Source: Polaribacter sp. Hel1_33_78
GTDB taxonomy: Bacteria > Bacteroidota > Bacteroidia > Flavobacteriales > Flavobacteriaceae
Direction: 5' to 3'
Assembly: GCF_900106075.1 (NCBI RefSeq)
Contig: NZ_LT629794.1
Coordinates: forward strand, 2,088,001-2,152,000
Length of the DNA: 64,000 nucleotides
A program made the translations under genes and the position numbers. Numbering within the stretch: position 1 is the first letter of the stretch; every line of letters begins with the position of its first letter. Shown here in pieces: positions 1 through 64,000 of this stretch. The notes beneath the pieces are model-generated. The model saw only the letters and a list, made by a program, of their open reading frames with translations. It had not been told where the DNA came from and ran no database searches.

Positions 1-2
1 AC

Positions 3-2279
3 CCTCAAAATGAAAATAGATTATACACAGTGTTCACGTATATTAATGTTTCACAAGACGGTGGCAAATCTTTCGAACAATTAATGCCTGCTTACGGCGT
101 AGATAACGGCGTTCATCCAGATCATCATGCTTGGTGGATTCATCCAAAAAATGGAAAATTCATGATTGATGGGAATGATGGTGGATTAAACATTACGAAA
201 GATGGAGGTAAATCATGGCGTTTTATTGGTAACATACCAGTGGCTCAATTTTATCATATAAATGTGGATAATGAATTTCCATATAACATTTATGGTGGCA
301 TGCAAGATAATGGCTCTTGGAGAGGTCCAAGCTATGTGTGGAAAGCACAAGGAATTAGAAATTCTTATTGGCAAGAAATTAGTTTTGGAGATGGTTTTGA
401 TGTTGTACCCGATAAAGACGATTCAAGATATGGTTGGTCCATGAGCCAGCAAGGTTCTGTAGTAAGATATGATTATAAAACAGGAAATAATTATTCGGTA
501 AAACCAACACATTTCGATGCTAGTATAAAATTACGTTTCAATTGGAATGCAGCTATTAATATGGATCCATTTGATAATTCTACCTTATATTTTGGAAGTC
601 AGTTTGTACATAAATCAACAGATAAAGGTTTAACCTGGAGTGTTATTTCTCCGGATTTATCAACAAATAATCCTGAAAAATTAAAACAAGCAGAAAGTGG
701 TGGTTTAACTATGGATGCAACTGGTGCAGAAAATCATTGTACCGTTTTAGTAATTGAGCCTGCTGTTTTAGAAAAAGATGTTTTGTGGGCAGCTACTGAT
801 GATGGTCAAGTACATATCACCAAAAATGGGGGTAAAAACTGGGTGAATGTAGCAAAAAACATAAAAGGTTTACCCAAAAATAGTTGGATTACACAAATAA
901 AAGCATCCAATAAAAATAAAGGAGAAGCATTACTAATAGCAAATGATTACAGACGTTTTAACTATACTCCTTATGCCTATAGAACTAAAAATTATGGATT
1001 AACTTGGGAACGTATTGTTGACGAAAATGATGTACAAAGTTATACGCTCTGTATTATAGAAGATCCTAAAAACGAGAATCTACTTTTCTTAGGTACTGAT
1101 GATGGTTTGTATATTTCTATAAATGCAGGAGAAAAATGGACAAAATGGACGGAAGGTTTTCCAACCGTTCCTGTAAAAGATTTGGTAATTCATCCAAGAG
1201 AAAATGATTTAATTATTGGAACTTTTGGAAGAGCTGCATGGGTTTTAGATGATATTAGACCATTAAGAGCAATTGCAAATGGAAATATTACTACTAAAAA
1301 GTTAGCATTATTCTCAGCTCCTACTGCATATCAAGCAGCAAGACAACAACCAACAGGAAGTAGATTTGGTGCAGATGCTTTGTATCAAGGAGAAAACAGA
1401 AAAAGTGGTGCTTTAATTTCTTATTATATAAATAGACCTGCGAAAAAGAAAGAAGAAATTAAGTCTACAAAGAAGAAAACAAATGAGGACAAAATTAAAT
1501 CTGAAGGCAAAAAAACAGTAAAATATGACTCTATTAAATTAGAAGTTTTTGATGGTAATAGACAAATAAGAACTTTAAAATTTAAAGCACCTAAAGAAAA
1601 TGGAATTCATAAAACTAGATGGTTTTTAAGAGAAAAAGGTGTTGCTAGAGCTTCCAGAAAAATTTCTAAATCTAAAAGAGAACCAAGTGGCGTTTCTGTA
1701 AAACCAGGAACTTATAAATTAAAAATGACTTTTGGCGATGTTATTTCTGAACAAAATATAAAAGTAGAATTTGATCCTAGATTAGCAATTTCTGATGAAG
1801 CAATTAATCAAAAATACAATGCTAGTAAAGAACTGGAAAGATATCAAGAAAAAATTACTTCTATTGTAAACCAATTGGTAGAAAGTAAAAATACAGCAAC
1901 TTCCATAAAATCTCAATTAACAAAAGAGAATAAAACGAAATATAAAAGTGAGATAAAATCATCCTCAAAAATTATAAAAGAAATTGACACTTTAATAGCT
2001 ATATATCTAGGGAAAGTTGACAAAAGGCAAGGGATTACTAGAAACAAAGAAGTTACGGTAAATCAGCGTTTTGGAACTGCTAATTATTATGTTCGTTCAC
2101 GATTCGGTAAACAGACTGCCACAGAAATTCAATTGATAAATCAGTTTAAAGAAGAATTCAATAAAGCGCTTTCTAAAACAAATTCTTTTTTCAATAAAGA
2201 ATGGATAAGCTATAAATCATCAACAGAAAAGATATATATTTCCCCTTTTAAAGAAACTAAAATTTATTCAATTAAATAA
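3..2279 (+). CDS. BNR/sortilin-like beta-propeller protein, 5' truncated by the window
   Basis: The frame is open from base 3 with no convincing start, so the gene begins upstream of the window. The visible ~758 residues hold repeated Asp-box (BNR) motifs of the form x-DGG-K-S-W/F, for example SQDGGKSF, ITKDGGKSW, STDKGLTW, ITKNGGKNW and TKNYGLTW. These mark successive blades of a VPS10/sortilin-type propeller. The last ~300 residues are Lys-rich, with a helical, non-propeller tail that may form a small beta domain followed by coiled segments. The family is normally over 1000 residues, secreted or periplasmic, and of unsettled function; many are annotated as glycosyl hydrolases, but no catalytic residues can be assigned here. 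The next gene starts 2 bases after the stop, so the two are probably cotranscribed. The fold class is fairly sure; the activity is unknown. Confidence 0.8.
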   Translation, partial: PQNENRLYTVFTYINVSQDGGKSFEQLMPAYGVDNGVHPDHHAWWIHPKNGKFMIDGNDGGLNITKDGGKSWRFIGNIPVAQFYHINVDNEFPYNIYGGMQDNGSWRGPSYVWKAQGIRNSYWQEISFGDGFDVVPDKDDSRYGWSMSQQGSVVRYDYKTGNNYSVKPTHFDASIKLRFNWNAAINMDPFDNSTLYFGSQFVHKSTDKGLTWSVISPDLSTNNPEKLKQAESGGLTMDATGAENHCTVLVIEPAVLEKDVLWAATDDGQVHITKNGGKNWVNVAKNIKGLPKNSWITQIKASNKNKGEALLIANDYRRFNYTPYAYRTKNYGLTWERIVDENDVQSYTLCIIEDPKNENLLFLGTDDGLYISINAGEKWTKWTEGFPTVPVKDLVIHPRENDLIIGTFGRAAWVLDDIRPLRAIANGNITTKKLALFSAPTAYQAARQQPTGSRFGADALYQGENRKSGALISYYINRPAKKKEEIKSTKKKTNEDKIKSEGKKTVKYDSIKLEVFDGNRQIRTLKFKAPKENGIHKTRWFLREKGVARASRKISKSKREPSGVSVKPGTYKLKMTFGDVISEQNIKVEFDPRLAISDEAINQKYNASKELERYQEKITSIVNQLVESKNTATSIKSQLTKENKTKYKSEIKSSSKIIKEIDTLIAIYLGKVDKRQGITRNKEVTVNQRFGTANYYVRSRFGKQTATEIQLINQFKEEFNKALSKTNSFFNKEWISYKSSTEKIYISPFKETKIYSIK

Positions 2280-2281
2280 AG

Positions 2282-2956
2282 ATGAAGAAAACAAGTGTCA
2301 TTTTGTGCCTGAGTTTTTTATGCTTTCAGCTACAAGCACAAAAGACTGCTGAAAACAGCCTAGGAACATGGTATATGTATAATGGTTCCCATCGACTATC
2401 AGATAAGATTGCGCTAAAAACGATGGCTCATTTAAGATATTTTGAGGTTGCTAGCGAATTTCAACAAGAGGTTTACAGATTAGGTCTTAACTATACTTTT
2501 AACCCAAAAACTAATCTTACAGTAGGTTTAAGCTATGCTACTGCTGATGTTGCTTATGATACTCCTTCAAATAATTTATACGAATGGAGATTGTATGAAG
2601 ACTTAAATTTAAAATCTAAATGGGGAAAATTTATAGCAAAACATCGTATTCGTTTTGAGCATCGTTTTATTCATAAAAATATTACTCAGGATGCCACACA
2701 AAGTTGGATTCGGTATAACTTAAATGTAGGCACTCCAATTTCTAAAAAATGGAGTGTTTACGCTTTTAATGAACTATTTTTAAACCTAGATCGAGGTAAA
2801 AGATTTTCTCAAAATTGGACTGGAGCTGGTTTTTTACACAAACTGAACAATAATTTAAAAATAAAATTAGGCTATATCCAAATAAAATTACCAGCTAACA
2901 CTTTAAAAAGATTACAATTAGGTGTAATTCTAAATACAAATCATAAAAAAAAATAA
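2282..2956 (+). CDS. DUF2490 outer-membrane beta-barrel protein
   Basis: This 224-residue protein has a signal peptide (MKKTSVILCLSFLCFQLQAQ, cleavage after AQA/Q). Alternating amphipathic strands follow, such as KTNLTVGLSYATADVAY, KFIAKHRIRFEHRF and NLKIKLGYIQIKL, typical of a small outer-membrane barrel. The pattern of an N-terminal GTWYMYNGSHRLSD segment followed by HRIRFEHRF and WSVYAFNELFLNL fits DUF2490, a family of Bacteroidetes outer-membrane proteins without assigned function. It starts 2 bases after the upstream propeller gene and ends 7 bases before the DUF819 gene, so the three probably form one transcript. No substrate can be inferred. Confidence 0.82.
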   Translation: MKKTSVILCLSFLCFQLQAQKTAENSLGTWYMYNGSHRLSDKIALKTMAHLRYFEVASEFQQEVYRLGLNYTFNPKTNLTVGLSYATADVAYDTPSNNLYEWRLYEDLNLKSKWGKFIAKHRIRFEHRFIHKNITQDATQSWIRYNLNVGTPISKKWSVYAFNELFLNLDRGKRFSQNWTGAGFLHKLNNNLKIKLGYIQIKLPANTLKRLQLGVILNTNHKKK

Positions 2957-2963
2957 ACAGATA

Positions 2964-4271
2964 ATGACTGAACCAATTTTTACAAATGATGCCATTGTTT
3001 TTGGTATTTTAATGATTTCTTTAGGATTTGTTTTTTACACAGAAAACATAAAAGCTGGTTTTTGGCAAAAATTTTATAAAATTGTACCAGGGTTATTTAT
3101 GGCTTATTTTATCCCTGCTTTGTTTACAACTTTTGGTGTTATATCTCCAGAATGGGAAACCACAAATACTATGGGAGAAACCGTTGGTGCCAGCTCACAA
3201 TTGTATTACGTATCGAGTCGTTTTCTGCTACCTGCAGCTTTGGTTTTAATGACGTTGAGTATCGATTTAAAAGCTATTTTCAACCTAGGTTCTAAAGCAT
3301 TAATTATGTTTTTTACCGGGACTGTTGGTATTATCATTGGTGGGCCTTTAGCTATATTATTAATTTCAATTTTCTCGCCAGAAACTGTTGGAGGGGCCGA
3401 TTTCGATGCAGTTTGGAGAGGACTCTCTACACTTGCAGGAAGTTGGATTGGTGGTGGAGCAAACCAAACAGCAATGCTCGAAATTTATCAATACAACCCT
3501 GCAAAATATGGTGGAATGGTAATTGTGGATATTGTTGTTGCAAATGTTTGGATGGCCATTTTATTAATAGGAATTGGTAAAAAAGATAAAATAAATAAAT
3601 GGTTAAAAGCAGATACAACCGCTATTGAAGAATTGAAAGAAAAAGTAATCAGTTTTACGCAAAAAGTAAAAAGAAATCCTACCCTTTCAGATTTAATGAT
3701 CATGTTAGCCATTGCATTTGGAACCGTTGGTTTTGGACATTTTGCCTCTAAATATTTAAGTATCTTTTTCTCTGATTTTGTAGCTTCCATCGAATCCCAA
3801 ACTTGGCGTAATATTTTCTCTTTCTTAGGATCCGGTTTTTTCTGGTTAATTAGTGTTTCTACCATTGTTGCAATTATTTTATCTTTTACCAAAGCAAAAA
3901 ATTATGAAGGTGCTGGTGCAAGTAAAATAGGTAGTGTTTTTATTTACGTTTTGGTAGCCACTATTGGTATGAAAATGGATTTAAATCAAGCTTTTGAAAA
4001 CCCTGGCTTAATGGTTATTGGATTGGTTTGGATGATAATTCATGCGGGCTTATTGATCTTAGTTGCTAAAATCATCAAAGCTCCTTACTTCCTTTTGGCT
4101 GTTGGAAGTCAAGCAAATGTTGGTGGTGCAGCTTCTGCTCCCATTGTTGCACAAGCATTTCATCCATCGTTAGCAACTGTAGGTGTTTTGTTAGCCGTTT
4201 TTGGCTATGCAATTGGAACTATTGGTGCAATCGCCTGTACTATTTTAATGGAATTAGCTTCAACTTTATAA
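2964..4271 (+). CDS. DUF819 family integral membrane protein
   Basis: The 435-residue protein has about ten to eleven hydrophobic segments spread along its length, starting with AIVFGILMISLGFVFY. Gly-rich helix breaks such as GSWIGGGANQTAML and GSQANVGGAASAPIVAQAF are diagnostic of the DUF819 (YjcL-like) family. These paired Gly/Asn/Ala motifs in the two halves suggest an inverted-repeat transporter fold. The family's substrate is not established. The gene is 7 bases downstream of the DUF2490 gene, on the same strand. The start ATG is the first residue of a typical N-terminus (MTEPIFTNDA). There is no signal peptide beyond the first membrane helix. Confidence 0.9.
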   Translation: MTEPIFTNDAIVFGILMISLGFVFYTENIKAGFWQKFYKIVPGLFMAYFIPALFTTFGVISPEWETTNTMGETVGASSQLYYVSSRFLLPAALVLMTLSIDLKAIFNLGSKALIMFFTGTVGIIIGGPLAILLISIFSPETVGGADFDAVWRGLSTLAGSWIGGGANQTAMLEIYQYNPAKYGGMVIVDIVVANVWMAILLIGIGKKDKINKWLKADTTAIEELKEKVISFTQKVKRNPTLSDLMIMLAIAFGTVGFGHFASKYLSIFFSDFVASIESQTWRNIFSFLGSGFFWLISVSTIVAIILSFTKAKNYEGAGASKIGSVFIYVLVATIGMKMDLNQAFENPGLMVIGLVWMIIHAGLLILVAKIIKAPYFLLAVGSQANVGGAASAPIVAQAFHPSLATVGVLLAVFGYAIGTIGAIACTILMELASTL

Positions 4272-4281
4272 AAAAAAACAG

Positions 4282-4289
4282 CATATTTG
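4282..4289 (+). promoter_or_regulatory. possible -7 promoter element (CATATTTG)
   Basis: One mismatch to the Bacteroidetes TAnnTTTG element, 21 bases before the ATG at 4311. No TTG is seen at the expected -33 spacing, so this is a weak call. It could give the DUF4369 lipoprotein its own transcript. Confidence 0.3.
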
Positions 4290-4310
4290 CACTCCAAAGT
4301 CATAATCAAA

Positions 4311-5018
4311 ATGAAAAAAATTACCACTCTTCTAGTATTATCAATTGTGCTTTTTGCATGTTCTTCTAAAAAGGAAGGAAATATGATTGTACAAGGACAA
4401 ATTAAAGGCCTTAAAAAAGGAACTTTATATCTTCAGAAAATGAAAGATACGTTATTAGTTTCTGTAGACTCTGTTGCCTTATTAGGAAAAGATACTTTTA
4501 CATTAACAGACAACGTAGATTCTCCTGTTTTATATTATTTAACATTTGATGGAAATACAACAGACAAAAGAATTTTATTTTTTGGTGAAAAGGGTGTTAT
4601 TACCATAAATGATCAAGTTAAAGGTTTTGGTTATGCTCCAAAAATTACTGGTTCTAAAAATCAAGCAATATTAGATAAATACAATACTGTAAGTAAACGA
4701 TTTCAAAATCAACGTTTAGAATTTATCAAGAAAGATTTTGACGCAAAAAAAGCAAATGATTTAGATTTGTTAAAAAAGTTAGAAGTTGATTACAAAAGAC
4801 TCACCAGAAGAAGAGTTTTATACACAACAAACTTTGCACTTACGAATGCTGATTATGAAGCTGCACCATATATTGCTTTAACAGAAATGTATGATGCTAG
4901 TCTAAAAATGTTAGATACTGTTAATTACTCTTTATCTCCTAAAGTGAAAAAATCAACATACGGAAAACGTTTTCAAGAGTATTTAGATAATATTAAAGAA
5001 GCTGAAAGAAAAGAATAG
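4311..5018 (+). CDS. DUF4369 domain lipoprotein
   Basis: ATG 4311 is chosen over the TTG at 4287 because it starts directly at a lipoprotein signal, MKKITTLLVLSIVLFACSS, with the lipobox Cys at residue 17. The mature part reads MIVQGQIKGLKKGTLYLQKM, then strand-rich segments with a DSVALLGKDTFTL stretch. This is the hallmark of DUF4369, the N-terminal module of many Bacteroidetes thioredoxin-like lipoproteins. No thioredoxin CxxC domain follows; the C-terminal ~100 residues are helical and charged, so this is a DUF4369-only protein of 235 residues. Its stop lies one base from the stop of the convergent gene. Probably periplasm-facing and membrane-anchored; function unknown. Confidence 0.8.
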   Translation: MKKITTLLVLSIVLFACSSKKEGNMIVQGQIKGLKKGTLYLQKMKDTLLVSVDSVALLGKDTFTLTDNVDSPVLYYLTFDGNTTDKRILFFGEKGVITINDQVKGFGYAPKITGSKNQAILDKYNTVSKRFQNQRLEFIKKDFDAKKANDLDLLKKLEVDYKRLTRRRVLYTTNFALTNADYEAAPYIALTEMYDASLKMLDTVNYSLSPKVKKSTYGKRFQEYLDNIKEAERKE

Positions 5019-5019
5019 T

Positions 5020-7134
5020 TTACTTATCAATGCTTTTTATTGCTTTTTTAAGATCCTTTTGAGGTAATTTACAGGTACCATTTACGCATACATAAATAAA
5101 GGTTTCATCTTCATTGAATTTATACGATAACAATGGTAATGTGGTGTTCTCTTTCGTGGTTCCAGCGATTAAAATATTTGGATTATAATTATTAATTAAA
5201 CTAGTATTTACTTCCATTGCATTATCACCGGCAACAACCACTTCATAAAAAGGATTCGTGAAATTGGTCATTAAATTTAACCAGTTACTATAATTAGCAG
5301 GATTCAATTTAACATTATCCTTTAAATTATTTAACATTTGTTCTGACGTTTTTAAATATTTGGAATTTGAAAAATAATGCCCTAATTTAAAAAGACTGTT
5401 TGCTATCATTGAGTTTGACGATGGAATTACACCATCGATGATTTCGTATTTTCTAGCAATTAAATTTTCATCTTCTTTAGACGTGAAATAAAACATTTTA
5501 ATGTTTTCATCAAAAAAATTAACAAACAGAATATCTATTAAATTTTTGGAAATTGTTAACCATTTTTCATCTAACGTAACTTCATATAACGAAATAAACG
5601 ACTTCATCACTGTTGCATAATCTTCGGAATATGCATTTATAGTGCTTTTACCATTTTTAAAATTTCTATATAAACCTTGATCTTTTCTTAATTGATTCTC
5701 TGCTAAGAAGTTTGCATTTTTAAGCGCACTCTCTAAATATTCTTTATTTCCAAAAGCTCTATACGCATCCACATATCCTTGAATCATTAAAGCATTCCAA
5801 GAGGTCAGCACTTTATCATCTAAATTAGGTTTGCTTCTTTTATTTCTTGCTTTATGTAAAACCTTTTTCCACTTAGAAACTTTTTCATTTAGAACTACTA
5901 TTGTAATATTTTGTTCTTTTGCAAACTCAACTTTTGATTTATTTCTTATCAAAACATACTTGCTATTTTCCCAAAGTCCAAAGTCATTTATGTTATAAAA
6001 TTCTTTAAAAAGAGTAAAATCATCTTGAAGCAATTCTATTAGTTCCTCTTCCGTCCATTCATAAAACGCTCCTTCTTCTTTTTCTCCTGAGCTATTTTTA
6101 CTGTCTGCATCTAAAGAGGAATAAAAGGCTCCATTATTGCTTGTTAATTCGTTTTCAATGAAATGTAAGGTTTCTTGTACAACATCTTTATAAAGTTTGT
6201 TTTTATCCTTTAAATAGGCTTTAGAGTATAAACTCACTAATTGTGCATTGTCATAAAGCATTTTCTCAAAATGAGGAATATGCCATTTTTCGTCAATAGC
6301 ATATCTTGAGAAACCACCACCAATATGATCATAAATACCGCCAAAAGCAATTTTTGCTAATGCATTTTCTAGGTAATTATCGATTGAAGTATCCTTAAAT
6401 TGATAACTATACCTTGCTAAAAATTCTAATGAATTTGGCATTGGGAATTTTGGTACACCTTTAAATCCACCATAAATAGTGTCCATTTGATTTCTCCATA
6501 AGGCCACAGAAGATGTAATCTCTTTTTTAGTAAAACTAGGCGTTTCTTTGTTTAAGGTAATGAGCTGAGATTCTTGAATACCCTTTGTTAAATTCTCTGC
6601 AAACTCAATAGCTTTTTGAGGTTCTTCTTTATATAATTTAGAAATACTCTTTAATACTTTAGACCATTGTTCTTTTGTAAAATAGGTTCCTCCATAAATA
6701 GGTCTTCCATCTGGAAGTGCAATGCAATTTAGAGGCCAACCACCGCCGCCTGTCATTAATTGTACCGCATTCATATAAACTTTATCTACATCTGGCCGCT
6801 CTTCTCTATCTACTTTTATATTGATAAAATTAGCATTCATAATTTTAGCAATAGAATCATTTTCAAAACTTTCTTCTTCCATTACATGACACCAATGACA
6901 CGCAGAGTATCCTACAGAAATTACAATTAGCTTATTTTCTTTTTTTGCTAATGCCAATGTCTTTGGATTCCAGGCTTTCCAGTTTACAGGATTATAGGCA
7001 TGTTGTAATAAGTATGGACTTGTCTCATGTATTAAATCGTTACTTTTTTTAGACTCTTTTAACGCTTCCTTTGAACAATTTAAGAAAATGAATAAAACAA
7101 ATAGTAAGGCTGTATATTTATTGAAGAAAATCAA
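5020..7134 (-). CDS. thioredoxin-fold DUF255 protein (YyaL/SSP411 family), lipoprotein form
   Basis: The 704-residue protein matches the YyaL family: a thioredoxin-like N-terminal domain (about residues 35-190) followed by an (alpha/alpha)6-barrel domain. Diagnostic segments are HETSPYLLQHAYNPVNW, SVGYSACHWCHVMEEESFE with the CHWC redox-like motif, VDREERPDVDKVY, and DNAQLVSLYSKAYL in the barrel. N-acylglucosamine epimerase-like barrels are known in this family but the reaction is undefined. The N-terminus (LFVLFIFLNCSKE) carries a lipobox with Cys at residue 20, so it is probably exported. The only available start is TTG; an in-frame stop lies a few codons upstream and no ATG exists before the signal. 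The gene converges on the DUF4369 gene with a 1-base gap. Confidence 0.9.
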   Translation of the reverse strand: MIFFNKYTALLFVLFIFLNCSKEALKESKKSNDLIHETSPYLLQHAYNPVNWKAWNPKTLALAKKENKLIVISVGYSACHWCHVMEEESFENDSIAKIMNANFINIKVDREERPDVDKVYMNAVQLMTGGGGWPLNCIALPDGRPIYGGTYFTKEQWSKVLKSISKLYKEEPQKAIEFAENLTKGIQESQLITLNKETPSFTKKEITSSVALWRNQMDTIYGGFKGVPKFPMPNSLEFLARYSYQFKDTSIDNYLENALAKIAFGGIYDHIGGGFSRYAIDEKWHIPHFEKMLYDNAQLVSLYSKAYLKDKNKLYKDVVQETLHFIENELTSNNGAFYSSLDADSKNSSGEKEEGAFYEWTEEELIELLQDDFTLFKEFYNINDFGLWENSKYVLIRNKSKVEFAKEQNITIVVLNEKVSKWKKVLHKARNKRSKPNLDDKVLTSWNALMIQGYVDAYRAFGNKEYLESALKNANFLAENQLRKDQGLYRNFKNGKSTINAYSEDYATVMKSFISLYEVTLDEKWLTISKNLIDILFVNFFDENIKMFYFTSKEDENLIARKYEIIDGVIPSSNSMIANSLFKLGHYFSNSKYLKTSEQMLNNLKDNVKLNPANYSNWLNLMTNFTNPFYEVVVAGDNAMEVNTSLINNYNPNILIAGTTKENTTLPLLSYKFNEDETFIYVCVNGTCKLPQKDLKKAIKSIDK

Positions 7135-7194
7135 TTTGTATTTTTTTTTATAAAATTAAAGATACTAAATTACGCATTAGCTTAAAAACTACAA

Positions 7195-7231
7195 ACAAAA
7201 AAAACGCTCAAAAGTAAATTTTGAGCGTTTT
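7195..7231 (-). terminator. rho-independent terminator of the CBM/T9SS gene
   Basis: Perfect 13-bp stem, 7201-7213 with 7219-7231, and a 5-base loop. On the minus strand it is followed by a run of eight T. It lies 22 bases after the stop at 7254. Confidence 0.9.
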
Positions 7232-7253
7232 AAAAAATTTTAAAATTTAGTTG

Positions 7254-8558
7254 TTATTGCTTCACAAATTTAGCAGTACCAACTTTATTGTTTACGTTAT
7301 ACTTAATTAAGTATATTCCAGAAGCTAAGTTAGAAATATCAATAGACTCACTTGATTTATTGATTTCTAAACTCATTACTTTTTTACCTAATACATTGTA
7401 TACAGCTGCATTTTGAATTACTTCTTTTGCAGAAATATTTAATCTGTTAGATGCTGGGTTTGGATACATAGAAAAACCTAATAATGCATTGTTGTCTACA
7501 CTAGCAGTTGGAGCTCTGTATGCATATAAATTATCATACCAAAGTTTATTATTAAGATTACTCGTAATTCCAAATTCTTTAAAACCGTCAAAACCAGTTA
7601 AATCTACTGCAATATCTAAAGATAACCAAGAACCAGCAGTTAAAGCAGGTGTTGAAGCAATGTTTAAATTAGTTTCGTTCGCAGCACCTCCTGGTTGTTG
7701 TACAAATTTTAAATTAAGAACAGCAGAAGTTAAATCAGTACCAGCTTGAATATAAACATCTACATGAAGATTCGTATAATCACTTACATCAACACCAGCA
7801 TCTAAAACAATACCTTGACAATTATTACCTTTCCAAGCCATAGTTGCATTTCCATCAACCATAACTTCTTCTATTGAACCATTACCACACCAACCTGCAT
7901 CAAAATTACTTGCAACATCCGTATAAGAACCACTGTATAAAGATACTATATCCCAACCATTTCTATTCGGCGGAGTTGGAGCTGCTGTTGTAGGAGGTTC
8001 AGGACATGCATCACAATTAGGTCCTCCACAATCTATCGCAGTTTCACCATTGTTCATTATACCATCATTACATGTTTCTGACGCAACTCCTGCAGTCACT
8101 AAAGAAATATTGTCATAATAAATTGCATCTGTAAAACCAGCACCCGCCATTAAGAAACCAATCTGAACGTTCGAAAAAGAAGAAGAAGCATTAAAGGTTG
8201 CAGTATACATAGTCATTGTTGTTGTAAGATCATAGTCCGCTCTAAATTGGTCAGACCAAACACCAACATTTTGAATTGCTACTGTAATTTTTCTATCTGC
8301 TGCTGCACGAGCATAAAAGGTAAAAACATACTCTTTATTTTCTTCAAATTCCAAATTAGCATGAACCAATTGCGTATCCCAAGGATTACCTCCTGCATTA
8401 GTTTCACTAACAAAAGCTTCACCAGCTACAACACTTAAGTTATTTCCTACCCAAGGCTCTGTACCATTCTCGAAATCACCATTAGTTAGTAGATCATAAG
8501 TTTGCGAAAACCCAAGTGATGTAATCAAAAAGGCACATAATAATGTAATTTTTTTCAT
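7254..8558 (-). CDS. secreted CBM-only protein with T9SS sorting domain
   Basis: The 434-residue protein has a signal peptide (to about residue 19), a CBM4_9-like jelly-roll at 23-155 (LTNGDFENGTEPW ... YYDNISL), and a Cys-rich linker at 163-186 (CNDGIMNNGETAIDCGG then CDACP). A second jelly-roll module at about 200-348 resembles the C-terminal module of the Ig lipoprotein at 21507-22928. The type A T9SS sorting domain at about 360-434 has FSMYPNPASNRLNI and ends KVGTAKFVKQ. No catalytic domain is present. I infer a surface-bound or released glucan-binding protein belonging to the adjacent glucan PUL, transcribed as a single gene with its own terminator. The CBM family assignment is by pattern only. 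Confidence 0.85.
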   Translation of the reverse strand: MKKITLLCAFLITSLGFSQTYDLLTNGDFENGTEPWVGNNLSVVAGEAFVSETNAGGNPWDTQLVHANLEFEENKEYVFTFYARAAADRKITVAIQNVGVWSDQFRADYDLTTTMTMYTATFNASSSFSNVQIGFLMAGAGFTDAIYYDNISLVTAGVASETCNDGIMNNGETAIDCGGPNCDACPEPPTTAAPTPPNRNGWDIVSLYSGSYTDVASNFDAGWCGNGSIEEVMVDGNATMAWKGNNCQGIVLDAGVDVSDYTNLHVDVYIQAGTDLTSAVLNLKFVQQPGGAANETNLNIASTPALTAGSWLSLDIAVDLTGFDGFKEFGITSNLNNKLWYDNLYAYRAPTASVDNNALLGFSMYPNPASNRLNISAKEVIQNAAVYNVLGKKVMSLEINKSSESIDISNLASGIYLIKYNVNNKVGTAKFVKQ

Positions 8559-8989
8559 AATTTTAAATTTGTTTTAAATTAAATAATATTAATTGTTAAT
8601 ATCGTACACAATATAGGTAATATTAATGTTGTTTTTAGTAAAATATTATCACAAAAACTATACAAAATAAAAAGCTACACACAATCAACGATAATATTCT
8701 GCTGTTCTTTGGGTTTTTGAAACGCTCATAGTTATTTAAAATTTGAGGGTATTCCTTACAAAAGAAATAAAGTATAGGTATTGTTGTGGTTAAATTAGAA
8801 TTTTTAACCGAAGATTATGATTAATTGATAGAAAAAATAGAACAAAATTTGGATTATTAAAATTAAAAAGTTTTGAATCGTAAAAAAAAGAAAAAACAAC
8901 GTGTTATATAAATCAACAATTTCTTTGAAGAAACTTTAAATAATTATTAACTCTTAATATTGCTTCTTTATTTTAAATGATTTGATTGA
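8559..8989 (-). other. AT-rich non-coding stretch upstream of the CBM/T9SS gene
   Basis: No open frame of useful length or recognisable protein pattern is seen on either strand. It must hold the promoter for the minus-strand gene starting at 8558, but no clean TTG-N19-TAnnTTTG match is seen. Part may be a further decayed section of the FG-GAP relic beside it. Confidence 0.5.
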
Positions 8990-9601
8990 ACGACCTGTAA
9001 TAGAATATAAACTCCGCTTTATGAAGATTTAGTCGATTTAAAATTATTATTACCAATAGCTAATACAAGAAGACCATTCTCTGAATTATAGCATTATATC
9101 TTATAGTTTCTGCACTATGATGAATATTATAATTAATATTTCTATAAATCCGTCATTATTAAAATCATTTTTATTCTACTTCCTAAGTTTATATAAGCAG
9201 CTACTGAAGGATTACTTCACCATCTTCATGGATTAAAATAATATTTTAATAATTAGTAATTACATATAATACAGCAGCATTAACTTTATATTATGGAAGA
9301 ATATCTAGAAATATCTTCAAACTTAAAATTTCCTTTATTCTGATATATTCTTTCACCAACTTAATTACCTCCAAAGAAAATATTTAGTAAACCATCGTTA
9401 TCTAAAATCACCTATAGCTGGACCAGAGCCCACATATATTTGACCAAAAAGATAATGATTAAAGTACTTAGATTCTTTTATCATATTATTAAAATCAATT
9501 CCTGTTTGTTCTAGGGCCAATAATTCAAATCCCCCTACTAAAGTTTTTGGATATATGTCGCGATTTGATTTTTCAAGTGAGAGAATTAAAAAGCAATACA
9601 A
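8990..9601 (-). pseudogene. decayed FG-GAP/VCBS-repeat protein gene
   Basis: Minus-strand fragments in several frames read as FG-GAP/VCBS repeats. The first, 9601 down to 9404, ends YVGSGPAIGDF. One extra base at 9403 shifts the frame, after which the next frame continues DNDGLLNIFFGGN, meets a stop (9361-9363), then VGERIYQNKGNFKFEDIS. Further along, 9130-9166 gives DFNNDGFIEILI and about 9040-9085 gives ENGLLVLAIGNNNF. The DxDxDG-like Ca-binding cores and NKGNFKFEDIS are characteristic of secreted VCBS/ASPIC-type proteins. With several stops and frameshifts and no intact N-terminus or signal, this is a relic. It sits between the PUL's last enzyme and the CBM-only protein. Boundaries are approximate. 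Confidence 0.75.
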
Positions 9602-9724
9602 ATAAATGCTTCAAATAAATGAGTTTGAATTTCATAATCAACCGTATTTAATAATACATATATCTAATTCATGAATATATTGTAAATATTAAACCTTTGT
9701 ATTTCTAACACTTTATAAAGTAAA

Positions 9725-9759
9725 CAAAAAAAGAGTTTCTAAATAAATAGAAACCCTTT
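9725..9759 (-). terminator. rho-independent terminator of the GH149-GH17 unit
   Basis: A 12-bp stem, 9730-9741 with 9748-9759, with one wobble pair (G-U on the minus-strand RNA) and a 6-base loop, followed on the minus strand by a T-run. It is 28 bases beyond the stop of the signal-less GH17 gene. Confidence 0.85.
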
Positions 9760-9786
9760 GTAGTTTATTAAAAAATTAATTAACCC

Positions 9787-10719
9787 TTAATACTTTAATT
9801 TTTCATGCTTATCCCATAGTCCCCAATACGCTCCAACAACACCTTCTGCTCCTACTTTCCATGATTCATCAAAAGAAGAGAAATAAAACATATCTATATC
9901 GTCCTTTGAAGACCAGGCTTGAGCATTAATAAAATACTTCATGGCATTTTCTTCAGATGAATGTGCGCCTCTTAAACTTTCTCCTTTACTTGGCCAACCA
10001 GATTCTGTAATAATTACTTTTTTACCATTTGCCGCATGTGCTGCTTGTCCATACATTTGCTGCATGTGGTTTAGAGAATGCTCTATACTACAGCCTTCCC
10101 AATATGGGTAGCAATTTGCTAAAATAACATCAGAAACTTCTACTAACTCTGGATGCTTTGAAAATTCATAATACGCATCCACATACCCAACTGGCATACC
10201 CGGTAATGCTTCTTTTACTCTTTTTATGTAGCCTAATAATTGCTCTAATGATAAATCATTTCTGTATAAAACTTCGTTACCAACTGCCGCTATATCTACA
10301 CATCCTTCTTTTGCAAGTTGAATAAGTCCTTCTATTTCCGACTCATTCATTTCTAAATCGTCACTTAACCATGCACCAACCATGTTTTTCAAACCGTGCT
10401 TATGCGCCATTCTAGGTATATGCTCATTACCTTCTATACAAGAAAAAGAACGAACCCATTTTGTATAAGGTTTTATAATTTTAATTCTTCGTTCTACTTG
10501 CTCGATCGTAATAACATCTCCAGGTTTCTGTTGATCTTCATACATGCTAAAACAAAGACCGTGCATACCATTTTCTAAGGTATCGTGCCAAAGTTTTTTC
10601 AAATCCTCTTCTGAAGAATATTCATTAAAATCTACTCCTTCATGAGATTTAAAATCCTTTTCTAATTTTATAAAACTTTCTTTACTACTTGCGTAATACT
10701 GCTCTTCTCTAAATGACAT
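9787..10719 (-). CDS. GH17 beta-1,3-glucanase without signal peptide
   Basis: The 310-residue protein is a complete GH17 TIM barrel. The acid/base is expected at Glu149 in DIAAVGNEVLYR and the nucleophile at Glu239 in KVIITESGWPS, both classic GH17 motifs; WVRSFSC and NCYPYWEG fit barrel strands. GH17 enzymes cut beta-1,3-glucan and some transglycosylate. The N-terminus (MSFREEQYYASSKES) is charged with no hydrophobic stretch or lipobox, so the enzyme should be cytoplasmic, unlike the lipoprotein GH17 three genes upstream. It is the last gene of a unit, 24 bases after the transporter gene, which fits intracellular hydrolysis or remodelling of imported oligosaccharides. Family certain; location inferred. 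Confidence 0.93.
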   Translation of the reverse strand: MSFREEQYYASSKESFIKLEKDFKSHEGVDFNEYSSEEDLKKLWHDTLENGMHGLCFSMYEDQQKPGDVITIEQVERRIKIIKPYTKWVRSFSCIEGNEHIPRMAHKHGLKNMVGAWLSDDLEMNESEIEGLIQLAKEGCVDIAAVGNEVLYRNDLSLEQLLGYIKRVKEALPGMPVGYVDAYYEFSKHPELVEVSDVILANCYPYWEGCSIEHSLNHMQQMYGQAAHAANGKKVIITESGWPSKGESLRGAHSSEENAMKYFINAQAWSSKDDIDMFYFSSFDESWKVGAEGVVGAYWGLWDKHEKLKY

Positions 10720-10743
10720 TTTAATTTATTTTTTTTTATTTAT

Positions 10744-12255
10744 TTACAACTCTCCTCTTCGTTCTACTAACAAATCTTTAATTTCTTTAGCTCTAGCCTC
10801 GTTTAAACTATATTTCCACATAATCCATATTGCCAAACCTGCAGTTGATGCCGGAATTACAACATCAGCAATACGCAAACTAGTCATTGTCTCTGCAGTT
10901 TGTTGTGCTGCAGCACCATCAAAACCAACCATTTTTAAAACGAGTCCTCCTAAAACTAACGCTAATGCTTGTCCTAATTTTACCATCCACCAGTAAATTG
11001 CTCCAAAAGTTCCTTCTTTACGTGGCATACCATTTTCTAATTCATCTAAATCACAAACATCCGCTGTCATAGACATCATTAAAGTAAATAATCCTCCTAA
11101 ACCAAAAGCCATAAATGGAATTGGCATAAATAGTAAGTAAATATTTTCTGGGTCAAATGCCCACCATTTTAAAACATAACCAACAATAGAAATCGCTGTA
11201 GAGTAAATAAAAGCTCTACGTTTGCCCCATTTACCGGCCATCCAAGAAACTACTGGTATAACTCCAAACGCTGTAATAACTGCAGTTACTGTAGAAAACC
11301 AAGCTGGTAAAGTACCAGCGTCCTCATAACTACCATTATACATATAAAATACGATGATATAAACACTGAAAGCTGCTACCATTTGAAAACCATTAAAGAC
11401 TAAAAAAGTAGCACCACAAAGCTTTGTAAAAGGTTTATTTTTTGCAACTTGCGCTATACCTCTAAAAAGATCCATTAAATTAGAACCAAGAGATTTAAAT
11501 GAAATTTCTTTTCTGTTCTCCATGTTTGCAGAATCAATTCCTTTACAGAAAAAAGCAGGTATTATCCCTAAAACGATACATGCTGCACCAACTATTACAG
11601 AAAGCTTACGAACACCATTTGCTTGAACCGCTTCTAATGTAGTTTTTGCTGCATCTGCATCACTTAACCCTAAAGAAGCTATTCTACTTATTTCTTCAGC
11701 AGATATAGGCAACATATCTGGGTCACTAATTATAACCCAAAACCAAGGAACAATCATCCATGCAATTTGACCTACCGTTTGTGAAAATGCCATTAAATTT
11801 GTTCGCTCATTATAGTCAGAAGTCATTTCATACCCTAAACCTACTAATGGAGTTGCAAACATGGTATTACCAATTAAAAACACCATGGACATAATTAAGA
11901 AATACCAAAAATTATAATTCTGCGTGTTCTCTGGATCTAATTGCCATAAGAGCGCAAATAAAACACCACTTAAAATAGCACCCACAAAAATATACGGTCT
12001 TCTTCTTCCCCATTTAGATTTTGTATTATCTGTAATAAAACCCATAATTGGGTCCGTAATAGCATCAAATATTCTTGGCAAACCTCCGAGTAATCCTGCT
12101 AAAAAAGGATCCATTCCAAAAGCGGTTAATAAGAAGAACATAAAAACTCCCAGTGAACCAGGTAATAGATTAAGTACTAAGTGACCTGAGCCAAAGGCAG
12201 CTTTCTGTCCGAATGGAACTTTACCTCTTACTGGTGTTGTAGATTTATTTGACAT
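10744..12255 (-). CDS. MFS sugar transporter, GPH (glycoside-pentoside-hexuronide:cation symporter) family
   Basis: The 503-residue protein has about 12 membrane helices. It carries the MelB/GPH signature between helices 2 and 3 at residues 64-87: DAITDPIMGFITDNTKSKWG followed by RRRP. A second conserved element, DLDELENGMPRKEGTFGAIYWW, lies in the C-terminal half. GPH carriers move glycosides across the inner membrane with Na+ or H+. Between the periplasmic glucanases and the cytoplasmic GH17, and in the same unit as a glucan phosphorylase, the likely cargo is beta-glucan oligosaccharide or laminaribiose (inference). The start ATG at 12255 gives a soluble ~20-residue N-terminus before helix 1. 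Confidence 0.92.
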   Translation of the reverse strand: MSNKSTTPVRGKVPFGQKAAFGSGHLVLNLLPGSLGVFMFFLLTAFGMDPFLAGLLGGLPRIFDAITDPIMGFITDNTKSKWGRRRPYIFVGAILSGVLFALLWQLDPENTQNYNFWYFLIMSMVFLIGNTMFATPLVGLGYEMTSDYNERTNLMAFSQTVGQIAWMIVPWFWVIISDPDMLPISAEEISRIASLGLSDADAAKTTLEAVQANGVRKLSVIVGAACIVLGIIPAFFCKGIDSANMENRKEISFKSLGSNLMDLFRGIAQVAKNKPFTKLCGATFLVFNGFQMVAAFSVYIIVFYMYNGSYEDAGTLPAWFSTVTAVITAFGVIPVVSWMAGKWGKRRAFIYSTAISIVGYVLKWWAFDPENIYLLFMPIPFMAFGLGGLFTLMMSMTADVCDLDELENGMPRKEGTFGAIYWWMVKLGQALALVLGGLVLKMVGFDGAAAQQTAETMTSLRIADVVIPASTAGLAIWIMWKYSLNEARAKEIKDLLVERRGEL

Positions 12256-12285
12256 ATTTTTACTGATTTTAAGTTAGTTTTATTT

Positions 12286-13782
12286 TTAATTTGGAATCAC
12301 AATGGTCTGAATTGCTTGTCCTTTTATGTTAATCTCGATACTCTTATCTTTTAGAGTTAAGTTTATTTTTTTATTTATTTTGCCTTCATTAAAAACAACG
12401 ACTGCGATAGTTCCGTCAAGGTTTTCTGCTGCAGTTACCATTAATTCTTTATCGGAGTTTTCAAGTCCAATTACCTTTGCCTCTGGTCTTATAAATTTGC
12501 TGAAATGTGACAGTGTATAATAAATTGGCGTGAAATATATTTCATCTTTTTCTGGATCGACAATCACGGGCGCAACGCACCAATTCTTAAACCAGTTTGG
12601 CCCTCCTTGCGTATCTAAAACCATATTCCAATCTATCCAACCATCAACATAATTATTTAAACAACCAATAATATCTCTAGCATATCTGTTTACCGGAGCA
12701 TACTTAGGATGTAAATATTTATCTTTTTCTGGAGCCCAATCCCAACCCCAATCTGTAGCCTCTTTTCTCCAATACCACGCATCATCTTGCCATTGTGGAA
12801 TTTCTGAATCTACACAAGCTTCTGACTGAATGATATATTTATTCGGTGCTTTATTGTGAGCATATTTTAATTCTTCTGGAAAATAATCATATGTACTTGC
12901 ATACCAATGAATTGCTGTTCCATCAAAATATTTAGATGTTTCCTCATTTTTATACATGGAATCTACCCATTCATTTAAATGTTCTCTATTTTGATCGTAG
13001 CCTAAAATTTTTGCTTTATGGCCATCGGCTTCTAATTTTGGACCTAAATGATTTTGAACAAAATTGGTCATTTCATCAGGTGAAAAATGCATGCTCTCCC
13101 AGTTATTTCCATTTCCTAAAGGCTCGTTTTCCACTGTAAAGCCCCAAATATCAATTCCTTCTGCTTTATATGCACTTATATATTTAGAGAAAAACAACGC
13201 CCAAGTATCATAATATTCTGGTAATAACTTACCTCCTACCCATTCCTTATTATCTTTCATCCAAGGTGATGCCGTCCAGGGTGATGACAGAATTTTAAAG
13301 CCATCTTTCGATACTTTCATAGCATCTTTAATCATCGGAATTATATCGTCTATATCATCTTGTATTGTAAAATGCTTTAATTCTTTGTCATCTGCAACAG
13401 GTGCATAAGAATATTGGCTAATAGAAAAATCACAAGAATTCATATGTGTTCTTGTCAATGAATATTTTGCCCCACTTTCACCAAAATAAGCTTCAATAAT
13501 AATCTCTCTATTTTCTTTACTTAACTTATTTAATAAGTAAGCAGATGATTCTGTAAATGATCCACCGAAACCTGTGATTGTTTGACGTTTTTGTGCTGGT
13601 AGTAATTTTATTTGAATTGCATTTTCTTGAGTCTCGTTAGTAGAAAAATCATCCAATTTGGTTAAATTATTTCCGCTTGCCGAGGTTTCGTATACTTCTA
13701 CTTCCAATTTGTCTTCTTTACTATTGCAGCTTAAAATCATACATGTCAGAAATAAATAAAAAATATATTTTATAGTTCGCAT
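12286..13782 (-). CDS. GH30 beta-glucanase/glucosidase, lipoprotein (probable beta-1,6 activity)
   Basis: The 498-residue protein has a lipoprotein signal (MRTIKYIFYLFLTCMILSC, Cys19). The GH30 fold is clear: ITGFGGSFTESSAYLL at the first strand, KILSSPWTASPWMKDN, the acid/base Glu220 in GFTVENEPLG, and the nucleophile Glu321 in YIIQSEACVDS. A beta-sandwich closes the C-terminus. GH30 members from marine Flavobacteria are known to remove beta-1,6-linked glucose from laminarin, and the neighbouring GH17, GH3 and GH16 genes make that the best guess here. Other GH30 activities (glucosylceramidase, xylanase) cannot be excluded from sequence alone. It lies between the transporter and the lipoprotein GH17 with gaps of 30 and 10 bases. 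Confidence 0.92.
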   Translation of the reverse strand: MRTIKYIFYLFLTCMILSCNSKEDKLEVEVYETSASGNNLTKLDDFSTNETQENAIQIKLLPAQKRQTITGFGGSFTESSAYLLNKLSKENREIIIEAYFGESGAKYSLTRTHMNSCDFSISQYSYAPVADDKELKHFTIQDDIDDIIPMIKDAMKVSKDGFKILSSPWTASPWMKDNKEWVGGKLLPEYYDTWALFFSKYISAYKAEGIDIWGFTVENEPLGNGNNWESMHFSPDEMTNFVQNHLGPKLEADGHKAKILGYDQNREHLNEWVDSMYKNEETSKYFDGTAIHWYASTYDYFPEELKYAHNKAPNKYIIQSEACVDSEIPQWQDDAWYWRKEATDWGWDWAPEKDKYLHPKYAPVNRYARDIIGCLNNYVDGWIDWNMVLDTQGGPNWFKNWCVAPVIVDPEKDEIYFTPIYYTLSHFSKFIRPEAKVIGLENSDKELMVTAAENLDGTIAVVVFNEGKINKKINLTLKDKSIEINIKGQAIQTIVIPN

Positions 13783-13792
13783 AAGTAGTTAA

Positions 13793-15076
13793 TTATCTGT
13801 GGTATTCTGTATTAGGTACTAAAACGTCTTTCATCAAAGCCTCCTTATCTCCTTTAAATGTTTTAATAATTGAATTACCATTTCTTTTTAAATCTTTAAA
13901 AATTCCTTTATCTACTAAATCCCAAATTGGATATTTAGCTTCTCCTTTCAAAGTAAATAAACCAAAGTGATTTTCTGAACCTTTTGCATTATGTGCATCT
14001 TTCCACTGTTCATCAAAAGCTTCAAAATAGAAACAAGAAATACCTTCTTTATTTGTCCAATCACGCAGATGTTTGTAATATAATCCTTGCTTGTATTCAT
14101 CTGTTGCTCTCGATCCATTAGCCCCATAATGCCCGCTAGAGACAGTTGCCCATCCCGTTTCGCCAATATGAATTGCCTTTGTAGAATCTATACTTTTCAC
14201 ATAATCCGAAACATCTTTATATTGCGTTTTTGCAAAATTTAATGCACGTAACATAGCCTGGTCTATTTTTTCTTTATCCGATAAACCTTTTTCATGATTT
14301 GGAACTTTCCAAAATTCTGGGTTATAATGAGAGTTATGATAAGCGTAGGTATGCATTGAAACATAATCTACTGCCCTAATTATATCTTCTAATTCTTTAA
14401 CTTTATAGCTTGGATCTCCACCACCCCAGGAAGCAAAATCATCTGAACAAGTAATCCACAGATCTTTAGAAAGTTTTCCTTCTTTCTTTAAACCTTGTAA
14501 ATGGTTTACCCATTTTAAAATAACATTAGGTCTTACAAAATAACTCGTAGCCCATTTAATCATGGCTTCGTTACCAACAGCAATCACTTTAACAATATCT
14601 GGATATTTGTTAGCTAGAGCAACAGCTCTTGCAATTTCTCCTTCATTCTGATCGCTTTCAATTTCGTGATTAGGCACTTTACCTGTCCAAGCATTTAAAC
14701 AATCTATCCAAGCACCTAACATCACATACATTTCGAAATTTTCATCTTCTTTTTTAAGTTGACTAATTGCTTCTAAAATATTTGATGCGTGTGGTAGTTT
14801 TGGTTGCACATTATAAGTTCTAATAATCCGAATACCCATTGCGTGCATTAACTTTAAATCTTCTTTTAACTCAGAGATTGTTGGCTGTACTTCTCTAGAT
14901 TTTGCTCTATATCCTCCATAAGAAATTGCTAAATATTCTGGATTTCCTAAAATTTTGGCTGCTGTCATTTCTTTAATTGGTTGCTTTACTTCTTTTGTAT
15001 TCTCTTTTTTAGAACTACATCCAAATACAATCTGTAATATTAAAAACGTTACTAAAATTTTTAAACTTGATTTCAT
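13793..15076 (-). CDS. GH17 beta-1,3-glucanase, lipoprotein
   Basis: ATG 15076 is preferred over the GTG at 15088 because it leads straight into the signal MKSSLKILVTFLILQIVFGC, lipobox Cys20; this gives 427 residues. GH17 motifs are the acid/base Glu170 in VIAVGNEAMIKW and the nucleophile Glu306 in AIHIGETGWATVSSG. Barrel strands ISYGGYR, IRIIRTYNV and YVSMHTYAYH fit the family. It is longer than the signal-less paralogue at 9787-10719 and only distantly similar outside the active site. It probably cleaves beta-1,3-glucan in the periplasm or at the outer membrane. It is in the GH149-GH3-GH17-GH30-GPH-GH17 unit with a 34-base gap to the GH3 stop. Exact mode (endo, exo) is not visible. Confidence 0.92.
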   Translation of the reverse strand: MKSSLKILVTFLILQIVFGCSSKKENTKEVKQPIKEMTAAKILGNPEYLAISYGGYRAKSREVQPTISELKEDLKLMHAMGIRIIRTYNVQPKLPHASNILEAISQLKKEDENFEMYVMLGAWIDCLNAWTGKVPNHEIESDQNEGEIARAVALANKYPDIVKVIAVGNEAMIKWATSYFVRPNVILKWVNHLQGLKKEGKLSKDLWITCSDDFASWGGGDPSYKVKELEDIIRAVDYVSMHTYAYHNSHYNPEFWKVPNHEKGLSDKEKIDQAMLRALNFAKTQYKDVSDYVKSIDSTKAIHIGETGWATVSSGHYGANGSRATDEYKQGLYYKHLRDWTNKEGISCFYFEAFDEQWKDAHNAKGSENHFGLFTLKGEAKYPIWDLVDKGIFKDLKRNGNSIIKTFKGDKEALMKDVLVPNTEYHR

Positions 15077-15122
15077 ATTCTTCTGCACTTTTTAAATGAT
15101 TGTTCTTACTTCTTTTCCTTAT

Positions 15123-16925
15123 TTAATATTTTAAACCATACCCCAAAGGATATAATGGTTGTATAGTTTTATCCCAAAAATTGGGTCCGTACTTTCCTTT
15201 GTAATCTTCTTCTGATTTTGGCCAAGAATGCGGTAATTTTCCAGAAAAATTAAAATCTCCAAAAATAATTTCGGCAACTCCATCTCCTTCTGAACCTAAT
15301 AACCAAGTTGCCATAAATGCGTCAGACGTTTCTATTTGGTCTGTTACAACCAAAGGTCTTCCCGAAACTAACACCACAATTGTTTTTATTCCTTTTTCTG
15401 AATATGTTTTTATGTAGTTTTGATGTTCTTCTGTTAAAGTTAATTTTCTTGTATTTGATTCATGCCCAATATCTCCGAAAAATTCTGCGTACGGAGTTTC
15501 TCCAACAACGATAATAGCAATATCGGCATCAAAATGATTTTGAGTTGGTTCTTTATCATACACAACATTTCCTTTTGCATGTTTTTTAATTCCTTCTAAA
15601 ATGGTTGTTGCTCCTTTATAATTTTCTTTGGTTCCTTGCCAGTTAACAGTCCATCCTCCAGATTGCAAACCACTGCTATTTGCATGCTCTCCAACAACTA
15701 CAATTTTCTTAGTTTCTTTATCTAAAGGCAAGACTTTATTCTTGTTTTTTAAAAGTACTATAGATTCTCTGACTGCCTGTCGTGCAACATTTCTATGTTT
15801 TTTAATTCCTATTTTAGAAACTAACGTTGAATCTGGAAATGGGTTTTCAAATAAACCTAATCTAAATTTTTGACGTAAAATTCTTTTCACTGCGTCATCA
15901 ATTCTAGACATCGCAATTGTATCTGTTTCTACACCTCTTTTTACTCCTTTTTGAAAATCTTCTAAATCACCATCAACAGCCATAATCATGTCTATTCCAG
16001 CATTTATGATATCATTTTTACCAAAACGGGAATACCCTTTCCAATCAGAAACTACAATGCCGTCAAAATTCATATCAGCTTTTAAAACATCAGTTATTAA
16101 AGACTTATGCGCATGCATAGAAATACCAGAAACTGTATTAAATGATGCCATAACTGCACCAACATTTTCCTTAACGGCCATTCTGTAAGGCGCCAATAAA
16201 CGTTCTTTAATTCCAGCTCGAGATAAAGAAGTATTACCACCTTCTACACCAAAATCCGTTGCACCATCGCCTACGAAATGTTTGGCGGTTGCCATTACCG
16301 TTTTTGGGTCTGCTAAATTTCCCTGATGACCTTTAACAGAGGCTCTTGTTAGTTTTTCTGTTAGTTCTGTACTTTCTGAGAATGCTTCGTATACTCTTCC
16401 CCACTTTTCATTAAAAGGAATTGCAACGCAAGGTGAAAACACCCAATTAAAACCCGTTGCCTGACTTTCTAAAGCGGTAATTTCCGCAATTTCTTGAACT
16501 AAGTTTTCATTTCCTGTTGCTCCTAAACCTACGTTGTGTGGAAAAATAGTTGCTCCTTCAAAAGTATTTTGACCATGAACAGCATCTACAGCAAATAATA
16601 AAGGAATACCCAATCTTGTAGAAAGCGCCTTCTTTTGAAGTTTTATAAACCTCTTTTGCCACCCTAAAGCGGTTTTTCCCGGATTTGGGCCTTGCGTATG
16701 AATGATTGACCCTATAAATTTTTCAGTAACATGCTTATCAGCAGACTCTTCAAAATGTCTTATTTGTGACATTTGTCCGATTTTCTCTTCTAAAGTCATT
16801 AACTCTAAAAGAGCCTCCACTTTTTGTTCTATTTGAGCTTTACTACTTACTTTCATTTCATTATTGCAACCAATACCTATCAACAAAAAACAACAAATTA
16901 GGTATATTATATTACGGTTTTTCAT
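15123..16925 (-). CDS. GH3 beta-glucosidase, lipoprotein
   Basis: ATG 16925 is chosen over TTG 16928. The 600-residue protein begins MKNRNIIYLICCFLLIGIGC, lipobox Cys20. It has the two-domain GH3 core: an N-terminal barrel with MTLEEKIGQMSQ, LFAVDAVHGQNTF and ATAKHFVGDG, then the nucleophile Asp294 in GIVVSDWKGYSR. The alpha/beta sandwich has VVVGEHANSSGLQSGGWTV and the GETPYAEFFGD segment. No fibronectin-III C-terminal domain is present; the protein ends shortly after FSGKLPHSWP and YPLGYGLKY. This domain order is typical of exo-acting beta-1,3/1,4-glucosidases of the laminarin-active type. It would release glucose from oligosaccharides in the periplasm. The stop of the phosphorylase gene is 5 bases upstream, so the two are tightly coupled. 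Confidence 0.94.
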   Translation of the reverse strand: MKNRNIIYLICCFLLIGIGCNNEMKVSSKAQIEQKVEALLELMTLEEKIGQMSQIRHFEESADKHVTEKFIGSIIHTQGPNPGKTALGWQKRFIKLQKKALSTRLGIPLLFAVDAVHGQNTFEGATIFPHNVGLGATGNENLVQEIAEITALESQATGFNWVFSPCVAIPFNEKWGRVYEAFSESTELTEKLTRASVKGHQGNLADPKTVMATAKHFVGDGATDFGVEGGNTSLSRAGIKERLLAPYRMAVKENVGAVMASFNTVSGISMHAHKSLITDVLKADMNFDGIVVSDWKGYSRFGKNDIINAGIDMIMAVDGDLEDFQKGVKRGVETDTIAMSRIDDAVKRILRQKFRLGLFENPFPDSTLVSKIGIKKHRNVARQAVRESIVLLKNKNKVLPLDKETKKIVVVGEHANSSGLQSGGWTVNWQGTKENYKGATTILEGIKKHAKGNVVYDKEPTQNHFDADIAIIVVGETPYAEFFGDIGHESNTRKLTLTEEHQNYIKTYSEKGIKTIVVLVSGRPLVVTDQIETSDAFMATWLLGSEGDGVAEIIFGDFNFSGKLPHSWPKSEEDYKGKYGPNFWDKTIQPLYPLGYGLKY

Positions 16926-16930
16926 CAACT

Positions 16931-19900
16931 TTACTTAATAATTGATACTTTTATGTGGTTAATTTTATTTGATCTATCAAACATTTCCGAGCTTGTGCTT
17001 CCATCTAAACTTAAACTATCAAAAACTGTATTTGATTCATCGTTAAAAATAACTTCAACGCTGTTATCGTTAGATAAACTATAAATGATTGGAACTTGAC
17101 AATACGTAAAACACAGCTGATTTTTATCAATATTTAATTGCTGTTTTTCGCCGTTAATATTTATATACTCAAATACTTTTGGTTCATTTAAAAACTCAGA
17201 AGTTTTTAATAACCTTGGTTTAAAAATAATTTTTCCTTTTTCAACAAAAACACCTAACTCGCCAAATCTACTTAGTAAATCTTCTTTTACTTGGCCAGTC
17301 ATCCCTGGCTGTTGAGCACCTTTTGTTGCTGGAGTATGTGAATAGGCATCTGTTGGAAAAGCACCATATAATTCTGGTGATTTATGAACTCCAACCCCCG
17401 CATTTATTTCATAATAATGGTCAAATAATTTACCAATAACAACTTCACTTTCACCGGAGTTTACTGCTAATAAACAGTTTTCTTGGACTGCTAATAATAG
17501 CTTAGAAACCATGTGCCAATAAATAGAACCCAAACCTTCATAACCAAAGAAAGTTCCTGAACGTCCTGTAAAAGATTTATGATCAAAAATTTCCTCGAAA
17601 ATATCTAAAACAGCATCCGATTCCTTTATTACTAATTCTTTATAGTCTTCTGGCAAACTTGCTAAAGCTTCTTTTACACTATTTGCATTGTTAAAATTTC
17701 CGTTAAAATGATAGTTCCCTAAAACGTCTTTTTCTATTAATTGTTTGTTTTCTGCAGCTACTAACTCTTTTAATAATTTAGAAGTTTCAACTTTTTCTGA
17801 TGGAATATTATTTTTCTTGGTAAATCTTGGTAAGTTTTTATTTGGATATAAAATATAACTGTATTGGTCCGGTCTAAACAATGCCGAGGCTTTTAATCCA
17901 TCTAACAAATCTAAAGCTTGCGTTGGAGTTAAGTATCCAGAACTTAAAGCTGCTACTTGACCTTCTAACATTTCCGATAGGTATGAAATGGAAACTTCAT
18001 CCGTATTTTCTATCGTCATTAAATTATATGCATGATACATATTATCCGAACGTTTGTTTGCTCTAATACTATGCTCTAAATAGTCTTTTGTGATTGTAAA
18101 AAAATGTAATAAAGATGCTTTAGTTAGTGCTGATTTTTTAGCCGAAAATCCGTTTTTATAGATAAACTCTCTATATTTACTTGCAGGATTCCCTAATCCA
18201 TCTAAAACTGTTTTTCTATCTTTATCTGATACTTTACTCTCTAAAATGGTAGTATTTCCGTCTAAGGTTTTTAAAATATCATTAAATAAAACTGATACCT
18301 CATCAGAAATTTGAATATTATTTACATCAGAATTTTCTAAAATACCCTCAAAGAAATTAATAAATCTTCTTAAGTAATTTAACGTTACCATAGAAACCCC
18401 ATTACCAACTAACGCGTTGTTTGCATCATTCCATTCTGGTCTTTGTGTATTTAACCAAATTCCACCTTCAGGAATAAAGTTTGAAACTTTTGCCAAAACC
18501 GTAACTAATAACTTTTCAATAAGGTTTACTTTATAAACATTTTTATTTTTATCAGTTAGTAAAGATCCATCAGCACCCATTATCGCTCTTCTCTCATCAA
18601 TTTCAGCATTTAATTGGTGATCGAAATCAATCGTATCTTTTGGATTCTTTAAAATATCTGAATACGGTTTTATTTTATATGGCACATTAGCATATACAAA
18701 AATATCATCATTGAATAATTCTGCAAGTTTAGATGGATAATGTTTCTCTATAAACTCTAAAAATTTAAGTAAATAAATTATTTGGTGATCTCCCCAATAA
18801 CCTATATAAGACCAAGGATCATTCTCTTCTATCACTTCCCAATCAAAACCACCTTTTGTAACTCTGTAAGGATTGTAACCCTCAAATGTAGTTGCATTCA
18901 AAAATTTATGAATCATACTCTCTATAAATTGAGGATATGAATAGGCAAGAACCTCCCAATTTTGAAAAATATCTCTCCAGTTTCCTTCGTAATCTAGAAT
19001 TTTAGAGCCATCAATTTCACTTTTTGTATTGATAGAAAATTTGTTCCAAGGTCTACTTGGATCTCCATGCCTTCTACTAAATTTTAATGGTAAATATTCT
19101 AAGCACAATCTTTTAAAATCTTTGTCTGCATCATTTTCTGCTAAATTTTTAATGAAATTCAATGTGAATTTCTCTGGTAAGCTAGCTAAAAATTCTTTTT
19201 TTGCAACAAATAATTGTTTGTTTGCTTTTGATAAATAGGTAATAAAATCTTGTTTTTCAATTGAGTAATTATCATCAAAAATACCACCTCTCATAATATT
19301 GAAAAGCGTATTTGAAAAATGTCTTGTATTAATTAATGGATCATTAGAAAGTTGCAAACCATCTGAAGCTGCAGCCAATTTTACTAATTTTTTTGTTCCT
19401 TCCTCTATGCTAACTTGTAAAAGTTCGTCTAAGCTAGCATTATTTTTAATCATTTCTGAAATATAAGTAACATCAGAAACTGTTTGATTTACATTCACAA
19501 CTTGCAACCATCTTTTTTCTTGATTGGCAGGTAAGTTGATATTAGCATTTAAGAAGTAAGCACCTTTTTCTGCTTTCATATCCACTTCTTGCTCCAGCTT
19601 CATGCCTCTTCTAAAATTGTTTAATTGTAAAGAAGATAATAAGTATTTAGGGTTTTCTAATCCACGAGACCAAACAACATTTGCTTTTAAAGCTTCACTC
19701 GGTTCTGCTTTATCCACGATAATAGCACTTAATGCATAAATACCCAAACCTGAGTCTACTTCAAGTTCACATTTTTTATAGGCATCTACCAAGTTACTTC
19801 TAATCCCTTGCAAATCTGAACTTACACCAAAAGGTAAAATATCCTGAAATCCGTCTAGAATAGAAATATCTAAATCTAAATCAGAATTATTTATCAGTGT

Positions 19901-20386
19901 CGCTTTTCTAACAAAACCAAATTCATCACTAGAATTCCATTGATATTTGAATGTAAGTCCTAAATCTTGATTGATTTCTTCAAAAATTACTTTATTTCCA
20001 AATTCATTTTTGTAAAGATTTCTAACTATTGAGTAAATACCTGCTTGTCTTTCCGAAAATGGCTCCCATATAAGTGTTTTGCCATTTTTTTGTATTCTAA
20101 AAATCGATTTACAACCAGTAGTTTCTGCTAATTCAGTTATTTTATCATCTGTATAATAAGGAAAAATAGCGGATTCAGCATTTTTTCTACCTGCTGTTAA
20201 ACCTCCATTACTTGAGATAAACATCCAATGATTTGAGTCTGAAATAATACTCATAAAAAAAGGACGCATTTTATGACTATTAGAAATCTTATAATAAGAT
20301 TCATTTTCATAATTAACTAACTCTCCAGTAATTTCCTTATCACTTTTAGAGGTTAAATTGTCTTCGTAAGAAACAGTTTTACTCAT
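16931..20386 (-). CDS. GH149-like beta-1,3-oligoglucan phosphorylase (GH94/149/161 group)
   Basis: The 1151-residue protein has no signal peptide. It has an N-terminal beta-sandwich (NHWMFISSNGGLTAGR), then an (alpha/alpha)6 barrel. The likely general-acid Asp654 is in NTQRPEWNDANNALVGNG. C-terminal phosphorylase motifs are FFGYEGLGSIYWHMVSKL (W957-H958), LYGAFPTDAYSHTPATKG and GAQQPGMTGQ (1023-1032). GH94 enzymes are near 800 residues; the greater length and these motifs suggest GH149 (phosphorolysis of beta-1,3-glucan oligosaccharides to glucose-1-phosphate), with GH161 the alternative. It heads a unit that also encodes GH3, GH17, GH30 and a GPH transporter, and should act in the cytoplasm on imported laminari-oligosaccharides. 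The phosphorylase clan is confident; the family number is less so. Confidence 0.88.
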   Translation of the reverse strand: MSKTVSYEDNLTSKSDKEITGELVNYENESYYKISNSHKMRPFFMSIISDSNHWMFISSNGGLTAGRKNAESAIFPYYTDDKITELAETTGCKSIFRIQKNGKTLIWEPFSERQAGIYSIVRNLYKNEFGNKVIFEEINQDLGLTFKYQWNSSDEFGFVRKATLINNSDLDLDISILDGFQDILPFGVSSDLQGIRSNLVDAYKKCELEVDSGLGIYALSAIIVDKAEPSEALKANVVWSRGLENPKYLLSSLQLNNFRRGMKLEQEVDMKAEKGAYFLNANINLPANQEKRWLQVVNVNQTVSDVTYISEMIKNNASLDELLQVSIEEGTKKLVKLAAASDGLQLSNDPLINTRHFSNTLFNIMRGGIFDDNYSIEKQDFITYLSKANKQLFVAKKEFLASLPEKFTLNFIKNLAENDADKDFKRLCLEYLPLKFSRRHGDPSRPWNKFSINTKSEIDGSKILDYEGNWRDIFQNWEVLAYSYPQFIESMIHKFLNATTFEGYNPYRVTKGGFDWEVIEENDPWSYIGYWGDHQIIYLLKFLEFIEKHYPSKLAELFNDDIFVYANVPYKIKPYSDILKNPKDTIDFDHQLNAEIDERRAIMGADGSLLTDKNKNVYKVNLIEKLLVTVLAKVSNFIPEGGIWLNTQRPEWNDANNALVGNGVSMVTLNYLRRFINFFEGILENSDVNNIQISDEVSVLFNDILKTLDGNTTILESKVSDKDRKTVLDGLGNPASKYREFIYKNGFSAKKSALTKASLLHFFTITKDYLEHSIRANKRSDNMYHAYNLMTIENTDEVSISYLSEMLEGQVAALSSGYLTPTQALDLLDGLKASALFRPDQYSYILYPNKNLPRFTKKNNIPSEKVETSKLLKELVAAENKQLIEKDVLGNYHFNGNFNNANSVKEALASLPEDYKELVIKESDAVLDIFEEIFDHKSFTGRSGTFFGYEGLGSIYWHMVSKLLLAVQENCLLAVNSGESEVVIGKLFDHYYEINAGVGVHKSPELYGAFPTDAYSHTPATKGAQQPGMTGQVKEDLLSRFGELGVFVEKGKIIFKPRLLKTSEFLNEPKVFEYININGEKQQLNIDKNQLCFTYCQVPIIYSLSNDNSVEVIFNDESNTVFDSLSLDGSTSSEMFDRSNKINHIKVSIIK

Positions 20387-20591
20387 TTATTTTGTCTTGA
20401 TTATATTTATATTTTATCTTATCTATAGTTTTACTATACTTTATTTAGACTTTAGTTGATTTTTTATTGCGCATAAAAAACTTCCAAATAATGTCATTTC
20501 ATAAAATTCTGTTAAACTATCTTTTATTGAAGAATTCAGTTAGATATATTGAAGTGAGTCTTAAATAAAAATTTAAAGCGAAAATATTTTT

Positions 20592-20633
20592 AAAAAATAG
20601 AATGATGGTATAATTAATTACCATCATTCTATT
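20592..20633 (-). terminator. rho-independent terminator after GH16
   Basis: Perfect 15-bp stem, 20596-20610 with 20619-20633, and an 8-base loop. On the minus strand it leads into a T-run (six A on +, 20592-20597). It lies 13 bases after the GH16 stop and separates the upstream PUL unit from the phosphorylase unit. Confidence 0.9.
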
Positions 20634-20646
20634 CTAAATTGATTTT

Positions 20647-21483
20647 TTACTGATATACTTTGACGTAATCTACTACCATTTTTTGTGGAAACTCAGTTTC
20701 AGCATTTGGTGAACCTACAAAAGATCCCCCGACAGCCATGTTTAGAATAAGATAAAACTGGTTATCATTAAAAACCCATTTAGTTCCTTCTGGTAAATCC
20801 TTTGGTGTTATTTGGTTATATAAAACGTCATCAATATAATAATTAATGTAGTTTGGGCCCCATTCAATTCCAAAAACATGAAAGTCTGTATCAAATCGGC
20901 TGTTTTCTAAAGTATAACTTTTTGTGACTGCTTCGCCGGCTGAATAACCGGGACCATGAATGCTACCATGCGCAATTGTTGGTTCTTGACCAACATACTC
21001 CATAATATCAATTTCACCTATTTTCGGCCAAATAACAGTGCCCTCAGCATCATCGCCAAGTAGCCAAAAAGCGGGCCACAAGCCTTGGCCCCAAGGCAAC
21101 TTTATTCTAGCTTCAAAGCGACCATATTTGGTTTCAAATAAACCTCTTGTTAATACTTTTCCTGAAGTATAACCAGAACCCATATAAGATTCTTGCAATG
21201 CAGTAATATGTAACATCCCATCTTTCACCTCAACATTTTCTAATCGGTCAGAATAATATTGTAATTCATTATTACCCCAGCCATTATCTCCTGTACCAGT
21301 ATCATAAGCCCATTTTGCAGAATCTAGAGCCCCATCTACTTCAAAGTTATCTACAAAGACTAATTTCTTCAATGTGGTTACAGTTTGAGTTTCGTTATCT
21401 GAACAGCTATAAACCACAAATAATATTGCTGTTATAAAATACTTGCCAAATGACATAATTTTATTTTTATTAATAAAATTCAT
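20647..21483 (-). CDS. GH16 laminarinase, lipoprotein
   Basis: The 278-residue protein is a single GH16 jelly-roll. The catalytic signature is GEIDIMEYVG with Glu157 (nucleophile), Asp159 and Glu162 (acid/base). Flanking segments typical of endo-beta-1,3-glucanases are NGWGNNELQYYSDR, LPWGQGLWPAFWLLG, GSIHGPGYS, FHVFGIEWGP and FYLILNMAVGGSFVG. The lipoprotein signal ends at Cys27 (LFVVYSC); a second ATG at codon 10 (21456) would give a shorter signal and may be the real start. No CBM is attached. It should cut laminarin at the cell surface. It is the last gene before a strong terminator, 23 bases after the Ig lipoprotein stop. Confidence 0.95.
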   Translation of the reverse strand: MNFINKNKIMSFGKYFITAILFVVYSCSDNETQTVTTLKKLVFVDNFEVDGALDSAKWAYDTGTGDNGWGNNELQYYSDRLENVEVKDGMLHITALQESYMGSGYTSGKVLTRGLFETKYGRFEARIKLPWGQGLWPAFWLLGDDAEGTVIWPKIGEIDIMEYVGQEPTIAHGSIHGPGYSAGEAVTKSYTLENSRFDTDFHVFGIEWGPNYINYYIDDVLYNQITPKDLPEGTKWVFNDNQFYLILNMAVGGSFVGSPNAETEFPQKMVVDYVKVYQ

Positions 21484-21506
21484 ATTTGTATCTTTTTTAT
21501 TTCTTA

Positions 21507-22928
21507 TTATTTATTAAAATATATATTATCAACATACATATCAGTTACAGTTGCGTCTGAAACAAAAACAACTTGTGCTAAATTAGATGTACCTGTTAAA
21601 CTAGAGAGACTAGAAAGAGGTATATCTATACCTACCCATTCTCCTGCTACTAAATCTGATGAAGAGTATTTAATTTCTGCAGCAGAATCGTCTCCAGTGC
21701 CAAAAGTATTATCCGGTCCAATATCTTGTAATTTTACTGTAACAAAATCCCCAGAATCTAATTCATTTATAACTTGTATGTCTACATGAAAATTAGTCAT
21801 TTGAGAAACGTCTATTGTAGGCTTTGTAAATTGAATACCAACAAAATTCAGTTCAGAATATTTTATAATATTATCTCCATTTATTGTAATGTCATTCTGT
21901 CCTAAGGTTGTTTGATAAGGTGCCCAATAACCATTATAATATTCTACTGGTTGATTTGTATAAGCATCGCTAAAGATTGAAATTACATTACTTGCATTTA
22001 CTGTTGGTGTTGCAGCTACCACAAATTGACCTAGAGAGGTAATGGATAGAGAACCTGAAACTTCAACTCCATTAAGAGTTGCTGTAATTTCTGCTGTTCC
22101 CTCGCCTACGATAGACACTAAACCTGATCTAGTTACTGTGGCAACAGAAACATCTGTTGTAGAGAACTTAAAATAATGCCCGCCAGCAGTAACCGTTTGA
22201 TTAACTCCTGTTGCTAAATTATATGTTTGTGTAAGACCTGTTATTTGAATACGTCCTCCAATAAAAGAAGTTTCAATTTTATCTTCACCATTAAACATTT
22301 TTGGTTTTGCCTGTGCAATAGTACCTAACTTTTCATACTTTAATTCGTCTACCCAAAAAGTATAACCTACTTCGTTACCTGCAGGTCCTTCTGGTCCTTC
22401 TGCATACCAGAACATTCCTTGTTCTTGGGTTAATTTTGATGCGTCAGGAATTGGAATAATATATTTAACCCAATTCGTTGATAATTGAAGACCTTGATTA
22501 CTAACCTGAAATTTGTTTCCAAAGAAATCTTGTCCAAAGCCTATGTCATTAATTACAGCTGATTTTGATGACTTTGCATAAAAGGTTAAAGCATCGTACC
22601 CAGATAAATCTCTTCCTCCATTATCATCCCGAAATATTGCACCAGCATATGCACCTCGAAGATCTCCAACATTTGGAACGTCAAACCTCATAGATGATGA
22701 ACCTGAATATTTAACTTCTGTATCCACAGAAAAAGCTTCTTGCTGAGAATCTGCATAGGGATAATATTCTAATCCACCACTAAAGCCGTCTATATAAACT
22801 TCTGCACTATCCGAAAATGTAGCTAAAACTACATCGTCCGAAAGTTCTCTTTCACAACTTATGACTGTTACGAATAATAGCCCTAAAAGGAAAAAAGTTT
22901 TTGTATAATTATATTTTATATTTTTCAT
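21507..22928 (-). CDS. surface lipoprotein with Ig-like domain and two carbohydrate-binding-like modules
   Basis: The 473-residue protein has a lipobox Cys25 (LLFVTVISCERE). An N-terminal jelly-roll-like module spans about 35-205 (GSSSMRFDVPN, GYDALTFYAKSSKSA, WVKYIIPIP, TFWVDELKYEKLG). A Big_2-type bacterial Ig domain spans about 215-297 (VATVTRSGLVSIVGEGTAEI). A C-terminal module, about 300-473, has DVSQMTNFHVDIQVI and MYVDNIYFNK and clearly resembles residues 200-348 of the CBM/T9SS protein at 7254-8558. No catalytic motif is present. Between the hybrid TIM-barrel protein and GH16, it is best seen as a surface glycan-binding protein. Which module binds glucan cannot be read from sequence. 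Confidence 0.85.
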   Translation of the reverse strand: MKNIKYNYTKTFFLLGLLFVTVISCERELSDDVVLATFSDSAEVYIDGFSGGLEYYPYADSQQEAFSVDTEVKYSGSSSMRFDVPNVGDLRGAYAGAIFRDDNGGRDLSGYDALTFYAKSSKSAVINDIGFGQDFFGNKFQVSNQGLQLSTNWVKYIIPIPDASKLTQEQGMFWYAEGPEGPAGNEVGYTFWVDELKYEKLGTIAQAKPKMFNGEDKIETSFIGGRIQITGLTQTYNLATGVNQTVTAGGHYFKFSTTDVSVATVTRSGLVSIVGEGTAEITATLNGVEVSGSLSITSLGQFVVAATPTVNASNVISIFSDAYTNQPVEYYNGYWAPYQTTLGQNDITINGDNIIKYSELNFVGIQFTKPTIDVSQMTNFHVDIQVINELDSGDFVTVKLQDIGPDNTFGTGDDSAAEIKYSSSDLVAGEWVGIDIPLSSLSSLTGTSNLAQVVFVSDATVTDMYVDNIYFNK

Positions 22929-22935
22929 AAGTTAT

Positions 22936-25900
22936 TTATTTTCCAATGTTGATATGAATGTATGTTCTAATCTCCCATTCCGAACCATTATCAAATCCTA
23001 CAGGACTGATTGTTGGTGCAGTTGCAAAAGCTGAAGATGTTTGATTTGGTGAGTATCTAGGAGAGTATTGATCTAATGATCTCCAAGTTCCTCTTAAACC
23101 AACTTTGGTGCCCGGTAAAAGCAACCAATTTGGTTTCCCTACAGATGTAGATAAATCTAACATGAATTGTGCTGGGTATGTTAAATTAAAATCTCTGTGA
23201 TAATCAAAAGGCCCCCAATCGTTAAATTTAGCCATTGCAATAACTTTCAATTTATTATAAATCATTCTAACATCACCTCCTGCTCTTGTAATTAATCTTT
23301 CATCACTACCATTAGATTGTCCGTTACCGTAATATAAGTTTGCTATAAAACCAAATTCTGGATTTATTTTAGATACAATTCTAGAATTCACTTCCCATAA
23401 ATCTTCAGCTGGTGCTGAATTTGGAAATGCAAATGAACTACGATTTGCTAAAAAACCAATTGCTGCATCTTGCGTTGTTGGTAAATGACGATATACAAAA
23501 CCAAGGTTCATTGCAAATTTTGCATCTTCTGCTCTATCATTATTAAACTCATACATCCAAGTTCCTGGTGTTGGATCAAATGTTAACAAAAGTTCTCCGG
23601 CAGTGGTTTCTCTATTTCCTCTAACAGCAAATGGATCCAATACAACATTTCTTAATCTTCCCGGAGCATTTACATCATTTGGCATTGCAGCAACTAATGG
23701 TTTTTGCCATAAGAAGTTTGGTGCTATTTCGAATTTACCGAAATTATACGCAAAACCAGTTAAAAAGTTAGATTGATTTCCGCTTCCATTATCTTTTAAT
23801 TTCCATCCTGTAAACGTTTGTGTTTGATCAAAACCACCATTAGCAACTAAGCCCATAACGGCACCTTGTGCATACCAATTAAAAGTTCCTTTTTGAAAAG
23901 TTATTTTCGCTTTACCTCCCCAATTATCTGAAGACTTAATTTTATCAACAACAACATTTGAAAATCCATTTTGGTATCTAATATCTTGATACTCTCTACC
24001 ATTTAAAGGCTGTCCTCCCCAGATTGCACCTAATTGCATTCCAAAATTTGCTCCTTTTCTTTCCATAGCCAAAGTGACTCTCTTTGTTTTCGGTAACGGG
24101 ATAAATCCTGATGTTTGAGCTTCAGTATTACTAGCTATATCCTCATGATAGATACCTGTAAAATTATAGTGACCTAATTGTTTACTATATTTTAATAAAA
24201 CGGCTGGGTTTGCTCCCCACCATAACTGCGGTCCAAATGCTGCTTTTAAACCCTCTAAAGCACCTTTACCATCAACTTCAATTCCTAAAATCTCCCCATT
24301 ATATATGTCTAAATTTGGACCATAATATGATTCCCGGTATAAGCCAAAAAAATCGCCTTCATATCCCCAATGATAATGACCAGTCCTATAAAAACCTCTC
24401 ATCTCAAAATCTTCAGCATTCCACTCAAATGAGGCGTTATAGACACGCAATCTATTATTATCATTAACAGGCATAGCCTCATAACCACCATTACTATTTA
24501 CACTTGCAAATGAAACAGTTCTTCCTACATTTTCATAAAAAATATCATCTATTGGATTTCCAGCAATATTTCCTAATATATTAAAGTTTACTTCTGCCCT
24601 CATGTTTGCAGAAGGTTGCCCTTGAACTCCCACATAATAAGATTGCATGTGATCAAAACCTGTTTTGTCTGGATATTCACCAGATGTACCATCTAAACCA
24701 TCAGTTGTTAGTAACGATCCTCCTGTATTAAAAGTGGTGAATTCTGCCCTTAAATTACTTAATTTAATTTTTTCATTACCTCCTAAAGCAGCTTTATCTC
24801 CTCTCGCTCTTAAAACAGCATCCATTAATTGGATATTATTAAAATGATTTGTTACCGAGGTAGCAGAGACTCCAAGTCCATAAGGATTTATACTATGAGC
24901 TTGTTTTAAGGCATAATATGCTGCCCTTGGGTATAATGTATATAATCCTGCAGAATTTGTTGGTCCTTTTGCACAGATACCAAACCATTCTTCATTCATA
25001 TTATTACTCCCATTTTTAGTATCTAAATAATAACCTCCATTAGACCAAGATGCTCCATTATCATGAACATCCAAATTTTCAGTTTGACCTAATTTCCACC
25101 AGCCATCACTAAATTGAAATGTAAATCCTCCAATAGAATTATTCGCTTTCCCTAAACCTGCGGCATTTTGATAAATCTCCTTCCAATTTTCTAGCATAAA
25201 AAATGCCTGCATTTTTTGGTCTTCTTGATTCGTTAAAGCATTAAAAGCATCCGCCCCAAATTCTGTAAACATTATCGGTTTATTCAACTCCTTACTAGCT
25301 CTTTCAAAAGCATCTCCAAAAGATTTACCTCGATACATATTTGTGCCGTAAATATCTACATCTGGACATTCCTCTGCAACAATATCTGAAAACAAAAAAT
25401 CACCATTACAAATAGCAACCGGATGAGAACCATCTAAGTTTTTCATTAAGACGGCAGCCTCATTCATCAATTTATACATTGGTCTACCTCTTTTTTCACC
25501 AACAGCCTTCTTTTGCTCCTCTCCCTCAGGAAAATCTTCAGTTTCTGCCCCAGACCAAAAAAGACCATAATTATTTTCATTCCCTAATAAGAATAAAAGT
25601 AATCCTGGAGTTCCTTTGTAAGTATTGGCCATCTCCTTTGCATCCGATAATAATTGGCTTTTAGTTTCTGCCTCCCTGTAATCCGTGACAGGTGTCCAAA
25701 CACCATTAATCGTTAACCCATAGCGCCCAAAAGAGTGATTTAACATTGTATAAATGCCAAAATTTTCATGGATATAAGAAATCCACTTTGGCTGAATACC
25801 AGTATAAACCCGAATCGTGTTTACACCCATATTTTTTAGCAATCCCATTTCCGCATCCAGAGCACTTTTGATAACGTCCTCAGGTTGCTTCCATAAACTG

Positions 25901-26082
25901 TATGCATAATTTGTACCAATTGGAACATAATCCCAATTCATACCATTAATCATAAAATCTTCTCCATTAACCACTAACTTCATTCCTTGTTCATTACTAA
26001 CAACAGAAACTTTATCTGTTTTTTGAGCAAAGACATTCATTGCGAAAAAGAAAAGTAACAATCTTAAAAAAATGTTCTTCAT
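22936..26082 (-). CDS. clan GH-A-like TIM-barrel glycosidase fused to an outer-membrane beta-barrel
   Basis: One uninterrupted 1048-residue frame. Residues 1-20 are a signal peptide (LLLFFFAMNVFAQ). Residues ~30-400 resemble GH2/GH5-type barrels: LVVNGEDFMINGMNWDYVPI, MGVNTIRVYTG, a probable acid/base Glu169 in FLLGNENNYGLFW, DIYGTNMYRG, and a probable nucleophile Glu274 in PIMFTEFGADAF. From ~430 to the end the sequence switches to alternating amphipathic strands with periplasmic turns (NASFEWNAEDFEMRGFYRTG, NLGFVYRHLP, KVIAMAKFNDWG), ending in a strand (EIRTYIHINIGK) like an outer-membrane barrel. It is 7 bases upstream of the Ig lipoprotein and is preceded by a terminator and a 391-base gap. 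No GH family number can be assigned from sequence reading; GH2-like is the nearest. Activity on the PUL's glucan is inferred. Confidence 0.82.
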   Translation of the reverse strand: MKNIFLRLLLFFFAMNVFAQKTDKVSVVSNEQGMKLVVNGEDFMINGMNWDYVPIGTNYAYSLWKQPEDVIKSALDAEMGLLKNMGVNTIRVYTGIQPKWISYIHENFGIYTMLNHSFGRYGLTINGVWTPVTDYREAETKSQLLSDAKEMANTYKGTPGLLLFLLGNENNYGLFWSGAETEDFPEGEEQKKAVGEKRGRPMYKLMNEAAVLMKNLDGSHPVAICNGDFLFSDIVAEECPDVDIYGTNMYRGKSFGDAFERASKELNKPIMFTEFGADAFNALTNQEDQKMQAFFMLENWKEIYQNAAGLGKANNSIGGFTFQFSDGWWKLGQTENLDVHDNGASWSNGGYYLDTKNGSNNMNEEWFGICAKGPTNSAGLYTLYPRAAYYALKQAHSINPYGLGVSATSVTNHFNNIQLMDAVLRARGDKAALGGNEKIKLSNLRAEFTTFNTGGSLLTTDGLDGTSGEYPDKTGFDHMQSYYVGVQGQPSANMRAEVNFNILGNIAGNPIDDIFYENVGRTVSFASVNSNGGYEAMPVNDNNRLRVYNASFEWNAEDFEMRGFYRTGHYHWGYEGDFFGLYRESYYGPNLDIYNGEILGIEVDGKGALEGLKAAFGPQLWWGANPAVLLKYSKQLGHYNFTGIYHEDIASNTEAQTSGFIPLPKTKRVTLAMERKGANFGMQLGAIWGGQPLNGREYQDIRYQNGFSNVVVDKIKSSDNWGGKAKITFQKGTFNWYAQGAVMGLVANGGFDQTQTFTGWKLKDNGSGNQSNFLTGFAYNFGKFEIAPNFLWQKPLVAAMPNDVNAPGRLRNVVLDPFAVRGNRETTAGELLLTFDPTPGTWMYEFNNDRAEDAKFAMNLGFVYRHLPTTQDAAIGFLANRSSFAFPNSAPAEDLWEVNSRIVSKINPEFGFIANLYYGNGQSNGSDERLITRAGGDVRMIYNKLKVIAMAKFNDWGPFDYHRDFNLTYPAQFMLDLSTSVGKPNWLLLPGTKVGLRGTWRSLDQYSPRYSPNQTSSAFATAPTISPVGFDNGSEWEIRTYIHINIGK

Positions 26083-26400
26083 AATTTCTTTTTTTTTTAG
26101 AGATAATGCTTTTTAGAATCGTTGATTACTTAAAAAGCAACATCCATTAAATAATTTAACTTATTAAACTTCTATAAATGTAATATTCTTTTAGTACTAT
26201 ATCAAGTCTAGATACCGCAACAAAAAACATACATGACAAATAAATTACAAAACAATCAGCAATACCTTTAATATACTTCATCCTTAAGAATTCATAAAAT
26301 TTGAAATCTTTATTAATGTTGTGGTATTGTATTGATTCTTTTAAAATCATTACTACATCAATTAAAAGAAAATCGTTTCGTTGATTACTTATTTGAATAA
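26083..26400 (-). other. intergenic region upstream of the TIM-barrel/OM-barrel gene
   Basis: The gap between the duplicated-domain lipoprotein and the hybrid glycosidase. A 64-codon open frame at 26156-26350 has no signal, motif or recognisable start context and is not called. The region probably holds a promoter for the hybrid-GH16 unit, but no clean TAnnTTTG element was found. Confidence 0.5.
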
Positions 26401-26441
26401 AAATAAAAAGCCGGTATTAAATAAACTTAATACCGGCTTTT
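26401..26441 (-). terminator. hairpin terminator after the duplicated-domain lipoprotein
   Basis: Perfect 15-bp GC-containing stem (GCCGG core), 26406-26420 with 26427-26441, and a 6-base loop. It is followed on the minus strand by T-rich sequence. It lies 33 bases after the stop at 26474 and probably attenuates or ends the susC-susD-lipoprotein transcript. Confidence 0.85.
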
Positions 26442-26473
26442 AATTCAATTAATTCAAAATTCTATACTAATTA

Positions 26474-27841
26474 TTATTGTCTTACTAATTTGTATTTCCA
26501 ATAACCACCGCCTGCAACTTCAATATCTATTTCTAAAGTATCACCATCCAAATCAGCCATATATGTTATTGAATCTGGCGCTTCTGCTGGAGATGCCAAC
26601 TCAGCCAAATTAATAACTTTTGCCAAACCTAAATAAGCTCCTCTACCATCTAGTGTTATTGAACCAGCAGTTGCATCATACGTGTATGTTGCTGCTCCGC
26701 TGCCGTCATGAGGAAATACTGGAACACCACAATCATCAGGGTCCGCACCTTGCCAAGCTTCTAACCAAGTGTCTGCTCCTAAAACATTATTAAAAGTTCC
26801 GTCTGCATTGAACACATATTCATCGTCAAATAAACATGCTCTTGTTGTTACATCATCCGAAGAACTAGAAAACCAAGATACATCATCTAATGCCGGTCCA
26901 ACTCCGAATGCTCCAGATTCTGGCGCTAATTTCCATGTACCTTCTAAAGAAGGTGCTGCATCTCTAACTAATTTATAAGACCAGTAACCACCGCCTGCAA
27001 CTTCAATATCTATTTCTAAAGTATCACCATCTAAAGCAGCGATATACGTTATTGAATCTGGAGCACCAGCTGGAGACTCCAACTCAGCCAAATTAATAAC
27101 TTTTGCTAAACCTAAATAAGCTCCTCTACCATCTAGTGTTATCGAACCTGAAGTAGCATCATACGTGTATGTTGCTGCTCCGCTTCCGTCATGCGGAAAT
27201 ACTGGTGCACCACAATCATCAGGATCAGCACCTTGCCAAGCTTCTAACCAAGTGTCAGCTCCTAAAACATTCTGAAAAGTTCCATCCGCATTAAATACAT
27301 ATTCATCATCAAACAAACATGCTCTTGTTGTTACATCATCCGCAGAACTAGAAAACCAAGATACATCATTCAATGCTGGACCAACTCCGAAAGCTCCAGA
27401 CTCCGGCGCTAATCTCCAAGTACCGGCTACAGCACTGGTATCACCTCCACCGCCTCCGCCTGAAGGAGGAGCTACTACGAAAGTAACTGTATGTTCTTTA
27501 GTAATTGAAACATCCTGTGCTCCTTCTAAAGAAGCTGTTACTGTAATTGTATATGTTACTGTTTCTTCTGGATAATCATAAGTAACCATTGGGGCACTTG
27601 TTTGAAATACATCTGTATCTGAATCAGCTGTAGCGCCAAAGTCAACAGTATATAAAATGTTTCCGTTTCCAAAAGCGGTAGTTGGCACAACTCCTGCTTT
27701 TGTTCCTTCTGCATTTAATGTTGCTACTACGAAATCTAAACCAGTGATTTCAGCTATGTCATCATCATTATTTTCACAAGATACGGTGACACCTAATAAT
27801 AATAGTAGTACTAAATAAGATCCTCTTTTTAATAAATTCAT
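26474..27841 (-). CDS. PUL surface lipoprotein with PKD-like domain and tandemly duplicated ~155-residue domain
   Basis: ATG 27841 is chosen over the TTG at 27862; it gives MNLLKRGSYLVLLLLLGVTVSC with lipobox Cys22 and 455 residues. After a PKD-like beta domain (about 30-125; TYTITVTASLEGAQDVSI) and a Gly linker (SGGGGGGD) come two near-identical domains. Each begins GTW(R/K)LAPESGAFGVGPAL and ends AGGGYW(S/K)YKLVR. The copies are spaced 161 residues apart and are about 90% identical by eye. They are rich in Trp, Asp and paired Cys (TRACLFDDEY, DPDDCG), suggesting a lipocalin-like beta fold. Position directly after susD is that of SusE/F-type surface glycan-binding lipoproteins. I do not recognise a named family for the repeat; binding of glucan is inference. 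Confidence 0.82.
   Translation of the reverse strand: MNLLKRGSYLVLLLLLGVTVSCENNDDDIAEITGLDFVVATLNAEGTKAGVVPTTAFGNGNILYTVDFGATADSDTDVFQTSAPMVTYDYPEETVTYTITVTASLEGAQDVSITKEHTVTFVVAPPSGGGGGGDTSAVAGTWRLAPESGAFGVGPALNDVSWFSSSADDVTTRACLFDDEYVFNADGTFQNVLGADTWLEAWQGADPDDCGAPVFPHDGSGAATYTYDATSGSITLDGRGAYLGLAKVINLAELESPAGAPDSITYIAALDGDTLEIDIEVAGGGYWSYKLVRDAAPSLEGTWKLAPESGAFGVGPALDDVSWFSSSSDDVTTRACLFDDEYVFNADGTFNNVLGADTWLEAWQGADPDDCGVPVFPHDGSGAATYTYDATAGSITLDGRGAYLGLAKVINLAELASPAEAPDSITYMADLDGDTLEIDIEVAGGGYWKYKLVRQ
26477..27424 (-). repeat. tandem direct repeat of 483-bp period within the lipoprotein gene
   Basis: Copies at about 26477-26941 and 26960-27424 are in the same orientation and offset by exactly 483 bases (161 codons). 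For instance the ccaccgcctgcaacttcaat block occurs at 26505 and again at 26988. The copies are largely identical at the DNA level, pointing to a recent in-frame duplication or ongoing homogenisation. Confidence 0.93.
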
Positions 27842-27874
27842 TTTGTTTTGTTTTTTATTCAACTTTTATATTTT

Positions 27875-29431
27875 TTAATAATTTGGGTTCTGACCCCATT
27901 TTTCTACCGCATTTGCTAATTGTAATTCCACTAAAGGTATCGGAAAAATTCCGTGTTTATTTTCTATGTAATTTACCGTATTAAATTCTGCTGGTTTGCT
28001 TGCATTAAATGCATCAAATGCACTTTTAGCTTTACCTGTTCTAACCAAATCGAAAAAACGATGACCTTCACCGGCTAACTCTTTACGTCTTTCTGTATAA
28101 ATTGCTTCTAGCAAAGAACCTTCAGCAGCAGTATAATCTTGACTATTATTACCATATGCTCTTTCTCTAACTTGGTTTAAATAAGATTCCCCGTTTGAAC
28201 CACCACTCTGAACTTCTGCCTCTGCAGCCATTAATAATACATCTGCTAAACGAATAGCTCTATAATTATTAGGATGATTTAATGGATCTGACCCCACTCT
28301 ATCATCAGCTTTGCGCGGTAAATATTTTTTATTAAAAAACCCAGTATCATCTCTACCTTGAGAATAGATATCCTGTTGATCTCTTAAATCAAGAAAGGTA
28401 ACATCTCTTCTTAAATCGTTCGCGTCAAACAAATCGTACAACTGTTGTGTTGGTAAATTAAATCCCCAACCTGATCTATATTCTGTGCCATCATATGGTG
28501 ATCTTGGTCCATTGTATTGAACGAAGTACGAACCTTCAGAACAAATAATACACCCCCATCCAGCAGCTTCAACTCCTGTATATTGGATTTCAAAAACAGC
28601 TTCAGAGCCATTCTCTCCCGTACTTTCGAATAAGTTTAAATAATTATCTCCTTGAACTAAACTATAATTTGCGTTGTTCGCTACTAATCCAAGTTGATTA
28701 GCAGCTTCTGCAAATTTGGAGTTATCAAATGTACCATGATATAAATATACTTTACCCAATAATGCTTGAGCAGCACCTTTTGTGATTTTATATGCCTCCG
28801 TTTGAGATGAAGCAGGTAATTTCGTAATGGCTTCCTTTAAATCCTCTTCTATTAAACTATAGACATCTGCGATACTACCAACTCTATTAACGTCAAACTC
28901 TTGTCCAAATAAAATTCTTTTGTCGACCATTCTATTTACACCATTTCTTTCTTCAAAACTCAATGGAACATCCCCAAAAAACTTTGTCAATTCAAATGTA
29001 AAATAAGCTCTTAAAAAATATGCTTGTGCTATAATTGCATCTCTACCTGCAAATTCTGTTTTTTCTTTAAACTCTAAAACATAATTAGCTCTATTAATTC
29101 CAGCATACATTAACTGCCATACTTCTCTTAACTGATTATTATCGGCAGGAGTATGAATCATTGAATTGATATTCTGCAGTGTTGGTTGATCATAATTAAA
29201 TGCATCTCCACCAGCAATAATATCATCCGAAGCAACTACACTTATTAAAACATTCTGAAATGTAGCCTGCAATAAATCATAAGCTCCTAAAAGAGCACTT
29301 TCGTATTCTTCCTCAGAATTAAAGTAATCTTCTGCTTCAACCCCTATAGGATCTACATCCACAAAATCATCACATGCTGAAAAAGTTATTAGTATTACTA
29401 AAAAATACTGTATTATTTTTATATTCTTCAT
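27875..29431 (-). CDS. SusD/RagB-family glycan-binding lipoprotein
   Basis: The 518-residue protein has a lipobox Cys20 (LVILITFSACDD). SusD hallmarks are the early VDVDPIGVEAEDYFNSEEEYE, the TPR-like AIIAQAYFLRAYFTFELTKFFGDVPL, YRAIRLADVLLMAAEAEVQ, the late ERRKELAGEGHRFFDLVRTG, and the NKHGIFPIPLVELQLA ending. SusD proteins cap the SusC channel on the outer face and hold the glycan during import. The gene is 6 bases after susC and 33 bases before the duplicated-domain lipoprotein. Aromatic residues in the variable loops (YWG-type patches) cannot be assigned to a specific sugar. The family is certain; beta-1,3-glucan as ligand follows from the enzymes around it. Confidence 0.97.
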   Translation of the reverse strand: MKNIKIIQYFLVILITFSACDDFVDVDPIGVEAEDYFNSEEEYESALLGAYDLLQATFQNVLISVVASDDIIAGGDAFNYDQPTLQNINSMIHTPADNNQLREVWQLMYAGINRANYVLEFKEKTEFAGRDAIIAQAYFLRAYFTFELTKFFGDVPLSFEERNGVNRMVDKRILFGQEFDVNRVGSIADVYSLIEEDLKEAITKLPASSQTEAYKITKGAAQALLGKVYLYHGTFDNSKFAEAANQLGLVANNANYSLVQGDNYLNLFESTGENGSEAVFEIQYTGVEAAGWGCIICSEGSYFVQYNGPRSPYDGTEYRSGWGFNLPTQQLYDLFDANDLRRDVTFLDLRDQQDIYSQGRDDTGFFNKKYLPRKADDRVGSDPLNHPNNYRAIRLADVLLMAAEAEVQSGGSNGESYLNQVRERAYGNNSQDYTAAEGSLLEAIYTERRKELAGEGHRFFDLVRTGKAKSAFDAFNASKPAEFNTVNYIENKHGIFPIPLVELQLANAVEKWGQNPNY

Positions 29432-29437
29432 CTTTTA

Positions 29438-32400
29438 TTAAAAATTTAAGTTAACACCTAACAAATAAGAACTAGCAACTGGATAAAATCCTTTATCTAC
29501 ACCTGCTCCAATAGGAGAGCCAGAACTTGCTGAAGGATCATATCCTTTATAATCTGTAATTGTAAATAAATTATTTCCTGTAAGATATACTCTTATTTTG
29601 TTGATTCCTGAACCTTTTAAACTGTCTTCTTGAATCGTATACCCTACTTGTATATTTTGTAAACGAACGAAAGAAGCGTCTTCTACAAAGAAGTCAGAAA
29701 AATTATCTGTATTTATAGATGCTCCAGAAAGCGCTCTTGGAACGGTATTACTAGTACCAGTACCTTGCCATCTATCTAACATATAATCACCTCTATTTGC
29801 AAATAAATCTTTACGCTCATAGTCCCTAACCATATCATTCCCTATAGAGGCAAATGCATTTGCACTAAAGTCTAAGTTTTTGTATGAAAAGCCTACATTG
29901 AAACCCATTGTTATATCCGCAATTGGATCTCCTATATACGTTTTGTCATCATCGCTTATCATCCCATCTCCATTCGTGTCTACGAATTTTAAATCTCCAG
30001 GACCTGCTCCTAAATGATATGTACCTTCCGATGCATTTGCATCTAAAGCATCAATTTCTGCTTGTGTTTGATACAAACCGTCTGTTTGAAAACCATGAAA
30101 ATAACCCATCGGGAAACCTGCTTCCATTCTAGATGTATTAATACCTAAACCAACTCCAAAATCTCCACCAACTTCAAAACCATTATCACTTGAAACAAAA
30201 AGTACTTCGTTATCTATAGTGGTAAAATTGAAACTCATATTAAATTTAAAATCTTCAGAAAAACTGTCATTATAGTCAATTTTAAATTCTATTCCTTTAT
30301 TCTCTACTGTTCCTGCATTTTTAACAGGAGTAGAAGCACCGGGTGCATAAGGACCAATTAAACCTGAAACCTGCGGAGCAAGCAATAAATCTTCAGTTCT
30401 TTTCGAAAAAGCATCTACAGAAAGTTTGATTTTTCTATCTAAAAAACTAGCATCGAAACCAATATTAGCAGATTTTTGTTTTTCCCATCTAATATCTGGA
30501 TTTCCAATTTTACCGATTGCTACTCCGTAAAGTAAATCATCTTGAGTTACTTCATTATTTGATGAATAAACTCCTTCTCCATTTAGTAATGAAACAAATG
30601 CTCCACCTGGAATCTTATCATTACCAATAACACCATAACTTGCTCTAAGCTTTAATGTATTAATAATTTTACTATCTTGTAAAAATGGTTCATCCGAAAC
30701 ATTCCAACCAACAGAGGCTGATGGGAAATAACCAAATTTATTATTTGGACCAAAACTAGTTGAGCCATCTCTACGCAATACTGCGGATAGTAAGTATTTA
30801 CCTTTATAGCTATATTGTAATCTCGTAAAAATTGAAGATAAACGACTATCGAAAAAGCCTGCACCCTTGTCAATTTCACCTTGAATAACTCTAGGTGCTA
30901 ACAAAGTACCATCTAAACTAAACCCATAAAATTGTTCTCCCGTAGTTTTAAATATAGAAGTACCTAATAAAACGGTTAAATCATGAACTTCGTTAAATGT
31001 ATTTGTGTAGTTAATATAGTTGTCCCAAGTATAATCATCATAAATATCAGAAAAATCTGTAGTAAATTCTTGAGTTCTATTTGCAGATTTCCCTGGACCA
31101 TAATCAGCAATAGGACTAAATGAATCATAAAGCACAGTTGCATGGTTTATTTGAAACTTAGAGCTTGCCGTAAAATTTTTCCAGAACGAATAATCTAATC
31201 CTATAGTTGCACTATATTTATCAATTCTAGTGGTATTACTATTATTTGCAATTTGAGCCAATGGATTTATAATTTCAATTTGTGAAATATCATCAACAGT
31301 TGTAAAATCACCATTCTCATCTCTGATCGCTAAATCTGGATTCACGTTTACTGCACTATATAAAACCGAACCAATACCTCCTTCTGGTAAATTATTTTTT
31401 TCTGAATTTGTAAATAATCCAGTTGTGGATAATTTTAAATTATCTAAAATATCATAATTAAAACCTATTCTTGCGGTAGACCTTGTAAAATTAGACTTCC
31501 CTAAACCAACGATACCATCTTGATCCAAGTGGGATACCCCAAAAGTATAAGCTGCTTTTTTAGTTCCACCACTCGCACTAAAGTTAACACTTGAAATAAT
31601 CGCGTCACTAAAAACTTCATCTTGCCAATCAGTACCTTTATTAGGATATACAAAAAACCTTGTTTGATCTCCTGCATCATTCACATAAAGTGCAAAATCT
31701 TTTGGATTTAATAAATCGATTTTTTTACTTGTAGATTGTATACCTGTATATGCATCTAACTGGAATTTTAACTCAGATTCTTTTCTACCAGTTTTAGTTG
31801 TAATTAAAACTACTCCATTTGCTGCACGAACACCATAAATACCCGCTGTAGCATCTTTTAAAACATTGATACTTTTAATATCGTTAGGATTTAAAACTGA
31901 CAAATCTGAAATAACATTACCATCCACTAAAATAAGTGGACTACTATCTCCATTTGTTGAAACCCCTCTAATTCTAATATTAGATCCACTACCTGGAGAA
32001 CCAGAGGCAGATGTAATATTAACCCCAGCAATTTGACCTTGTAAAGCTTGCTCAACTCTAGTTGGGTTAAGCTTCTCAATTGCTTTAGAATCTAATACAG
32101 ATACTGCACCAGTAACTTCCTTCTTCTTTTGAGTTCCATAACCAACAACTACAATCTCATCAAGAGATTCTGCTGACTCTTCCAGAAAAACATTAATTTC
32201 AGTAGAATTAACAACTACTTCTTTAGGTTTCATACCTAAATAATTAAATACTAAGATTGATCCTACCTTTACATCTGAAAGTTTAAAGACACCATCAAAA
32301 TCAGTTTCGGCACCAACAAAAGTACCTTTAATAACAACACTAACTCCTGGCAAAGTCTCTCCAGAGTTTGCGTCTTTTACAACACCTTTTACGTTTAATG

Positions 32401-32461
32401 TTTGGGCCGAAAGACCAAAACTGCAAAACATAAAAAGTAGTAATGTAATCATTTTTCTCAT
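29438..32461 (-). CDS. SusC/RagA-family TonB-dependent outer-membrane transporter
   Basis: The 1007-residue protein has a signal peptide (MRKMITLLLFMFCSFGLSAQ). A carboxypeptidase-regulatory-like domain spans about 22-100 (VKGVVKDANSGETLPGVSVV, DFDGVFKLSDV). Then come the TonB-box-like ESLDEIVVVGYGTQKKKEV, a plug domain (about 110-220; VEQALQGQIAGVNI, IRIRGVSTNGDSSPLILVDG, NVLKDATAGIYGVRAANGVV), and a long 22-strand-type barrel ending in SSYLLGVNLNF, whose terminal Phe is the barrel-assembly signal. It forms the import channel with the adjacent SusD. It is the first gene of the susCD unit, with a 212-base gap to the regulator gene upstream. Substrate by context is laminarin-type glucan oligosaccharide. 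Confidence 0.97.
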   Translation of the reverse strand: MRKMITLLLFMFCSFGLSAQTLNVKGVVKDANSGETLPGVSVVIKGTFVGAETDFDGVFKLSDVKVGSILVFNYLGMKPKEVVVNSTEINVFLEESAESLDEIVVVGYGTQKKKEVTGAVSVLDSKAIEKLNPTRVEQALQGQIAGVNITSASGSPGSGSNIRIRGVSTNGDSSPLILVDGNVISDLSVLNPNDIKSINVLKDATAGIYGVRAANGVVLITTKTGRKESELKFQLDAYTGIQSTSKKIDLLNPKDFALYVNDAGDQTRFFVYPNKGTDWQDEVFSDAIISSVNFSASGGTKKAAYTFGVSHLDQDGIVGLGKSNFTRSTARIGFNYDILDNLKLSTTGLFTNSEKNNLPEGGIGSVLYSAVNVNPDLAIRDENGDFTTVDDISQIEIINPLAQIANNSNTTRIDKYSATIGLDYSFWKNFTASSKFQINHATVLYDSFSPIADYGPGKSANRTQEFTTDFSDIYDDYTWDNYINYTNTFNEVHDLTVLLGTSIFKTTGEQFYGFSLDGTLLAPRVIQGEIDKGAGFFDSRLSSIFTRLQYSYKGKYLLSAVLRRDGSTSFGPNNKFGYFPSASVGWNVSDEPFLQDSKIINTLKLRASYGVIGNDKIPGGAFVSLLNGEGVYSSNNEVTQDDLLYGVAIGKIGNPDIRWEKQKSANIGFDASFLDRKIKLSVDAFSKRTEDLLLAPQVSGLIGPYAPGASTPVKNAGTVENKGIEFKIDYNDSFSEDFKFNMSFNFTTIDNEVLFVSSDNGFEVGGDFGVGLGINTSRMEAGFPMGYFHGFQTDGLYQTQAEIDALDANASEGTYHLGAGPGDLKFVDTNGDGMISDDDKTYIGDPIADITMGFNVGFSYKNLDFSANAFASIGNDMVRDYERKDLFANRGDYMLDRWQGTGTSNTVPRALSGASINTDNFSDFFVEDASFVRLQNIQVGYTIQEDSLKGSGINKIRVYLTGNNLFTITDYKGYDPSASSGSPIGAGVDKGFYPVASSYLLGVNLNF

Positions 32462-32673
32462 AAACTATGTTTTAATTAATAATGCCGTAAATTTATACAT
32501 CCTTTCTTATTAAATCACTAAAAACAACCTAAACAAAAAACATACAGGGCCTAATCCACACTGAATACCTTTACAGCACTAATGTTATAGAAACGTTAAA
32601 TTACAGTCAAATTAAAAAAAACAAGTAAATGTTGTGTTATTGTATAGGTGACTTTAATCTTTGTTGTGTCTTT

Positions 32674-35469
32674 TTAAACTTCTAAAATATAATTCGTTAA
32701 ATTTGCATCATGCGGTAAACTCATTTTTTTACGAAGCCTGTAACGTTTTACTTCTACACTCCTCGGAGAGATATTTAACAATGGTGCTATTTCTTTTGAA
32801 GTTAAATTTAATCTTAGGTAAGCGCACAATCTTAAATCATTTGGAGTTAACTCAGGATGTTTCGTTTTTATTTTCTTTAAGAATTTTTCGTCTGCATTAT
32901 TAAAAGCTTCTTGAAACATTTTCCAATCATCTGTATTATTTAAGTTTTTATCAATAATCTTGACCACCTTTGTTAAACTTTTGACTCCTCCGTCAATTAA
33001 TTCAGTTTTTATCGAACTCAAGAACTCATTCTTCTTAATAATACTCATTGTAGATGTTGCCAACTCTCTATTTTTACTAGCTATATCACTTCTTAACTTT
33101 TCATTATTCAACTTAATAATTTCTTGAGAGCTTTCTAATTCTTTTAATTCAGAATCCCTTCTCGCTTTTTCTAATAAATCTTCTCTTTGTTTTCTATAAT
33201 ATCTCTTAGAAGCTATGTGCAACAAATAGAATACTAGTAAAAACAACAATATGTAAAATGCTATTAATGTGTTTGATATATACCAAGGTCTGTTTATTTT
33301 AAATTGATAAACTGCTACATTACTGCTTAATTTATCTCCTACAATAGCTCTTACTTTAAAGGTATAACTACCATAAGGTATATTCTCATACAAAACTGAT
33401 TTAGAACTAGAAGGAACACTCCAATGCGCACTTTGCCCTAGTAATTGATATTGATATTTTGTACTTGTAATTTTATTATAATCAGGTACACTGTAAAAAA
33501 ATTCAAAATTATTTTCTTCCTGTGAAAAGGTTTTACTTACAGCTAATTTTTTACTGACTTTAGGCTGATCTAAAATAAAATTATTAACTTTATTAAGGAA
33601 TATATTAAAGTCTTTGGGTGTTTTTAATTTATCTAAATTTACTGCAACATACCCACTATAAGTACCTACTAAATGTTTTTCGTTTTTTAAATGAATAATG
33701 TTCTCATAACCATACGTTGCTTTTGGCATTGATGCAGAAATTGGTATGCTCTTAATTATTGGCTTATCACTTAGTTTTCCAGGTGCTAAATAACTAATAT
33801 TTTCTTCAGAAAAAGACCATAGTTTATTACTTGATTTATCATATGCCAATTCTCCAGAAACAAAATTATCTTCCGAAATTAACTGACTATAAATACTATC
33901 TCTTTTAAAAAGCTCTAATTTTTTATCATATAAATAAACCCCTGTTTTGCTTGAATACAATATTTCATCCTGATATTCAATTAAGGATGAATGTAATCCT
34001 TTTGAAACGGAGTTGTCTTTTTTAACATTAATTACCTTAGTAAATTCTTTATCCAATGTTAACTTAAAAACGCCTTTATATTCATGATTCACTAAAAGTT
34101 TGTACGTATCATATCTCGCAAAATATTTACTAGAATTACTAAAGCCTTCAATTTTATTTCTTTCTACCCAAATATCATTCTTCTTTTCTAAAACATATAA
34201 TCCATCATAGCAGCCTTGTATTAAGATATTATCCTTTACTTTTTTGATAATCCAAGTACCTTGCTTATTAAAAATTAACTTAGACTTATTTTTATTTACT
34301 AAAAAAGTACCAGAAGTATGACCACAAAATAATGTATCATCAATAATTGTTAAACTCCAGGTCTGTCCTTGCGTGTTATCTACCAACTTAAAACCTTCAT
34401 CTGAATTAATCTTTCGGTAAAACAATCCTTGATTCGTTCCTAAATATAAATAATCCTTGTGAACGATAGATGCATAAACAGAGCCAATAAAATCATTCTT
34501 ATTAGTATAAAATTTAAAAGGTGAATCATTATTTATGCAGTTAATTCCATTATCAAGCCCTAACCAGATGTTATTTTCAACATCTTCAAAAACCGAAAGT
34601 ATTGTATTATTGCTTAATCCCAGACTTTGAGTTATTTGATAATTAACTTCACCATTACTATACAAATAGATATAACCATCTGAAATTGTACCTAAAGCGA
34701 AATCATTATTTTTTAACAGCTTAGCATTATAAACAGTTACATTTTTAAGAACATTATCTGTAGGAGCTTTCCAACTTACAAGTGAATCTCCTTCTAAAAA
34801 GAAAAATCCTAGCTTCTGAGTTAAAATCAATAATTTGCCGTTTTTTTTAAAAAATTCTACGACAATATTCTCTTTTAAAATTTTGTGATTTGAAATTAAC
34901 TTCGGAACACCATTTTCTATCCTATAAATACCCTTATTATTTTCTTGAAAATAGATAACATTATCTACTTTCGATAATTTATGAATCCGAAAGTCTGAAT
35001 TTATAATTTTTATTTTTTTTGTCTCTACATTGTATAAATAAATTCTCTCTAAGGACTTAAAAATCATCCAGCCATCAAGCTCAAAGATTTCCCAAATTTG
35101 TTCATCTTCTATCATTTGAACATTTCCCTCGCTTACTATAGAAGTGTATTTTAAAGAACCAAATTCATTTTTTTCCCAATAACCAAAATCCATGTAAAAG
35201 CCCGTATAAACTCTATCTTCAAAGCATTTAACTGACCGCATGATGGTTTCGTTAGGTGTAGGAAATAATCGCCAAATTGCTCCATTAAACTCCAATAAAC
35301 CTTTATTATTCGCTACATAAATAAATTTATTCTCAGATTGAGAAATTGCCCAATTTTGATTTTCGGCTTTATAATCTTTAGCCGTATAGGTGCTAATTGG
35401 TGGTAACTCTTGTGCTGTAATTGTAATAGAAATTAAAAGAAAGAGTAAGGTGAAAATAAATTTATGCAT
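32674..35469 (-). CDS. membrane-spanning propeller sensor with LuxR-type HTH (SusR-like regulator)
   Basis: The 931-residue protein has a signal peptide (LLFLLISITITAQ), then ~600 residues of two-component-regulator propeller repeats (ENNIWLGLDNGINCIN, KDYLYLGTNQGLFYR). A Y_Y_Y domain follows at about 640-727 (YQYQLLGQSAHW, YGSYTFKVRAI). One membrane helix spans about 733-752 (AFYILLFLLVFYLLH), then a coiled coil. The C-terminal LuxR/GerE-like helix-turn-helix (about 873-931) reads LTPNDLRLCAYLRLNLTSKE followed by ISPRSVEVKRYRLRKKM. No histidine kinase or receiver domain is present, so it is not a hybrid two-component system. A periplasmic ligand is probably sensed directly and relayed to the DNA-binding end, as in SusR. 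It lies immediately upstream of susC with its own start, and is very likely the PUL activator. Confidence 0.92.
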   Translation of the reverse strand: MHKFIFTLLFLLISITITAQELPPISTYTAKDYKAENQNWAISQSENKFIYVANNKGLLEFNGAIWRLFPTPNETIMRSVKCFEDRVYTGFYMDFGYWEKNEFGSLKYTSIVSEGNVQMIEDEQIWEIFELDGWMIFKSLERIYLYNVETKKIKIINSDFRIHKLSKVDNVIYFQENNKGIYRIENGVPKLISNHKILKENIVVEFFKKNGKLLILTQKLGFFFLEGDSLVSWKAPTDNVLKNVTVYNAKLLKNNDFALGTISDGYIYLYSNGEVNYQITQSLGLSNNTILSVFEDVENNIWLGLDNGINCINNDSPFKFYTNKNDFIGSVYASIVHKDYLYLGTNQGLFYRKINSDEGFKLVDNTQGQTWSLTIIDDTLFCGHTSGTFLVNKNKSKLIFNKQGTWIIKKVKDNILIQGCYDGLYVLEKKNDIWVERNKIEGFSNSSKYFARYDTYKLLVNHEYKGVFKLTLDKEFTKVINVKKDNSVSKGLHSSLIEYQDEILYSSKTGVYLYDKKLELFKRDSIYSQLISEDNFVSGELAYDKSSNKLWSFSEENISYLAPGKLSDKPIIKSIPISASMPKATYGYENIIHLKNEKHLVGTYSGYVAVNLDKLKTPKDFNIFLNKVNNFILDQPKVSKKLAVSKTFSQEENNFEFFYSVPDYNKITSTKYQYQLLGQSAHWSVPSSSKSVLYENIPYGSYTFKVRAIVGDKLSSNVAVYQFKINRPWYISNTLIAFYILLFLLVFYLLHIASKRYYRKQREDLLEKARRDSELKELESSQEIIKLNNEKLRSDIASKNRELATSTMSIIKKNEFLSSIKTELIDGGVKSLTKVVKIIDKNLNNTDDWKMFQEAFNNADEKFLKKIKTKHPELTPNDLRLCAYLRLNLTSKEIAPLLNISPRSVEVKRYRLRKKMSLPHDANLTNYILEV

Positions 35470-35656
35470 CTTTAAGAAAGTAATGTTTGGTTACTAATTT
35501 ACGCTAAATATAATAAAACAGAATTAAAGAAGACTAATTAAAGCACTTTTGTATAGGCAAAAAATAAAGAACAAAACATCACAACATTAATAATTTAAAA
35601 AAATATAGTTTTAAAACTCTTAAATTTAGTAACTTTATTGAAATTTAAATTGATTT

Positions 35657-35845
35657 ATGAATTTTTTAAAAAAAATGGGAATTGCTAACTTTTTAATGCT
35701 AGCCTTGTGTGTTCTTATTATCCTTGTGGCAGAATATCTTTTTTTATCTGGCGATAAGTTACATGGAATTTTTATTGGCCTTTGGGCTCCTACGTTATTA
35801 GGAGTGATGATTTACTTAAAACTAATAAGCAATGAGCACAGATAA
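35657..35845 (+). CDS. small membrane protein, 62 aa
   Basis: A 62-residue protein with two hydrophobic stretches (IANFLMLALCVLIILVAEYLFL and IFIGLWAPTLLGVMIYL) separated by a short polar loop SGDKLHG. A charged C-terminus (KLISNEHR) suggests a two-helix hairpin in the inner membrane. No named family is recognised. Its last 14 bases overlap the start of a second tiny membrane-protein gene, indicating translational coupling. It is the first + strand gene after the PUL regulator. A degenerate promoter (TAACTTTATTG) lies about 20-30 bases upstream but is not convincing. The hydrophobic pattern and clean ATG support a real gene. Confidence 0.65.
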   Translation: MNFLKKMGIANFLMLALCVLIILVAEYLFLSGDKLHGIFIGLWAPTLLGVMIYLKLISNEHR

Positions 35846-35939
35846 CATTATTTTCTACTTTTCAATTTTTGTTTCAGTATGTGTAGTTATTTGGGCCTTC
35901 ATTATGATTAATGAATTTAATAAAGTAAGTAAAAATTAA
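35832..35939 (+). CDS. very small membrane protein, 35 aa, overlapping the preceding gene
   Basis: The frame starts at ATG 35832 inside the end of the 62-residue gene (14-base overlap, different frame) and stops at 35937-35939. The product begins MSTDNIIFYFSIFVSVCVVI and continues WAFIMINEFNKVSKN. It has one strongly hydrophobic segment followed by a charged tail, as expected for a single-pass inner-membrane microprotein. Its stop is 9 bases from the convergent cysteine desulfurase stop. No family is recognised. The overlap and hydrophobicity together argue for a coupled pair acting as one small membrane complex, but this is inference. Confidence 0.55.
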   Translation: MSTDNIIFYFSIFVSVCVVIWAFIMINEFNKVSKN

Positions 35940-35948
35940 ATAATTAAA

Positions 35949-37088
35949 CTACTTTGAAAGCAGCTCTTTAATTTGCGCAAGCGTTATATCTATCTCTTCT
36001 TTAGTTGTAAACTTAGAAAAAGAAAAACGAACAGAAGTTTTGCTCAATTCATCGGCTTTTAATATTTCTGATAACACATGAGAACCTTTAAGACTCCCAC
36101 TTTGGCAAGCAGAACCGCCAGAAACTGCAATACCTGCCATATCTAAGCTAAATAAAAACATATCATTACTCAAAGGGAAACATACACTTAAAATAGTATA
36201 GCTACTAGTATTTAAATTGGAGGAAAGGCCATTAAAACTTATGTGCTTTGACAGGGTTTGAAACTCAGAAATAAAGTATTGCTTAATTTTTTCTATATGC
36301 TCTTTATCACTATCTAAATTTGCAACTGCAATCTCTAAAGCCTTTTCCATTCCTAAAATAGCATGAACATTTTCTGTACTAGACCTTGCGCCTTTTTCTT
36401 GATCTCCTCCATAAAACATTGGTAGCACTCCAAAACCTTTTTTAAAATAAGCAAAGCCCACTCCTTTTGGTCCATGAAATTTATGGGCACTTGCAGCAAT
36501 AAAGTCAATAGGTGTATTCTGTAAATCTAAATTATAATGGCCAATTGCTTGGACAGTGTCAGAATGAAAAAGAGCATTATAGTTTTTGCACAAAACCGAA
36601 ACCTCATCAGCAGGCAGTATATTACCTATTTCGTTATTGATGTACATTAAACTAACCAAGGTTTTGTCATTTGAATTTGACAATAAATCTTTCAAATGGC
36701 ATAAATCTATATTTCCAAATTTATCAACATTAACAAAATCTAATTTTATATTATGAATCCTTTCAAGAAACTCACACGTATGCAGAACAGCATGATGTTC
36801 TATTCTTGATGTAATGATTCTCTGAACGCCTAAATTTAAAACTGCATTATGCAAGATTAAATTATCTGCTTCTGTTCCACCAGAAGTAAAAATAATTTCA
36901 CTTGCAGAAACATTAAAATGTTGAGCAATATTTTTTCTAGCAGTTTCAAGAGCAGACTTTGCTTTCCTTCCAAACTGATGAGTAGATGATGGATTTCCGA
37001 AATTTTCTTGCATCGAAATATGCATCAATTCTAGAACATCAGAATCAATTTTTGTTGTTGCAGCATTGTCTAAATAAATAGCTTTCAT
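35949..37088 (-). CDS. cysteine desulfurase (NifS/IscS family)
   Basis: The 379-residue protein is a fold-type I PLP enzyme. It has the aminotransferase class V elements YLDNAATTKID at the N-terminus, FTSGGTEADNLIL (cofactor phosphate), LVSLMYINNEIGNILP, and the Schiff-base Lys in ASAHKFHGPKGVGF. The catalytic loop Cys is in SGGSACQSGSLKGSHVL. It removes sulfur from cysteine as a persulfide for Fe-S clusters or thionucleosides. The loop is short and NifS/IscS-like (group I) rather than SufS-like. It follows the Smr-domain gene by 15 bases on the same strand. Which sulfur acceptor it serves cannot be told from the context. Confidence 0.93.
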   Translation of the reverse strand: MKAIYLDNAATTKIDSDVLELMHISMQENFGNPSSTHQFGRKAKSALETARKNIAQHFNVSASEIIFTSGGTEADNLILHNAVLNLGVQRIITSRIEHHAVLHTCEFLERIHNIKLDFVNVDKFGNIDLCHLKDLLSNSNDKTLVSLMYINNEIGNILPADEVSVLCKNYNALFHSDTVQAIGHYNLDLQNTPIDFIAASAHKFHGPKGVGFAYFKKGFGVLPMFYGGDQEKGARSSTENVHAILGMEKALEIAVANLDSDKEHIEKIKQYFISEFQTLSKHISFNGLSSNLNTSSYTILSVCFPLSNDMFLFSLDMAGIAVSGGSACQSGSLKGSHVLSEILKADELSKTSVRFSFSKFTTKEEIDITLAQIKELLSK

Positions 37089-37103
37089 AAGTTAAAAATA
37101 TAA

Positions 37104-37649
37104 TTAATTAGGGTTCTGAAAAACATATACTTCAGTAGCTCCTAATCCATATTTTTTAAAGGAGGCATCATAATGTTTTACAGGATATTTATTCAGTAAT
37201 CTTTGAAGTTCAGATTTTAAAACCCCTTCTCCTACTCCATGAATAAATACAATTTTAGAAATTCTTTTATTTAATGCAAATTCAATTTTTCTTTTAGCAG
37301 TTTCTAATTGTAGGTTTAACATATCATAATTATCCAAACCTTTTTTCGACTTTATTAATTGATTAATATGCAAATCAACCTCAAAAACAACTTCACTTTT
37401 TTCTTTTTTAAACAAACTTTTTTTAGGTATGTTTGAATCAATTTTTTCCTTTAAAAGTTCATTATTTATATCTGAAAATTTAGACAATTCATACTGTTCT
37501 GTATCAATTCTAACCAACTCAGCTTCTGAGAAATTAAAAATCATTCCATCAGATGTTTCAACAGAAATTGAATTACCAATAATATTGATAATTTTTCCTT
37601 TTAAAACATCATCTAAAATGGCCACTTTATTTCCAATTTCTAAACCCAT
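37104..37649 (-). CDS. Smr-domain protein (MutS2 C-terminal-like)
   Basis: The 181-residue protein has an N-terminal ~60-residue beta-rich segment (IGNKVAILDDVLKGKIINII, DGMIFNFSEAELVRI), which looks like a small barrel of the DUF2027 type. A Smr domain follows at about 90-181 with VFEVDLHINQLI, KIVFIHGVGEGVLKSELQRL and LGATEVYVF. The DLH and HGxGxGxL motifs are those of Smr nucleases, where they take part in nucleic-acid binding and nicking; here the H-x-x-G-x-G is intact (HGVGEG). The target (RNA at stalled ribosomes or DNA) is unknown. It lies 64 bases from the divergent phosphatase-like gene. Confidence 0.88.
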   Translation of the reverse strand: MGLEIGNKVAILDDVLKGKIINIIGNSISVETSDGMIFNFSEAELVRIDTEQYELSKFSDINNELLKEKIDSNIPKKSLFKKEKSEVVFEVDLHINQLIKSKKGLDNYDMLNLQLETAKRKIEFALNKRISKIVFIHGVGEGVLKSELQRLLNKYPVKHYDASFKKYGLGATEVYVFQNPN

Positions 37650-37689
37650 TCTTAACCTTATTTTAATTTACAAAAATACTTTATTTACC

Positions 37690-37697
37690 TAACTTTG
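37690..37697 (+). promoter_or_regulatory. -7 promoter element (TAACTTTG) for the phosphatase-like gene
   Basis: Exact TAnnTTTG match, 16 bases before ATG 37714, in the divergent 64-base gap. No TTG at -33. Confidence 0.45.
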
Positions 37698-37713
37698 CGC
37701 TAAAAATAACAAG

Positions 37714-38346
37714 ATGCTTAAAACTTCAACCATTTCTTTAGAAAATTTCTTTGAAAATGCTTTCAAAAAAACTAAACTGACCAAAGATAGACAAATACTT
37801 TTATCAAAAATTGCTGAAGCAATTGCAAAAGAATATTCTGTGAATGAAGTTGTTAACCTCAATTTTATTTGTACTCACAATTCTAGAAGAAGTCAATTAG
37901 GACAAGTTTGGAGTTACTTTGCTGCAAATTATTTTAACCTCAACATAAATGCTTTTTCAGGCGGAACAGAAGTAACTGCATTTTACAGAAACACGGTAAA
38001 AACGCTCCAAAAAGTTGGTTTCGAATTTAATTTAACAGACTTCTCTCATCAAAACCCTACCTATGAAATTTCTTTTCATAAAAGAAAAAAATCTATTTTA
38101 GGTTTTTCTAAATTGTATAGCAACCCCATAAATATAGAACCCTTTATGGCAATTACAACCTGCAATAACGCTGATAAAAACTGTCCATTTATACCCACTG
38201 CAAGTCACAGGTTTCATTTACCTTTTGTAGATCCAAAACATTCTGATGGAACTAAAAAACAAGAAGAAACATATTTGGAAACCAGCGAACAAATTGCCGG
38301 AGAAGTTTACTTTATTTTTGCTACTGTAAAAAAACTTCTTTCTTAA
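37714..38346 (+). CDS. low-molecular-weight protein-tyrosine-phosphatase/arsenate-reductase-like protein
   Basis: The 210-residue protein carries a C-x5-R phosphate-binding loop, NFICTHNSRRSQLGQVWSYFA, at about residues 50-70, followed by a GGTEVTAFYRNTVKTL helix and the downstream FSKLYSNPINIEPFMAITTC. It matches the LMW-PTP/ArsC fold but is longer than ordinary LMW-PTPs (~150 residues), with a ~40-residue helical N-terminal extension. The position held by Cys in thioredoxin-linked ArsC loops (CTGNSCRS) is Arg here, so an ArsC disulfide cascade from that Cys is unlikely. The biological substrate is unknown. It is a single gene facing away from the Smr gene. Confidence 0.8.
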   Translation: MLKTSTISLENFFENAFKKTKLTKDRQILLSKIAEAIAKEYSVNEVVNLNFICTHNSRRSQLGQVWSYFAANYFNLNINAFSGGTEVTAFYRNTVKTLQKVGFEFNLTDFSHQNPTYEISFHKRKKSILGFSKLYSNPINIEPFMAITTCNNADKNCPFIPTASHRFHLPFVDPKHSDGTKKQEETYLETSEQIAGEVYFIFATVKKLLS

Positions 38347-38487
38347 ATTTGCTCATAAAAATGTTTTTTTTGTTAGAAATACCTTTACATAAAATTACAT
38401 TAACCTCTATTTTAAGTAATTGAATAGGAGTGTAAATAAAAGAAAGGATTTCACTCAATTTAGAATTTTACTTGATCCCTAAAAAAA

Positions 38488-39447
38488 TTAGAAATAACAT
38501 TTATTATGGCGCAACCATCTAGTATTTCTTTTAAAATCTAAATTTAAATGTAATATTATTTCGTGAGAGCTTAAATTACTACCCAAATTCATTGTTTTAT
38601 AATCATATGCATATCCCACTCTAAATTTTTTATTTAGAATTACTGAAAATAAAGCACTTACTGAATTTTGGTAACGATAAGACAAACCAGCTTCAATAAA
38701 TTCTTTATATAACAAATTTGAATTAATATCTATTGAAATTGGCAGATTAGCCGTATATCTGACCATTGTTGATGGTTTAAACATCAAATTATCTGAAAGT
38801 TTAAATAAAACCCCAGCAGAGAAAAAATAGTTTAGATTTGTAGCAAGAGCACCTTTTCTATAATTTTCTTCAATATAAAATTGTGGGGTTTCTAATAAAT
38901 ATGGTATTGAGAAACCTACAAAGAATTTTCTATTGTAAAAGAAAGTACCAAAACCAACATTTGGAAATCTACCCGAAATAGAATTATATATATCATTATC
39001 GGGGGTAATTCCATTGAATAAATTATTGTTAAAAAACGTTACCCCTGCTTTTAGCCCAAAAGACAGCCTACTATATCGAGAGGTGATAATTGTATATGAT
39101 CCATCTAAATTTAAATTAGTCGTTTCTGATAAGCCAATTCTATCATGCACAATTGTTGTGCCGATGCCTAACCCCCTGCTTGTTCTTCCATTTATAGAAA
39201 ATGTGCTAGTACTCGGCGCTCCCTCTACACCTACCCATTGTTGTCTAGATAATAAAGAAATGCTTAAATCTGACTTAACACCTACATATGCGGGATTTAT
39301 TATCTGCATATTATATAAATATTGGGTGTAGTTTGGTAATTGCTGGGAATACGCTTTTAAACTAGTCAAAAGAGTGGTCATTATTAACATCCAAAACCAC
39401 ATGTTCTTTCTAATCTTAAAGACGATTATCAGTTTGTTTATCATCAT
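38488..39447 (-). CDS. PorP/SprF-family type IX secretion-associated outer-membrane protein
   Basis: The 319-residue protein has the PorP/SprF opening QQLPNYTQYLYNMQIINPAYVG after the signal, then alternating barrel strands (LSISLLSRQQWVGVEGAPST, FSINGRTSRGLGIGTTIVHD, FRVGYAYDYKT). The annotated ATG begins MMINKLIIVFKIRKNMWFWM; an internal ATG at codon 16 would give a more usual signal peptide, so the start is uncertain. Its ATG overlaps the stop (TGA) of the 1480-residue adhesin gene (39444-39447), so the two are translationally coupled. SprF-type proteins help T9SS display their partner adhesin, which fits the gene upstream. Confidence 0.93.
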   Translation of the reverse strand: MMINKLIIVFKIRKNMWFWMLIMTTLLTSLKAYSQQLPNYTQYLYNMQIINPAYVGVKSDLSISLLSRQQWVGVEGAPSTSTFSINGRTSRGLGIGTTIVHDRIGLSETTNLNLDGSYTIITSRYSRLSFGLKAGVTFFNNNLFNGITPDNDIYNSISGRFPNVGFGTFFYNRKFFVGFSIPYLLETPQFYIEENYRKGALATNLNYFFSAGVLFKLSDNLMFKPSTMVRYTANLPISIDINSNLLYKEFIEAGLSYRYQNSVSALFSVILNKKFRVGYAYDYKTMNLGSNLSSHEIILHLNLDFKRNTRWLRHNKCYF

Positions 39448-42400
39448 CTTATTAATTGTATAAAACTTGTTCTCGGTTTAGTAACCCCATCATTAAAATC
39501 TAAAGTGTAAAAATAAACCCCAACAGGAACGGGTTTTCCTTTATGATTACCATTCCACCACAAAGGATTTATTCTCGCATTATTGCTATAATTAAACACT
39601 TCATTTCCTAAACGATTAAATATCGTCAATTTAAAATTCGGATAATCTTCAATTCCAGATATTTTAAACAAATCACTTTTACCATCAAAATTTGGAGAAA
39701 ACAAATTTGGATAATCATTGTCTGTTATTAATCCTTCTCCTCTTGGTGAAAAAGTATTTGAAGTATTATTAGTAGTTATATTGACTTCCAAAAAAAAGGC
39801 TTCCGTATCTTCATTTAAGCGATCATCTATCGTTTGGATAGATTGATTTATAGAAGATGTGTAGGCAGGAATATTTGTAAAATTAATGATCGATTCATAA
39901 TCTTCGTCGGCAATGGCCGTATTGCCGAAGGTCTCTAAACTAAATTTTATTGGTAAATAATTCTGCATAAGCTCAAAATTTGCATTTAAGAGACTAATTG
40001 TAAACTCTAAAGAATTACCTTCTTCAGCTTTTACATCATCTATATGCACTAAAGGATATGGGTCAATATCTATAATTGTGCCTGTTTTCATTAAATCTTG
40101 AAACCCCACATTATTTGTTGACACGGCACCTGTTACATTTAAAGTTTCTTCATCTAACTCATTTAAATTATCCATTATTGTAACAATGTTAAACGAGACT
40201 TCCATGTTTGCATTATTTTGGTCTATGGTGCCATCTATGGTTAAAGTTTCTAAAACTTCTAAATAATCATCTGGACTTACCGCAAGATTGTCTTCTGTTT
40301 TTATATCTATTAATATAGGTGTTGAGCAAGGATGAGCTATCGTTATTGTATGCACTAAATCTACACCTTCATTCTCTCTAGAGTTATTCATAGTTATGGC
40401 AGGAGCTAAATCATCATCCAAAATAGTTCCTACTCCTTTTACTTCAGTATTTAAAGTATTGTTTGATATAATAACGCCCGTTAATGTAAAAAATTCGTCT
40501 AATTCAAAAATAGCATCATCCAAAGAAGTCACTGTAAAAGTTGATGTATTGTTTAGAGCAGGAATTGTGAGAATTGTATTTGTAATACTATTATAATCAT
40601 ATGGTGAAGTGGCTACATCATAAATATCCGTGGCATCTGTTCCGTTTGATGTAGAAAAATTAATATCAATATCAGAAGCACTTTCAATTAAAATGGAATT
40701 ATCATTTTTTGTAACGAAAGTTAATTCAAATATAAAATCTCTTCCTTCTATTTCAGAGACATTAGTGATAATAACCTCTATTGCTATTATTTCTCGCCAA
40801 TCTCTCTCTGGATTATCTATATTATCAGCATTTGGAAAACTTGTTGGAACCTGTCCATTTGTGGGATTTACTAAATTGTCATTAGTATCAAAAGCATCAT
40901 CAAGTCCATCATTATCTTGGTCTATATTTGACGGAAGTATTTCTGCAGTACCATCACTATCTATATCCCATCCCTCAATGATATCATCTCGAATATCATT
41001 ATCTGAATTCGTGTCGATATAGTCATAAATACCATCATTTTCTGAATCAATAGGCGAAATTCCATTAGGATATGCGGTATCAATTCCTGCCTCAGAAAAA
41101 ATATTACTAATTGTAATATAATTATCTGTTGATTGTCCTTCAATATTATCTACAATACCATCTCCATCGGCATCAATATCTAAATAATTTGCATTCCCAT
41201 TGGAATCTGTATTTGGAACGGTATATGTAAGAAGTGCATTGCTAGTATCATTAGTTTCTATAGTATTATCAAGTCCGTTTAACCCAACAGCATTATTAGT
41301 TCTTCCGTTATTATTGGCATCTAATGCAGCGTTTCCTGCTTCAACAATATCTAGAATTCCATCATTATCACTATCTAAATCAAAATGATTAGGAACACCA
41401 TCACTATCAAAATCAAAAAGATCTACAATGCCATCTCCATTCGCATCTGGTCCAAAATTTAAATCTCTATAATTTGGTATAAGGTCTGCATCATGGTCAT
41501 CTAAGGGATTTAAACCGTTATATTCTAATACATCTAAAATTGTATCGTTATCATCATCTAAATCTTTATCATTAAAAATACCATCATTATCTGTATCCGA
41601 AAACGCATTTACCTCTACAAAAGACGAAGAAGAAAGCAAAACATTAAAAGGATCATTTGAAGTAAAAACAGCAACATTATTACGAATACATGTTTCATTA
41701 AATACAACCGAAAATTGCACAGTAATTGTTTCATTAGCTCCTAAAATTCCTGATGAGCCATCAAATAAATTTATTTCTGAAATTCCATCATAATTTGCAT
41801 TTAATAGAGGGTTTGTATTTGCTGTAGAATTTTGAATAATAGGCGTTGTTACAGAAACAATTTCTCCGGGACAGATATTATTTAAATTATCCTGTATTTG
41901 TAAATTTTTTAATTCTACCGATTCACTTGTATTTTCAATCGTAATTTGGAAAGTAATTTCTTCATGCTCTAAAATACCATTTGGAACTTTATTAACATTA
42001 GAGATTACTTTATTCATATTAGATGAAGATTCGTAAAAAAATGACATAGACGCTGTGCTACAAACACACTGCAAGCTAGAAGACACACTATTTGTTGGAT
42101 TTGTTGTTTTATAATACCTATCTAAATGATCTCCTAAATTATCTGACCAGGTAACAAAAGAGTGTCTTCTTTTTATAGCATCTAAAGATTCATCAAATCC
42201 ATCAAGAACTCCTTGCGTTTGAGAAAAGGGATTCTGATTGAAAACACTAGACAGGCTTGATCTAATGGGTTGTGTTAAGTAAAATATTTCTAAAACTAGT
42301 TTTTCACCTGATTGAAGTGAATTGTTTGGAGAAAGTAAACTAGTTTCTGTATTTCCATTATAAGCTTGATTAATAGCTACATCAGGGCCTGAAACCTTTA

Positions 42401-43886
42401 CAATATTTAATTGATCAAAGACAACTCCTTGGTCTATAAAATTACCTAAACCCATATTAAAATTAACATTATTAGCAGTAGCAGTGCCTTCATTTGTAAT
42501 GATTACAGTATTTGTATAATCAAAAGTTCCATCTGGATTTATTACTCCTGGAGGATCTAATGAATCATTAAATTCTGGCACATATAAACCTGCCGTTACA
42601 ACTGCTTCTGTTGTATGAAAATCTGTAAGTAAGAGTTCTTTTGATGCATTTCCTTTATTTGAGGTAACATTTATTATGTTGTTAAAATCAATGCCAGAAC
42701 CTGATGGCGTTGGATTAGGTCTGCCATTACAAAATGGGTCTACCGTAACACAGAAAATTACAGTAAAGTCTTGCCTTGGATATAATATTAAATTATTTAT
42801 TGCACTATCATTAAAAACTGAGGTTGATGTTACAGTAGCAAAATTAGGATTTATTGCATCTCCATCAAATTCTACTGGATAACTGATTTCAGTATTAAAA
42901 TCTATTCTATCAGGACCATTATAAACATTAATTCCATCTACAAGAGTTACACAATCATTTCCAAAAGTTGTCTGTAAATTATTCCTTATATCTATATTAC
43001 GTATGAAACTTGGGTCATGAAAATCTTTCGCTTTGCTTCTATTACGAAAAACAGCTGAATATCTGACTTTGTACTCACCATTTGCAGTATAACCCTGATT
43101 ACAACTGCTAAAACTGATAATTTCTAATAAATCTTCTGTAGGCTCAACGGTTAAAAATAACCACGCAGAACTTGTAAAAACACCGTCCGTTATAGTATAT
43201 AAAATATTAGGAACAGTACCTATATAATTTGGAGTTGGAATAAATATATAACTACCGTCTGAGGCAATTGTTATACTCCCTTCAGATAAAACAGCAGTTT
43301 GACCAGGTGCATAAGTTACCCCATTTATTACAAATTCTGTAACAAATAGTTCGTCTCCATTTTCATCCGTATCATTTACAAATACCCCTGGTGATGAGAT
43401 ATTTAATGTAGTATTTACATCTACAGTATCATAAAAATCATTTGCATTTGGAGGCACCGGAATTGATAAAATAGAAATTATTAAATTTGCAGAACTTATC
43501 AAAGATCCATCTGTTATTGTATAGTTAATTATAGAAACTTCCCCAATATAATTTCCAGCGGGGGTAAAAGTATAGCTACCATCTTCAAAAATTGTAATAT
43601 CTCCTTCAGCAAAATTAGCAGTTTGTCCGGCAACATAAGTTGTTCCATTTATTAAAAATTCTGTAATTATAATTACATCTCCAGCTCCGTGAGTATCATT
43701 TTCTAAGAGCCCAGGAGCCGAAGAATTTAAAGGAGTGTTTTGTATTGTTGAAGCTATGTCATCATTTGCAATTGGTGGCACCTGCCCAACAATAAGATTT
43801 GTGGCAAATAATAAAAATAAGAAGCTTAAAGGCATATTTTTTATCAAAGACGAAAAATATGTAATTCTCAAAAAAAATAGTTTCAT
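39444..43886 (-). CDS. large T9SS adhesin with gliding-motility-type C-terminal domain
   Basis: The 1480-residue protein starts at ATG 43886, though codon 18 (MPLSFLFLLFATNLIVGQ) is an equally good signal start. In order: two tandem ~105-residue cadherin-like repeats (about 36-250) sharing PxANDxxxT...NTxLN, AGQTA, GxITIxxDGSYxFxPxxNYIG and NYTITDG; a central ~500-residue region with DUF11-like pieces; a thrombospondin-type-3-like Asp/Asn-rich Ca-binding stretch (about 762-1030; DTDNDGIFNDKDLDDDND, DFDSDGVPNHFDLDSDNDG); Calx-beta-type domains (about 1030-1390; EGRDFIFELTF, EEGNSLEFTISL). The gliding-motility CTD has FSPNFDGKSDLFKISGIEDY and ends VYFYTLDFNDGVTKP. It is a secreted surface adhesin exported by T9SS with the overlapping PorP/SprF gene. 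Ligand unknown. Confidence 0.93.
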   Translation of the reverse strand: MKLFFLRITYFSSLIKNMPLSFLFLLFATNLIVGQVPPIANDDIASTIQNTPLNSSAPGLLENDTHGAGDVIIITEFLINGTTYVAGQTANFAEGDITIFEDGSYTFTPAGNYIGEVSIINYTITDGSLISSANLIISILSIPVPPNANDFYDTVDVNTTLNISSPGVFVNDTDENGDELFVTEFVINGVTYAPGQTAVLSEGSITIASDGSYIFIPTPNYIGTVPNILYTITDGVFTSSAWLFLTVEPTEDLLEIISFSSCNQGYTANGEYKVRYSAVFRNRSKAKDFHDPSFIRNIDIRNNLQTTFGNDCVTLVDGINVYNGPDRIDFNTEISYPVEFDGDAINPNFATVTSTSVFNDSAINNLILYPRQDFTVIFCVTVDPFCNGRPNPTPSGSGIDFNNIINVTSNKGNASKELLLTDFHTTEAVVTAGLYVPEFNDSLDPPGVINPDGTFDYTNTVIITNEGTATANNVNFNMGLGNFIDQGVVFDQLNIVKVSGPDVAINQAYNGNTETSLLSPNNSLQSGEKLVLEIFYLTQPIRSSLSSVFNQNPFSQTQGVLDGFDESLDAIKRRHSFVTWSDNLGDHLDRYYKTTNPTNSVSSSLQCVCSTASMSFFYESSSNMNKVISNVNKVPNGILEHEEITFQITIENTSESVELKNLQIQDNLNNICPGEIVSVTTPIIQNSTANTNPLLNANYDGISEINLFDGSSGILGANETITVQFSVVFNETCIRNNVAVFTSNDPFNVLLSSSSFVEVNAFSDTDNDGIFNDKDLDDDNDTILDVLEYNGLNPLDDHDADLIPNYRDLNFGPDANGDGIVDLFDFDSDGVPNHFDLDSDNDGILDIVEAGNAALDANNNGRTNNAVGLNGLDNTIETNDTSNALLTYTVPNTDSNGNANYLDIDADGDGIVDNIEGQSTDNYITISNIFSEAGIDTAYPNGISPIDSENDGIYDYIDTNSDNDIRDDIIEGWDIDSDGTAEILPSNIDQDNDGLDDAFDTNDNLVNPTNGQVPTSFPNADNIDNPERDWREIIAIEVIITNVSEIEGRDFIFELTFVTKNDNSILIESASDIDINFSTSNGTDATDIYDVATSPYDYNSITNTILTIPALNNTSTFTVTSLDDAIFELDEFFTLTGVIISNNTLNTEVKGVGTILDDDLAPAITMNNSRENEGVDLVHTITIAHPCSTPILIDIKTEDNLAVSPDDYLEVLETLTIDGTIDQNNANMEVSFNIVTIMDNLNELDEETLNVTGAVSTNNVGFQDLMKTGTIIDIDPYPLVHIDDVKAEEGNSLEFTISLLNANFELMQNYLPIKFSLETFGNTAIADEDYESIINFTNIPAYTSSINQSIQTIDDRLNEDTEAFFLEVNITTNNTSNTFSPRGEGLITDNDYPNLFSPNFDGKSDLFKISGIEDYPNFKLTIFNRLGNEVFNYSNNARINPLWWNGNHKGKPVPVGVYFYTLDFNDGVTKPRTSFIQLIR

Positions 43887-43908
43887 AAATGGGGGAGATT
43901 GGGTATAC

Positions 43909-44694
43909 TTAAATTTCTAAATTCTTATCATAAGGAATACTTTTTAAAATGTGATTTATTACATTCACCCGTGCTTCCGTTTTTCTGTTTGCACGTATAA
44001 TTTTCCAAGGAGAAATTTTAGTATGAGTTTTTTCAAACATTGCTTTTTTATAATCTGTGTATTGATCCCATAAAGCTTGCGCTTTCTCATCTAACTTGGT
44101 CATTTTCCATTGTTTTAGAGGATCACTTTTTATATCTGCAAAACGTTTTGCTTGTTCTTTTTTAGAAATAGACATGTAAATTTTAACCAAATGAATTCCA
44201 GATTCTAAAATCATTCTTTCAAAATCATTTACCTGATTCATGAAAATTTCATATTCTTTTGGTGTACAAAACCCGTTAACAGGCTCTACAACTGCTCTAT
44301 TATACCAACTTCTATCAAAAAACACCATTTCTCCTGCTTTTGGAAATTGCTCAACATAGCGTTGAAAATACCATTGAGATTGCTCGTCTTTAGATGGTTT
44401 TGGTAATGCAACAATACGCATATGCCTAGGATTAATGCGTTCTGTAACCCTTCTTATGGCGCCACCTTTTCCTGCTGCATCCCTGCCTTGAAAAACAACA
44501 ATTATACGTTCATCATTATTAATTGCCCAAGTTTGCATTCTAATTAATTCGGTTTGCAATTTCTCGAGTTTTTTCTGATAGTCAATATACCTAAGAGCTC
44601 TTTCTATGTTTAAAGGTTCTTTAGACAACAAAGCAATTAGTCCTTTTTTAGAATTTAAACTCCTTACTTCTGATTCTGATAATTCTTTATTCAT
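43909..44694 (-). CDS. ppk2: polyphosphate kinase 2 family protein
   Basis: The 261-residue protein is a PPK2 of the one-domain type. It has Walker A VVFQGRDAAGKGGAIRR, Walker B-like VFFDRSWYNRAVVEPVNGFC, and the lid segment AKRFADIKSDPLKQWKMTKLDEKA. PPK2 enzymes use polyphosphate to phosphorylate nucleotides (or the reverse). It is the second of two tandem paralogues; the upstream gene ends 6 bases before it. The 261-residue length and the DSEV/RSLNSK N-terminus match class I/III-type single-domain forms. Nucleotide preference (ADP or GDP, NMP or NDP) cannot be read directly. Confidence 0.93.
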   Translation of the reverse strand: MNKELSESEVRSLNSKKGLIALLSKEPLNIERALRYIDYQKKLEKLQTELIRMQTWAINNDERIIVVFQGRDAAGKGGAIRRVTERINPRHMRIVALPKPSKDEQSQWYFQRYVEQFPKAGEMVFFDRSWYNRAVVEPVNGFCTPKEYEIFMNQVNDFERMILESGIHLVKIYMSISKKEQAKRFADIKSDPLKQWKMTKLDEKAQALWDQYTDYKKAMFEKTHTKISPWKIIRANRKTEARVNVINHILKSIPYDKNLEI

Positions 44695-44700
44695 AAAAAC

Positions 44701-45561
44701 TTAATCTAATTCATTATTATTTGAACGATAATAGCGCATCACAACATTTGGGTCTGGATTTACAACCGTGCCAGCTTCTGATTTTCCATCATAATCGAAC
44801 TGTGATAAAACATGCCTCATGGCCTCTAATCTTGCTACTTTTTTATCATTGGTTTTAATAATCATCCAAGGACTATATGTGGTATGTGTTTTTGAGAACA
44901 TTTCAGATTTATAATGGGTGTATTTATCCCACAATATTTGACCTTGCTTATCAACAGGACTAAATTTCCATCTTTTTAAAGGATTTTCTTTTCTGCCTTC
45001 AAAACGTTTTTGTTGTTCCTCTTTAGTAATTGATAACCAAAACTTTATTATTACCACGCCATCTTCATACATCATGTGCTCAAATTCTGGAACTTGAACT
45101 AAAAATTCTTTGTACTGGTTATCTGAGCAAAAACCCATAACTGGCTCTACAACCGCTCTATTGTACCAACTTCTATCAAAAAAAACTATTTCACCAGGAT
45201 TTGGTAATTCTTTAATATATCTTTGAAAATACCATTGCCCCTTTTCTATATCCGTAGGCTTATTTAATACCACCAGCCTACTTGACCGTGGATTTAAGTG
45301 CTCCATAAATCTACGAATATTACCGCCTTTTCCTGCCGCATCTCTTCCTTCAAAAATAATAGCAACTCTTTTATTATTTGCGGAAATATAGCGCTGTAAT
45401 TTAACCAATTCTATTTGTAATAGACGTAATTCATTATTATAAGAAAGAGTCTTTTCTACCTTCGAATATGAAATGTTTTTTTGTTTTAAAAGCCTTATAA
45501 GATCCTGGTTGCTTTCTAAATTTCCTAAATCTTCTGCCGTTAGGATTTCCTTTTTATTCAT
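44701..45561 (-). CDS. ppk2: polyphosphate kinase 2 family protein, tandem paralogue
   Basis: The 286-residue protein is a second single-domain PPK2. It has Walker A AIIFEGRDAAGKGGNIRR, VFFDRSWYNRAVVEPVMGFC and the lid QQKRFEGRKENPLKRWKFSP, with TTYSPWMIIKTNDKKVARLE near the C-terminus. It has ~25 extra C-terminal residues (EAGTVVNPDPNVVMRYYRSN) absent from its neighbour. It is the first gene of the minus-strand block PPK2-PPK2-adhesin-PorP. The two copies differ enough (roughly half identical by eye) to be old duplicates with possibly different nucleotide preference. Confidence 0.93.
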   Translation of the reverse strand: MNKKEILTAEDLGNLESNQDLIRLLKQKNISYSKVEKTLSYNNELRLLQIELVKLQRYISANNKRVAIIFEGRDAAGKGGNIRRFMEHLNPRSSRLVVLNKPTDIEKGQWYFQRYIKELPNPGEIVFFDRSWYNRAVVEPVMGFCSDNQYKEFLVQVPEFEHMMYEDGVVIIKFWLSITKEEQQKRFEGRKENPLKRWKFSPVDKQGQILWDKYTHYKSEMFSKTHTTYSPWMIIKTNDKKVARLEAMRHVLSQFDYDGKSEAGTVVNPDPNVVMRYYRSNNNELD

Positions 45562-45639
45562 ACATAATTTTTACTACATCGAAAATAAGCTTTTTTTTGA
45601 AAAATCTATTATAATTTTATCATTTTAAATTAGTTCTGC

Positions 45640-45647
45640 TATATTTG
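45640..45647 (+). promoter_or_regulatory. -7 promoter element (TATATTTG) directly before the LpxR-like gene
   Basis: Exact TAnnTTTG match that ends only 6 bases before ATG 45654. Transcription starting at the usual distance would begin at or next to the ATG. No TTG is seen at -33. Confidence 0.45.
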
Positions 45648-45653
45648 TTTAGT

Positions 45654-46604
45654 ATGAAATCCCTAATATTTTTCTGTTTATTTTTTTTATCTTTTTTTAT
45701 TTTTTCTCAAGAAAAATTTTCTAGAGAAGTTAGTTTTATAACTGATAATGATTTGTATGTTTCTACTGCTAAAGATCGATATTATACAAGTGGTTTTTTT
45801 TTAAGTTATAGATATCTCTCTAAAACAAAAAAAGAAAACCAAGAAAAAAAGATTTTTGAATGGCTAATTGGTCATGAAATGTATACTCCATATAAATCTA
45901 TTGTAAAAAGTATTAATGCACATGATAGACCTTTTGCAAGTTATTTATATGGCAGTTTTGGAATCAATAGAATTTATAAAAAGAATACAACTTTAAATAC
46001 AACTTTACAAATTGGCATAGTGGGACCTAATGCCTTTGGCGAAGAACTACAAAATTTTATTCATAATATTTATGGTTTTAAAGAAGCTATTGGTTGGAAG
46101 TTTCAAATCAAAAATGCTTTTGGATTCAATTTCAACACGAATTACAATCAATTTTTAGTTAAAGACCCTTCTAACCATTATGATCTTTCATGGATAAATT
46201 CTGTAAAACTAGGTACTGTTTACACAAATATTTCTTCTGGATTTTATGCAAGATTAGGCTTTAAACCACTCGCAAAAATAATTAATTCTATTGCTTTTAA
46301 AACAAACTTAAATGATAAAAATACTAATTTTGAGAGAGCAATAGAATCTTTCTTATACATTAAGCCTTTGGTTAGATATGCGCTCTATGACACAACAATA
46401 CAAGGTAGTTTTTTAAAGACTACTAGTGAAGTTACAAAAGAACTAGTCCCTTTAGTTTTTCATTTAGAAGTAGGGTTAAAATTTACAGCTAACAGGTTTC
46501 ATTTTGGGTATATTTTTCATTATAATAGCAATAAATCTAAAAATTTAAGAAGAGATAATGGAAATAAATATGGTACAATTTCTGTTAATTATTTACTTGA
46601 TTAA
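45654..46604 (+). CDS. LpxR-like lipid A deacylase (DUF2219) family outer-membrane protein
   Basis: ATG 45654 is preferred over TTG 45645 because it begins the signal MKSLIFFCLFFLSFFIFSQ. The 316-residue protein shows the LpxR/DUF2219 opening FITDNDLYVSTAKDRYYTSG, in which an Asn-Asp pair and the YYTSG turn are typical, then HDRPFASYLYGSFG and barrel strands to GTISVNYLLD. LpxR removes the 3'-linked acyloxyacyl chain of lipid A in enteric bacteria. The Bacteroidetes members are only distantly related and their substrate is untested. The stop codon overlaps the stop of the convergent helicase gene by 3 bases. Confidence 0.82.
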   Translation: MKSLIFFCLFFLSFFIFSQEKFSREVSFITDNDLYVSTAKDRYYTSGFFLSYRYLSKTKKENQEKKIFEWLIGHEMYTPYKSIVKSINAHDRPFASYLYGSFGINRIYKKNTTLNTTLQIGIVGPNAFGEELQNFIHNIYGFKEAIGWKFQIKNAFGFNFNTNYNQFLVKDPSNHYDLSWINSVKLGTVYTNISSGFYARLGFKPLAKIINSIAFKTNLNDKNTNFERAIESFLYIKPLVRYALYDTTIQGSFLKTTSEVTKELVPLVFHLEVGLKFTANRFHFGYIFHYNSNKSKNLRRDNGNKYGTISVNYLLD

Positions 46605-48025
46605 TCTAGAAAGAAATCATCTTTAAAACTAATTAAATACAGTTTCTCTTGTGCCCTTGTCATGGCTGTATATAACCACCTAAAATATTCTTTAGAGACG
46701 CCATCTGGCAAATATGGTTGCTCTATAAAAACCGTTTTCCATTGCCCTCCTTGAGATTTGTGGCAAGTCATTGAATAAGAGAATTTAACTTGCAAAGCAT
46801 TGAAATACTTGTTGTTTTTTATAGCTAAAAATTGTTTAAATTTCGATTTTTCATGCGCATAATCTTCTTTTATTGTTTGATACAGATTATTAGATTCTTC
46901 ATACGTTAAAGAAGGACTTTCACTGGTTAAGGTATCTAATAACAAAACAGTTTCAAAAGGTTGCATATCTGGATAATCAATCATTCGTAGCTCTACCTCA
47001 GCAAATTTAAAGCCATATAATTCTTTAATTGAAAAAATTTTTAAAACCTCACAAATATCTCCATTAGCTATAAAACCTGCTGCAGATGATTCTTTAAGCC
47101 AGTAATAATTATTTTTTACAATCATTACAAAATCACCTGCAGAGATTTCATTTTCTTGTCCACGGATTTTCATTCGTATCTGCTGGTTGTATTGATTTGC
47201 TCTTTTATTGGATCGGACTATAAATGCAGTATCTTCTACTCCATCTCTATCATATGCCATGACTAAGGCATCTTCAATGTCATAACCATCAATCAATCTT
47301 GTAATATCAGGGAAATCAATATCAAACTGAAATTTATTTCCTTCATTTTGCAATTGCAATCTTAATTGGGTTGCATTTGCCAGAATTCCAGAATTCTCAT
47401 GTTGACGCATCACTTCATCTAACTCGATCTCTGTAACAATTTTATCATAATCATAAGTTAATATATCTGCCTCTAAAGCTGGACTAACATTTAATTTTAC
47501 AGGCGGAAGTTGCGCTGTATCTCCAATAAAAATTAATTTACATTGATGTCCAGAATATACATAAGAAATTAAATCATCTAACAACGAGCTAGATTCAAAC
47601 ATTTTTTGATTTTGTCTACCATCAGGAATCATAGAAGCCTCATCAACAATAAAAATTGTATTTCTGTGTTTATTAGGCTGCAAAACAAAATCTACAGATC
47701 CGTTGGTTTGCTTTTTAGGAAAATATATTTTTTTATGAATTGTAAATGCTGGTCTCTTTGAATATACTGCAATTACTTTAGCAGCTCTTCCTGTAGGTGC
47801 TAATAAAACTGCTTTTTTTCCAGCACTACTAAGTGTATTTACAAATGTACTTATTGTTGTCGTTTTACCTGTACCTGCATATCCTTTTAGTAAAAACAAA
47901 GATTCTTTTTCCTCATTAAAGATAAAAATACTAAGTAAATTTAAAAGTTCCCTTTGTTTTTGGGTAGGTGTAAAAGGAAATTTCTTTAATAGTATTTTAT
48001 AAAAGTCCGCAGTTATTTTTATCAT
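46601..48025 (-). CDS. RecD/Pif1-like superfamily 1 DNA helicase
   Basis: The 474-residue protein has Walker A LKGYAGTGKTTTISTFVN, motif Ia KAVLLAPTGRAAKV, Walker B TIFIVDEASMIPD, motif III KLIFIGDTAQLPPVK, and the UvrD_C_2-type motif SYSMTCHKSQGGQWKTVFIE with WLYTAMTRAQEKLYLI. It is the helicase core of the RecD/Pif1 group with no long N-terminal region, so it is shorter than RecD2. Bacteroidetes genomes carry such single-gene helicases of unassigned pathway. Its stop shares TTAA (46601-46604) with the LpxR-like gene. It is oriented away from the next plus-strand gene with a 102-base gap. Confidence 0.92.
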   Translation of the reverse strand: MIKITADFYKILLKKFPFTPTQKQRELLNLLSIFIFNEEKESLFLLKGYAGTGKTTTISTFVNTLSSAGKKAVLLAPTGRAAKVIAVYSKRPAFTIHKKIYFPKKQTNGSVDFVLQPNKHRNTIFIVDEASMIPDGRQNQKMFESSSLLDDLISYVYSGHQCKLIFIGDTAQLPPVKLNVSPALEADILTYDYDKIVTEIELDEVMRQHENSGILANATQLRLQLQNEGNKFQFDIDFPDITRLIDGYDIEDALVMAYDRDGVEDTAFIVRSNKRANQYNQQIRMKIRGQENEISAGDFVMIVKNNYYWLKESSAAGFIANGDICEVLKIFSIKELYGFKFAEVELRMIDYPDMQPFETVLLLDTLTSESPSLTYEESNNLYQTIKEDYAHEKSKFKQFLAIKNNKYFNALQVKFSYSMTCHKSQGGQWKTVFIEQPYLPDGVSKEYFRWLYTAMTRAQEKLYLISFKDDFFLD

Positions 48026-48092
48026 AAAAAATTTTAATTATCAAAGATACATTTCTTTATAAAGAAAAATTTTTATCATTAAAAAAAAATTG

Positions 48093-48100
48093 TAAGTTTG
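48093..48100 (+). promoter_or_regulatory. -7 promoter element (TAAGTTTG)
   Basis: Exact TAnnTTTG match, 27 bases before ATG 48128, in the gap between divergent genes. Confidence 0.45.
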
Positions 48101-48127
48101 CTTTATACTATTAAAAAAATAACAAAA

Positions 48128-48862
48128 ATGGATTTATTACTAATGATTTTAGGAGCTGTGTTAGCTTCTGTGCTTGTAGCCTATATTATAGTTAAATTTT
48201 TGCCTTTAAAATTGAGGTGGATTCCATCTATTTTATTGCTAGTTTTAGCAATATTTTTAGGTTTTAAAATTTATAATGGGATTATGGAGCCTATTCAATT
48301 TAATAAAGAAAAAGTGGTGAAATATGCCGAAGTTGTAGCAAGCTTAAAAATTATTAGAGATGCCGAAGTAACTTTTTATGAAGTTAATGGAAAATATACC
48401 ATACAGAAAGACAGCTTAATTAAATTTATAGATTCTGACTCGATTGCATTAACCGAAACGAAAACTATTGTAGAAAAAGTTAATAAAGGTGGTGGTGTTA
48501 TCATAGATGTAGAAAAAAGGGTTACGGATACTATTGGTTTTGAGCCGGTTTTAAAGTATTTTAAAGATAGAAACTATAAAACTATGTTTAAAGTTCCTGG
48601 AGTTGAAAATACTGAATTCGAATTAGAAGTTGGTGAAGTTGAAAAAGTACAAGGCTTAATTGTACCTACTTTTAGAGCTAGAACTCCAAAGAAAAACATT
48701 TTAAAAGGCATGAATGAATCTTTGGTAAAACAGGAGTTAGAAGTTATAGAATCAGATCAAATTAAAGGAGAATATGTTTCTGTAGGTTCTTTAGATGAAG
48801 TTACTACGGGTGGAAACTGGCCTCCTTCTTATGATAAAAGAGACGGTGCAAAAGAAGAATAA
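48128..48862 (+). CDS. membrane-anchored protein of unknown function
   Basis: ATG 48128 is preferred over TTG 48098; the -7 element lies between them and overlaps the TTG. The 244-residue protein has two N-terminal helices (LLLMILGAVLASVLVAYIIV and WIPSILLLVLAIFLGF). The soluble part contains EKVVKYAEVVASLKIIRDAE, then a stretch (TFYEVNGKYTIQKDSLIKFI) resembling the type IV pilin-like periplasmic proteins with a short pilin-like N-terminal helix. No named family is certain. It overlaps the DUF3822 gene at its 3' end and is probably translationally coupled to it and to rsmD. Function unknown. Confidence 0.8.
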   Translation: MDLLLMILGAVLASVLVAYIIVKFLPLKLRWIPSILLLVLAIFLGFKIYNGIMEPIQFNKEKVVKYAEVVASLKIIRDAEVTFYEVNGKYTIQKDSLIKFIDSDSIALTETKTIVEKVNKGGGVIIDVEKRVTDTIGFEPVLKYFKDRNYKTMFKVPGVENTEFELEVGEVEKVQGLIVPTFRARTPKKNILKGMNESLVKQELEVIESDQIKGEYVSVGSLDEVTTGGNWPPSYDKRDGAKEE

Positions 48863-49664
48863 AATAATTTCTTTAAAGAAAGCAAAAGATATAGAATTAT
48901 CCATCCAATTTAGTTTGGATGGATTTTCTTTTTGTGTTATAAACTCTAAGACTAAAGAAGCTCTTTATTTTAAAAAATATCAATTTGAAGGAACCTTAAA
49001 TTCTCCTGAGGATTTATTGAAAAAAATTGAAGCTATCTTCAAGAAAGATAACAACTTACAACTCACCTACTCTAAAGTTACTGTTATACATCAAAATAAT
49101 TTATCGACATTTGTACCATCGAAATATTTTGATGAAAATTCTTTGGCAACCTATCTTAATTTAAATATTAAGGTTTTAAAAACTGACTTCATTACTTTTG
49201 ATGATATCCATTCTATTGATGCCAAAAATGTATATGTTCCATATGTAAACATTAATAATTATTTATTTCAAAATTTTGGTGAATTTGAATACCAACATCA
49301 CAGTTCTATTTTAGTAGAAAAACTTTTAAAATTAGAGAACTCTCATCAAAAAAAAATGTACATAAATGTATCTAAGAGCTCTTTTGATTTGATGATATTA
49401 GAAAACAAAAAACTCATTTTTTCAAATTCATTTTCATACACAACTAAGGAAGATTTTATCTATTACATTTTATTTACAGCAGAACAGCTTCTATTAAATA
49501 CAGAAGAGTTTGAACTTTATTTTATGGGAGAAATTAAAGCTGAATCAGAAATATATACAATAGCATACACCTATATTAAAAATATCTTTTTTTTAGAAAG
49601 TAAAAATTCTATTTTCAAGGATTTAGAAATCGATAATCACTCTAATTACATACTATTAGGCTAA
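48831..49664 (+). CDS. DUF3822 family protein
   Basis: The frame overlaps the end of the upstream gene. ATG 48831 is used; GTG 48846 (then QKKNKIISLKKAKDIELSIQ) is an alternative that begins nearer the usual family N-terminus. The ~278-residue product has the DUF3822 features LSIQFSLDGFSFCVINSKTK, VPYVNINNYLFQNFGEF and FDLMILENKKLIFSNSF, and resembles an actin/ASKHA-like fold split into halves. It almost always sits next to rsmD in Flavobacteria, and here its stop overlaps the rsmD start (TAATG). The biochemical role is unknown. Confidence 0.85.
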   Translation: MIKETVQKKNKIISLKKAKDIELSIQFSLDGFSFCVINSKTKEALYFKKYQFEGTLNSPEDLLKKIEAIFKKDNNLQLTYSKVTVIHQNNLSTFVPSKYFDENSLATYLNLNIKVLKTDFITFDDIHSIDAKNVYVPYVNINNYLFQNFGEFEYQHHSSILVEKLLKLENSHQKKMYINVSKSSFDLMILENKKLIFSNSFSYTTKEDFIYYILFTAEQLLLNTEEFELYFMGEIKAESEIYTIAYTYIKNIFFLESKNSIFKDLEIDNHSNYILLG

Positions 49665-50218
49665 TGAGAATTATATCAGGAAAACTAAAAGGAAGACGTC
49701 TCAGAGCTCCTAAGAACCTGCCTGTTCGACCTACGACAGATATGGCTAAAGAAGCCTTGTTTAACATCATTAACAACCTCTATTATTTTGACAGCATTAC
49801 TGTAATAGATTTGTTTTCTGGGACAGGAAATATTAGTTATGAATTTGCCTCTAGAGGCACTAAAAATATATACGCAATTGATGCCAATTACAATTGTATC
49901 AAATACATTTCTAATACAGCAAAAGAATTAAATTTAGAGATAAACACTTTTAAAAGTGATGTTTATAAATTTATTGATAAAACTTCTATGCAGGCTGATA
50001 TCATTTTTGCCGACCCACCGTATGACTTTGAAATTGAAAAATTTTTAGAAATTGTTGATACTGTTTTTACAAAAAATATTTTAAAACCAGAAGGTGTTTT
50101 GATTATAGAACACTCTAAACAAACAGACTTATCAACACATAAAAATCACTCCTATGATAAACGTTACGGAGGAAATGTATTTAGCTTTTTCGAAAATTCT
50201 ACTGAAGAAGATAATTAA
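49664..50218 (+). CDS. rsmD: 16S rRNA (guanine(966)-N2)-methyltransferase RsmD
   Basis: The 184-residue protein begins MRIISGKLKGRRLRAPKNLP, a classic RsmD N-terminus, followed by RPTTDMAKEALFNI, the SAM-binding VIDLFSGTGNISYEFASRG, and the catalytic motif IIFADPPYDFEI. It methylates G966 of 16S rRNA (E. coli numbering) during small-subunit assembly. Start overlaps the DUF3822 stop by one base. The stop shares TTAA (50215-50218) with the convergent MoxR gene. Assignment is firm. Confidence 0.95.
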   Translation: MRIISGKLKGRRLRAPKNLPVRPTTDMAKEALFNIINNLYYFDSITVIDLFSGTGNISYEFASRGTKNIYAIDANYNCIKYISNTAKELNLEINTFKSDVYKFIDKTSMQADIIFADPPYDFEIEKFLEIVDTVFTKNILKPEGVLIIEHSKQTDLSTHKNHSYDKRYGGNVFSFFENSTEEDN

Positions 50219-51168
50219 AGTAAAGAGTTGATAATATCAGAAATTGAGATTCCTTCTGCTTCAGCTTTGTAATTTTTCACAATTCTATGAGATAATATAG
50301 GAATTGCAACAGCACGAACATCTTCTATGTCTGGTGAATATTTACCACGAACAGCTGCGTGTGCTTTTGCTCCTAATATTAAGCTCTGAGATGCCCTAGG
50401 ACCTGCGCCCCAATCTAAATAGCTTTTCACCATGTCTGTTGCTTCCTTAGACTTTGGCCTTGTTTTACCAACCAAGGTAACAGCATATTCAATTACATTA
50501 TCTGTAACGGGTATTTTTCTAATTAGCTTTTGAATAGCGATGATGTCATCACTAGAAAAAATAGCATTTACTTTTTGTTGAATATCACTCGTAGTACTTT
50601 TTACAACTTCAACTTCTTCTGCAAATGTTGGGTATTCTAAATTTATAGAAAACATAAATCTGTCTAATTGTGCTTCTGGCAAAGGATAGGTTCCTTCTTG
50701 CTCAATAGGATTTTGAGTTGCCAAAACAAAAAACGGTAACTCTAATTTATAATGATTTCCAGAAACTGTTACCGAACGTTCTTGCATCGCTTCTAATAAA
50801 GCTGCCTGTGTTTTTGGCGGAGTTCTGTTGATTTCATCGGCCAAAATAATATTTGAGAAAATCGGACCTTTAATAAATTTAAACTGTCTGTTTTGATCTA
50901 AAACCTCGCTACCTAAAATATCTGAAGGCATTAAATCTGGAGTAAACTGAATTCTCTTAAAATTCAATCCTAACGCATTAGAAACAGTATTTACCAATAA
51001 AGTTTTTGCTAAACCTGGAACACCTATCAAAAGTGAATGACCCCCACAAAAAATTGATAAAAGCGTAAATTCTACCGCGTCTTTTTGACCAATAATTACT
51101 TTACCTATCTCTGTTTTTAATAAATTGAATTGACTTACCAATTCATTTACAGCTTTCACATCAGACAT
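50215..51168 (-). CDS. MoxR-family AAA+ ATPase
   Basis: The 317-residue protein has Walker A SLLIGVPGLAKTLLVNTVS, Walker B IILADEINRTPPKTQAALLE, and the MoxR loop MQERSVTVSGNHY with sensor I FFVLATQNPIEQEGTYPLPE. MoxR ATPases act as chaperones that load cofactors or assemble complexes, often next to VWA-domain proteins. None is seen here, so the partner may be elsewhere or follow beyond the operon. It is 1 base from the upstream SurA-type gene (stop TAA / start ATG sharing position 51168) and is the last gene of a PPIase operon. Confidence 0.95.
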   Translation of the reverse strand: MSDVKAVNELVSQFNLLKTEIGKVIIGQKDAVEFTLLSIFCGGHSLLIGVPGLAKTLLVNTVSNALGLNFKRIQFTPDLMPSDILGSEVLDQNRQFKFIKGPIFSNIILADEINRTPPKTQAALLEAMQERSVTVSGNHYKLELPFFVLATQNPIEQEGTYPLPEAQLDRFMFSINLEYPTFAEEVEVVKSTTSDIQQKVNAIFSSDDIIAIQKLIRKIPVTDNVIEYAVTLVGKTRPKSKEATDMVKSYLDWGAGPRASQSLILGAKAHAAVRGKYSPDIEDVRAVAIPILSHRIVKNYKAEAEGISISDIINSLL

Positions 51169-52550
51169 TATTTACTTATTTCTTTTTTCCAATTTTTTTC
51201 AAAAGAACATTTACTATGGACTTCAGACATTTTAATATAAGTATCTTTTATCTTTCCTTTAGCCCATTTAGTAATAGTTTCTTCCCTCTTCTTTCTTAAA
51301 GCTAAATCTTGTACTTTCACATAATCCTCCACCAAGTCGGCTATATGAGTATCTGTTCTATCTTTCATAACAATGAACTTAAACATTTTCTCTCCATTCC
51401 TATTTTGATCAAAAAAGACATCAGAAAGCTCTCCTTTTTTTAATTCTGCAACCCTCGCATATAAAGCAGGATCCATCCTAGTTAAATCAAATTTTGTTTC
51501 TCCTGAATAAGGGTTTACAATAACGCCTCCATTGTTTTTAGTTTCTTTATCTTCCGAATATTTTTTTACTGCTTCTGAAAACGTAATTGAACCTTCTTTA
51601 ATATCTTTTGCTATTTGCTCTGCTCTTTGTTGCGTATCTTTTAATCTAGTATCTGGGATATCTGGTTGCATTAATATGTGTGATGCAACTCTCATGTTTC
51701 CTTTTACTTCGTGTAATTGCATTAAGTGATAACCAAAATCTGATTTAAAAGGTTTAGAAACTTGACCAATATCTAAACTAAAAGCCATTTCTTTAAATTC
51801 TTTTATAAATGGTGAATCTTTTGTTACTTCGTATCTTCCTCCGTTTTGAGTAACACCCGGATCATCAGAATTGATGATTGCTTTCATTTTAAAACTTGCG
51901 CCTTCTTCAATCTGTTTTTTTATCTCCGTTAGCTTCGTTACAATTCTATCATTTTCTTCCTTTGTAGGTGCAGCGTTTAAAACAATTTGTGCCAATTCAA
52001 TTTCTGCTGGAAACTCTGGTAACTCTTCATTCTTTTTTAAACCGTTAAAATATAAACGAACTTCTTCAGGAGTTACATCAATTTTCTCTGTGATATTTTG
52101 CTGTTCTTTTTCTATTAATACATTCTCTTTTTGAACCGTATATAATTCTTTTTTCAAATCATCTAAATCGTTAAAACCATAGGCTTTAATCACCTTATCT
52201 AAACTGCCATATTGTTGCGTAAAATATTCAACACTTCGATCTACCCTGCCAGAAATTTCGGCTTCAGAAACAGTAACACTATCAACAATCGCATGATGTG
52301 CCAATAATTTTTGTTGCATTAATTTTTCTAACATTTCACAATCTGAGATTGTAATTTTCCCCTCTGATCTAGCATCTACTTCTTGTTTAAATTTCTCAAT
52401 ATCTGAATCTAAAACAATATTTTTACCAATGACCACTGCAACACCATCTATTTTTATTTTTTGTGCAAAAGTTGAAATACTCATCAACCCAAAAAAAACT
52501 GTTAAGACAGTTAATTTAGTATACTTTAAAATTGTTATTTTTTGTTGCAT
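51168..52550 (-). CDS. SurA-like periplasmic peptidylprolyl isomerase/chaperone
   Basis: The 460-residue protein has a signal peptide (TVLTVFFGLMSISTFAQ), a SurA-type N-terminal helical chaperone domain (VVIGKNIVLDSDIEKFKQEV, MLEKLMQQKLLAHHAI), and two parvulin-like domains. The first is around EIELAQIVLNAAP and GGRYEVTKDSPFIKEF; the second around VASHILMQPDIPDTRLKDT and KNNGGVIVNPYSG. SurA-type proteins escort outer-membrane proteins through the periplasm, and this genome encodes many. Its start lies inside the 3' end of the upstream gene (35-base overlap), and its stop touches the MoxR start. The family is firm; the exact clients are not. Confidence 0.92.
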   Translation of the reverse strand: MQQKITILKYTKLTVLTVFFGLMSISTFAQKIKIDGVAVVIGKNIVLDSDIEKFKQEVDARSEGKITISDCEMLEKLMQQKLLAHHAIVDSVTVSEAEISGRVDRSVEYFTQQYGSLDKVIKAYGFNDLDDLKKELYTVQKENVLIEKEQQNITEKIDVTPEEVRLYFNGLKKNEELPEFPAEIELAQIVLNAAPTKEENDRIVTKLTEIKKQIEEGASFKMKAIINSDDPGVTQNGGRYEVTKDSPFIKEFKEMAFSLDIGQVSKPFKSDFGYHLMQLHEVKGNMRVASHILMQPDIPDTRLKDTQQRAEQIAKDIKEGSITFSEAVKKYSEDKETKNNGGVIVNPYSGETKFDLTRMDPALYARVAELKKGELSDVFFDQNRNGEKMFKFIVMKDRTDTHIADLVEDYVKVQDLALRKKREETITKWAKGKIKDTYIKMSEVHSKCSFEKNWKKEISK

Positions 52551-53364
52551 CTTTTACTATTATTTTTTCTATTTCTCTTATTAATTCAATTTTGCGCTTA
52601 TGCAAAATCATTTGTTTTATCGTAGGTCTTATATAGCTTAAAGGAGCTATATCATTTCTAACTAATACGTCTTTTATTGTGGTCAAATATAAACCTATTG
52701 AATCTTGTTTTTGAAGTAATTTTGTTTTTTTTAACAGATTTTCTTTAGAAAACGGAAGTTTTAACAAAACCTTATCTAATTGTGTCCAAATTGAATCATT
52801 AAACTGAAAATATTTAAAACTTAATTGTTGTTTTTCTAATGCTTCTAGGTCTTCAATTTCCTCTGATTTAAAGAGTTTTAAAAATTCTTTTTTACTGACA
52901 ACTTTATTGTCAAAATGAAGATATTTTATTTTAACTAACTCTTCATTTAGTCTAAAATTATCTTTACTTTTTAAGTAAAAATCTTCTATTTCCACATCAC
53001 TAATAACGGTATCTAATTGCTGTTTTATCAACATTTCTTTATAATTATTAATGAACAAACTTTCTCTGTAATCATTTACAAGATGGTTAATTTCATTAAT
53101 AACTTCTAGAGAGTTATTGTTTTCTGCCTTATGCAGCAATAATTGTTTTATCGCCCAATCGTTGATAAAGCTTTTCACTAATACAATACTATCGTCTTTA
53201 CTTATATTTTGAGGAATAACATTTTTTAAATCTTCTTTAAACAATTTCTCTGTATTTACAATTGCAATTATTTCAGATGATTTATCTTCTTTTTCTTGCA
53301 CTATAAAATAATTGCAAGAGTTAAATAAATAAATTATTAAAAATGCATTTAAAATACGTTTCAT
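52516..53364 (-). CDS. SurA-N-like lipoprotein lacking a PPIase domain
   Basis: The 282-residue protein has a lipobox at Cys17 (LIIYLFNSC). The N-terminal IIAIVNTEKLFKEDLKNVIP and VKSFINDWAIKQLLLHKAEN resemble the SurA N-terminal helical domain. Later sequence is charged and helical with no parvulin motif (no HIL-x-GG pattern). It sits between two PPIase genes with a 35-base overlap into the next one and a start adjacent to the 544-residue PpiC stop. It probably works as a membrane-tethered holdase alongside them, but function is inferred from position. No named family. Confidence 0.75.
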   Translation of the reverse strand: MKRILNAFLIIYLFNSCNYFIVQEKEDKSSEIIAIVNTEKLFKEDLKNVIPQNISKDDSIVLVKSFINDWAIKQLLLHKAENNNSLEVINEINHLVNDYRESLFINNYKEMLIKQQLDTVISDVEIEDFYLKSKDNFRLNEELVKIKYLHFDNKVVSKKEFLKLFKSEEIEDLEALEKQQLSFKYFQFNDSIWTQLDKVLLKLPFSKENLLKKTKLLQKQDSIGLYLTTIKDVLVRNDIAPLSYIRPTIKQMILHKRKIELIREIEKIIVKDATKNNNFKVY

Positions 53365-54999
53365 CTATTTGCTACTATATGCTTTAATTATTTTCTTTAG
53401 TTGCCTTTTTTCCACTTGAATGACGCTTTTTCTTCTTAAATCTGCAATCCAATTTTTTTCTAAAAAATTTTGATAATCATTAATTACCTCCCCTTTTATT
53501 TTTTTTAATTCTTTTGGTTGATACTTGCTTAAATTAGCGTCAAAAAAGCTTTTTAAACCTAACGTATCTTTGGATGATTTCTCCCAAATTTTTTGTTGCA
53601 TTAACTCAAATAATAACAAACCATCTCTATACTCTTGCAAGACTTCTGCAAATTCAGGCTCTGTTTTTTCTAAGTTTTCTTTGTAATATGCTAAAATTTC
53701 CCTGTTTTTAAATTCGTTAAAAATTTCAAAAACAGGTTTATTTCTTTTACTCTTTAAAAAACCAAAAAATTCTTCTTGTGTAATTTTCTTATCGTTTATT
53801 GATAATATTATGGCTTGCATTGAGTCTTTAGTCATTGTTTTAATATCTTTTCTATCAAAGATTTTCTTAGCTTCTTCATTCTCAGAAATCGAATATTTAT
53901 TCTTTAATTTATGGATAACAGCGTCTTTGGATAATTGAGCTCTATCGCCAGATCTGACTTTATTTTTCAATTCTTTTTCCAATTCTTTAAAAGATAATAC
54001 AGGATGCTTTTTCGTTAATTGTAAAATATGCCATCCAAAACGAGTTTTAAAAGGTTTCGAGTATTCACCTTCTTTTTGTAAACTAAAGGCAACTTCTTCA
54101 AAAGGTTTCACCATGACTCCTGTGCCAAATTTTCTTAGCTTACCTCCTTTAGTTTTTGTACCAGTATCATCAGAATATTTTCTTGCTAAAGCTTTAAATT
54201 GCTCATCTGCTTGCAGCTTTTTATAAATATCATTAATTAATTCTTCTCCTTTAGCGCCTTTATCATTTAACAAAATATGTGCTACTTCAACTTCTCCTTT
54301 CGATGTTCTAAAAGCGTCAACTTTTAAAATATGATATCCATAACGTGTTCTAAAAGGTTTAGAAACTTCACCTACCTTCGTATTGTAAGCTGCCGTCTCA
54401 AAGGAATACAACATTCTAAAAGCAGAGAAATACCCTAAATTACCGTTATTCCCTTTTCTTCCTGATTTGGCGTCATCTCTTGCTGAGGGATCTTCTGAAG
54501 TCTCTCTTGCTACTATTTCGAAATCTTCTCCATTTAAAACTCTATTTCTTATTTCTGTAATTTTTTGATATGCCAATAAGGTATCTTTTGGAGTAAGTGA
54601 TTTTGGAGTTTTAATTAAAATATGTTTAGCTTTTACTTCGTTTTTTGTTCTAAAATAAGCATCTCTTACTAACTTATTTATAAATACAGTGTCTTGCATA
54701 TAAGGCGCAGAAAGTTGATTTTTATAGGTTTCAATCTCTTTTCTATAAGATGGCAAAGTATCTAATTTTATGTGGTAAGCTTCCTTCACTTTTAACTTAT
54801 AATTTATATATAAGTCTAAGTTTTTCTCTACATCTTTGGCGTCTTCATTATCTATAGCGTCTAAGTTTTTCTCATACACTCTCTTAAAGTCTGAAACTGT
54901 TATTTTTTCACCATCTATGGTTAATAAAACTTTGCTTTTCTTTTGTGAAAATAAAACACTCGAAAAACATAAGACCACTAATAATATTAACTTTTTCAT
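53365..54999 (-). CDS. PpiC-type peptidylprolyl isomerase with two parvulin domains
   Basis: The 544-residue protein has a signal peptide (LVVLCFSSVLFSQ) and an N-terminal helical domain (LLTIDGEKITVSDFKRVYEK). Two well-formed parvulin domains follow: the first about residues 130-235 (KAKHILIKTP, GNLGYFSAFRM, VGEVSKPFRTRYGYHILKV) and the second about 240-345 (EVAHILLND, GGKLRKFGTGVMVKPFEEVA, KPFKTRFGWHILQL). C-terminal helices end KRQLKKIIKAYSSK. It starts a minus-strand operon with the lipoprotein, SurA-like and MoxR genes; the DUF493 gene lies 4 bases upstream on the same strand. Periplasmic folding of outer-membrane proteins is the likely role. Confidence 0.93.
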   Translation of the reverse strand: MKKLILLVVLCFSSVLFSQKKSKVLLTIDGEKITVSDFKRVYEKNLDAIDNEDAKDVEKNLDLYINYKLKVKEAYHIKLDTLPSYRKEIETYKNQLSAPYMQDTVFINKLVRDAYFRTKNEVKAKHILIKTPKSLTPKDTLLAYQKITEIRNRVLNGEDFEIVARETSEDPSARDDAKSGRKGNNGNLGYFSAFRMLYSFETAAYNTKVGEVSKPFRTRYGYHILKVDAFRTSKGEVEVAHILLNDKGAKGEELINDIYKKLQADEQFKALARKYSDDTGTKTKGGKLRKFGTGVMVKPFEEVAFSLQKEGEYSKPFKTRFGWHILQLTKKHPVLSFKELEKELKNKVRSGDRAQLSKDAVIHKLKNKYSISENEEAKKIFDRKDIKTMTKDSMQAIILSINDKKITQEEFFGFLKSKRNKPVFEIFNEFKNREILAYYKENLEKTEPEFAEVLQEYRDGLLLFELMQQKIWEKSSKDTLGLKSFFDANLSKYQPKELKKIKGEVINDYQNFLEKNWIADLRRKSVIQVEKRQLKKIIKAYSSK

Positions 55000-55003
55000 A
55001 AAT

Positions 55004-55288
55004 TTACAATGATATAATTCCTTTAATTTTTTCTACTTTTTTGTAATATTCAATTACTTTATTAGCACTTTCTATTTTTAATACGATAGAAACACTAATA
55101 TATTTTCCTGTTTTCGATTTTTTTGTTTTTATCACTGCTCCTTGGTTATTAAACAAGCTATGCACTTCTTCTGCTTGATTTTCATCAGTAGGAACAATAA
55201 ATTTATACATATAATCAGCTGGAAAATTAGTCGTATCGTCTAACTGCGCTTTTAATTTAGTATAAAAAATATTTTTTTTATCGCTCAT
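55004..55288 (-). CDS. DUF493 family protein
   Basis: The 94-residue protein has the ferredoxin-like betaalphabeta pattern of DUF493 (YbeD-like): MYKFIVPTDENQAEEVHSLF, AVIKTKKSKTGKYISVSIVL and ANKVIEYYKKVEKIKGIISL. It is cytoplasmic, with no signal. In other bacteria YbeD is linked to lipoate metabolism, but the Bacteroidetes members are not characterised. It precedes the PPIase operon by 4 bases and may be its first gene. Good confidence for the family and none for a specific function. Confidence 0.85.
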   Translation of the reverse strand: MSDKKNIFYTKLKAQLDDTTNFPADYMYKFIVPTDENQAEEVHSLFNNQGAVIKTKKSKTGKYISVSIVLKIESANKVIEYYKKVEKIKGIISL

Positions 55289-55368
55289 AATTGAACTTCT
55301 TTTCTATTCATTTAAAAATAACCACTCACAAAATTACATTAAAAATTAGTTTTATGAAGCGAATGATT

Positions 55369-55376
55369 TATTTTTG
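55369..55376 (+). promoter_or_regulatory. -7 promoter element (TATTTTTG)
   Basis: Exact TAnnTTTG match, 53 bases before the TTG start at 55430, in the divergent gap. No TTG at -33. Confidence 0.4.
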
Positions 55377-55429
55377 TAAAACTTTTATTTGAAGTAAAAA
55401 TCAAAAATAATAATTCTAAGATAAATAGC

Positions 55430-55981
55430 TTGCAAAAAAATCAGCAAAAAATTGTTTTAATAGGAGGACCAGGAACTGGGAAATCTACTGTTTTAAATAA
55501 ACTGAGAGAAAAAGATTTTTTCTGTTTTGATGAAGTTTCAAGAGAAGTAATTTTAAAAGCGCAAAAAAAAGGAATAGAACAACTCTTTTTAACTGAACCT
55601 CTGTTATTTAGTGAAATGTTGCTTGAAGGAAGGGAAGAACAATATTTACTAGCTGAAAATAGAAAAGAAAATATTATTTTCTTGGATAGAGGAATTCCAG
55701 ACATACATGCGTATCTAAATTATTTTAAAACAACCTATCCTGCTTTATTTTTAGAAAAAAGCAAACAATACAAATATGATTTAATTTTTCATTTTTCTCC
55801 CTGGGAAGAAATACATACCAAGGATAATGAACGTTATGAAACTTTTGAAGAATCTAAAAAAATTGATAAATTTCTTACCAAAGCCTACGCTGACTTAGAT
55901 TACAAAATTATAAACGTTCCATTTGGCACTGTTAGCGAAAGAACAAATTTCATCCTTCATTCGCTTTCTTGCGATTTATGA
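55430..55981 (+). CDS. P-loop ATPase of the AAA_28 (NadR/TTD14-like) group
   Basis: The 183-residue protein has a strong Walker A, KIVLIGGPGTGKSTVLNKLR, a kinase-like IIFLDRGIPDIHAYLNYF, and an adenylate-kinase-like lid region with YKYDLIFHFSPWEE and NERYETFEESKKI. It is a small P-loop phosphotransferase or ATPase. NadR-like (ribosylnicotinamide kinase) and TTD14-like relatives are the nearest, without a clear substrate. The start is TTG 55430 because no ATG precedes the P-loop. Its stop overlaps the recQ start as ATGA (55978-55981), so the two are coupled. Confidence 0.85.
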   Translation: MQKNQQKIVLIGGPGTGKSTVLNKLREKDFFCFDEVSREVILKAQKKGIEQLFLTEPLLFSEMLLEGREEQYLLAENRKENIIFLDRGIPDIHAYLNYFKTTYPALFLEKSKQYKYDLIFHFSPWEEIHTKDNERYETFEESKKIDKFLTKAYADLDYKIINVPFGTVSERTNFILHSLSCDL

Positions 55982-57867
55982 TTTCTGCCAAAGAAATATT
56001 AAAAAAACACTGGAATTTCTCCTCTTTTAGAGGACCTCAAGAAGACATCATAAAAGCTGTTTTACAGCAAAAAGATGTGATTACTTTATTGCCAACCGGT
56101 GGAGGGAAATCTATTTGTTTTCAAGTTCCTGGTATCGTTAAAGAAGGTGTTTGTTTGGTTATTTCTCCATTAATTGCTTTAATGCAAGATCAGGTAGAAA
56201 ACTTAAAAAAGCGCAATATAAAAGCCACAACGATAAAATCTGGTTCTTCTCAAGATGAAATTATAACACTTTTTGATAATATTAAATTTGGCAACATTAA
56301 GTTTCTTTATATCTCTCCAGAAAGGTTGCAGTCAATCTTTATGCAACAAAAAATTAAAGAATTAAATATTTCTTTTGTTGCCATTGATGAAGCTCATTGT
56401 ATTTCTGAATGGGGACATGATTTTAGACCTTCTTATAGAAACATAAAGATTTTAAAACAAATTATACCCGATGTAAATTTTATTGCACTTACGGCTACAG
56501 CAAATAAAAAAGTTCTAGAAGATATTTCTTCAAATTTAGAATTAAAAAATCCAGTAATTTTTAGAAATTCGTTTGCAAGAGAAAATTTAGCCTACCAAGT
56601 TTTTAATGTTGAAGATAAATTATTGAGGTTAACGCAGATATTTACAAAAACAAAATCGCCAGCCATTGTTTATGTTAACTCCAGGAAAAAAACCGAAGAT
56701 CTTACAAAATTTTTAAATGCAAGGAATTTTAAAAGTAGTTTTTATCATGGAGGATTATCAGTGAAAGAAAAACAACTTTCTTTTGATAATTGGATGACAG
56801 AAAGAACACCAATTATGATTTCAACAAATGCATTCGGGATGGGAATTGACAAATCTAATGTGGGAATTGTGGTTCATTTTGACGTGCCTTTTAGTATCGA
56901 AAATTATATTCAAGAATCGGGAAGAGCGGGCAGAAATGAAAAAAAATCTTTTGCTGTTTTGTTAAAAAACGAAAATGATATTGCCATTCATAGAGAGCAC
57001 ATAAAAAAAGGCTTGCCAAGTATTTTAGAAATCAAAGAAGTGCACAAAAAACTGTATCAATATTTTCGAATTTCAAATGGAGAAATTACTGAAAATTCTT
57101 ATAGTTTTAATCTTTTAGAATTCTCTGAAATCTATAAATTCACATCTAAAAAAGTAGATGCTGTTTTAAAAATATTATCCAATAATGGCGTCTTAGAGCT
57201 AACAAATACTTACAATCAAAAATCTACTGTAATTTTCACTTCAAGTAGTAAAAACATCATTTCACATACTATAAACAATATCTATACTAAAAACCTTATA
57301 GACACATTACTAAGAACTTACACTGCATTATTTAAACAAGAAGTTAAAATAGATGAATTCTTGCTAGCAAAGAAAAGCAATACTACTTCTAAACAGGTAA
57401 TTGCTAATTTAGAACGTTTAGAGCAAGAAGAAATACTCACGTATAATAGCGTGAAAACAGACTCAGAAATCCGCTTCTTACTTCCGAGAGAAGATGATAA
57501 AACAATTAATAAATTTTCAAAAGAAATCAGTCGTTTTATAAAACAAAAAGAAAAAAAATCAGAAGATTTTTTAGCTTATATTTTAAATAATAAAGTATGC
57601 AGAAGTATTCAAATTTTAGACTATTTCGATGAGATATCCAATAAAAAATGTGGTATTTGCGATGTCTGTTTATCAAAAAAAAGAATTAAAAAAAAGGATA
57701 TCTCTTCTGAAATTTTATCCATTTTAGAACAAAAAAATGAGTTAACTTCACAAGAAATAAATCAATATTTAAAAGCAACCGAAAAAGACATTTTAATACA
57801 TTTGCGACAACTTTTATCAGACAATAAAGTACGAATTAATCATCAAAATAAATACCACCTAAAATAA
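55978..57867 (+). CDS. recQ: RecQ family ATP-dependent DNA helicase
   Basis: ATG 55978 (four-base ATGA overlap with the upstream stop) is preferred over the TTG at 55969. The 629-residue protein has the Q-motif-like SSFRGPQEDIIKAVL, Walker A LLPTGGGKSICFQ (41-46), DEAHCISEWGHDFRPSY, and motif VI YIQESGRAGRNEKKS. A Cys cluster (CRSIQILDYFDEI, then CGICDVC) near residues 536-564 is the RecQ zinc site. Unusually it lies after a ~200-residue insert rather than directly behind the helicase core, and only ~65 winged-helix-like residues follow; no HRDC domain is seen. Role in recombinational repair is assumed from the family. Confidence 0.93.
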   Translation: MISAKEILKKHWNFSSFRGPQEDIIKAVLQQKDVITLLPTGGGKSICFQVPGIVKEGVCLVISPLIALMQDQVENLKKRNIKATTIKSGSSQDEIITLFDNIKFGNIKFLYISPERLQSIFMQQKIKELNISFVAIDEAHCISEWGHDFRPSYRNIKILKQIIPDVNFIALTATANKKVLEDISSNLELKNPVIFRNSFARENLAYQVFNVEDKLLRLTQIFTKTKSPAIVYVNSRKKTEDLTKFLNARNFKSSFYHGGLSVKEKQLSFDNWMTERTPIMISTNAFGMGIDKSNVGIVVHFDVPFSIENYIQESGRAGRNEKKSFAVLLKNENDIAIHREHIKKGLPSILEIKEVHKKLYQYFRISNGEITENSYSFNLLEFSEIYKFTSKKVDAVLKILSNNGVLELTNTYNQKSTVIFTSSSKNIISHTINNIYTKNLIDTLLRTYTALFKQEVKIDEFLLAKKSNTTSKQVIANLERLEQEEILTYNSVKTDSEIRFLLPREDDKTINKFSKEISRFIKQKEKKSEDFLAYILNNKVCRSIQILDYFDEISNKKCGICDVCLSKKRIKKKDISSEILSILEQKNELTSQEINQYLKATEKDILIHLRQLLSDNKVRINHQNKYHLK

Positions 57868-57872
57868 AAATT

Positions 57873-58817
57873 ATGAAAGATTTACGCATCGTTTTTATGG
57901 GAACTCCAGATTTTGCCGTTACCATTTTAAAACATTTAGTAGAAAACCATTATAATATTGTAGGTGTAATAACTGCCGCAGACAAACCTGCTGGAAGAGG
58001 TAGAAAACTAAATGAATCTGTTGTAAAAAAATATGCTTTATCTAAAGAAATAACAATTCTGCAACCAACAAACTTAAAAAACCAAGGATTTCAACAAGAA
58101 TTAGAAAACTTAAAAGCAGATTTGCAAATTGTTGTAGCTTTTAGAATGTTACCAAAAGCCGTTTGGAAAATGCCCAAACTTGGTACCTTTAACCTTCATG
58201 CCTCCCTACTGCCATCTTACAGAGGTGCTGCTCCTATTCATTGGGCAATTATAAATGGAGAAACAAAAACGGGTGTGACTACATTTTTTATTGATGATAA
58301 AATTGATACGGGAGAAATTATCCTACAAAAAGAAATTTCGATTGATAATGATGAAACTGTTGGTTCCTTGCATGATAAATTAATGTTCTTAGGAGCCGAT
58401 TTAGTGACAAAAACTGTTGATTTAATTTCTGAAGGAAATGTTACCACCAAGAAACAGCCAGATCTTGAAGAAAAATCAGCTCCAAAGCTAAATCCTGAAA
58501 ACACAAAAATTAATTGGACACATTCTTTAGATACAATCTATAATCAGATACGCGGATTAAACCCTTTTCCTGCCGCTTGGACAAGCATTAAAAATAATGA
58601 TGAAGAAATAACTGCTAAAATTTATGCTGTTCGTAAAGAAATACAAAAACATAAATTTAATACAGGAAAAATAATTGCTTCTAAAAAAGAGCTAAAAGTG
58701 GCTATTAAAGACGGCTTCCTAATTATTGATGAAATTAAGATTTCAGGAAAGAAAAAAATGGATGCAAAAAGCTTGTTAAATGGATACACTTTTTCTGAAG
58801 ATGCAGAAATGCTATAA
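57873..58817 (+). CDS. fmt: methionyl-tRNA formyltransferase
   Basis: The 314-residue protein begins LRIVFMGTPDFAVTILKHLV, the canonical Fmt opening, with ITAADKPAGRGRKL, the catalytic FNLHASLLPSYRGAAPIHWA (Asn and His of the active site) and IDDKIDTGEIILQ carrying the Asp. The C-terminal domain has GLNPFPAAWTSI. It formylates initiator Met-tRNA using 10-formyl-THF. The gene lies 5 bases after recQ and is probably in the same transcript. Assignment is firm. Confidence 0.97.
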   Translation: MKDLRIVFMGTPDFAVTILKHLVENHYNIVGVITAADKPAGRGRKLNESVVKKYALSKEITILQPTNLKNQGFQQELENLKADLQIVVAFRMLPKAVWKMPKLGTFNLHASLLPSYRGAAPIHWAIINGETKTGVTTFFIDDKIDTGEIILQKEISIDNDETVGSLHDKLMFLGADLVTKTVDLISEGNVTTKKQPDLEEKSAPKLNPENTKINWTHSLDTIYNQIRGLNPFPAAWTSIKNNDEEITAKIYAVRKEIQKHKFNTGKIIASKKELKVAIKDGFLIIDEIKISGKKKMDAKSLLNGYTFSEDAEML

Positions 58818-58840
58818 ACCCTTTATTTATAAGGTTTTTA
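58816..58840 (+). terminator. weak hairpin after fmt
   Basis: An imperfect stem (58816-58823 with about 58831-58837, one bulge) followed by a short T-run. It lies directly behind the fmt stop and is AT-rich. A weak call. Confidence 0.4.
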
Positions 58841-58922
58841 GAGTTTTTTGATTTTACATGCTACCTTTATTAACAATTTACACCTATTTATCAACAAAAT
58901 CCTACTTTTTTTAAGGGCAAAT

Positions 58923-58952
58923 TTGCGTAAACCCTTAATCCGTCTATATTTG
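58923..58952 (+). promoter_or_regulatory. Bacteroidetes-type promoter of the HU gene
   Basis: TTG at 58923-58925, then 19 bases, then TATATTTG at 58945-58952. This is the -33/-7 architecture of the Bacteroidetes primary sigma factor, with the same spacing as the tRNA-Met promoter. It leaves a leader of roughly 50 bases before ATG 59009. Confidence 0.8.
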
Positions 58953-59008
58953 TTAAGCTATTATTAGCAAAATAAAATAATATTCAATTAATTTAAAATC
59001 TATTTATT

Positions 59009-59281
59009 ATGAACAAGTCAGATTTAATCGACGCAATGGCTGCAGACGCAGGAATCTCTAAAGTAGCAGCTAAAGCAGCTTTAGAGTCTTTTACAGGTAA
59101 CGTAACTTCTGCTTTAAAAGGTGGAGACAAAGTTGCTTTAGTTGGTTTTGGAACTTTTTCAATATCTAACAGAGCTGCCAGAACAGGAAGAAATCCTCAA
59201 ACAGGAAAGACAATCCAAATTGCTGCTAAAAATGTAGCAAAATTTAAAGCAGGAGCTGGGTTAAGCGAAGCTGTAAACTAA
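59009..59281 (+). CDS. HU-family DNA-binding protein
   Basis: The 90-residue protein is a complete [22 protein letters not shown], helix-rich dimerisation half, [20 protein letters not shown] with the conserved GFGTF, then [20 protein letters not shown], which forms the DNA-clamping arms (Pro-containing RNPQTG tip). HU bends and compacts DNA. It is a single gene with a strong promoter at the expected spacing and a terminator 25 bases after its stop, consistent with high-level expression. Confidence 0.97.
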
Positions 59282-59305
59282 GATATTGTTTTCGAAGTGA
59301 TAAAG

Positions 59306-59333
59306 AAACTCTCTTTTTAAGAGGGTTTTTTTT
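59306..59333 (+). terminator. rho-independent terminator of the HU gene
   Basis: A 10-bp stem, 59306-59315 with 59319-59328 (one G-U pair), a 3-base loop, and a run of T on the + strand continuing to 59333. Confidence 0.85.
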
Positions 59334-59361
59334 ATTTCCATATTTTTTTTTATATTTACCT

Positions 59362-59919
59362 ATGACCCATTTAAAACCTCTTAAAGGTAGATTGTTAATT
59401 GCTGAACCCGCTATTTTAAATGACAGCTCTTTTAATAGAGCAATTATTTTAATTACAGAACACACAGACAATAATTCTGTAGGTTTTATTTTAAACAGGC
59501 CTTTAGACTATACACTCCAAGATTTATTACCAGAAATTGAAAGTGATTTTGTTATTTATCAAGGAGGTCCTGTAGAACAGGATAATTTATATTTTGTGCA
59601 CCAAGTGCCTGAATTAATACCAGAAAGCATTAAAGTAGATAATGGTATATTTTGGGGCGGTAATTTTGAATCCTTAAAAAAATTACTTAGCGATGGATCT
59701 TTAAATAAAAATGATATTCGTTTTTTTCTTGGTTATTCTGGCTGGGGAAAAAATCAACTTGAAGATGAACTAAATTCAAACTCTTGGTTTATTTCAGAAA
59801 ATGATATCAAAAACATCTTTTCTAAAAACGAGGAATCTCTTTGGAAAAATAAAATATTACAACAAGGAGGTGACTATAAACTTTGGGCGAATGCGCCAAG
59901 TGATATCAATCTTAACTAA
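59362..59919 (+). CDS. YqgE/AlgH family protein
   Basis: The 185-residue protein has the YqgE signature: LKGRLLIAEPAILNDSSFNR, IILITEHTDNNSVGFILNRP, IYQGGPVEQDNLYFVHQ, and FFLGYSGWGKNQLEDELNSN. The fold is known from structures but the function is unresolved; AlgH was first linked to alginate regulation in Pseudomonas. It is a cytoplasmic protein without a signal. The stop TAA (59917-59919) overlaps the TAG stop of the convergent class IV aminotransferase gene. Family assignment is firm. Confidence 0.93.
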   Translation: MTHLKPLKGRLLIAEPAILNDSSFNRAIILITEHTDNNSVGFILNRPLDYTLQDLLPEIESDFVIYQGGPVEQDNLYFVHQVPELIPESIKVDNGIFWGGNFESLKKLLSDGSLNKNDIRFFLGYSGWGKNQLEDELNSNSWFISENDIKNIFSKNEESLWKNKILQQGGDYKLWANAPSDINLN

Positions 59920-60749
59920 GAAGCAGTTATTTCTAAAACTTTTAAACTTTTACTTATTTTATTCGCAAAATCAATTGTGAAATTTTTCTTTTTATAATTC
60001 GTTACTGCCTGGACACCTATAATCGCATTTGTAATGAATACTTCATCTGCCTTTTGAATTTCGAATGGCGAAATAGTTGTTTCTTCTAAAGTATATTCTT
60101 TGTTTTTAAGAATAATTTCAATCACTTTATTTCGTACAATACCTTTTATACAACCCTCAGTTAATGCTGGCGTTTTCACGATATTTCCTTTTAAAACAAA
60201 AATATTAGCATTGGTAACTTCAACAACTCCTTTTTTCTCATTGATTAATACACAATTATCTAAGTCATTTTCTTGAGCATAAATACTTGCGAGGGTGTTT
60301 ACCATTCTATTATTAGTCTTTATCGTTGACAATAGCCCTGAATAGTTATAAAAATCTTTAAAAACATCAACCGTATACGTGTTTTTTGTTTGATACGTAT
60401 TTACCTTAACATCAATCAAATAATCTATTTCATTCGTTTTTGGTGTATACAAACCTCCATCTTTTCTGTACACATTTAATCGAACTCTAAAAGATGAAGC
60501 TTCTTCCTGCACAGCAACAGCTTTTAAAATTTCTTTCTCTAAAAACTCTAAAGTAAATTGCATCGGAATTTTCATACGCAACATTCTCATAGAAGCCATT
60601 AATCTAAAATAATGATCTTCCCAAAAAATCACTCTTTTATGACTAACTTTTATGGTTTCAAAAACTACATCTCCATATTTAAATCCTCTATTCTCTGAAG
60701 ATAATTTTACATTTTCTTCAAACAATAATTCACCATTAAAATTAATCAT
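59916..60749 (-). CDS. class IV PLP aminotransferase (BCAT/aminodeoxychorismate lyase fold)
   Basis: The 277-residue protein is a fold-type IV PLP enzyme with NRGFKYGDVVFETIKVSHKR, RLMASMRMLRMKIP, the probable Lys region SGLLSTIKTNNRMVNTLASI, and DEVFITNAIIGVQAV. Its length and EGCIKGIVRNKVIEII segment fit either a branched-chain aminotransferase-like or an aminodeoxychorismate lyase (PabC-like) enzyme. The pab neighbours that would decide are absent. Its stop overlaps the YqgE stop. It is cytoplasmic. Fold firm; exact reaction open. Confidence 0.88.
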   Translation of the reverse strand: MINFNGELLFEENVKLSSENRGFKYGDVVFETIKVSHKRVIFWEDHYFRLMASMRMLRMKIPMQFTLEFLEKEILKAVAVQEEASSFRVRLNVYRKDGGLYTPKTNEIDYLIDVKVNTYQTKNTYTVDVFKDFYNYSGLLSTIKTNNRMVNTLASIYAQENDLDNCVLINEKKGVVEVTNANIFVLKGNIVKTPALTEGCIKGIVRNKVIEIILKNKEYTLEETTISPFEIQKADEVFITNAIIGVQAVTNYKKKNFTIDFANKISKSLKVLEITAS

Positions 60750-60800
60750 CTATCTATTTTTAGATTTACAAAATTAATACATTTTAATAAAAAGAATGCA

Positions 60801-60829
60801 AAAAAAAACTCAGCAATTTGCTGAGTTTT
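60801..60829 (-). terminator. rho-independent terminator of the START-like gene
   Basis: Perfect 11-bp stem, 60805-60815 with 60819-60829, a 3-base loop, and a T-run on the minus strand. It lies 23 bases after the stop at 60853. Confidence 0.85.
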
Positions 60830-60852
60830 AAATTTCTATGATACTTTATTTT

Positions 60853-61236
60853 TTAAGCACCAATTGTATGTCTTAATTCTTCTATTTGATTTTCCCAAAG
60901 TTGTTTTGACTCTTCAACTTCATCTTCATCATCTGCAAAATCGGTGACAATTAATGAAACATCTTTAGTAAGGGCATCTACTTGAATTTTAATTTCAAAA
61001 AAACTATTATCTCCTTCGCTTTCTAACCATTTCCAACGAACTCTTTCTCCGGCTTTTTTTGTAATTAACTCTGCTAATTCTTCGGTACCTTCCCAAACAA
61101 AACTATACACTTTACCCCTAGAATTTACTTTGTCTGCAAACCATTCTTGTAAATTAGATGGTGAAGAAATATATTGATACAACATGTTTGGAGATGCATG
61201 AATAGGGATTTCTAATTCAAATTGTACTTTTTCCAT
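60853..61236 (-). CDS. START-like (AHSA1/SRPBCC) domain protein
   Basis: The 127-residue protein is one START-like helix-grip domain: VQFELEIPIHASPNMLYQYI, NLQEWFADKVNSRGKVYSFV, TEELAELITKKAGERVRWKW and the acidic DDEDEVEESKQLWENQI with a long C-terminal helix. Bacteroidetes carry this compact 'START-like' family, whose ligand is unknown. It is cytoplasmic. It is transcribed alone, with a terminator after it and the tRNA-Met on the opposite strand. Confidence 0.88.
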   Translation of the reverse strand: MEKVQFELEIPIHASPNMLYQYISSPSNLQEWFADKVNSRGKVYSFVWEGTEELAELITKKAGERVRWKWLESEGDNSFFEIKIQVDALTKDVSLIVTDFADDEDEVEESKQLWENQIEELRHTIGA

Positions 61237-61300
61237 TATTTGTTTTGTTAGTCGGGCAATATAGGTATTAATTCTATGTAAAAAAAATTAAAAACACATG

Positions 61301-61330
61301 TTGCCAATCTATAAAAAGTAATTATATTTG
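61301..61330 (+). promoter_or_regulatory. Bacteroidetes-type promoter of tRNA-Met
   Basis: TTG at 61301-61303, 19 bases, then TATATTTG at 61323-61330, identical in architecture and -7 sequence to the HU promoter at 58923-58952. The tRNA begins 16 bases further on. Confidence 0.85.
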
Positions 61331-61346
61331 CACTCGCAAAAACAAT

Positions 61347-61420
61347 GGCGAGGTAGCTCAGTTGGTTAGAGCGCAGGATTCATAACCCTGAGGTCACGGG
61401 TTCAAATCCCGTTCTCGCTA
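61347..61420 (+). tRNA. tRNA-Met (CAT), elongator type
   Basis: 74 nt cloverleaf: acceptor GGCGAGG pairing with TCTCGCT (G-U at positions 1-72 and 7-66), D-arm GCTCAGTTGGTTAGAGC, anticodon loop TTCATAA, variable AGGTC, T-arm with GGGTTCAAATCCC, discriminator A. The CCA is not encoded. The anticodon stem lacks the three consecutive G-C pairs of an initiator, so elongator Met is favoured; a tRNA-Ile2 with modified C34 cannot be ruled out by sequence reading. There is one A-C mismatch at the top of the anticodon stem. Confidence 0.93.
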
Positions 61421-61431
61421 CAAAACCTTTA

Positions 61432-61466
61432 AAAAAACCAAGAACGTAAGTTCTTGGTTTTTTTTT
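61432..61466 (+). terminator. rho-independent terminator of tRNA-Met
   Basis: Perfect stem of about 14 bp, CCAAGAAC pairing with GTTCTTGG plus flanking A/T pairs, a 4-base GTAA loop at 61446-61449, and nine T from 61458. It lies 11 bases after the tRNA. Confidence 0.92.
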
Positions 61467-62078
61467 GTTTTTAACAATGAAAGAAATCAGGTTTCTTTTT
61501 CCATTATGATAAGAGTTTATCAAAAAGATTATATTTAATAAAAGAAAAAAAAGGAAAAAAAATTAAACTTTCTTATCAACTTAGATGTAATAATTAAACA
61601 ACTAATTTTAATAGGTGGAAACCTATAAAATAAACTTTAATGTTTAACTATCTGTTTCAAAAAGAGTATATTGAAAAGAAACATCTATCTGTTTAGTAAA
61701 AATAAATTCTCAGAAAAAGGTTTTTGAAAAAGTACTATTTAAATTTTATAAACTACAATTAAATAGCATTTTCTTATTGTAAAAAAGAGCGTTTAAAAAA
61801 AATAATAGAAAAAAATTTATTCAAATTTTATTTTTTACAACATCGCTTTCTTTTAACGTTATAACGGAGTTATTAATCGAAACTTTACATAAATTTTAAC
61901 GAATATATTCCAAACAACATTGATTTCGCAGCATTTTTGTTTTTCATGATGCACTCTTAAAATTATTTTCTAGAGAAATACAGCAGGATAAACATGTCTT
62001 ACTACTCTTTTTGTATACAAAAAAAAATAAAGTAGATATGAATTGTAACTAAGAAAAAATCAAAAAAAAAAAATTACT
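61467..62078 (+). other. AT-rich intergenic region before the adhesin gene
   Basis: No gene is seen on either strand. A 10-base palindrome CGTTATAACG lies at 61857-61866, which could be a regulator site. No clean TAnnTTTG promoter was found near the start of the downstream gene. The A-rich tract just before ATG 62079 is typical of flavobacterial translation starts. Confidence 0.5.
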
Positions 62079-64000
62079 ATGACTAAAAAATTAAAACAAT
62101 TTAAAAGCGTAAAAAGCCTTTTAATTATATGTTGCTTTTTTCTGTTCACGAGTTCTGCTTTGGCCTCTCATTTTAGATACGGAGATATTAGTTATCGAGT
62201 AGACACAAATGACCCAACAGGAAGAACGGTAATATTTAAAGTAAATAGTGGATGGCGAAGTACATGGACCAGATCTTTAAATATTGAACTTCGTTTTCAG
62301 CCAACAGGTGGAGGTAAAGCTGAACTTATTGGTAAAATTCCAGAAAACTTAACTGGGAGTTCTAACGGTGTAAACTATTACACAGGTGAAATTTCTTATA
62401 CTTTTAAAACGAATGGAGAATATAAAGTTTATTACGGTAGCTGCTGTAAAATAAGTACACTTGAGAATAACAAAGATAAGCCATGGTATGTGTATACAAA
62501 GGTGAATGTTGGTTCAGGAAATAGTTCTCCTGTAACTTCGCTACCCGCAGTGCAATATGTGCAACAAAATACAATAGCTAAATTTAATATCCCAGCGGTA
62601 GATCCAGATGGTAATGCTTTAACGTATAGGCTCGCAACAAATGCAGATGGTTTTGAAGGAAATCAACCTTTGAATTTTTTAGTCTCTTCAAATGGAGAAG
62701 CTACATTTAATACTACTGGAAAAACAATTGGTAAATTATATAATGCCGCAGTTGTAATAACCGATTCTGATGGAGCAGAAATTCTTGTAGATTTTATTCT
62801 AGAAATTACAAAGCAGTCTACTCCTCCTCAATGGGATTATAGCGCGGGAAAAACACCTGCTAATGACACTGCATATCAAATCTCTCCTGGACAAACCATT
62901 ACATTTCCTGTTGAAGCATTTGATACAGATTCAGGAAGTTCTGTAAGCATTTCAGCTTCAGGCATGCCGTCTAACTCAACAGTTTCTCCAGCATTTGGTA
63001 CTACTTCGAATCCAATAAATCATCAATTTAGTTGGACACCAAATGCCAATCAGTATGGACAATTCTTAATTAATTTTACAGCAAAAGACAATAATAATGT
63101 TACAGTTTCTTCAAGTGTTTCAATAAACATTTCTTTAAAACCTGTTTTCGACGTACCACCTACGCCAGTTTCTGGCGTACATAATACGATTGTTAGCCCT
63201 GGCGAATTAATTCAGTACACCGTGCAGGCTTCAGATCCAGATCCAACAGATTTAGTGCGTATTATTGCTATGCAAGGTAAAGACATGAGCGGAAATCTTG
63301 TTTCAGTTTATACAGGCGCCTCTTTAAATCCTATACCTACTGCTTCCAATAACCCTACATCAGGTACTTTCAGCTGGACACCAACACAAGATCAATGGGG
63401 TCATAGGCATGTTATATTTACAGCAGAAGACAGTTATGGTGATCAAGCAACCCACGAAGTGAGTCAATTAGTAAATACACCTCCCGTTTTTGCCTCTACA
63501 CCAGTACTAACAGCAGATGTAGGCGTACCTTATTCTTACACTATTAAAGTAACCGATCCAGATTTACCTTATGGAGATTCTTTAATGATCTTCGGAACTA
63601 ATTTACCTTCTTGGTTAAGTGTAACCGATAATGCCGATGGAACTGCAACACTATCAGGTACTCCAACGCCATCAGATGTAGGTATTAACGCTGTAAAAAT
63701 TGTATCAGAAGACTTACATCATCACATGGATGCTAGAGGGGTAATTAATCAATTATTCAATATCACAGTTAATAACTGCAGCGTTAATGCAATAGCAATG
63801 GATGCTGTTATAGAATTAGATGTAAATGGTCAAGCTTCAATAACGATAAATACTATTAATAATGGATCCACTGCCTCTTGTGGCATTGATACAATTGTTC
63901 TAGATAAAACAGATTTTGACTGTAATAATTTAGGAAATACAAATACAGTAACACTAACAGTTACCGACTCTAACGGAAATATCGGAACAGCAGCAGCAAA
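62079..64000 (+). CDS. large secreted Ig-like-repeat adhesin, 3' end outside the window
   Basis: The frame is open from ATG 62079 to the window end (640 complete codons). A signal peptide (SLLIICCFFLFTSSALASHF, cleaved near ALA) is followed by a ~120-residue beta domain (HFRYGDISYRVDTNDPTGRT, YKVYYGSCCKISTLENNKD). Repeated cadherin/He_PIG-like Ig domains then recur with AVDPDGNALTYRL, SFDTDSGSSVSISASGMPSN, SDPDPTDLVRII and TDPDLPYGDSLMIF, each with W-TP strands (HQFSWTPNANQYG, GTFSWTPTQDQWG). This is a T9SS- or cell-surface-type adhesin; the C-terminal sorting domain lies beyond the window. No catalytic domain is seen in the visible part. No close named homologue is recognised. Confidence 0.88.
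   Translation, partial: MTKKLKQFKSVKSLLIICCFFLFTSSALASHFRYGDISYRVDTNDPTGRTVIFKVNSGWRSTWTRSLNIELRFQPTGGGKAELIGKIPENLTGSSNGVNYYTGEISYTFKTNGEYKVYYGSCCKISTLENNKDKPWYVYTKVNVGSGNSSPVTSLPAVQYVQQNTIAKFNIPAVDPDGNALTYRLATNADGFEGNQPLNFLVSSNGEATFNTTGKTIGKLYNAAVVITDSDGAEILVDFILEITKQSTPPQWDYSAGKTPANDTAYQISPGQTITFPVEAFDTDSGSSVSISASGMPSNSTVSPAFGTTSNPINHQFSWTPNANQYGQFLINFTAKDNNNVTVSSSVSINISLKPVFDVPPTPVSGVHNTIVSPGELIQYTVQASDPDPTDLVRIIAMQGKDMSGNLVSVYTGASLNPIPTASNNPTSGTFSWTPTQDQWGHRHVIFTAEDSYGDQATHEVSQLVNTPPVFASTPVLTADVGVPYSYTIKVTDPDLPYGDSLMIFGTNLPSWLSVTDNADGTATLSGTPTPSDVGINAVKIVSEDLHHHMDARGVINQLFNITVNNCSVNAIAMDAVIELDVNGQASITINTINNGSTASCGIDTIVLDKTDFDCNNLGNTNTVTLTVTDSNGNIGTAAA

Follow-up and report, generated by a model that had tools for sequence, protein, structure and literature searches.

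A Glycoside Hydrolase Fused to a Predicted Outer-Membrane Barrel, a Candidate Component of Laminarin Uptake in Bacteroidota

Laminarin is a major marine carbon store, and accounts of how Bacteroidota take it up generally invoke SusC/SusD and TonB. The SusC barrel has 22 strands and that of the PapC/FimD ushers has 24. Autotransporters of the classical and type Vd kinds have an enzyme at the N terminus and a barrel of 12 or 16 strands at the C terminus; the classical translocator, of the PF03797 type, has 12.

A GH17–transporter fusion has been reported from Formosa, in a paper whose available text knows of no other fusion between a transporter and a CAZyme and describes laminarin-induced loci, with a GH16 (FORMB_24690) made only on laminarin (PMC6246565). 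A laminarin locus of Muricauda contains a "GH2 beta-glycosidase" beside GH16, GH149, GH17, GH30, and MFS; the main text of that report never uses "TonB" or "outer membrane", and its one "SusC" stands in the title of a reference (PMC13188888). Expressed "GH149-GH0-GH16_3" loci appear in the available part of another study, and one PUL naming rule given there requires susC/D (PMC10108472).

We analyzed a 64,000-nucleotide stretch of DNA from Polaribacter sp. Hel1_33_78 (the window), in which a glycosidase domain is followed, in the same chain, by a predicted outer-membrane barrel. The literature searched (most subscription papers, supplements, and figures lay outside its scope) nowhere names a GH fused to such a barrel, in agreement with a preliminary description of the window that knew of no characterized enzyme with this domain order. 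In earlier papers, to the extent of their available text, the gene seems to go under the name "GH2" or "GH0", and we found no mention of the barrel there. The Muricauda strain, 2012CJ35-5, is that of our locus L076, so its "GH2" very likely belongs to the gene family of the fusion; the "GH0" of the GH149-GH0-GH16_3 loci would belong there as well. In a MAG of Formosa sp. Hel1_33_131 (L017), the gene order (fusion, LP473, GH16, a further gene, GH149, GH17) fits locus tags 24670–24720, in which case the fusion would be FORMB_24670. The available account of laminarin PUL variants names no such fusion protein (PMC6298971), and the accessible part of a further paper mentions GH2 in certain laminarin PULs with a SusC/D pair (PMC11345257).

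Architecture of the Fusion Protein

The preliminary description had claimed a single uninterrupted polypeptide with a signal peptide, a clan GH-A-like barrel bearing two catalytic Glu residues, and some 600 residues of outer-membrane barrel, set in a glucan PUL. The first two claims agree directly with the reading frame, which opens with ATG and holds 1048 codons for residues with no interruption (Table 1). The signal peptide, modeled as a helix over residues 2–18, has no lipobox on inspection. At least 591 genome-contig stretches encode relatives, and the best 80 of these match nearly the whole query at 65–75% identity. The number of full-length relatives rules out a frame fusion or an assembly artifact, and we regard the GH–barrel fusion as virtually certain to be real. 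A scan of the protein against NCBIfam gave zero matches.

Table 1. Coordinates of the features of the window, with the evidence for each
Feature	Position	Strand	Evidence
GH–barrel fusion gene, 1048 aa	22936..26082	-	ORF with ATG start, Pfam, AlphaFold
Signal peptide, residues 1–20, ends ...NVFAQ, no Cys	26023..26082	-	Sequence; modeled helix 2–18
Clan GH-A TIM-barrel glycosidase domain, residues 21–400	24883..26022	-	Pfam, profile search, AlphaFold, fold search
E169, predicted acid/base, end of β4 (LLGNEN)	25576..25578	-	Alignment A1, AlphaFold, codon position
E274, predicted nucleophile, end of β7 (TEFG)	25261..25263	-	Alignment A1, AlphaFold, codon position
Linker with helix 419–436, residues 401–438	24769..24882	-	AlphaFold; sequence
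Predicted 24-stranded outer-membrane barrel, residues 439–1048	22939..24768	-	AlphaFold, fold search, conservation
LP473 lipoprotein	21507..22928	-	Weak Big_2 match just under cut-off; 7 nt after fusion gene
GH16 lipoprotein, 278 aa	20647..21483	-	Pfam; lipobox pattern
GH149 β-1,3-glucan phosphorylase	16931..20386	-	NCBIfam 1820 bits, cut-off 1150
GH3	15123..16928	-	Pfam, NCBIfam
GH17, 431 aa	13793..15088	-	Domain scan
GH30	12286..13782	-	Domain scan
MFS_2 sugar transporter	10744..12255	-	Domain scan
GH17, 310 aa	9787..10719	-	Domain scan
Terminator-like site, 16-pair stem, T-rich tail	26406..26441	-	Shuffle mean 0.0; between LP462 and fusion gene
LP462 lipoprotein of SusC/D unit, internal duplication	26474..27862	-	Sequence
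SusD	27875..29431	-	Pfam, NCBIfam
SusC/RagA TonB-dependent transporter	29438..32461	-	Pfam, NCBIfam
Regulator with Y_Y_Y and LuxR-type ends	32674..35469	-	Pfam

The sole Pfam match in the protein is to PF02836 at residues 71–286 (21.5 bits, cut-off 21), which is weak alone but is backed by the profile and fold searches. The database name GH2 was set aside, with a match 0.5 bits above the cut-off; other GH2 domains, such as the N-terminal sandwich domains of that family, are not listed. The nearest folds include the GH157/GH158 β-1,3-glucanases, tied with GH2 (17–21% identity to the GH157/GH158 structures in the rows listed, 19–21% for GH158), and a GH158 profile matches part of the domain with an E value of 1e-9. 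The catalytic Glu residues of GH158 follow strands 4 and 7 (PMC7157763). In the AlphaFold model of the fusion, TIM strands 4 and 7 comprise residues 161–166 and 270–274, and E169, preceded by Asn, and E274 are predicted at their ends. These are the usual clan GH-A places, in keeping with a facing pair, and the positions are those originally proposed. Both residues are invariant among the covering rows of alignment A1 (110 rows), with Glu in 67/67 at E169 and in 79/79 at E274. The GH half is almost certainly a clan GH-A glycosidase, and its substrate is very likely β-1,3-glucan.

Two separate AlphaFold models, of the whole protein and of the barrel alone (pTM 0.80), predict 24 long antiparallel strands in the C-terminal half. 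With the whole model, VIA covered residues 16–417 for the most part, so the barrel was run separately; its nearest folds are the PapC/FimD ushers, followed by other membrane barrels, and AlgE is also among them. Models and folds thus agree with the barrel first proposed, and a soluble stack of β-sandwiches, the alternative for this half, is present in neither model. Short periplasmic turns, long outer loops, and alternating faces are predicted, as in outer-membrane β-barrels, and the models support this assignment with high confidence. Neither Pfam nor a profile search of the PDB gave a match for the barrel half of the window's protein. Weak Pfam matches to eight families occur in other A3 members (best, Glyco_hydro_cc in 6/42); they were rejected as an identity for the barrel because the rows still hold GH sequence, or by reason of chance. 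The lumen face is conserved more than the lipid face, and conservation is also strong in four outer loops. The bias toward the lumen makes the barrel look like a working channel, a function that we consider reasonably likely.

In the model, long loops follow the odd strands and short turns the even ones, which suggests a periplasmic attachment for strand 1 and the GH. In Bacteroidota, lipoproteins of the cell surface have acidic residues following the lipid-bearing Cys, according to the available text of a published study (PMC5080379). With lipoboxes assigned by a simple pattern and net acidity averaged over positions +1 to +6, mean values were +3.7 for LP462 (12/14 with lipobox), +2.5 for SusD (34/36), +1.9 for GH16 (111/123), +1.6 for LP473 (86/112), −0.2 for GH30 (36/45), −0.9 for GH17 (64/89), and −1.3 for GH3 (7/22). 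Among 117 barrel-less (standalone) relatives of the GH, 22 have a lipobox-like Cys, with an acidic pair in 1/22 and a mean of −0.3; the pattern is crude, at least one of the 22 lipoboxes is false on inspection, and many of the standalones nearly duplicate one another. These values suggest surface exposure for GH16 and LP473 and a periplasmic place for the standalone GH, consistent with a strand 1 that begins on the side of the short turns. Cutting at the mouth of the channel, as first suggested, is retained, but the periplasmic mouth is likelier than the outer one. The GH of the fusion is probably periplasmic, the exception being a domain threaded outward as in autotransporters. Helix 419–436 would then occupy the lumen, with the GH displayed outside as a surface laminarinase and the barrel as its anchor. 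The order of enzyme, helix, and C-terminal barrel is indeed that of classical autotransporters, and the helix immediately precedes strand 1 in the model. However, the predicted strands number 24 rather than 12, no autotransporter Pfam domain is matched, the lumen is strongly conserved, and the standalones that resemble lipoproteins lack the acidic signature of surface export. Two findings described below, that barrel and LP473 are absent together and that there is a link with SusC/D, fit uptake better, and surface display seems unlikely.

Distribution of the Family and Organization of Its Loci

The number and spread of the relatives show the fusion to be no one-off but a family of Flavobacteriaceae and further Bacteroidota. 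An even sample of the phylum gave a match in 38/296 genomes and the long form in 28 (27 single-frame, one apparently split across two contigs). Matches were found in 82/249 genomes of a family sample (48 near full length) and in 23/59 of a sample of relatives, where the window's genus holds both long and barrel-less forms. A barrel profile applied to the 296 genomes, with at most three candidates scored per genome, matched in 33 and found no barrel apart from the fusion GH: in 28 the barrel is near-full and shares a long frame with the GH, the copies in G235 and G119 are broken or cut down, and the matches in G104, G123, and G242 extend over the first 64–75 positions only, which are GH tail or linker. 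A free or differently fused barrel family was rejected on this result. The best 120 of 721 barrel-search matches, judged collectively, mostly begin within the GH or linker and look cut or split.

Standalone GHs of about 420–440 residues with 74–75% identity lie on long contigs (P0200, P0211, P0234); the closest standalone matches (79–100%) include short-contig pieces that are possibly cut. The long-contig proteins stop near the GH/barrel boundary, and many standalones retain the linker in some form. A quick tree of 86 rows places the standalones inside the fused radiation with six changes, at least three of them forced by starred branches, counts that alone cannot tell gain of the barrel from loss. 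A barrel remnant just past the stop of barrel-less L112 (31% over 52 columns, E 0.001; one of 13 loci searched) speaks for loss at that locus. A swap to a lipobox upon barrel loss is not a rule, since a lipobox is carried by part of the standalones only.

The window combines β-1,3-glucan enzymes with a transporter and a regulator, as expected of a laminarin PUL, and the glucan setting is borne out by GH16, GH149, GH3, GH17, GH30, and MFS. The minus-strand order is regulator, SusC, SusD, LP462, terminator-like site, fusion, LP473, GH16, GH149, GH3, GH17, GH30, MFS_2, GH17, so that the terminator-like site divides SusC-SusD-LP462 from fusion-LP473-GH16. Gaps are 6 nt for SusC-SusD, 7 nt for fusion-LP473, and 23 nt for LP473-GH16. 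LP473 and LP462 have no sequence match in the PDB. The flavobacterial promoter consensus, a pattern no commoner in the window than by chance, has no site within the 391-nt gap upstream of the fusion gene.

The LP473 gene is a near-constant partner of the fusion. We assembled 103 fused loci from the 80 closest on genome contigs (of at least 591 relatives) and the samples, excluding repeats L081 and L083. Among the 89 with 7.5 kb downstream, LP473 occurs on that side in 88, GH16 in 87, and GH149 in 78; among the 77 with 7.5 kb or more on each side, a same-strand SusC/SusD homologue is absent from 55 and present in 22. A stricter count started from 130 loci, less three near-duplicates (112 fused, 14 barrel-less, one split; L134 and L136 reach contig ends, and the class of L136 is indeterminate). 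An LP473 homologue lies within 2.5 kb downstream in 92/101 fused loci, where at least two of the nine exceptions (L005, L099) do adjoin one, versus 0/11 barrel-less loci, which include a broken fused gene (L111). GH16 lies downstream in 97/101 versus 0/11, and SusC/D upstream in 27/91 versus 8/10; in the visible DNA of L105 and L106, barrel-less loci of other genera, SusC/D is absent. In the window's own genus, SusC and SusD are upstream in 7/7 barrel-less loci (L128–L134, with L134 cut by a contig end), and the six with downstream DNA continue directly with GH149, with no LP473 and no downstream GH16. Whole fused loci of this genus (L117–L123, L126) have SusC and SusD upstream in 5/8, and two of the three others have SusD 12–15 kb upstream. 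The fusion thus mostly coexists with SusC/D in this genus, as in the window.

Beyond 7.5 kb, whole genomes were searched with PF07980 (SusD). Three (G550, G553, G568) of 21 fused genomes without SusC/D in view have a same-strand SusD 11–15 kb upstream. In 23 of the 48 near-full-length family-sample genomes, chosen by list place, SusD among the matches listed lies 1.5–3.7 kb upstream in six (G226, G524, G364, G327, G337, G303) and nowhere within 15 kb of the fusion in 17; two of the 23 have it some 19–20 kb away (G412, opposite strand; G496, downstream). SusC/D is therefore either next door or, in most genomes, absent from the locus. PF07980 had no match at all in 6/25 genomes at E 1e-10 and, among the matches listed, in 1/23 (G378) at E 1e-8. 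Five of the six negative genomes also lack a PF14322 match, and TIGR04056 has none over its cut-off in three of the six (G066, G255, and G579, whose fusion locus was seen on a 5.8 kb contig only), with weaker matches in all.

These counts bear on the earlier suggestion that the barrel could be an anchor of fixed geometry, and on the reading that it only holds the GH near SusC/D and other surface proteins and moves no sugar. SusC/D is present in the window and in most fused loci of its genus, and the 22 standalones with a lipobox-like Cys in place of the barrel hint that tethering may matter. The same simple pattern, however, finds no lipobox in 95/117, SusC/D is absent near most fused loci elsewhere, and 610 residues are far costlier than a lipid anchor. 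Anchoring alone leaves unexplained the strong conservation of the lumen and four outer loops, the frequent absence of SusC/D (55/77 fused loci, within about 7.5 kb), and the finding that barrel and LP473 are missing together, and it appears quite improbable.

A Putative Glucan-Uptake Module

The best reading is that barrel, LP473, and GH16 form an alternative outer-membrane module for glucan uptake, with transport putative, and on balance we favor the fusion as a bifunctional outer-membrane protein for β-1,3-glucan (laminarin) within it. At the cell surface, GH16 would trim laminarin and LP473 would present it; glucan chains would traverse the barrel, a wide plug-less channel, and the GH at the periplasmic mouth would cut arriving chains and so trap the product. 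Trapping by hydrolysis is proposed because the absence of a plug match leaves no obvious link to TonB. Periplasmic GH17, GH30, and GH3, the MFS importer, and cytoplasmic GH149 would complete the breakdown. Such a module would be a functional counterpart of SusC/SusD with a surface hydrolase; able to replace SusC/SusD, it may do so in many genomes and accompany the pair in others. In several lineages, most of which have SusC/D at the locus, barrel and LP473 would be lacking and the GH alone retained. More tentatively, the fusion is possibly an importer independent of SusC/D, in which laminarin would be drawn through a plug-less channel of 24 strands as its own periplasmic glucanase cuts it, a TonB-free hydrolysis ratchet, with LP473 as lid or binder.

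Ushers and AlgE, among the nearest folds, are export pores, and the fusion could in principle act on another glucan, or export or remodel one as a transglycosylase of the cell's own polysaccharide. Among five relatives scanned, the GH72 glucanosyltransferase Pfam model exceeds its cut-off in P0211 and P0234 and falls below it in two more, and for many standalones the precomputed domains include GH72. The locus is degradative, though (GH16, GH149, GH3, GH17, GH30, MFS), no glycan synthase is found among the scanned neighbors, and Formosa loci with related enzymes are laminarin-induced in the available text (PMC6246565), so that this role is very unlikely.

If the fusion stands in for the usual sugar importer, it would represent a new route of laminarin uptake. 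A conserved alternative module, if true, would alter how laminarin loci are recognized and how the energetics of uptake are viewed. It would sit in loci, and in a few genomes, without detectable SusD, and under rules requiring susC/D such loci rank merely as "CAZyme clusters". The fusion is also a directly testable case of an enzyme and a putative outer-membrane channel in one chain.

Comparison with Known Systems

The glycosidase shares the clan GH-A fold with the GH158 and GH157 β-1,3-glucanases, and in the profile alignment its motifs LGNE and TEFG fall opposite their GH158 counterparts. No membrane barrel occurs among the solved chains listed for these families. The Ig-like domain at the C terminus of BuGH158 (PMC7157763) is not evident among the structural elements listed for the AlphaFold model of the fusion. 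The PapC/FimD ushers have an outer-membrane barrel of the same strand number, matched over the whole model, but identity is 7–10% and their role is unrelated. Classical and type Vd autotransporters share the N-terminal enzyme and C-terminal barrel and differ in having 12 or 16 strands; the fusion, modeled with 24, has no PF03797-type Pfam match. The Formosa fusion, as described in the available text, likewise joins an enzyme and a transporter in one chain in the same kind of laminarin locus, but the enzyme is a GH17 and the partner an apparently inner-membrane MFS transporter, of another fold and in another membrane; in the window, GH17 and MFS_2 are separate genes (PMC6246565).

The fusion is predicted to have 24 strands against 22 for SusC, and has no match to the plug domain PF07715 or to TIGR04056, both of which the window's true SusC matches. 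It also differs from SusC/SusD in having a partner, LP473, without a SusD match, and a catalytic domain joined to the barrel. Fusion-LP473 nevertheless resembles SusC/SusD in its arrangement, with a barrel gene followed within a few nucleotides by a lipoprotein gene in a glycan locus with a regulator. The GH–barrel protein is a real, unusual, and conserved enzyme–pore fusion.

Degraded copies of the fusion gene and other settings of its glycosidase domain

In related genomes (loci L127, L111 and L112) the fusion gene is broken or cut down, by a frame split or a stop; the copy at L112 retains a short remnant of the barrel. A distant paralogue of the glycosidase domain lies elsewhere in the genome that the window comes from (C1:191690-192373, L082), within a protein of 604 amino acids, and adjoins what appears by eye to be an alpha/beta hydrolase. 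In some barrel-less glycosidase proteins (P0145, P0157, L134 and L135) the place of the barrel is taken by an additional C-terminal segment, carbohydrate-binding or of another kind; in P0145 and P0157 it matches PF02018.

Genes of the laminarin locus and its flanks

Features in and beside the laminarin locus
Feature	Position	Strand	Description
CBM_4_9 protein	7254-8558	-	type IX secretion sorting tail; adjoins laminarin locus
GH17 (310 aa) and MFS_2 pair	9787-12255	-
LP462 lipoprotein	26474-27862	-	adjoins SusD
Regulator	32674-35469	-	Y_Y_Y match; LuxR-type DNA-binding end

The regulator also has a sub-threshold propeller match, and its homologue is found upstream in 47 of the 82 fused loci for which 7.5 kb of upstream sequence was present. 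Within LP462, a unit of about 156 residues occurs twice, the copies being identical at 143 of 156 positions; this repeat is a recent internal duplication.

The GH17 and MFS_2 pair

GH17 and MFS_2 are two distinct, adjoining genes here. PMC6246565 describes a fusion of GH17 with a transporter in Formosa; on that account, the pair that is separate in the window seems to be fused there.
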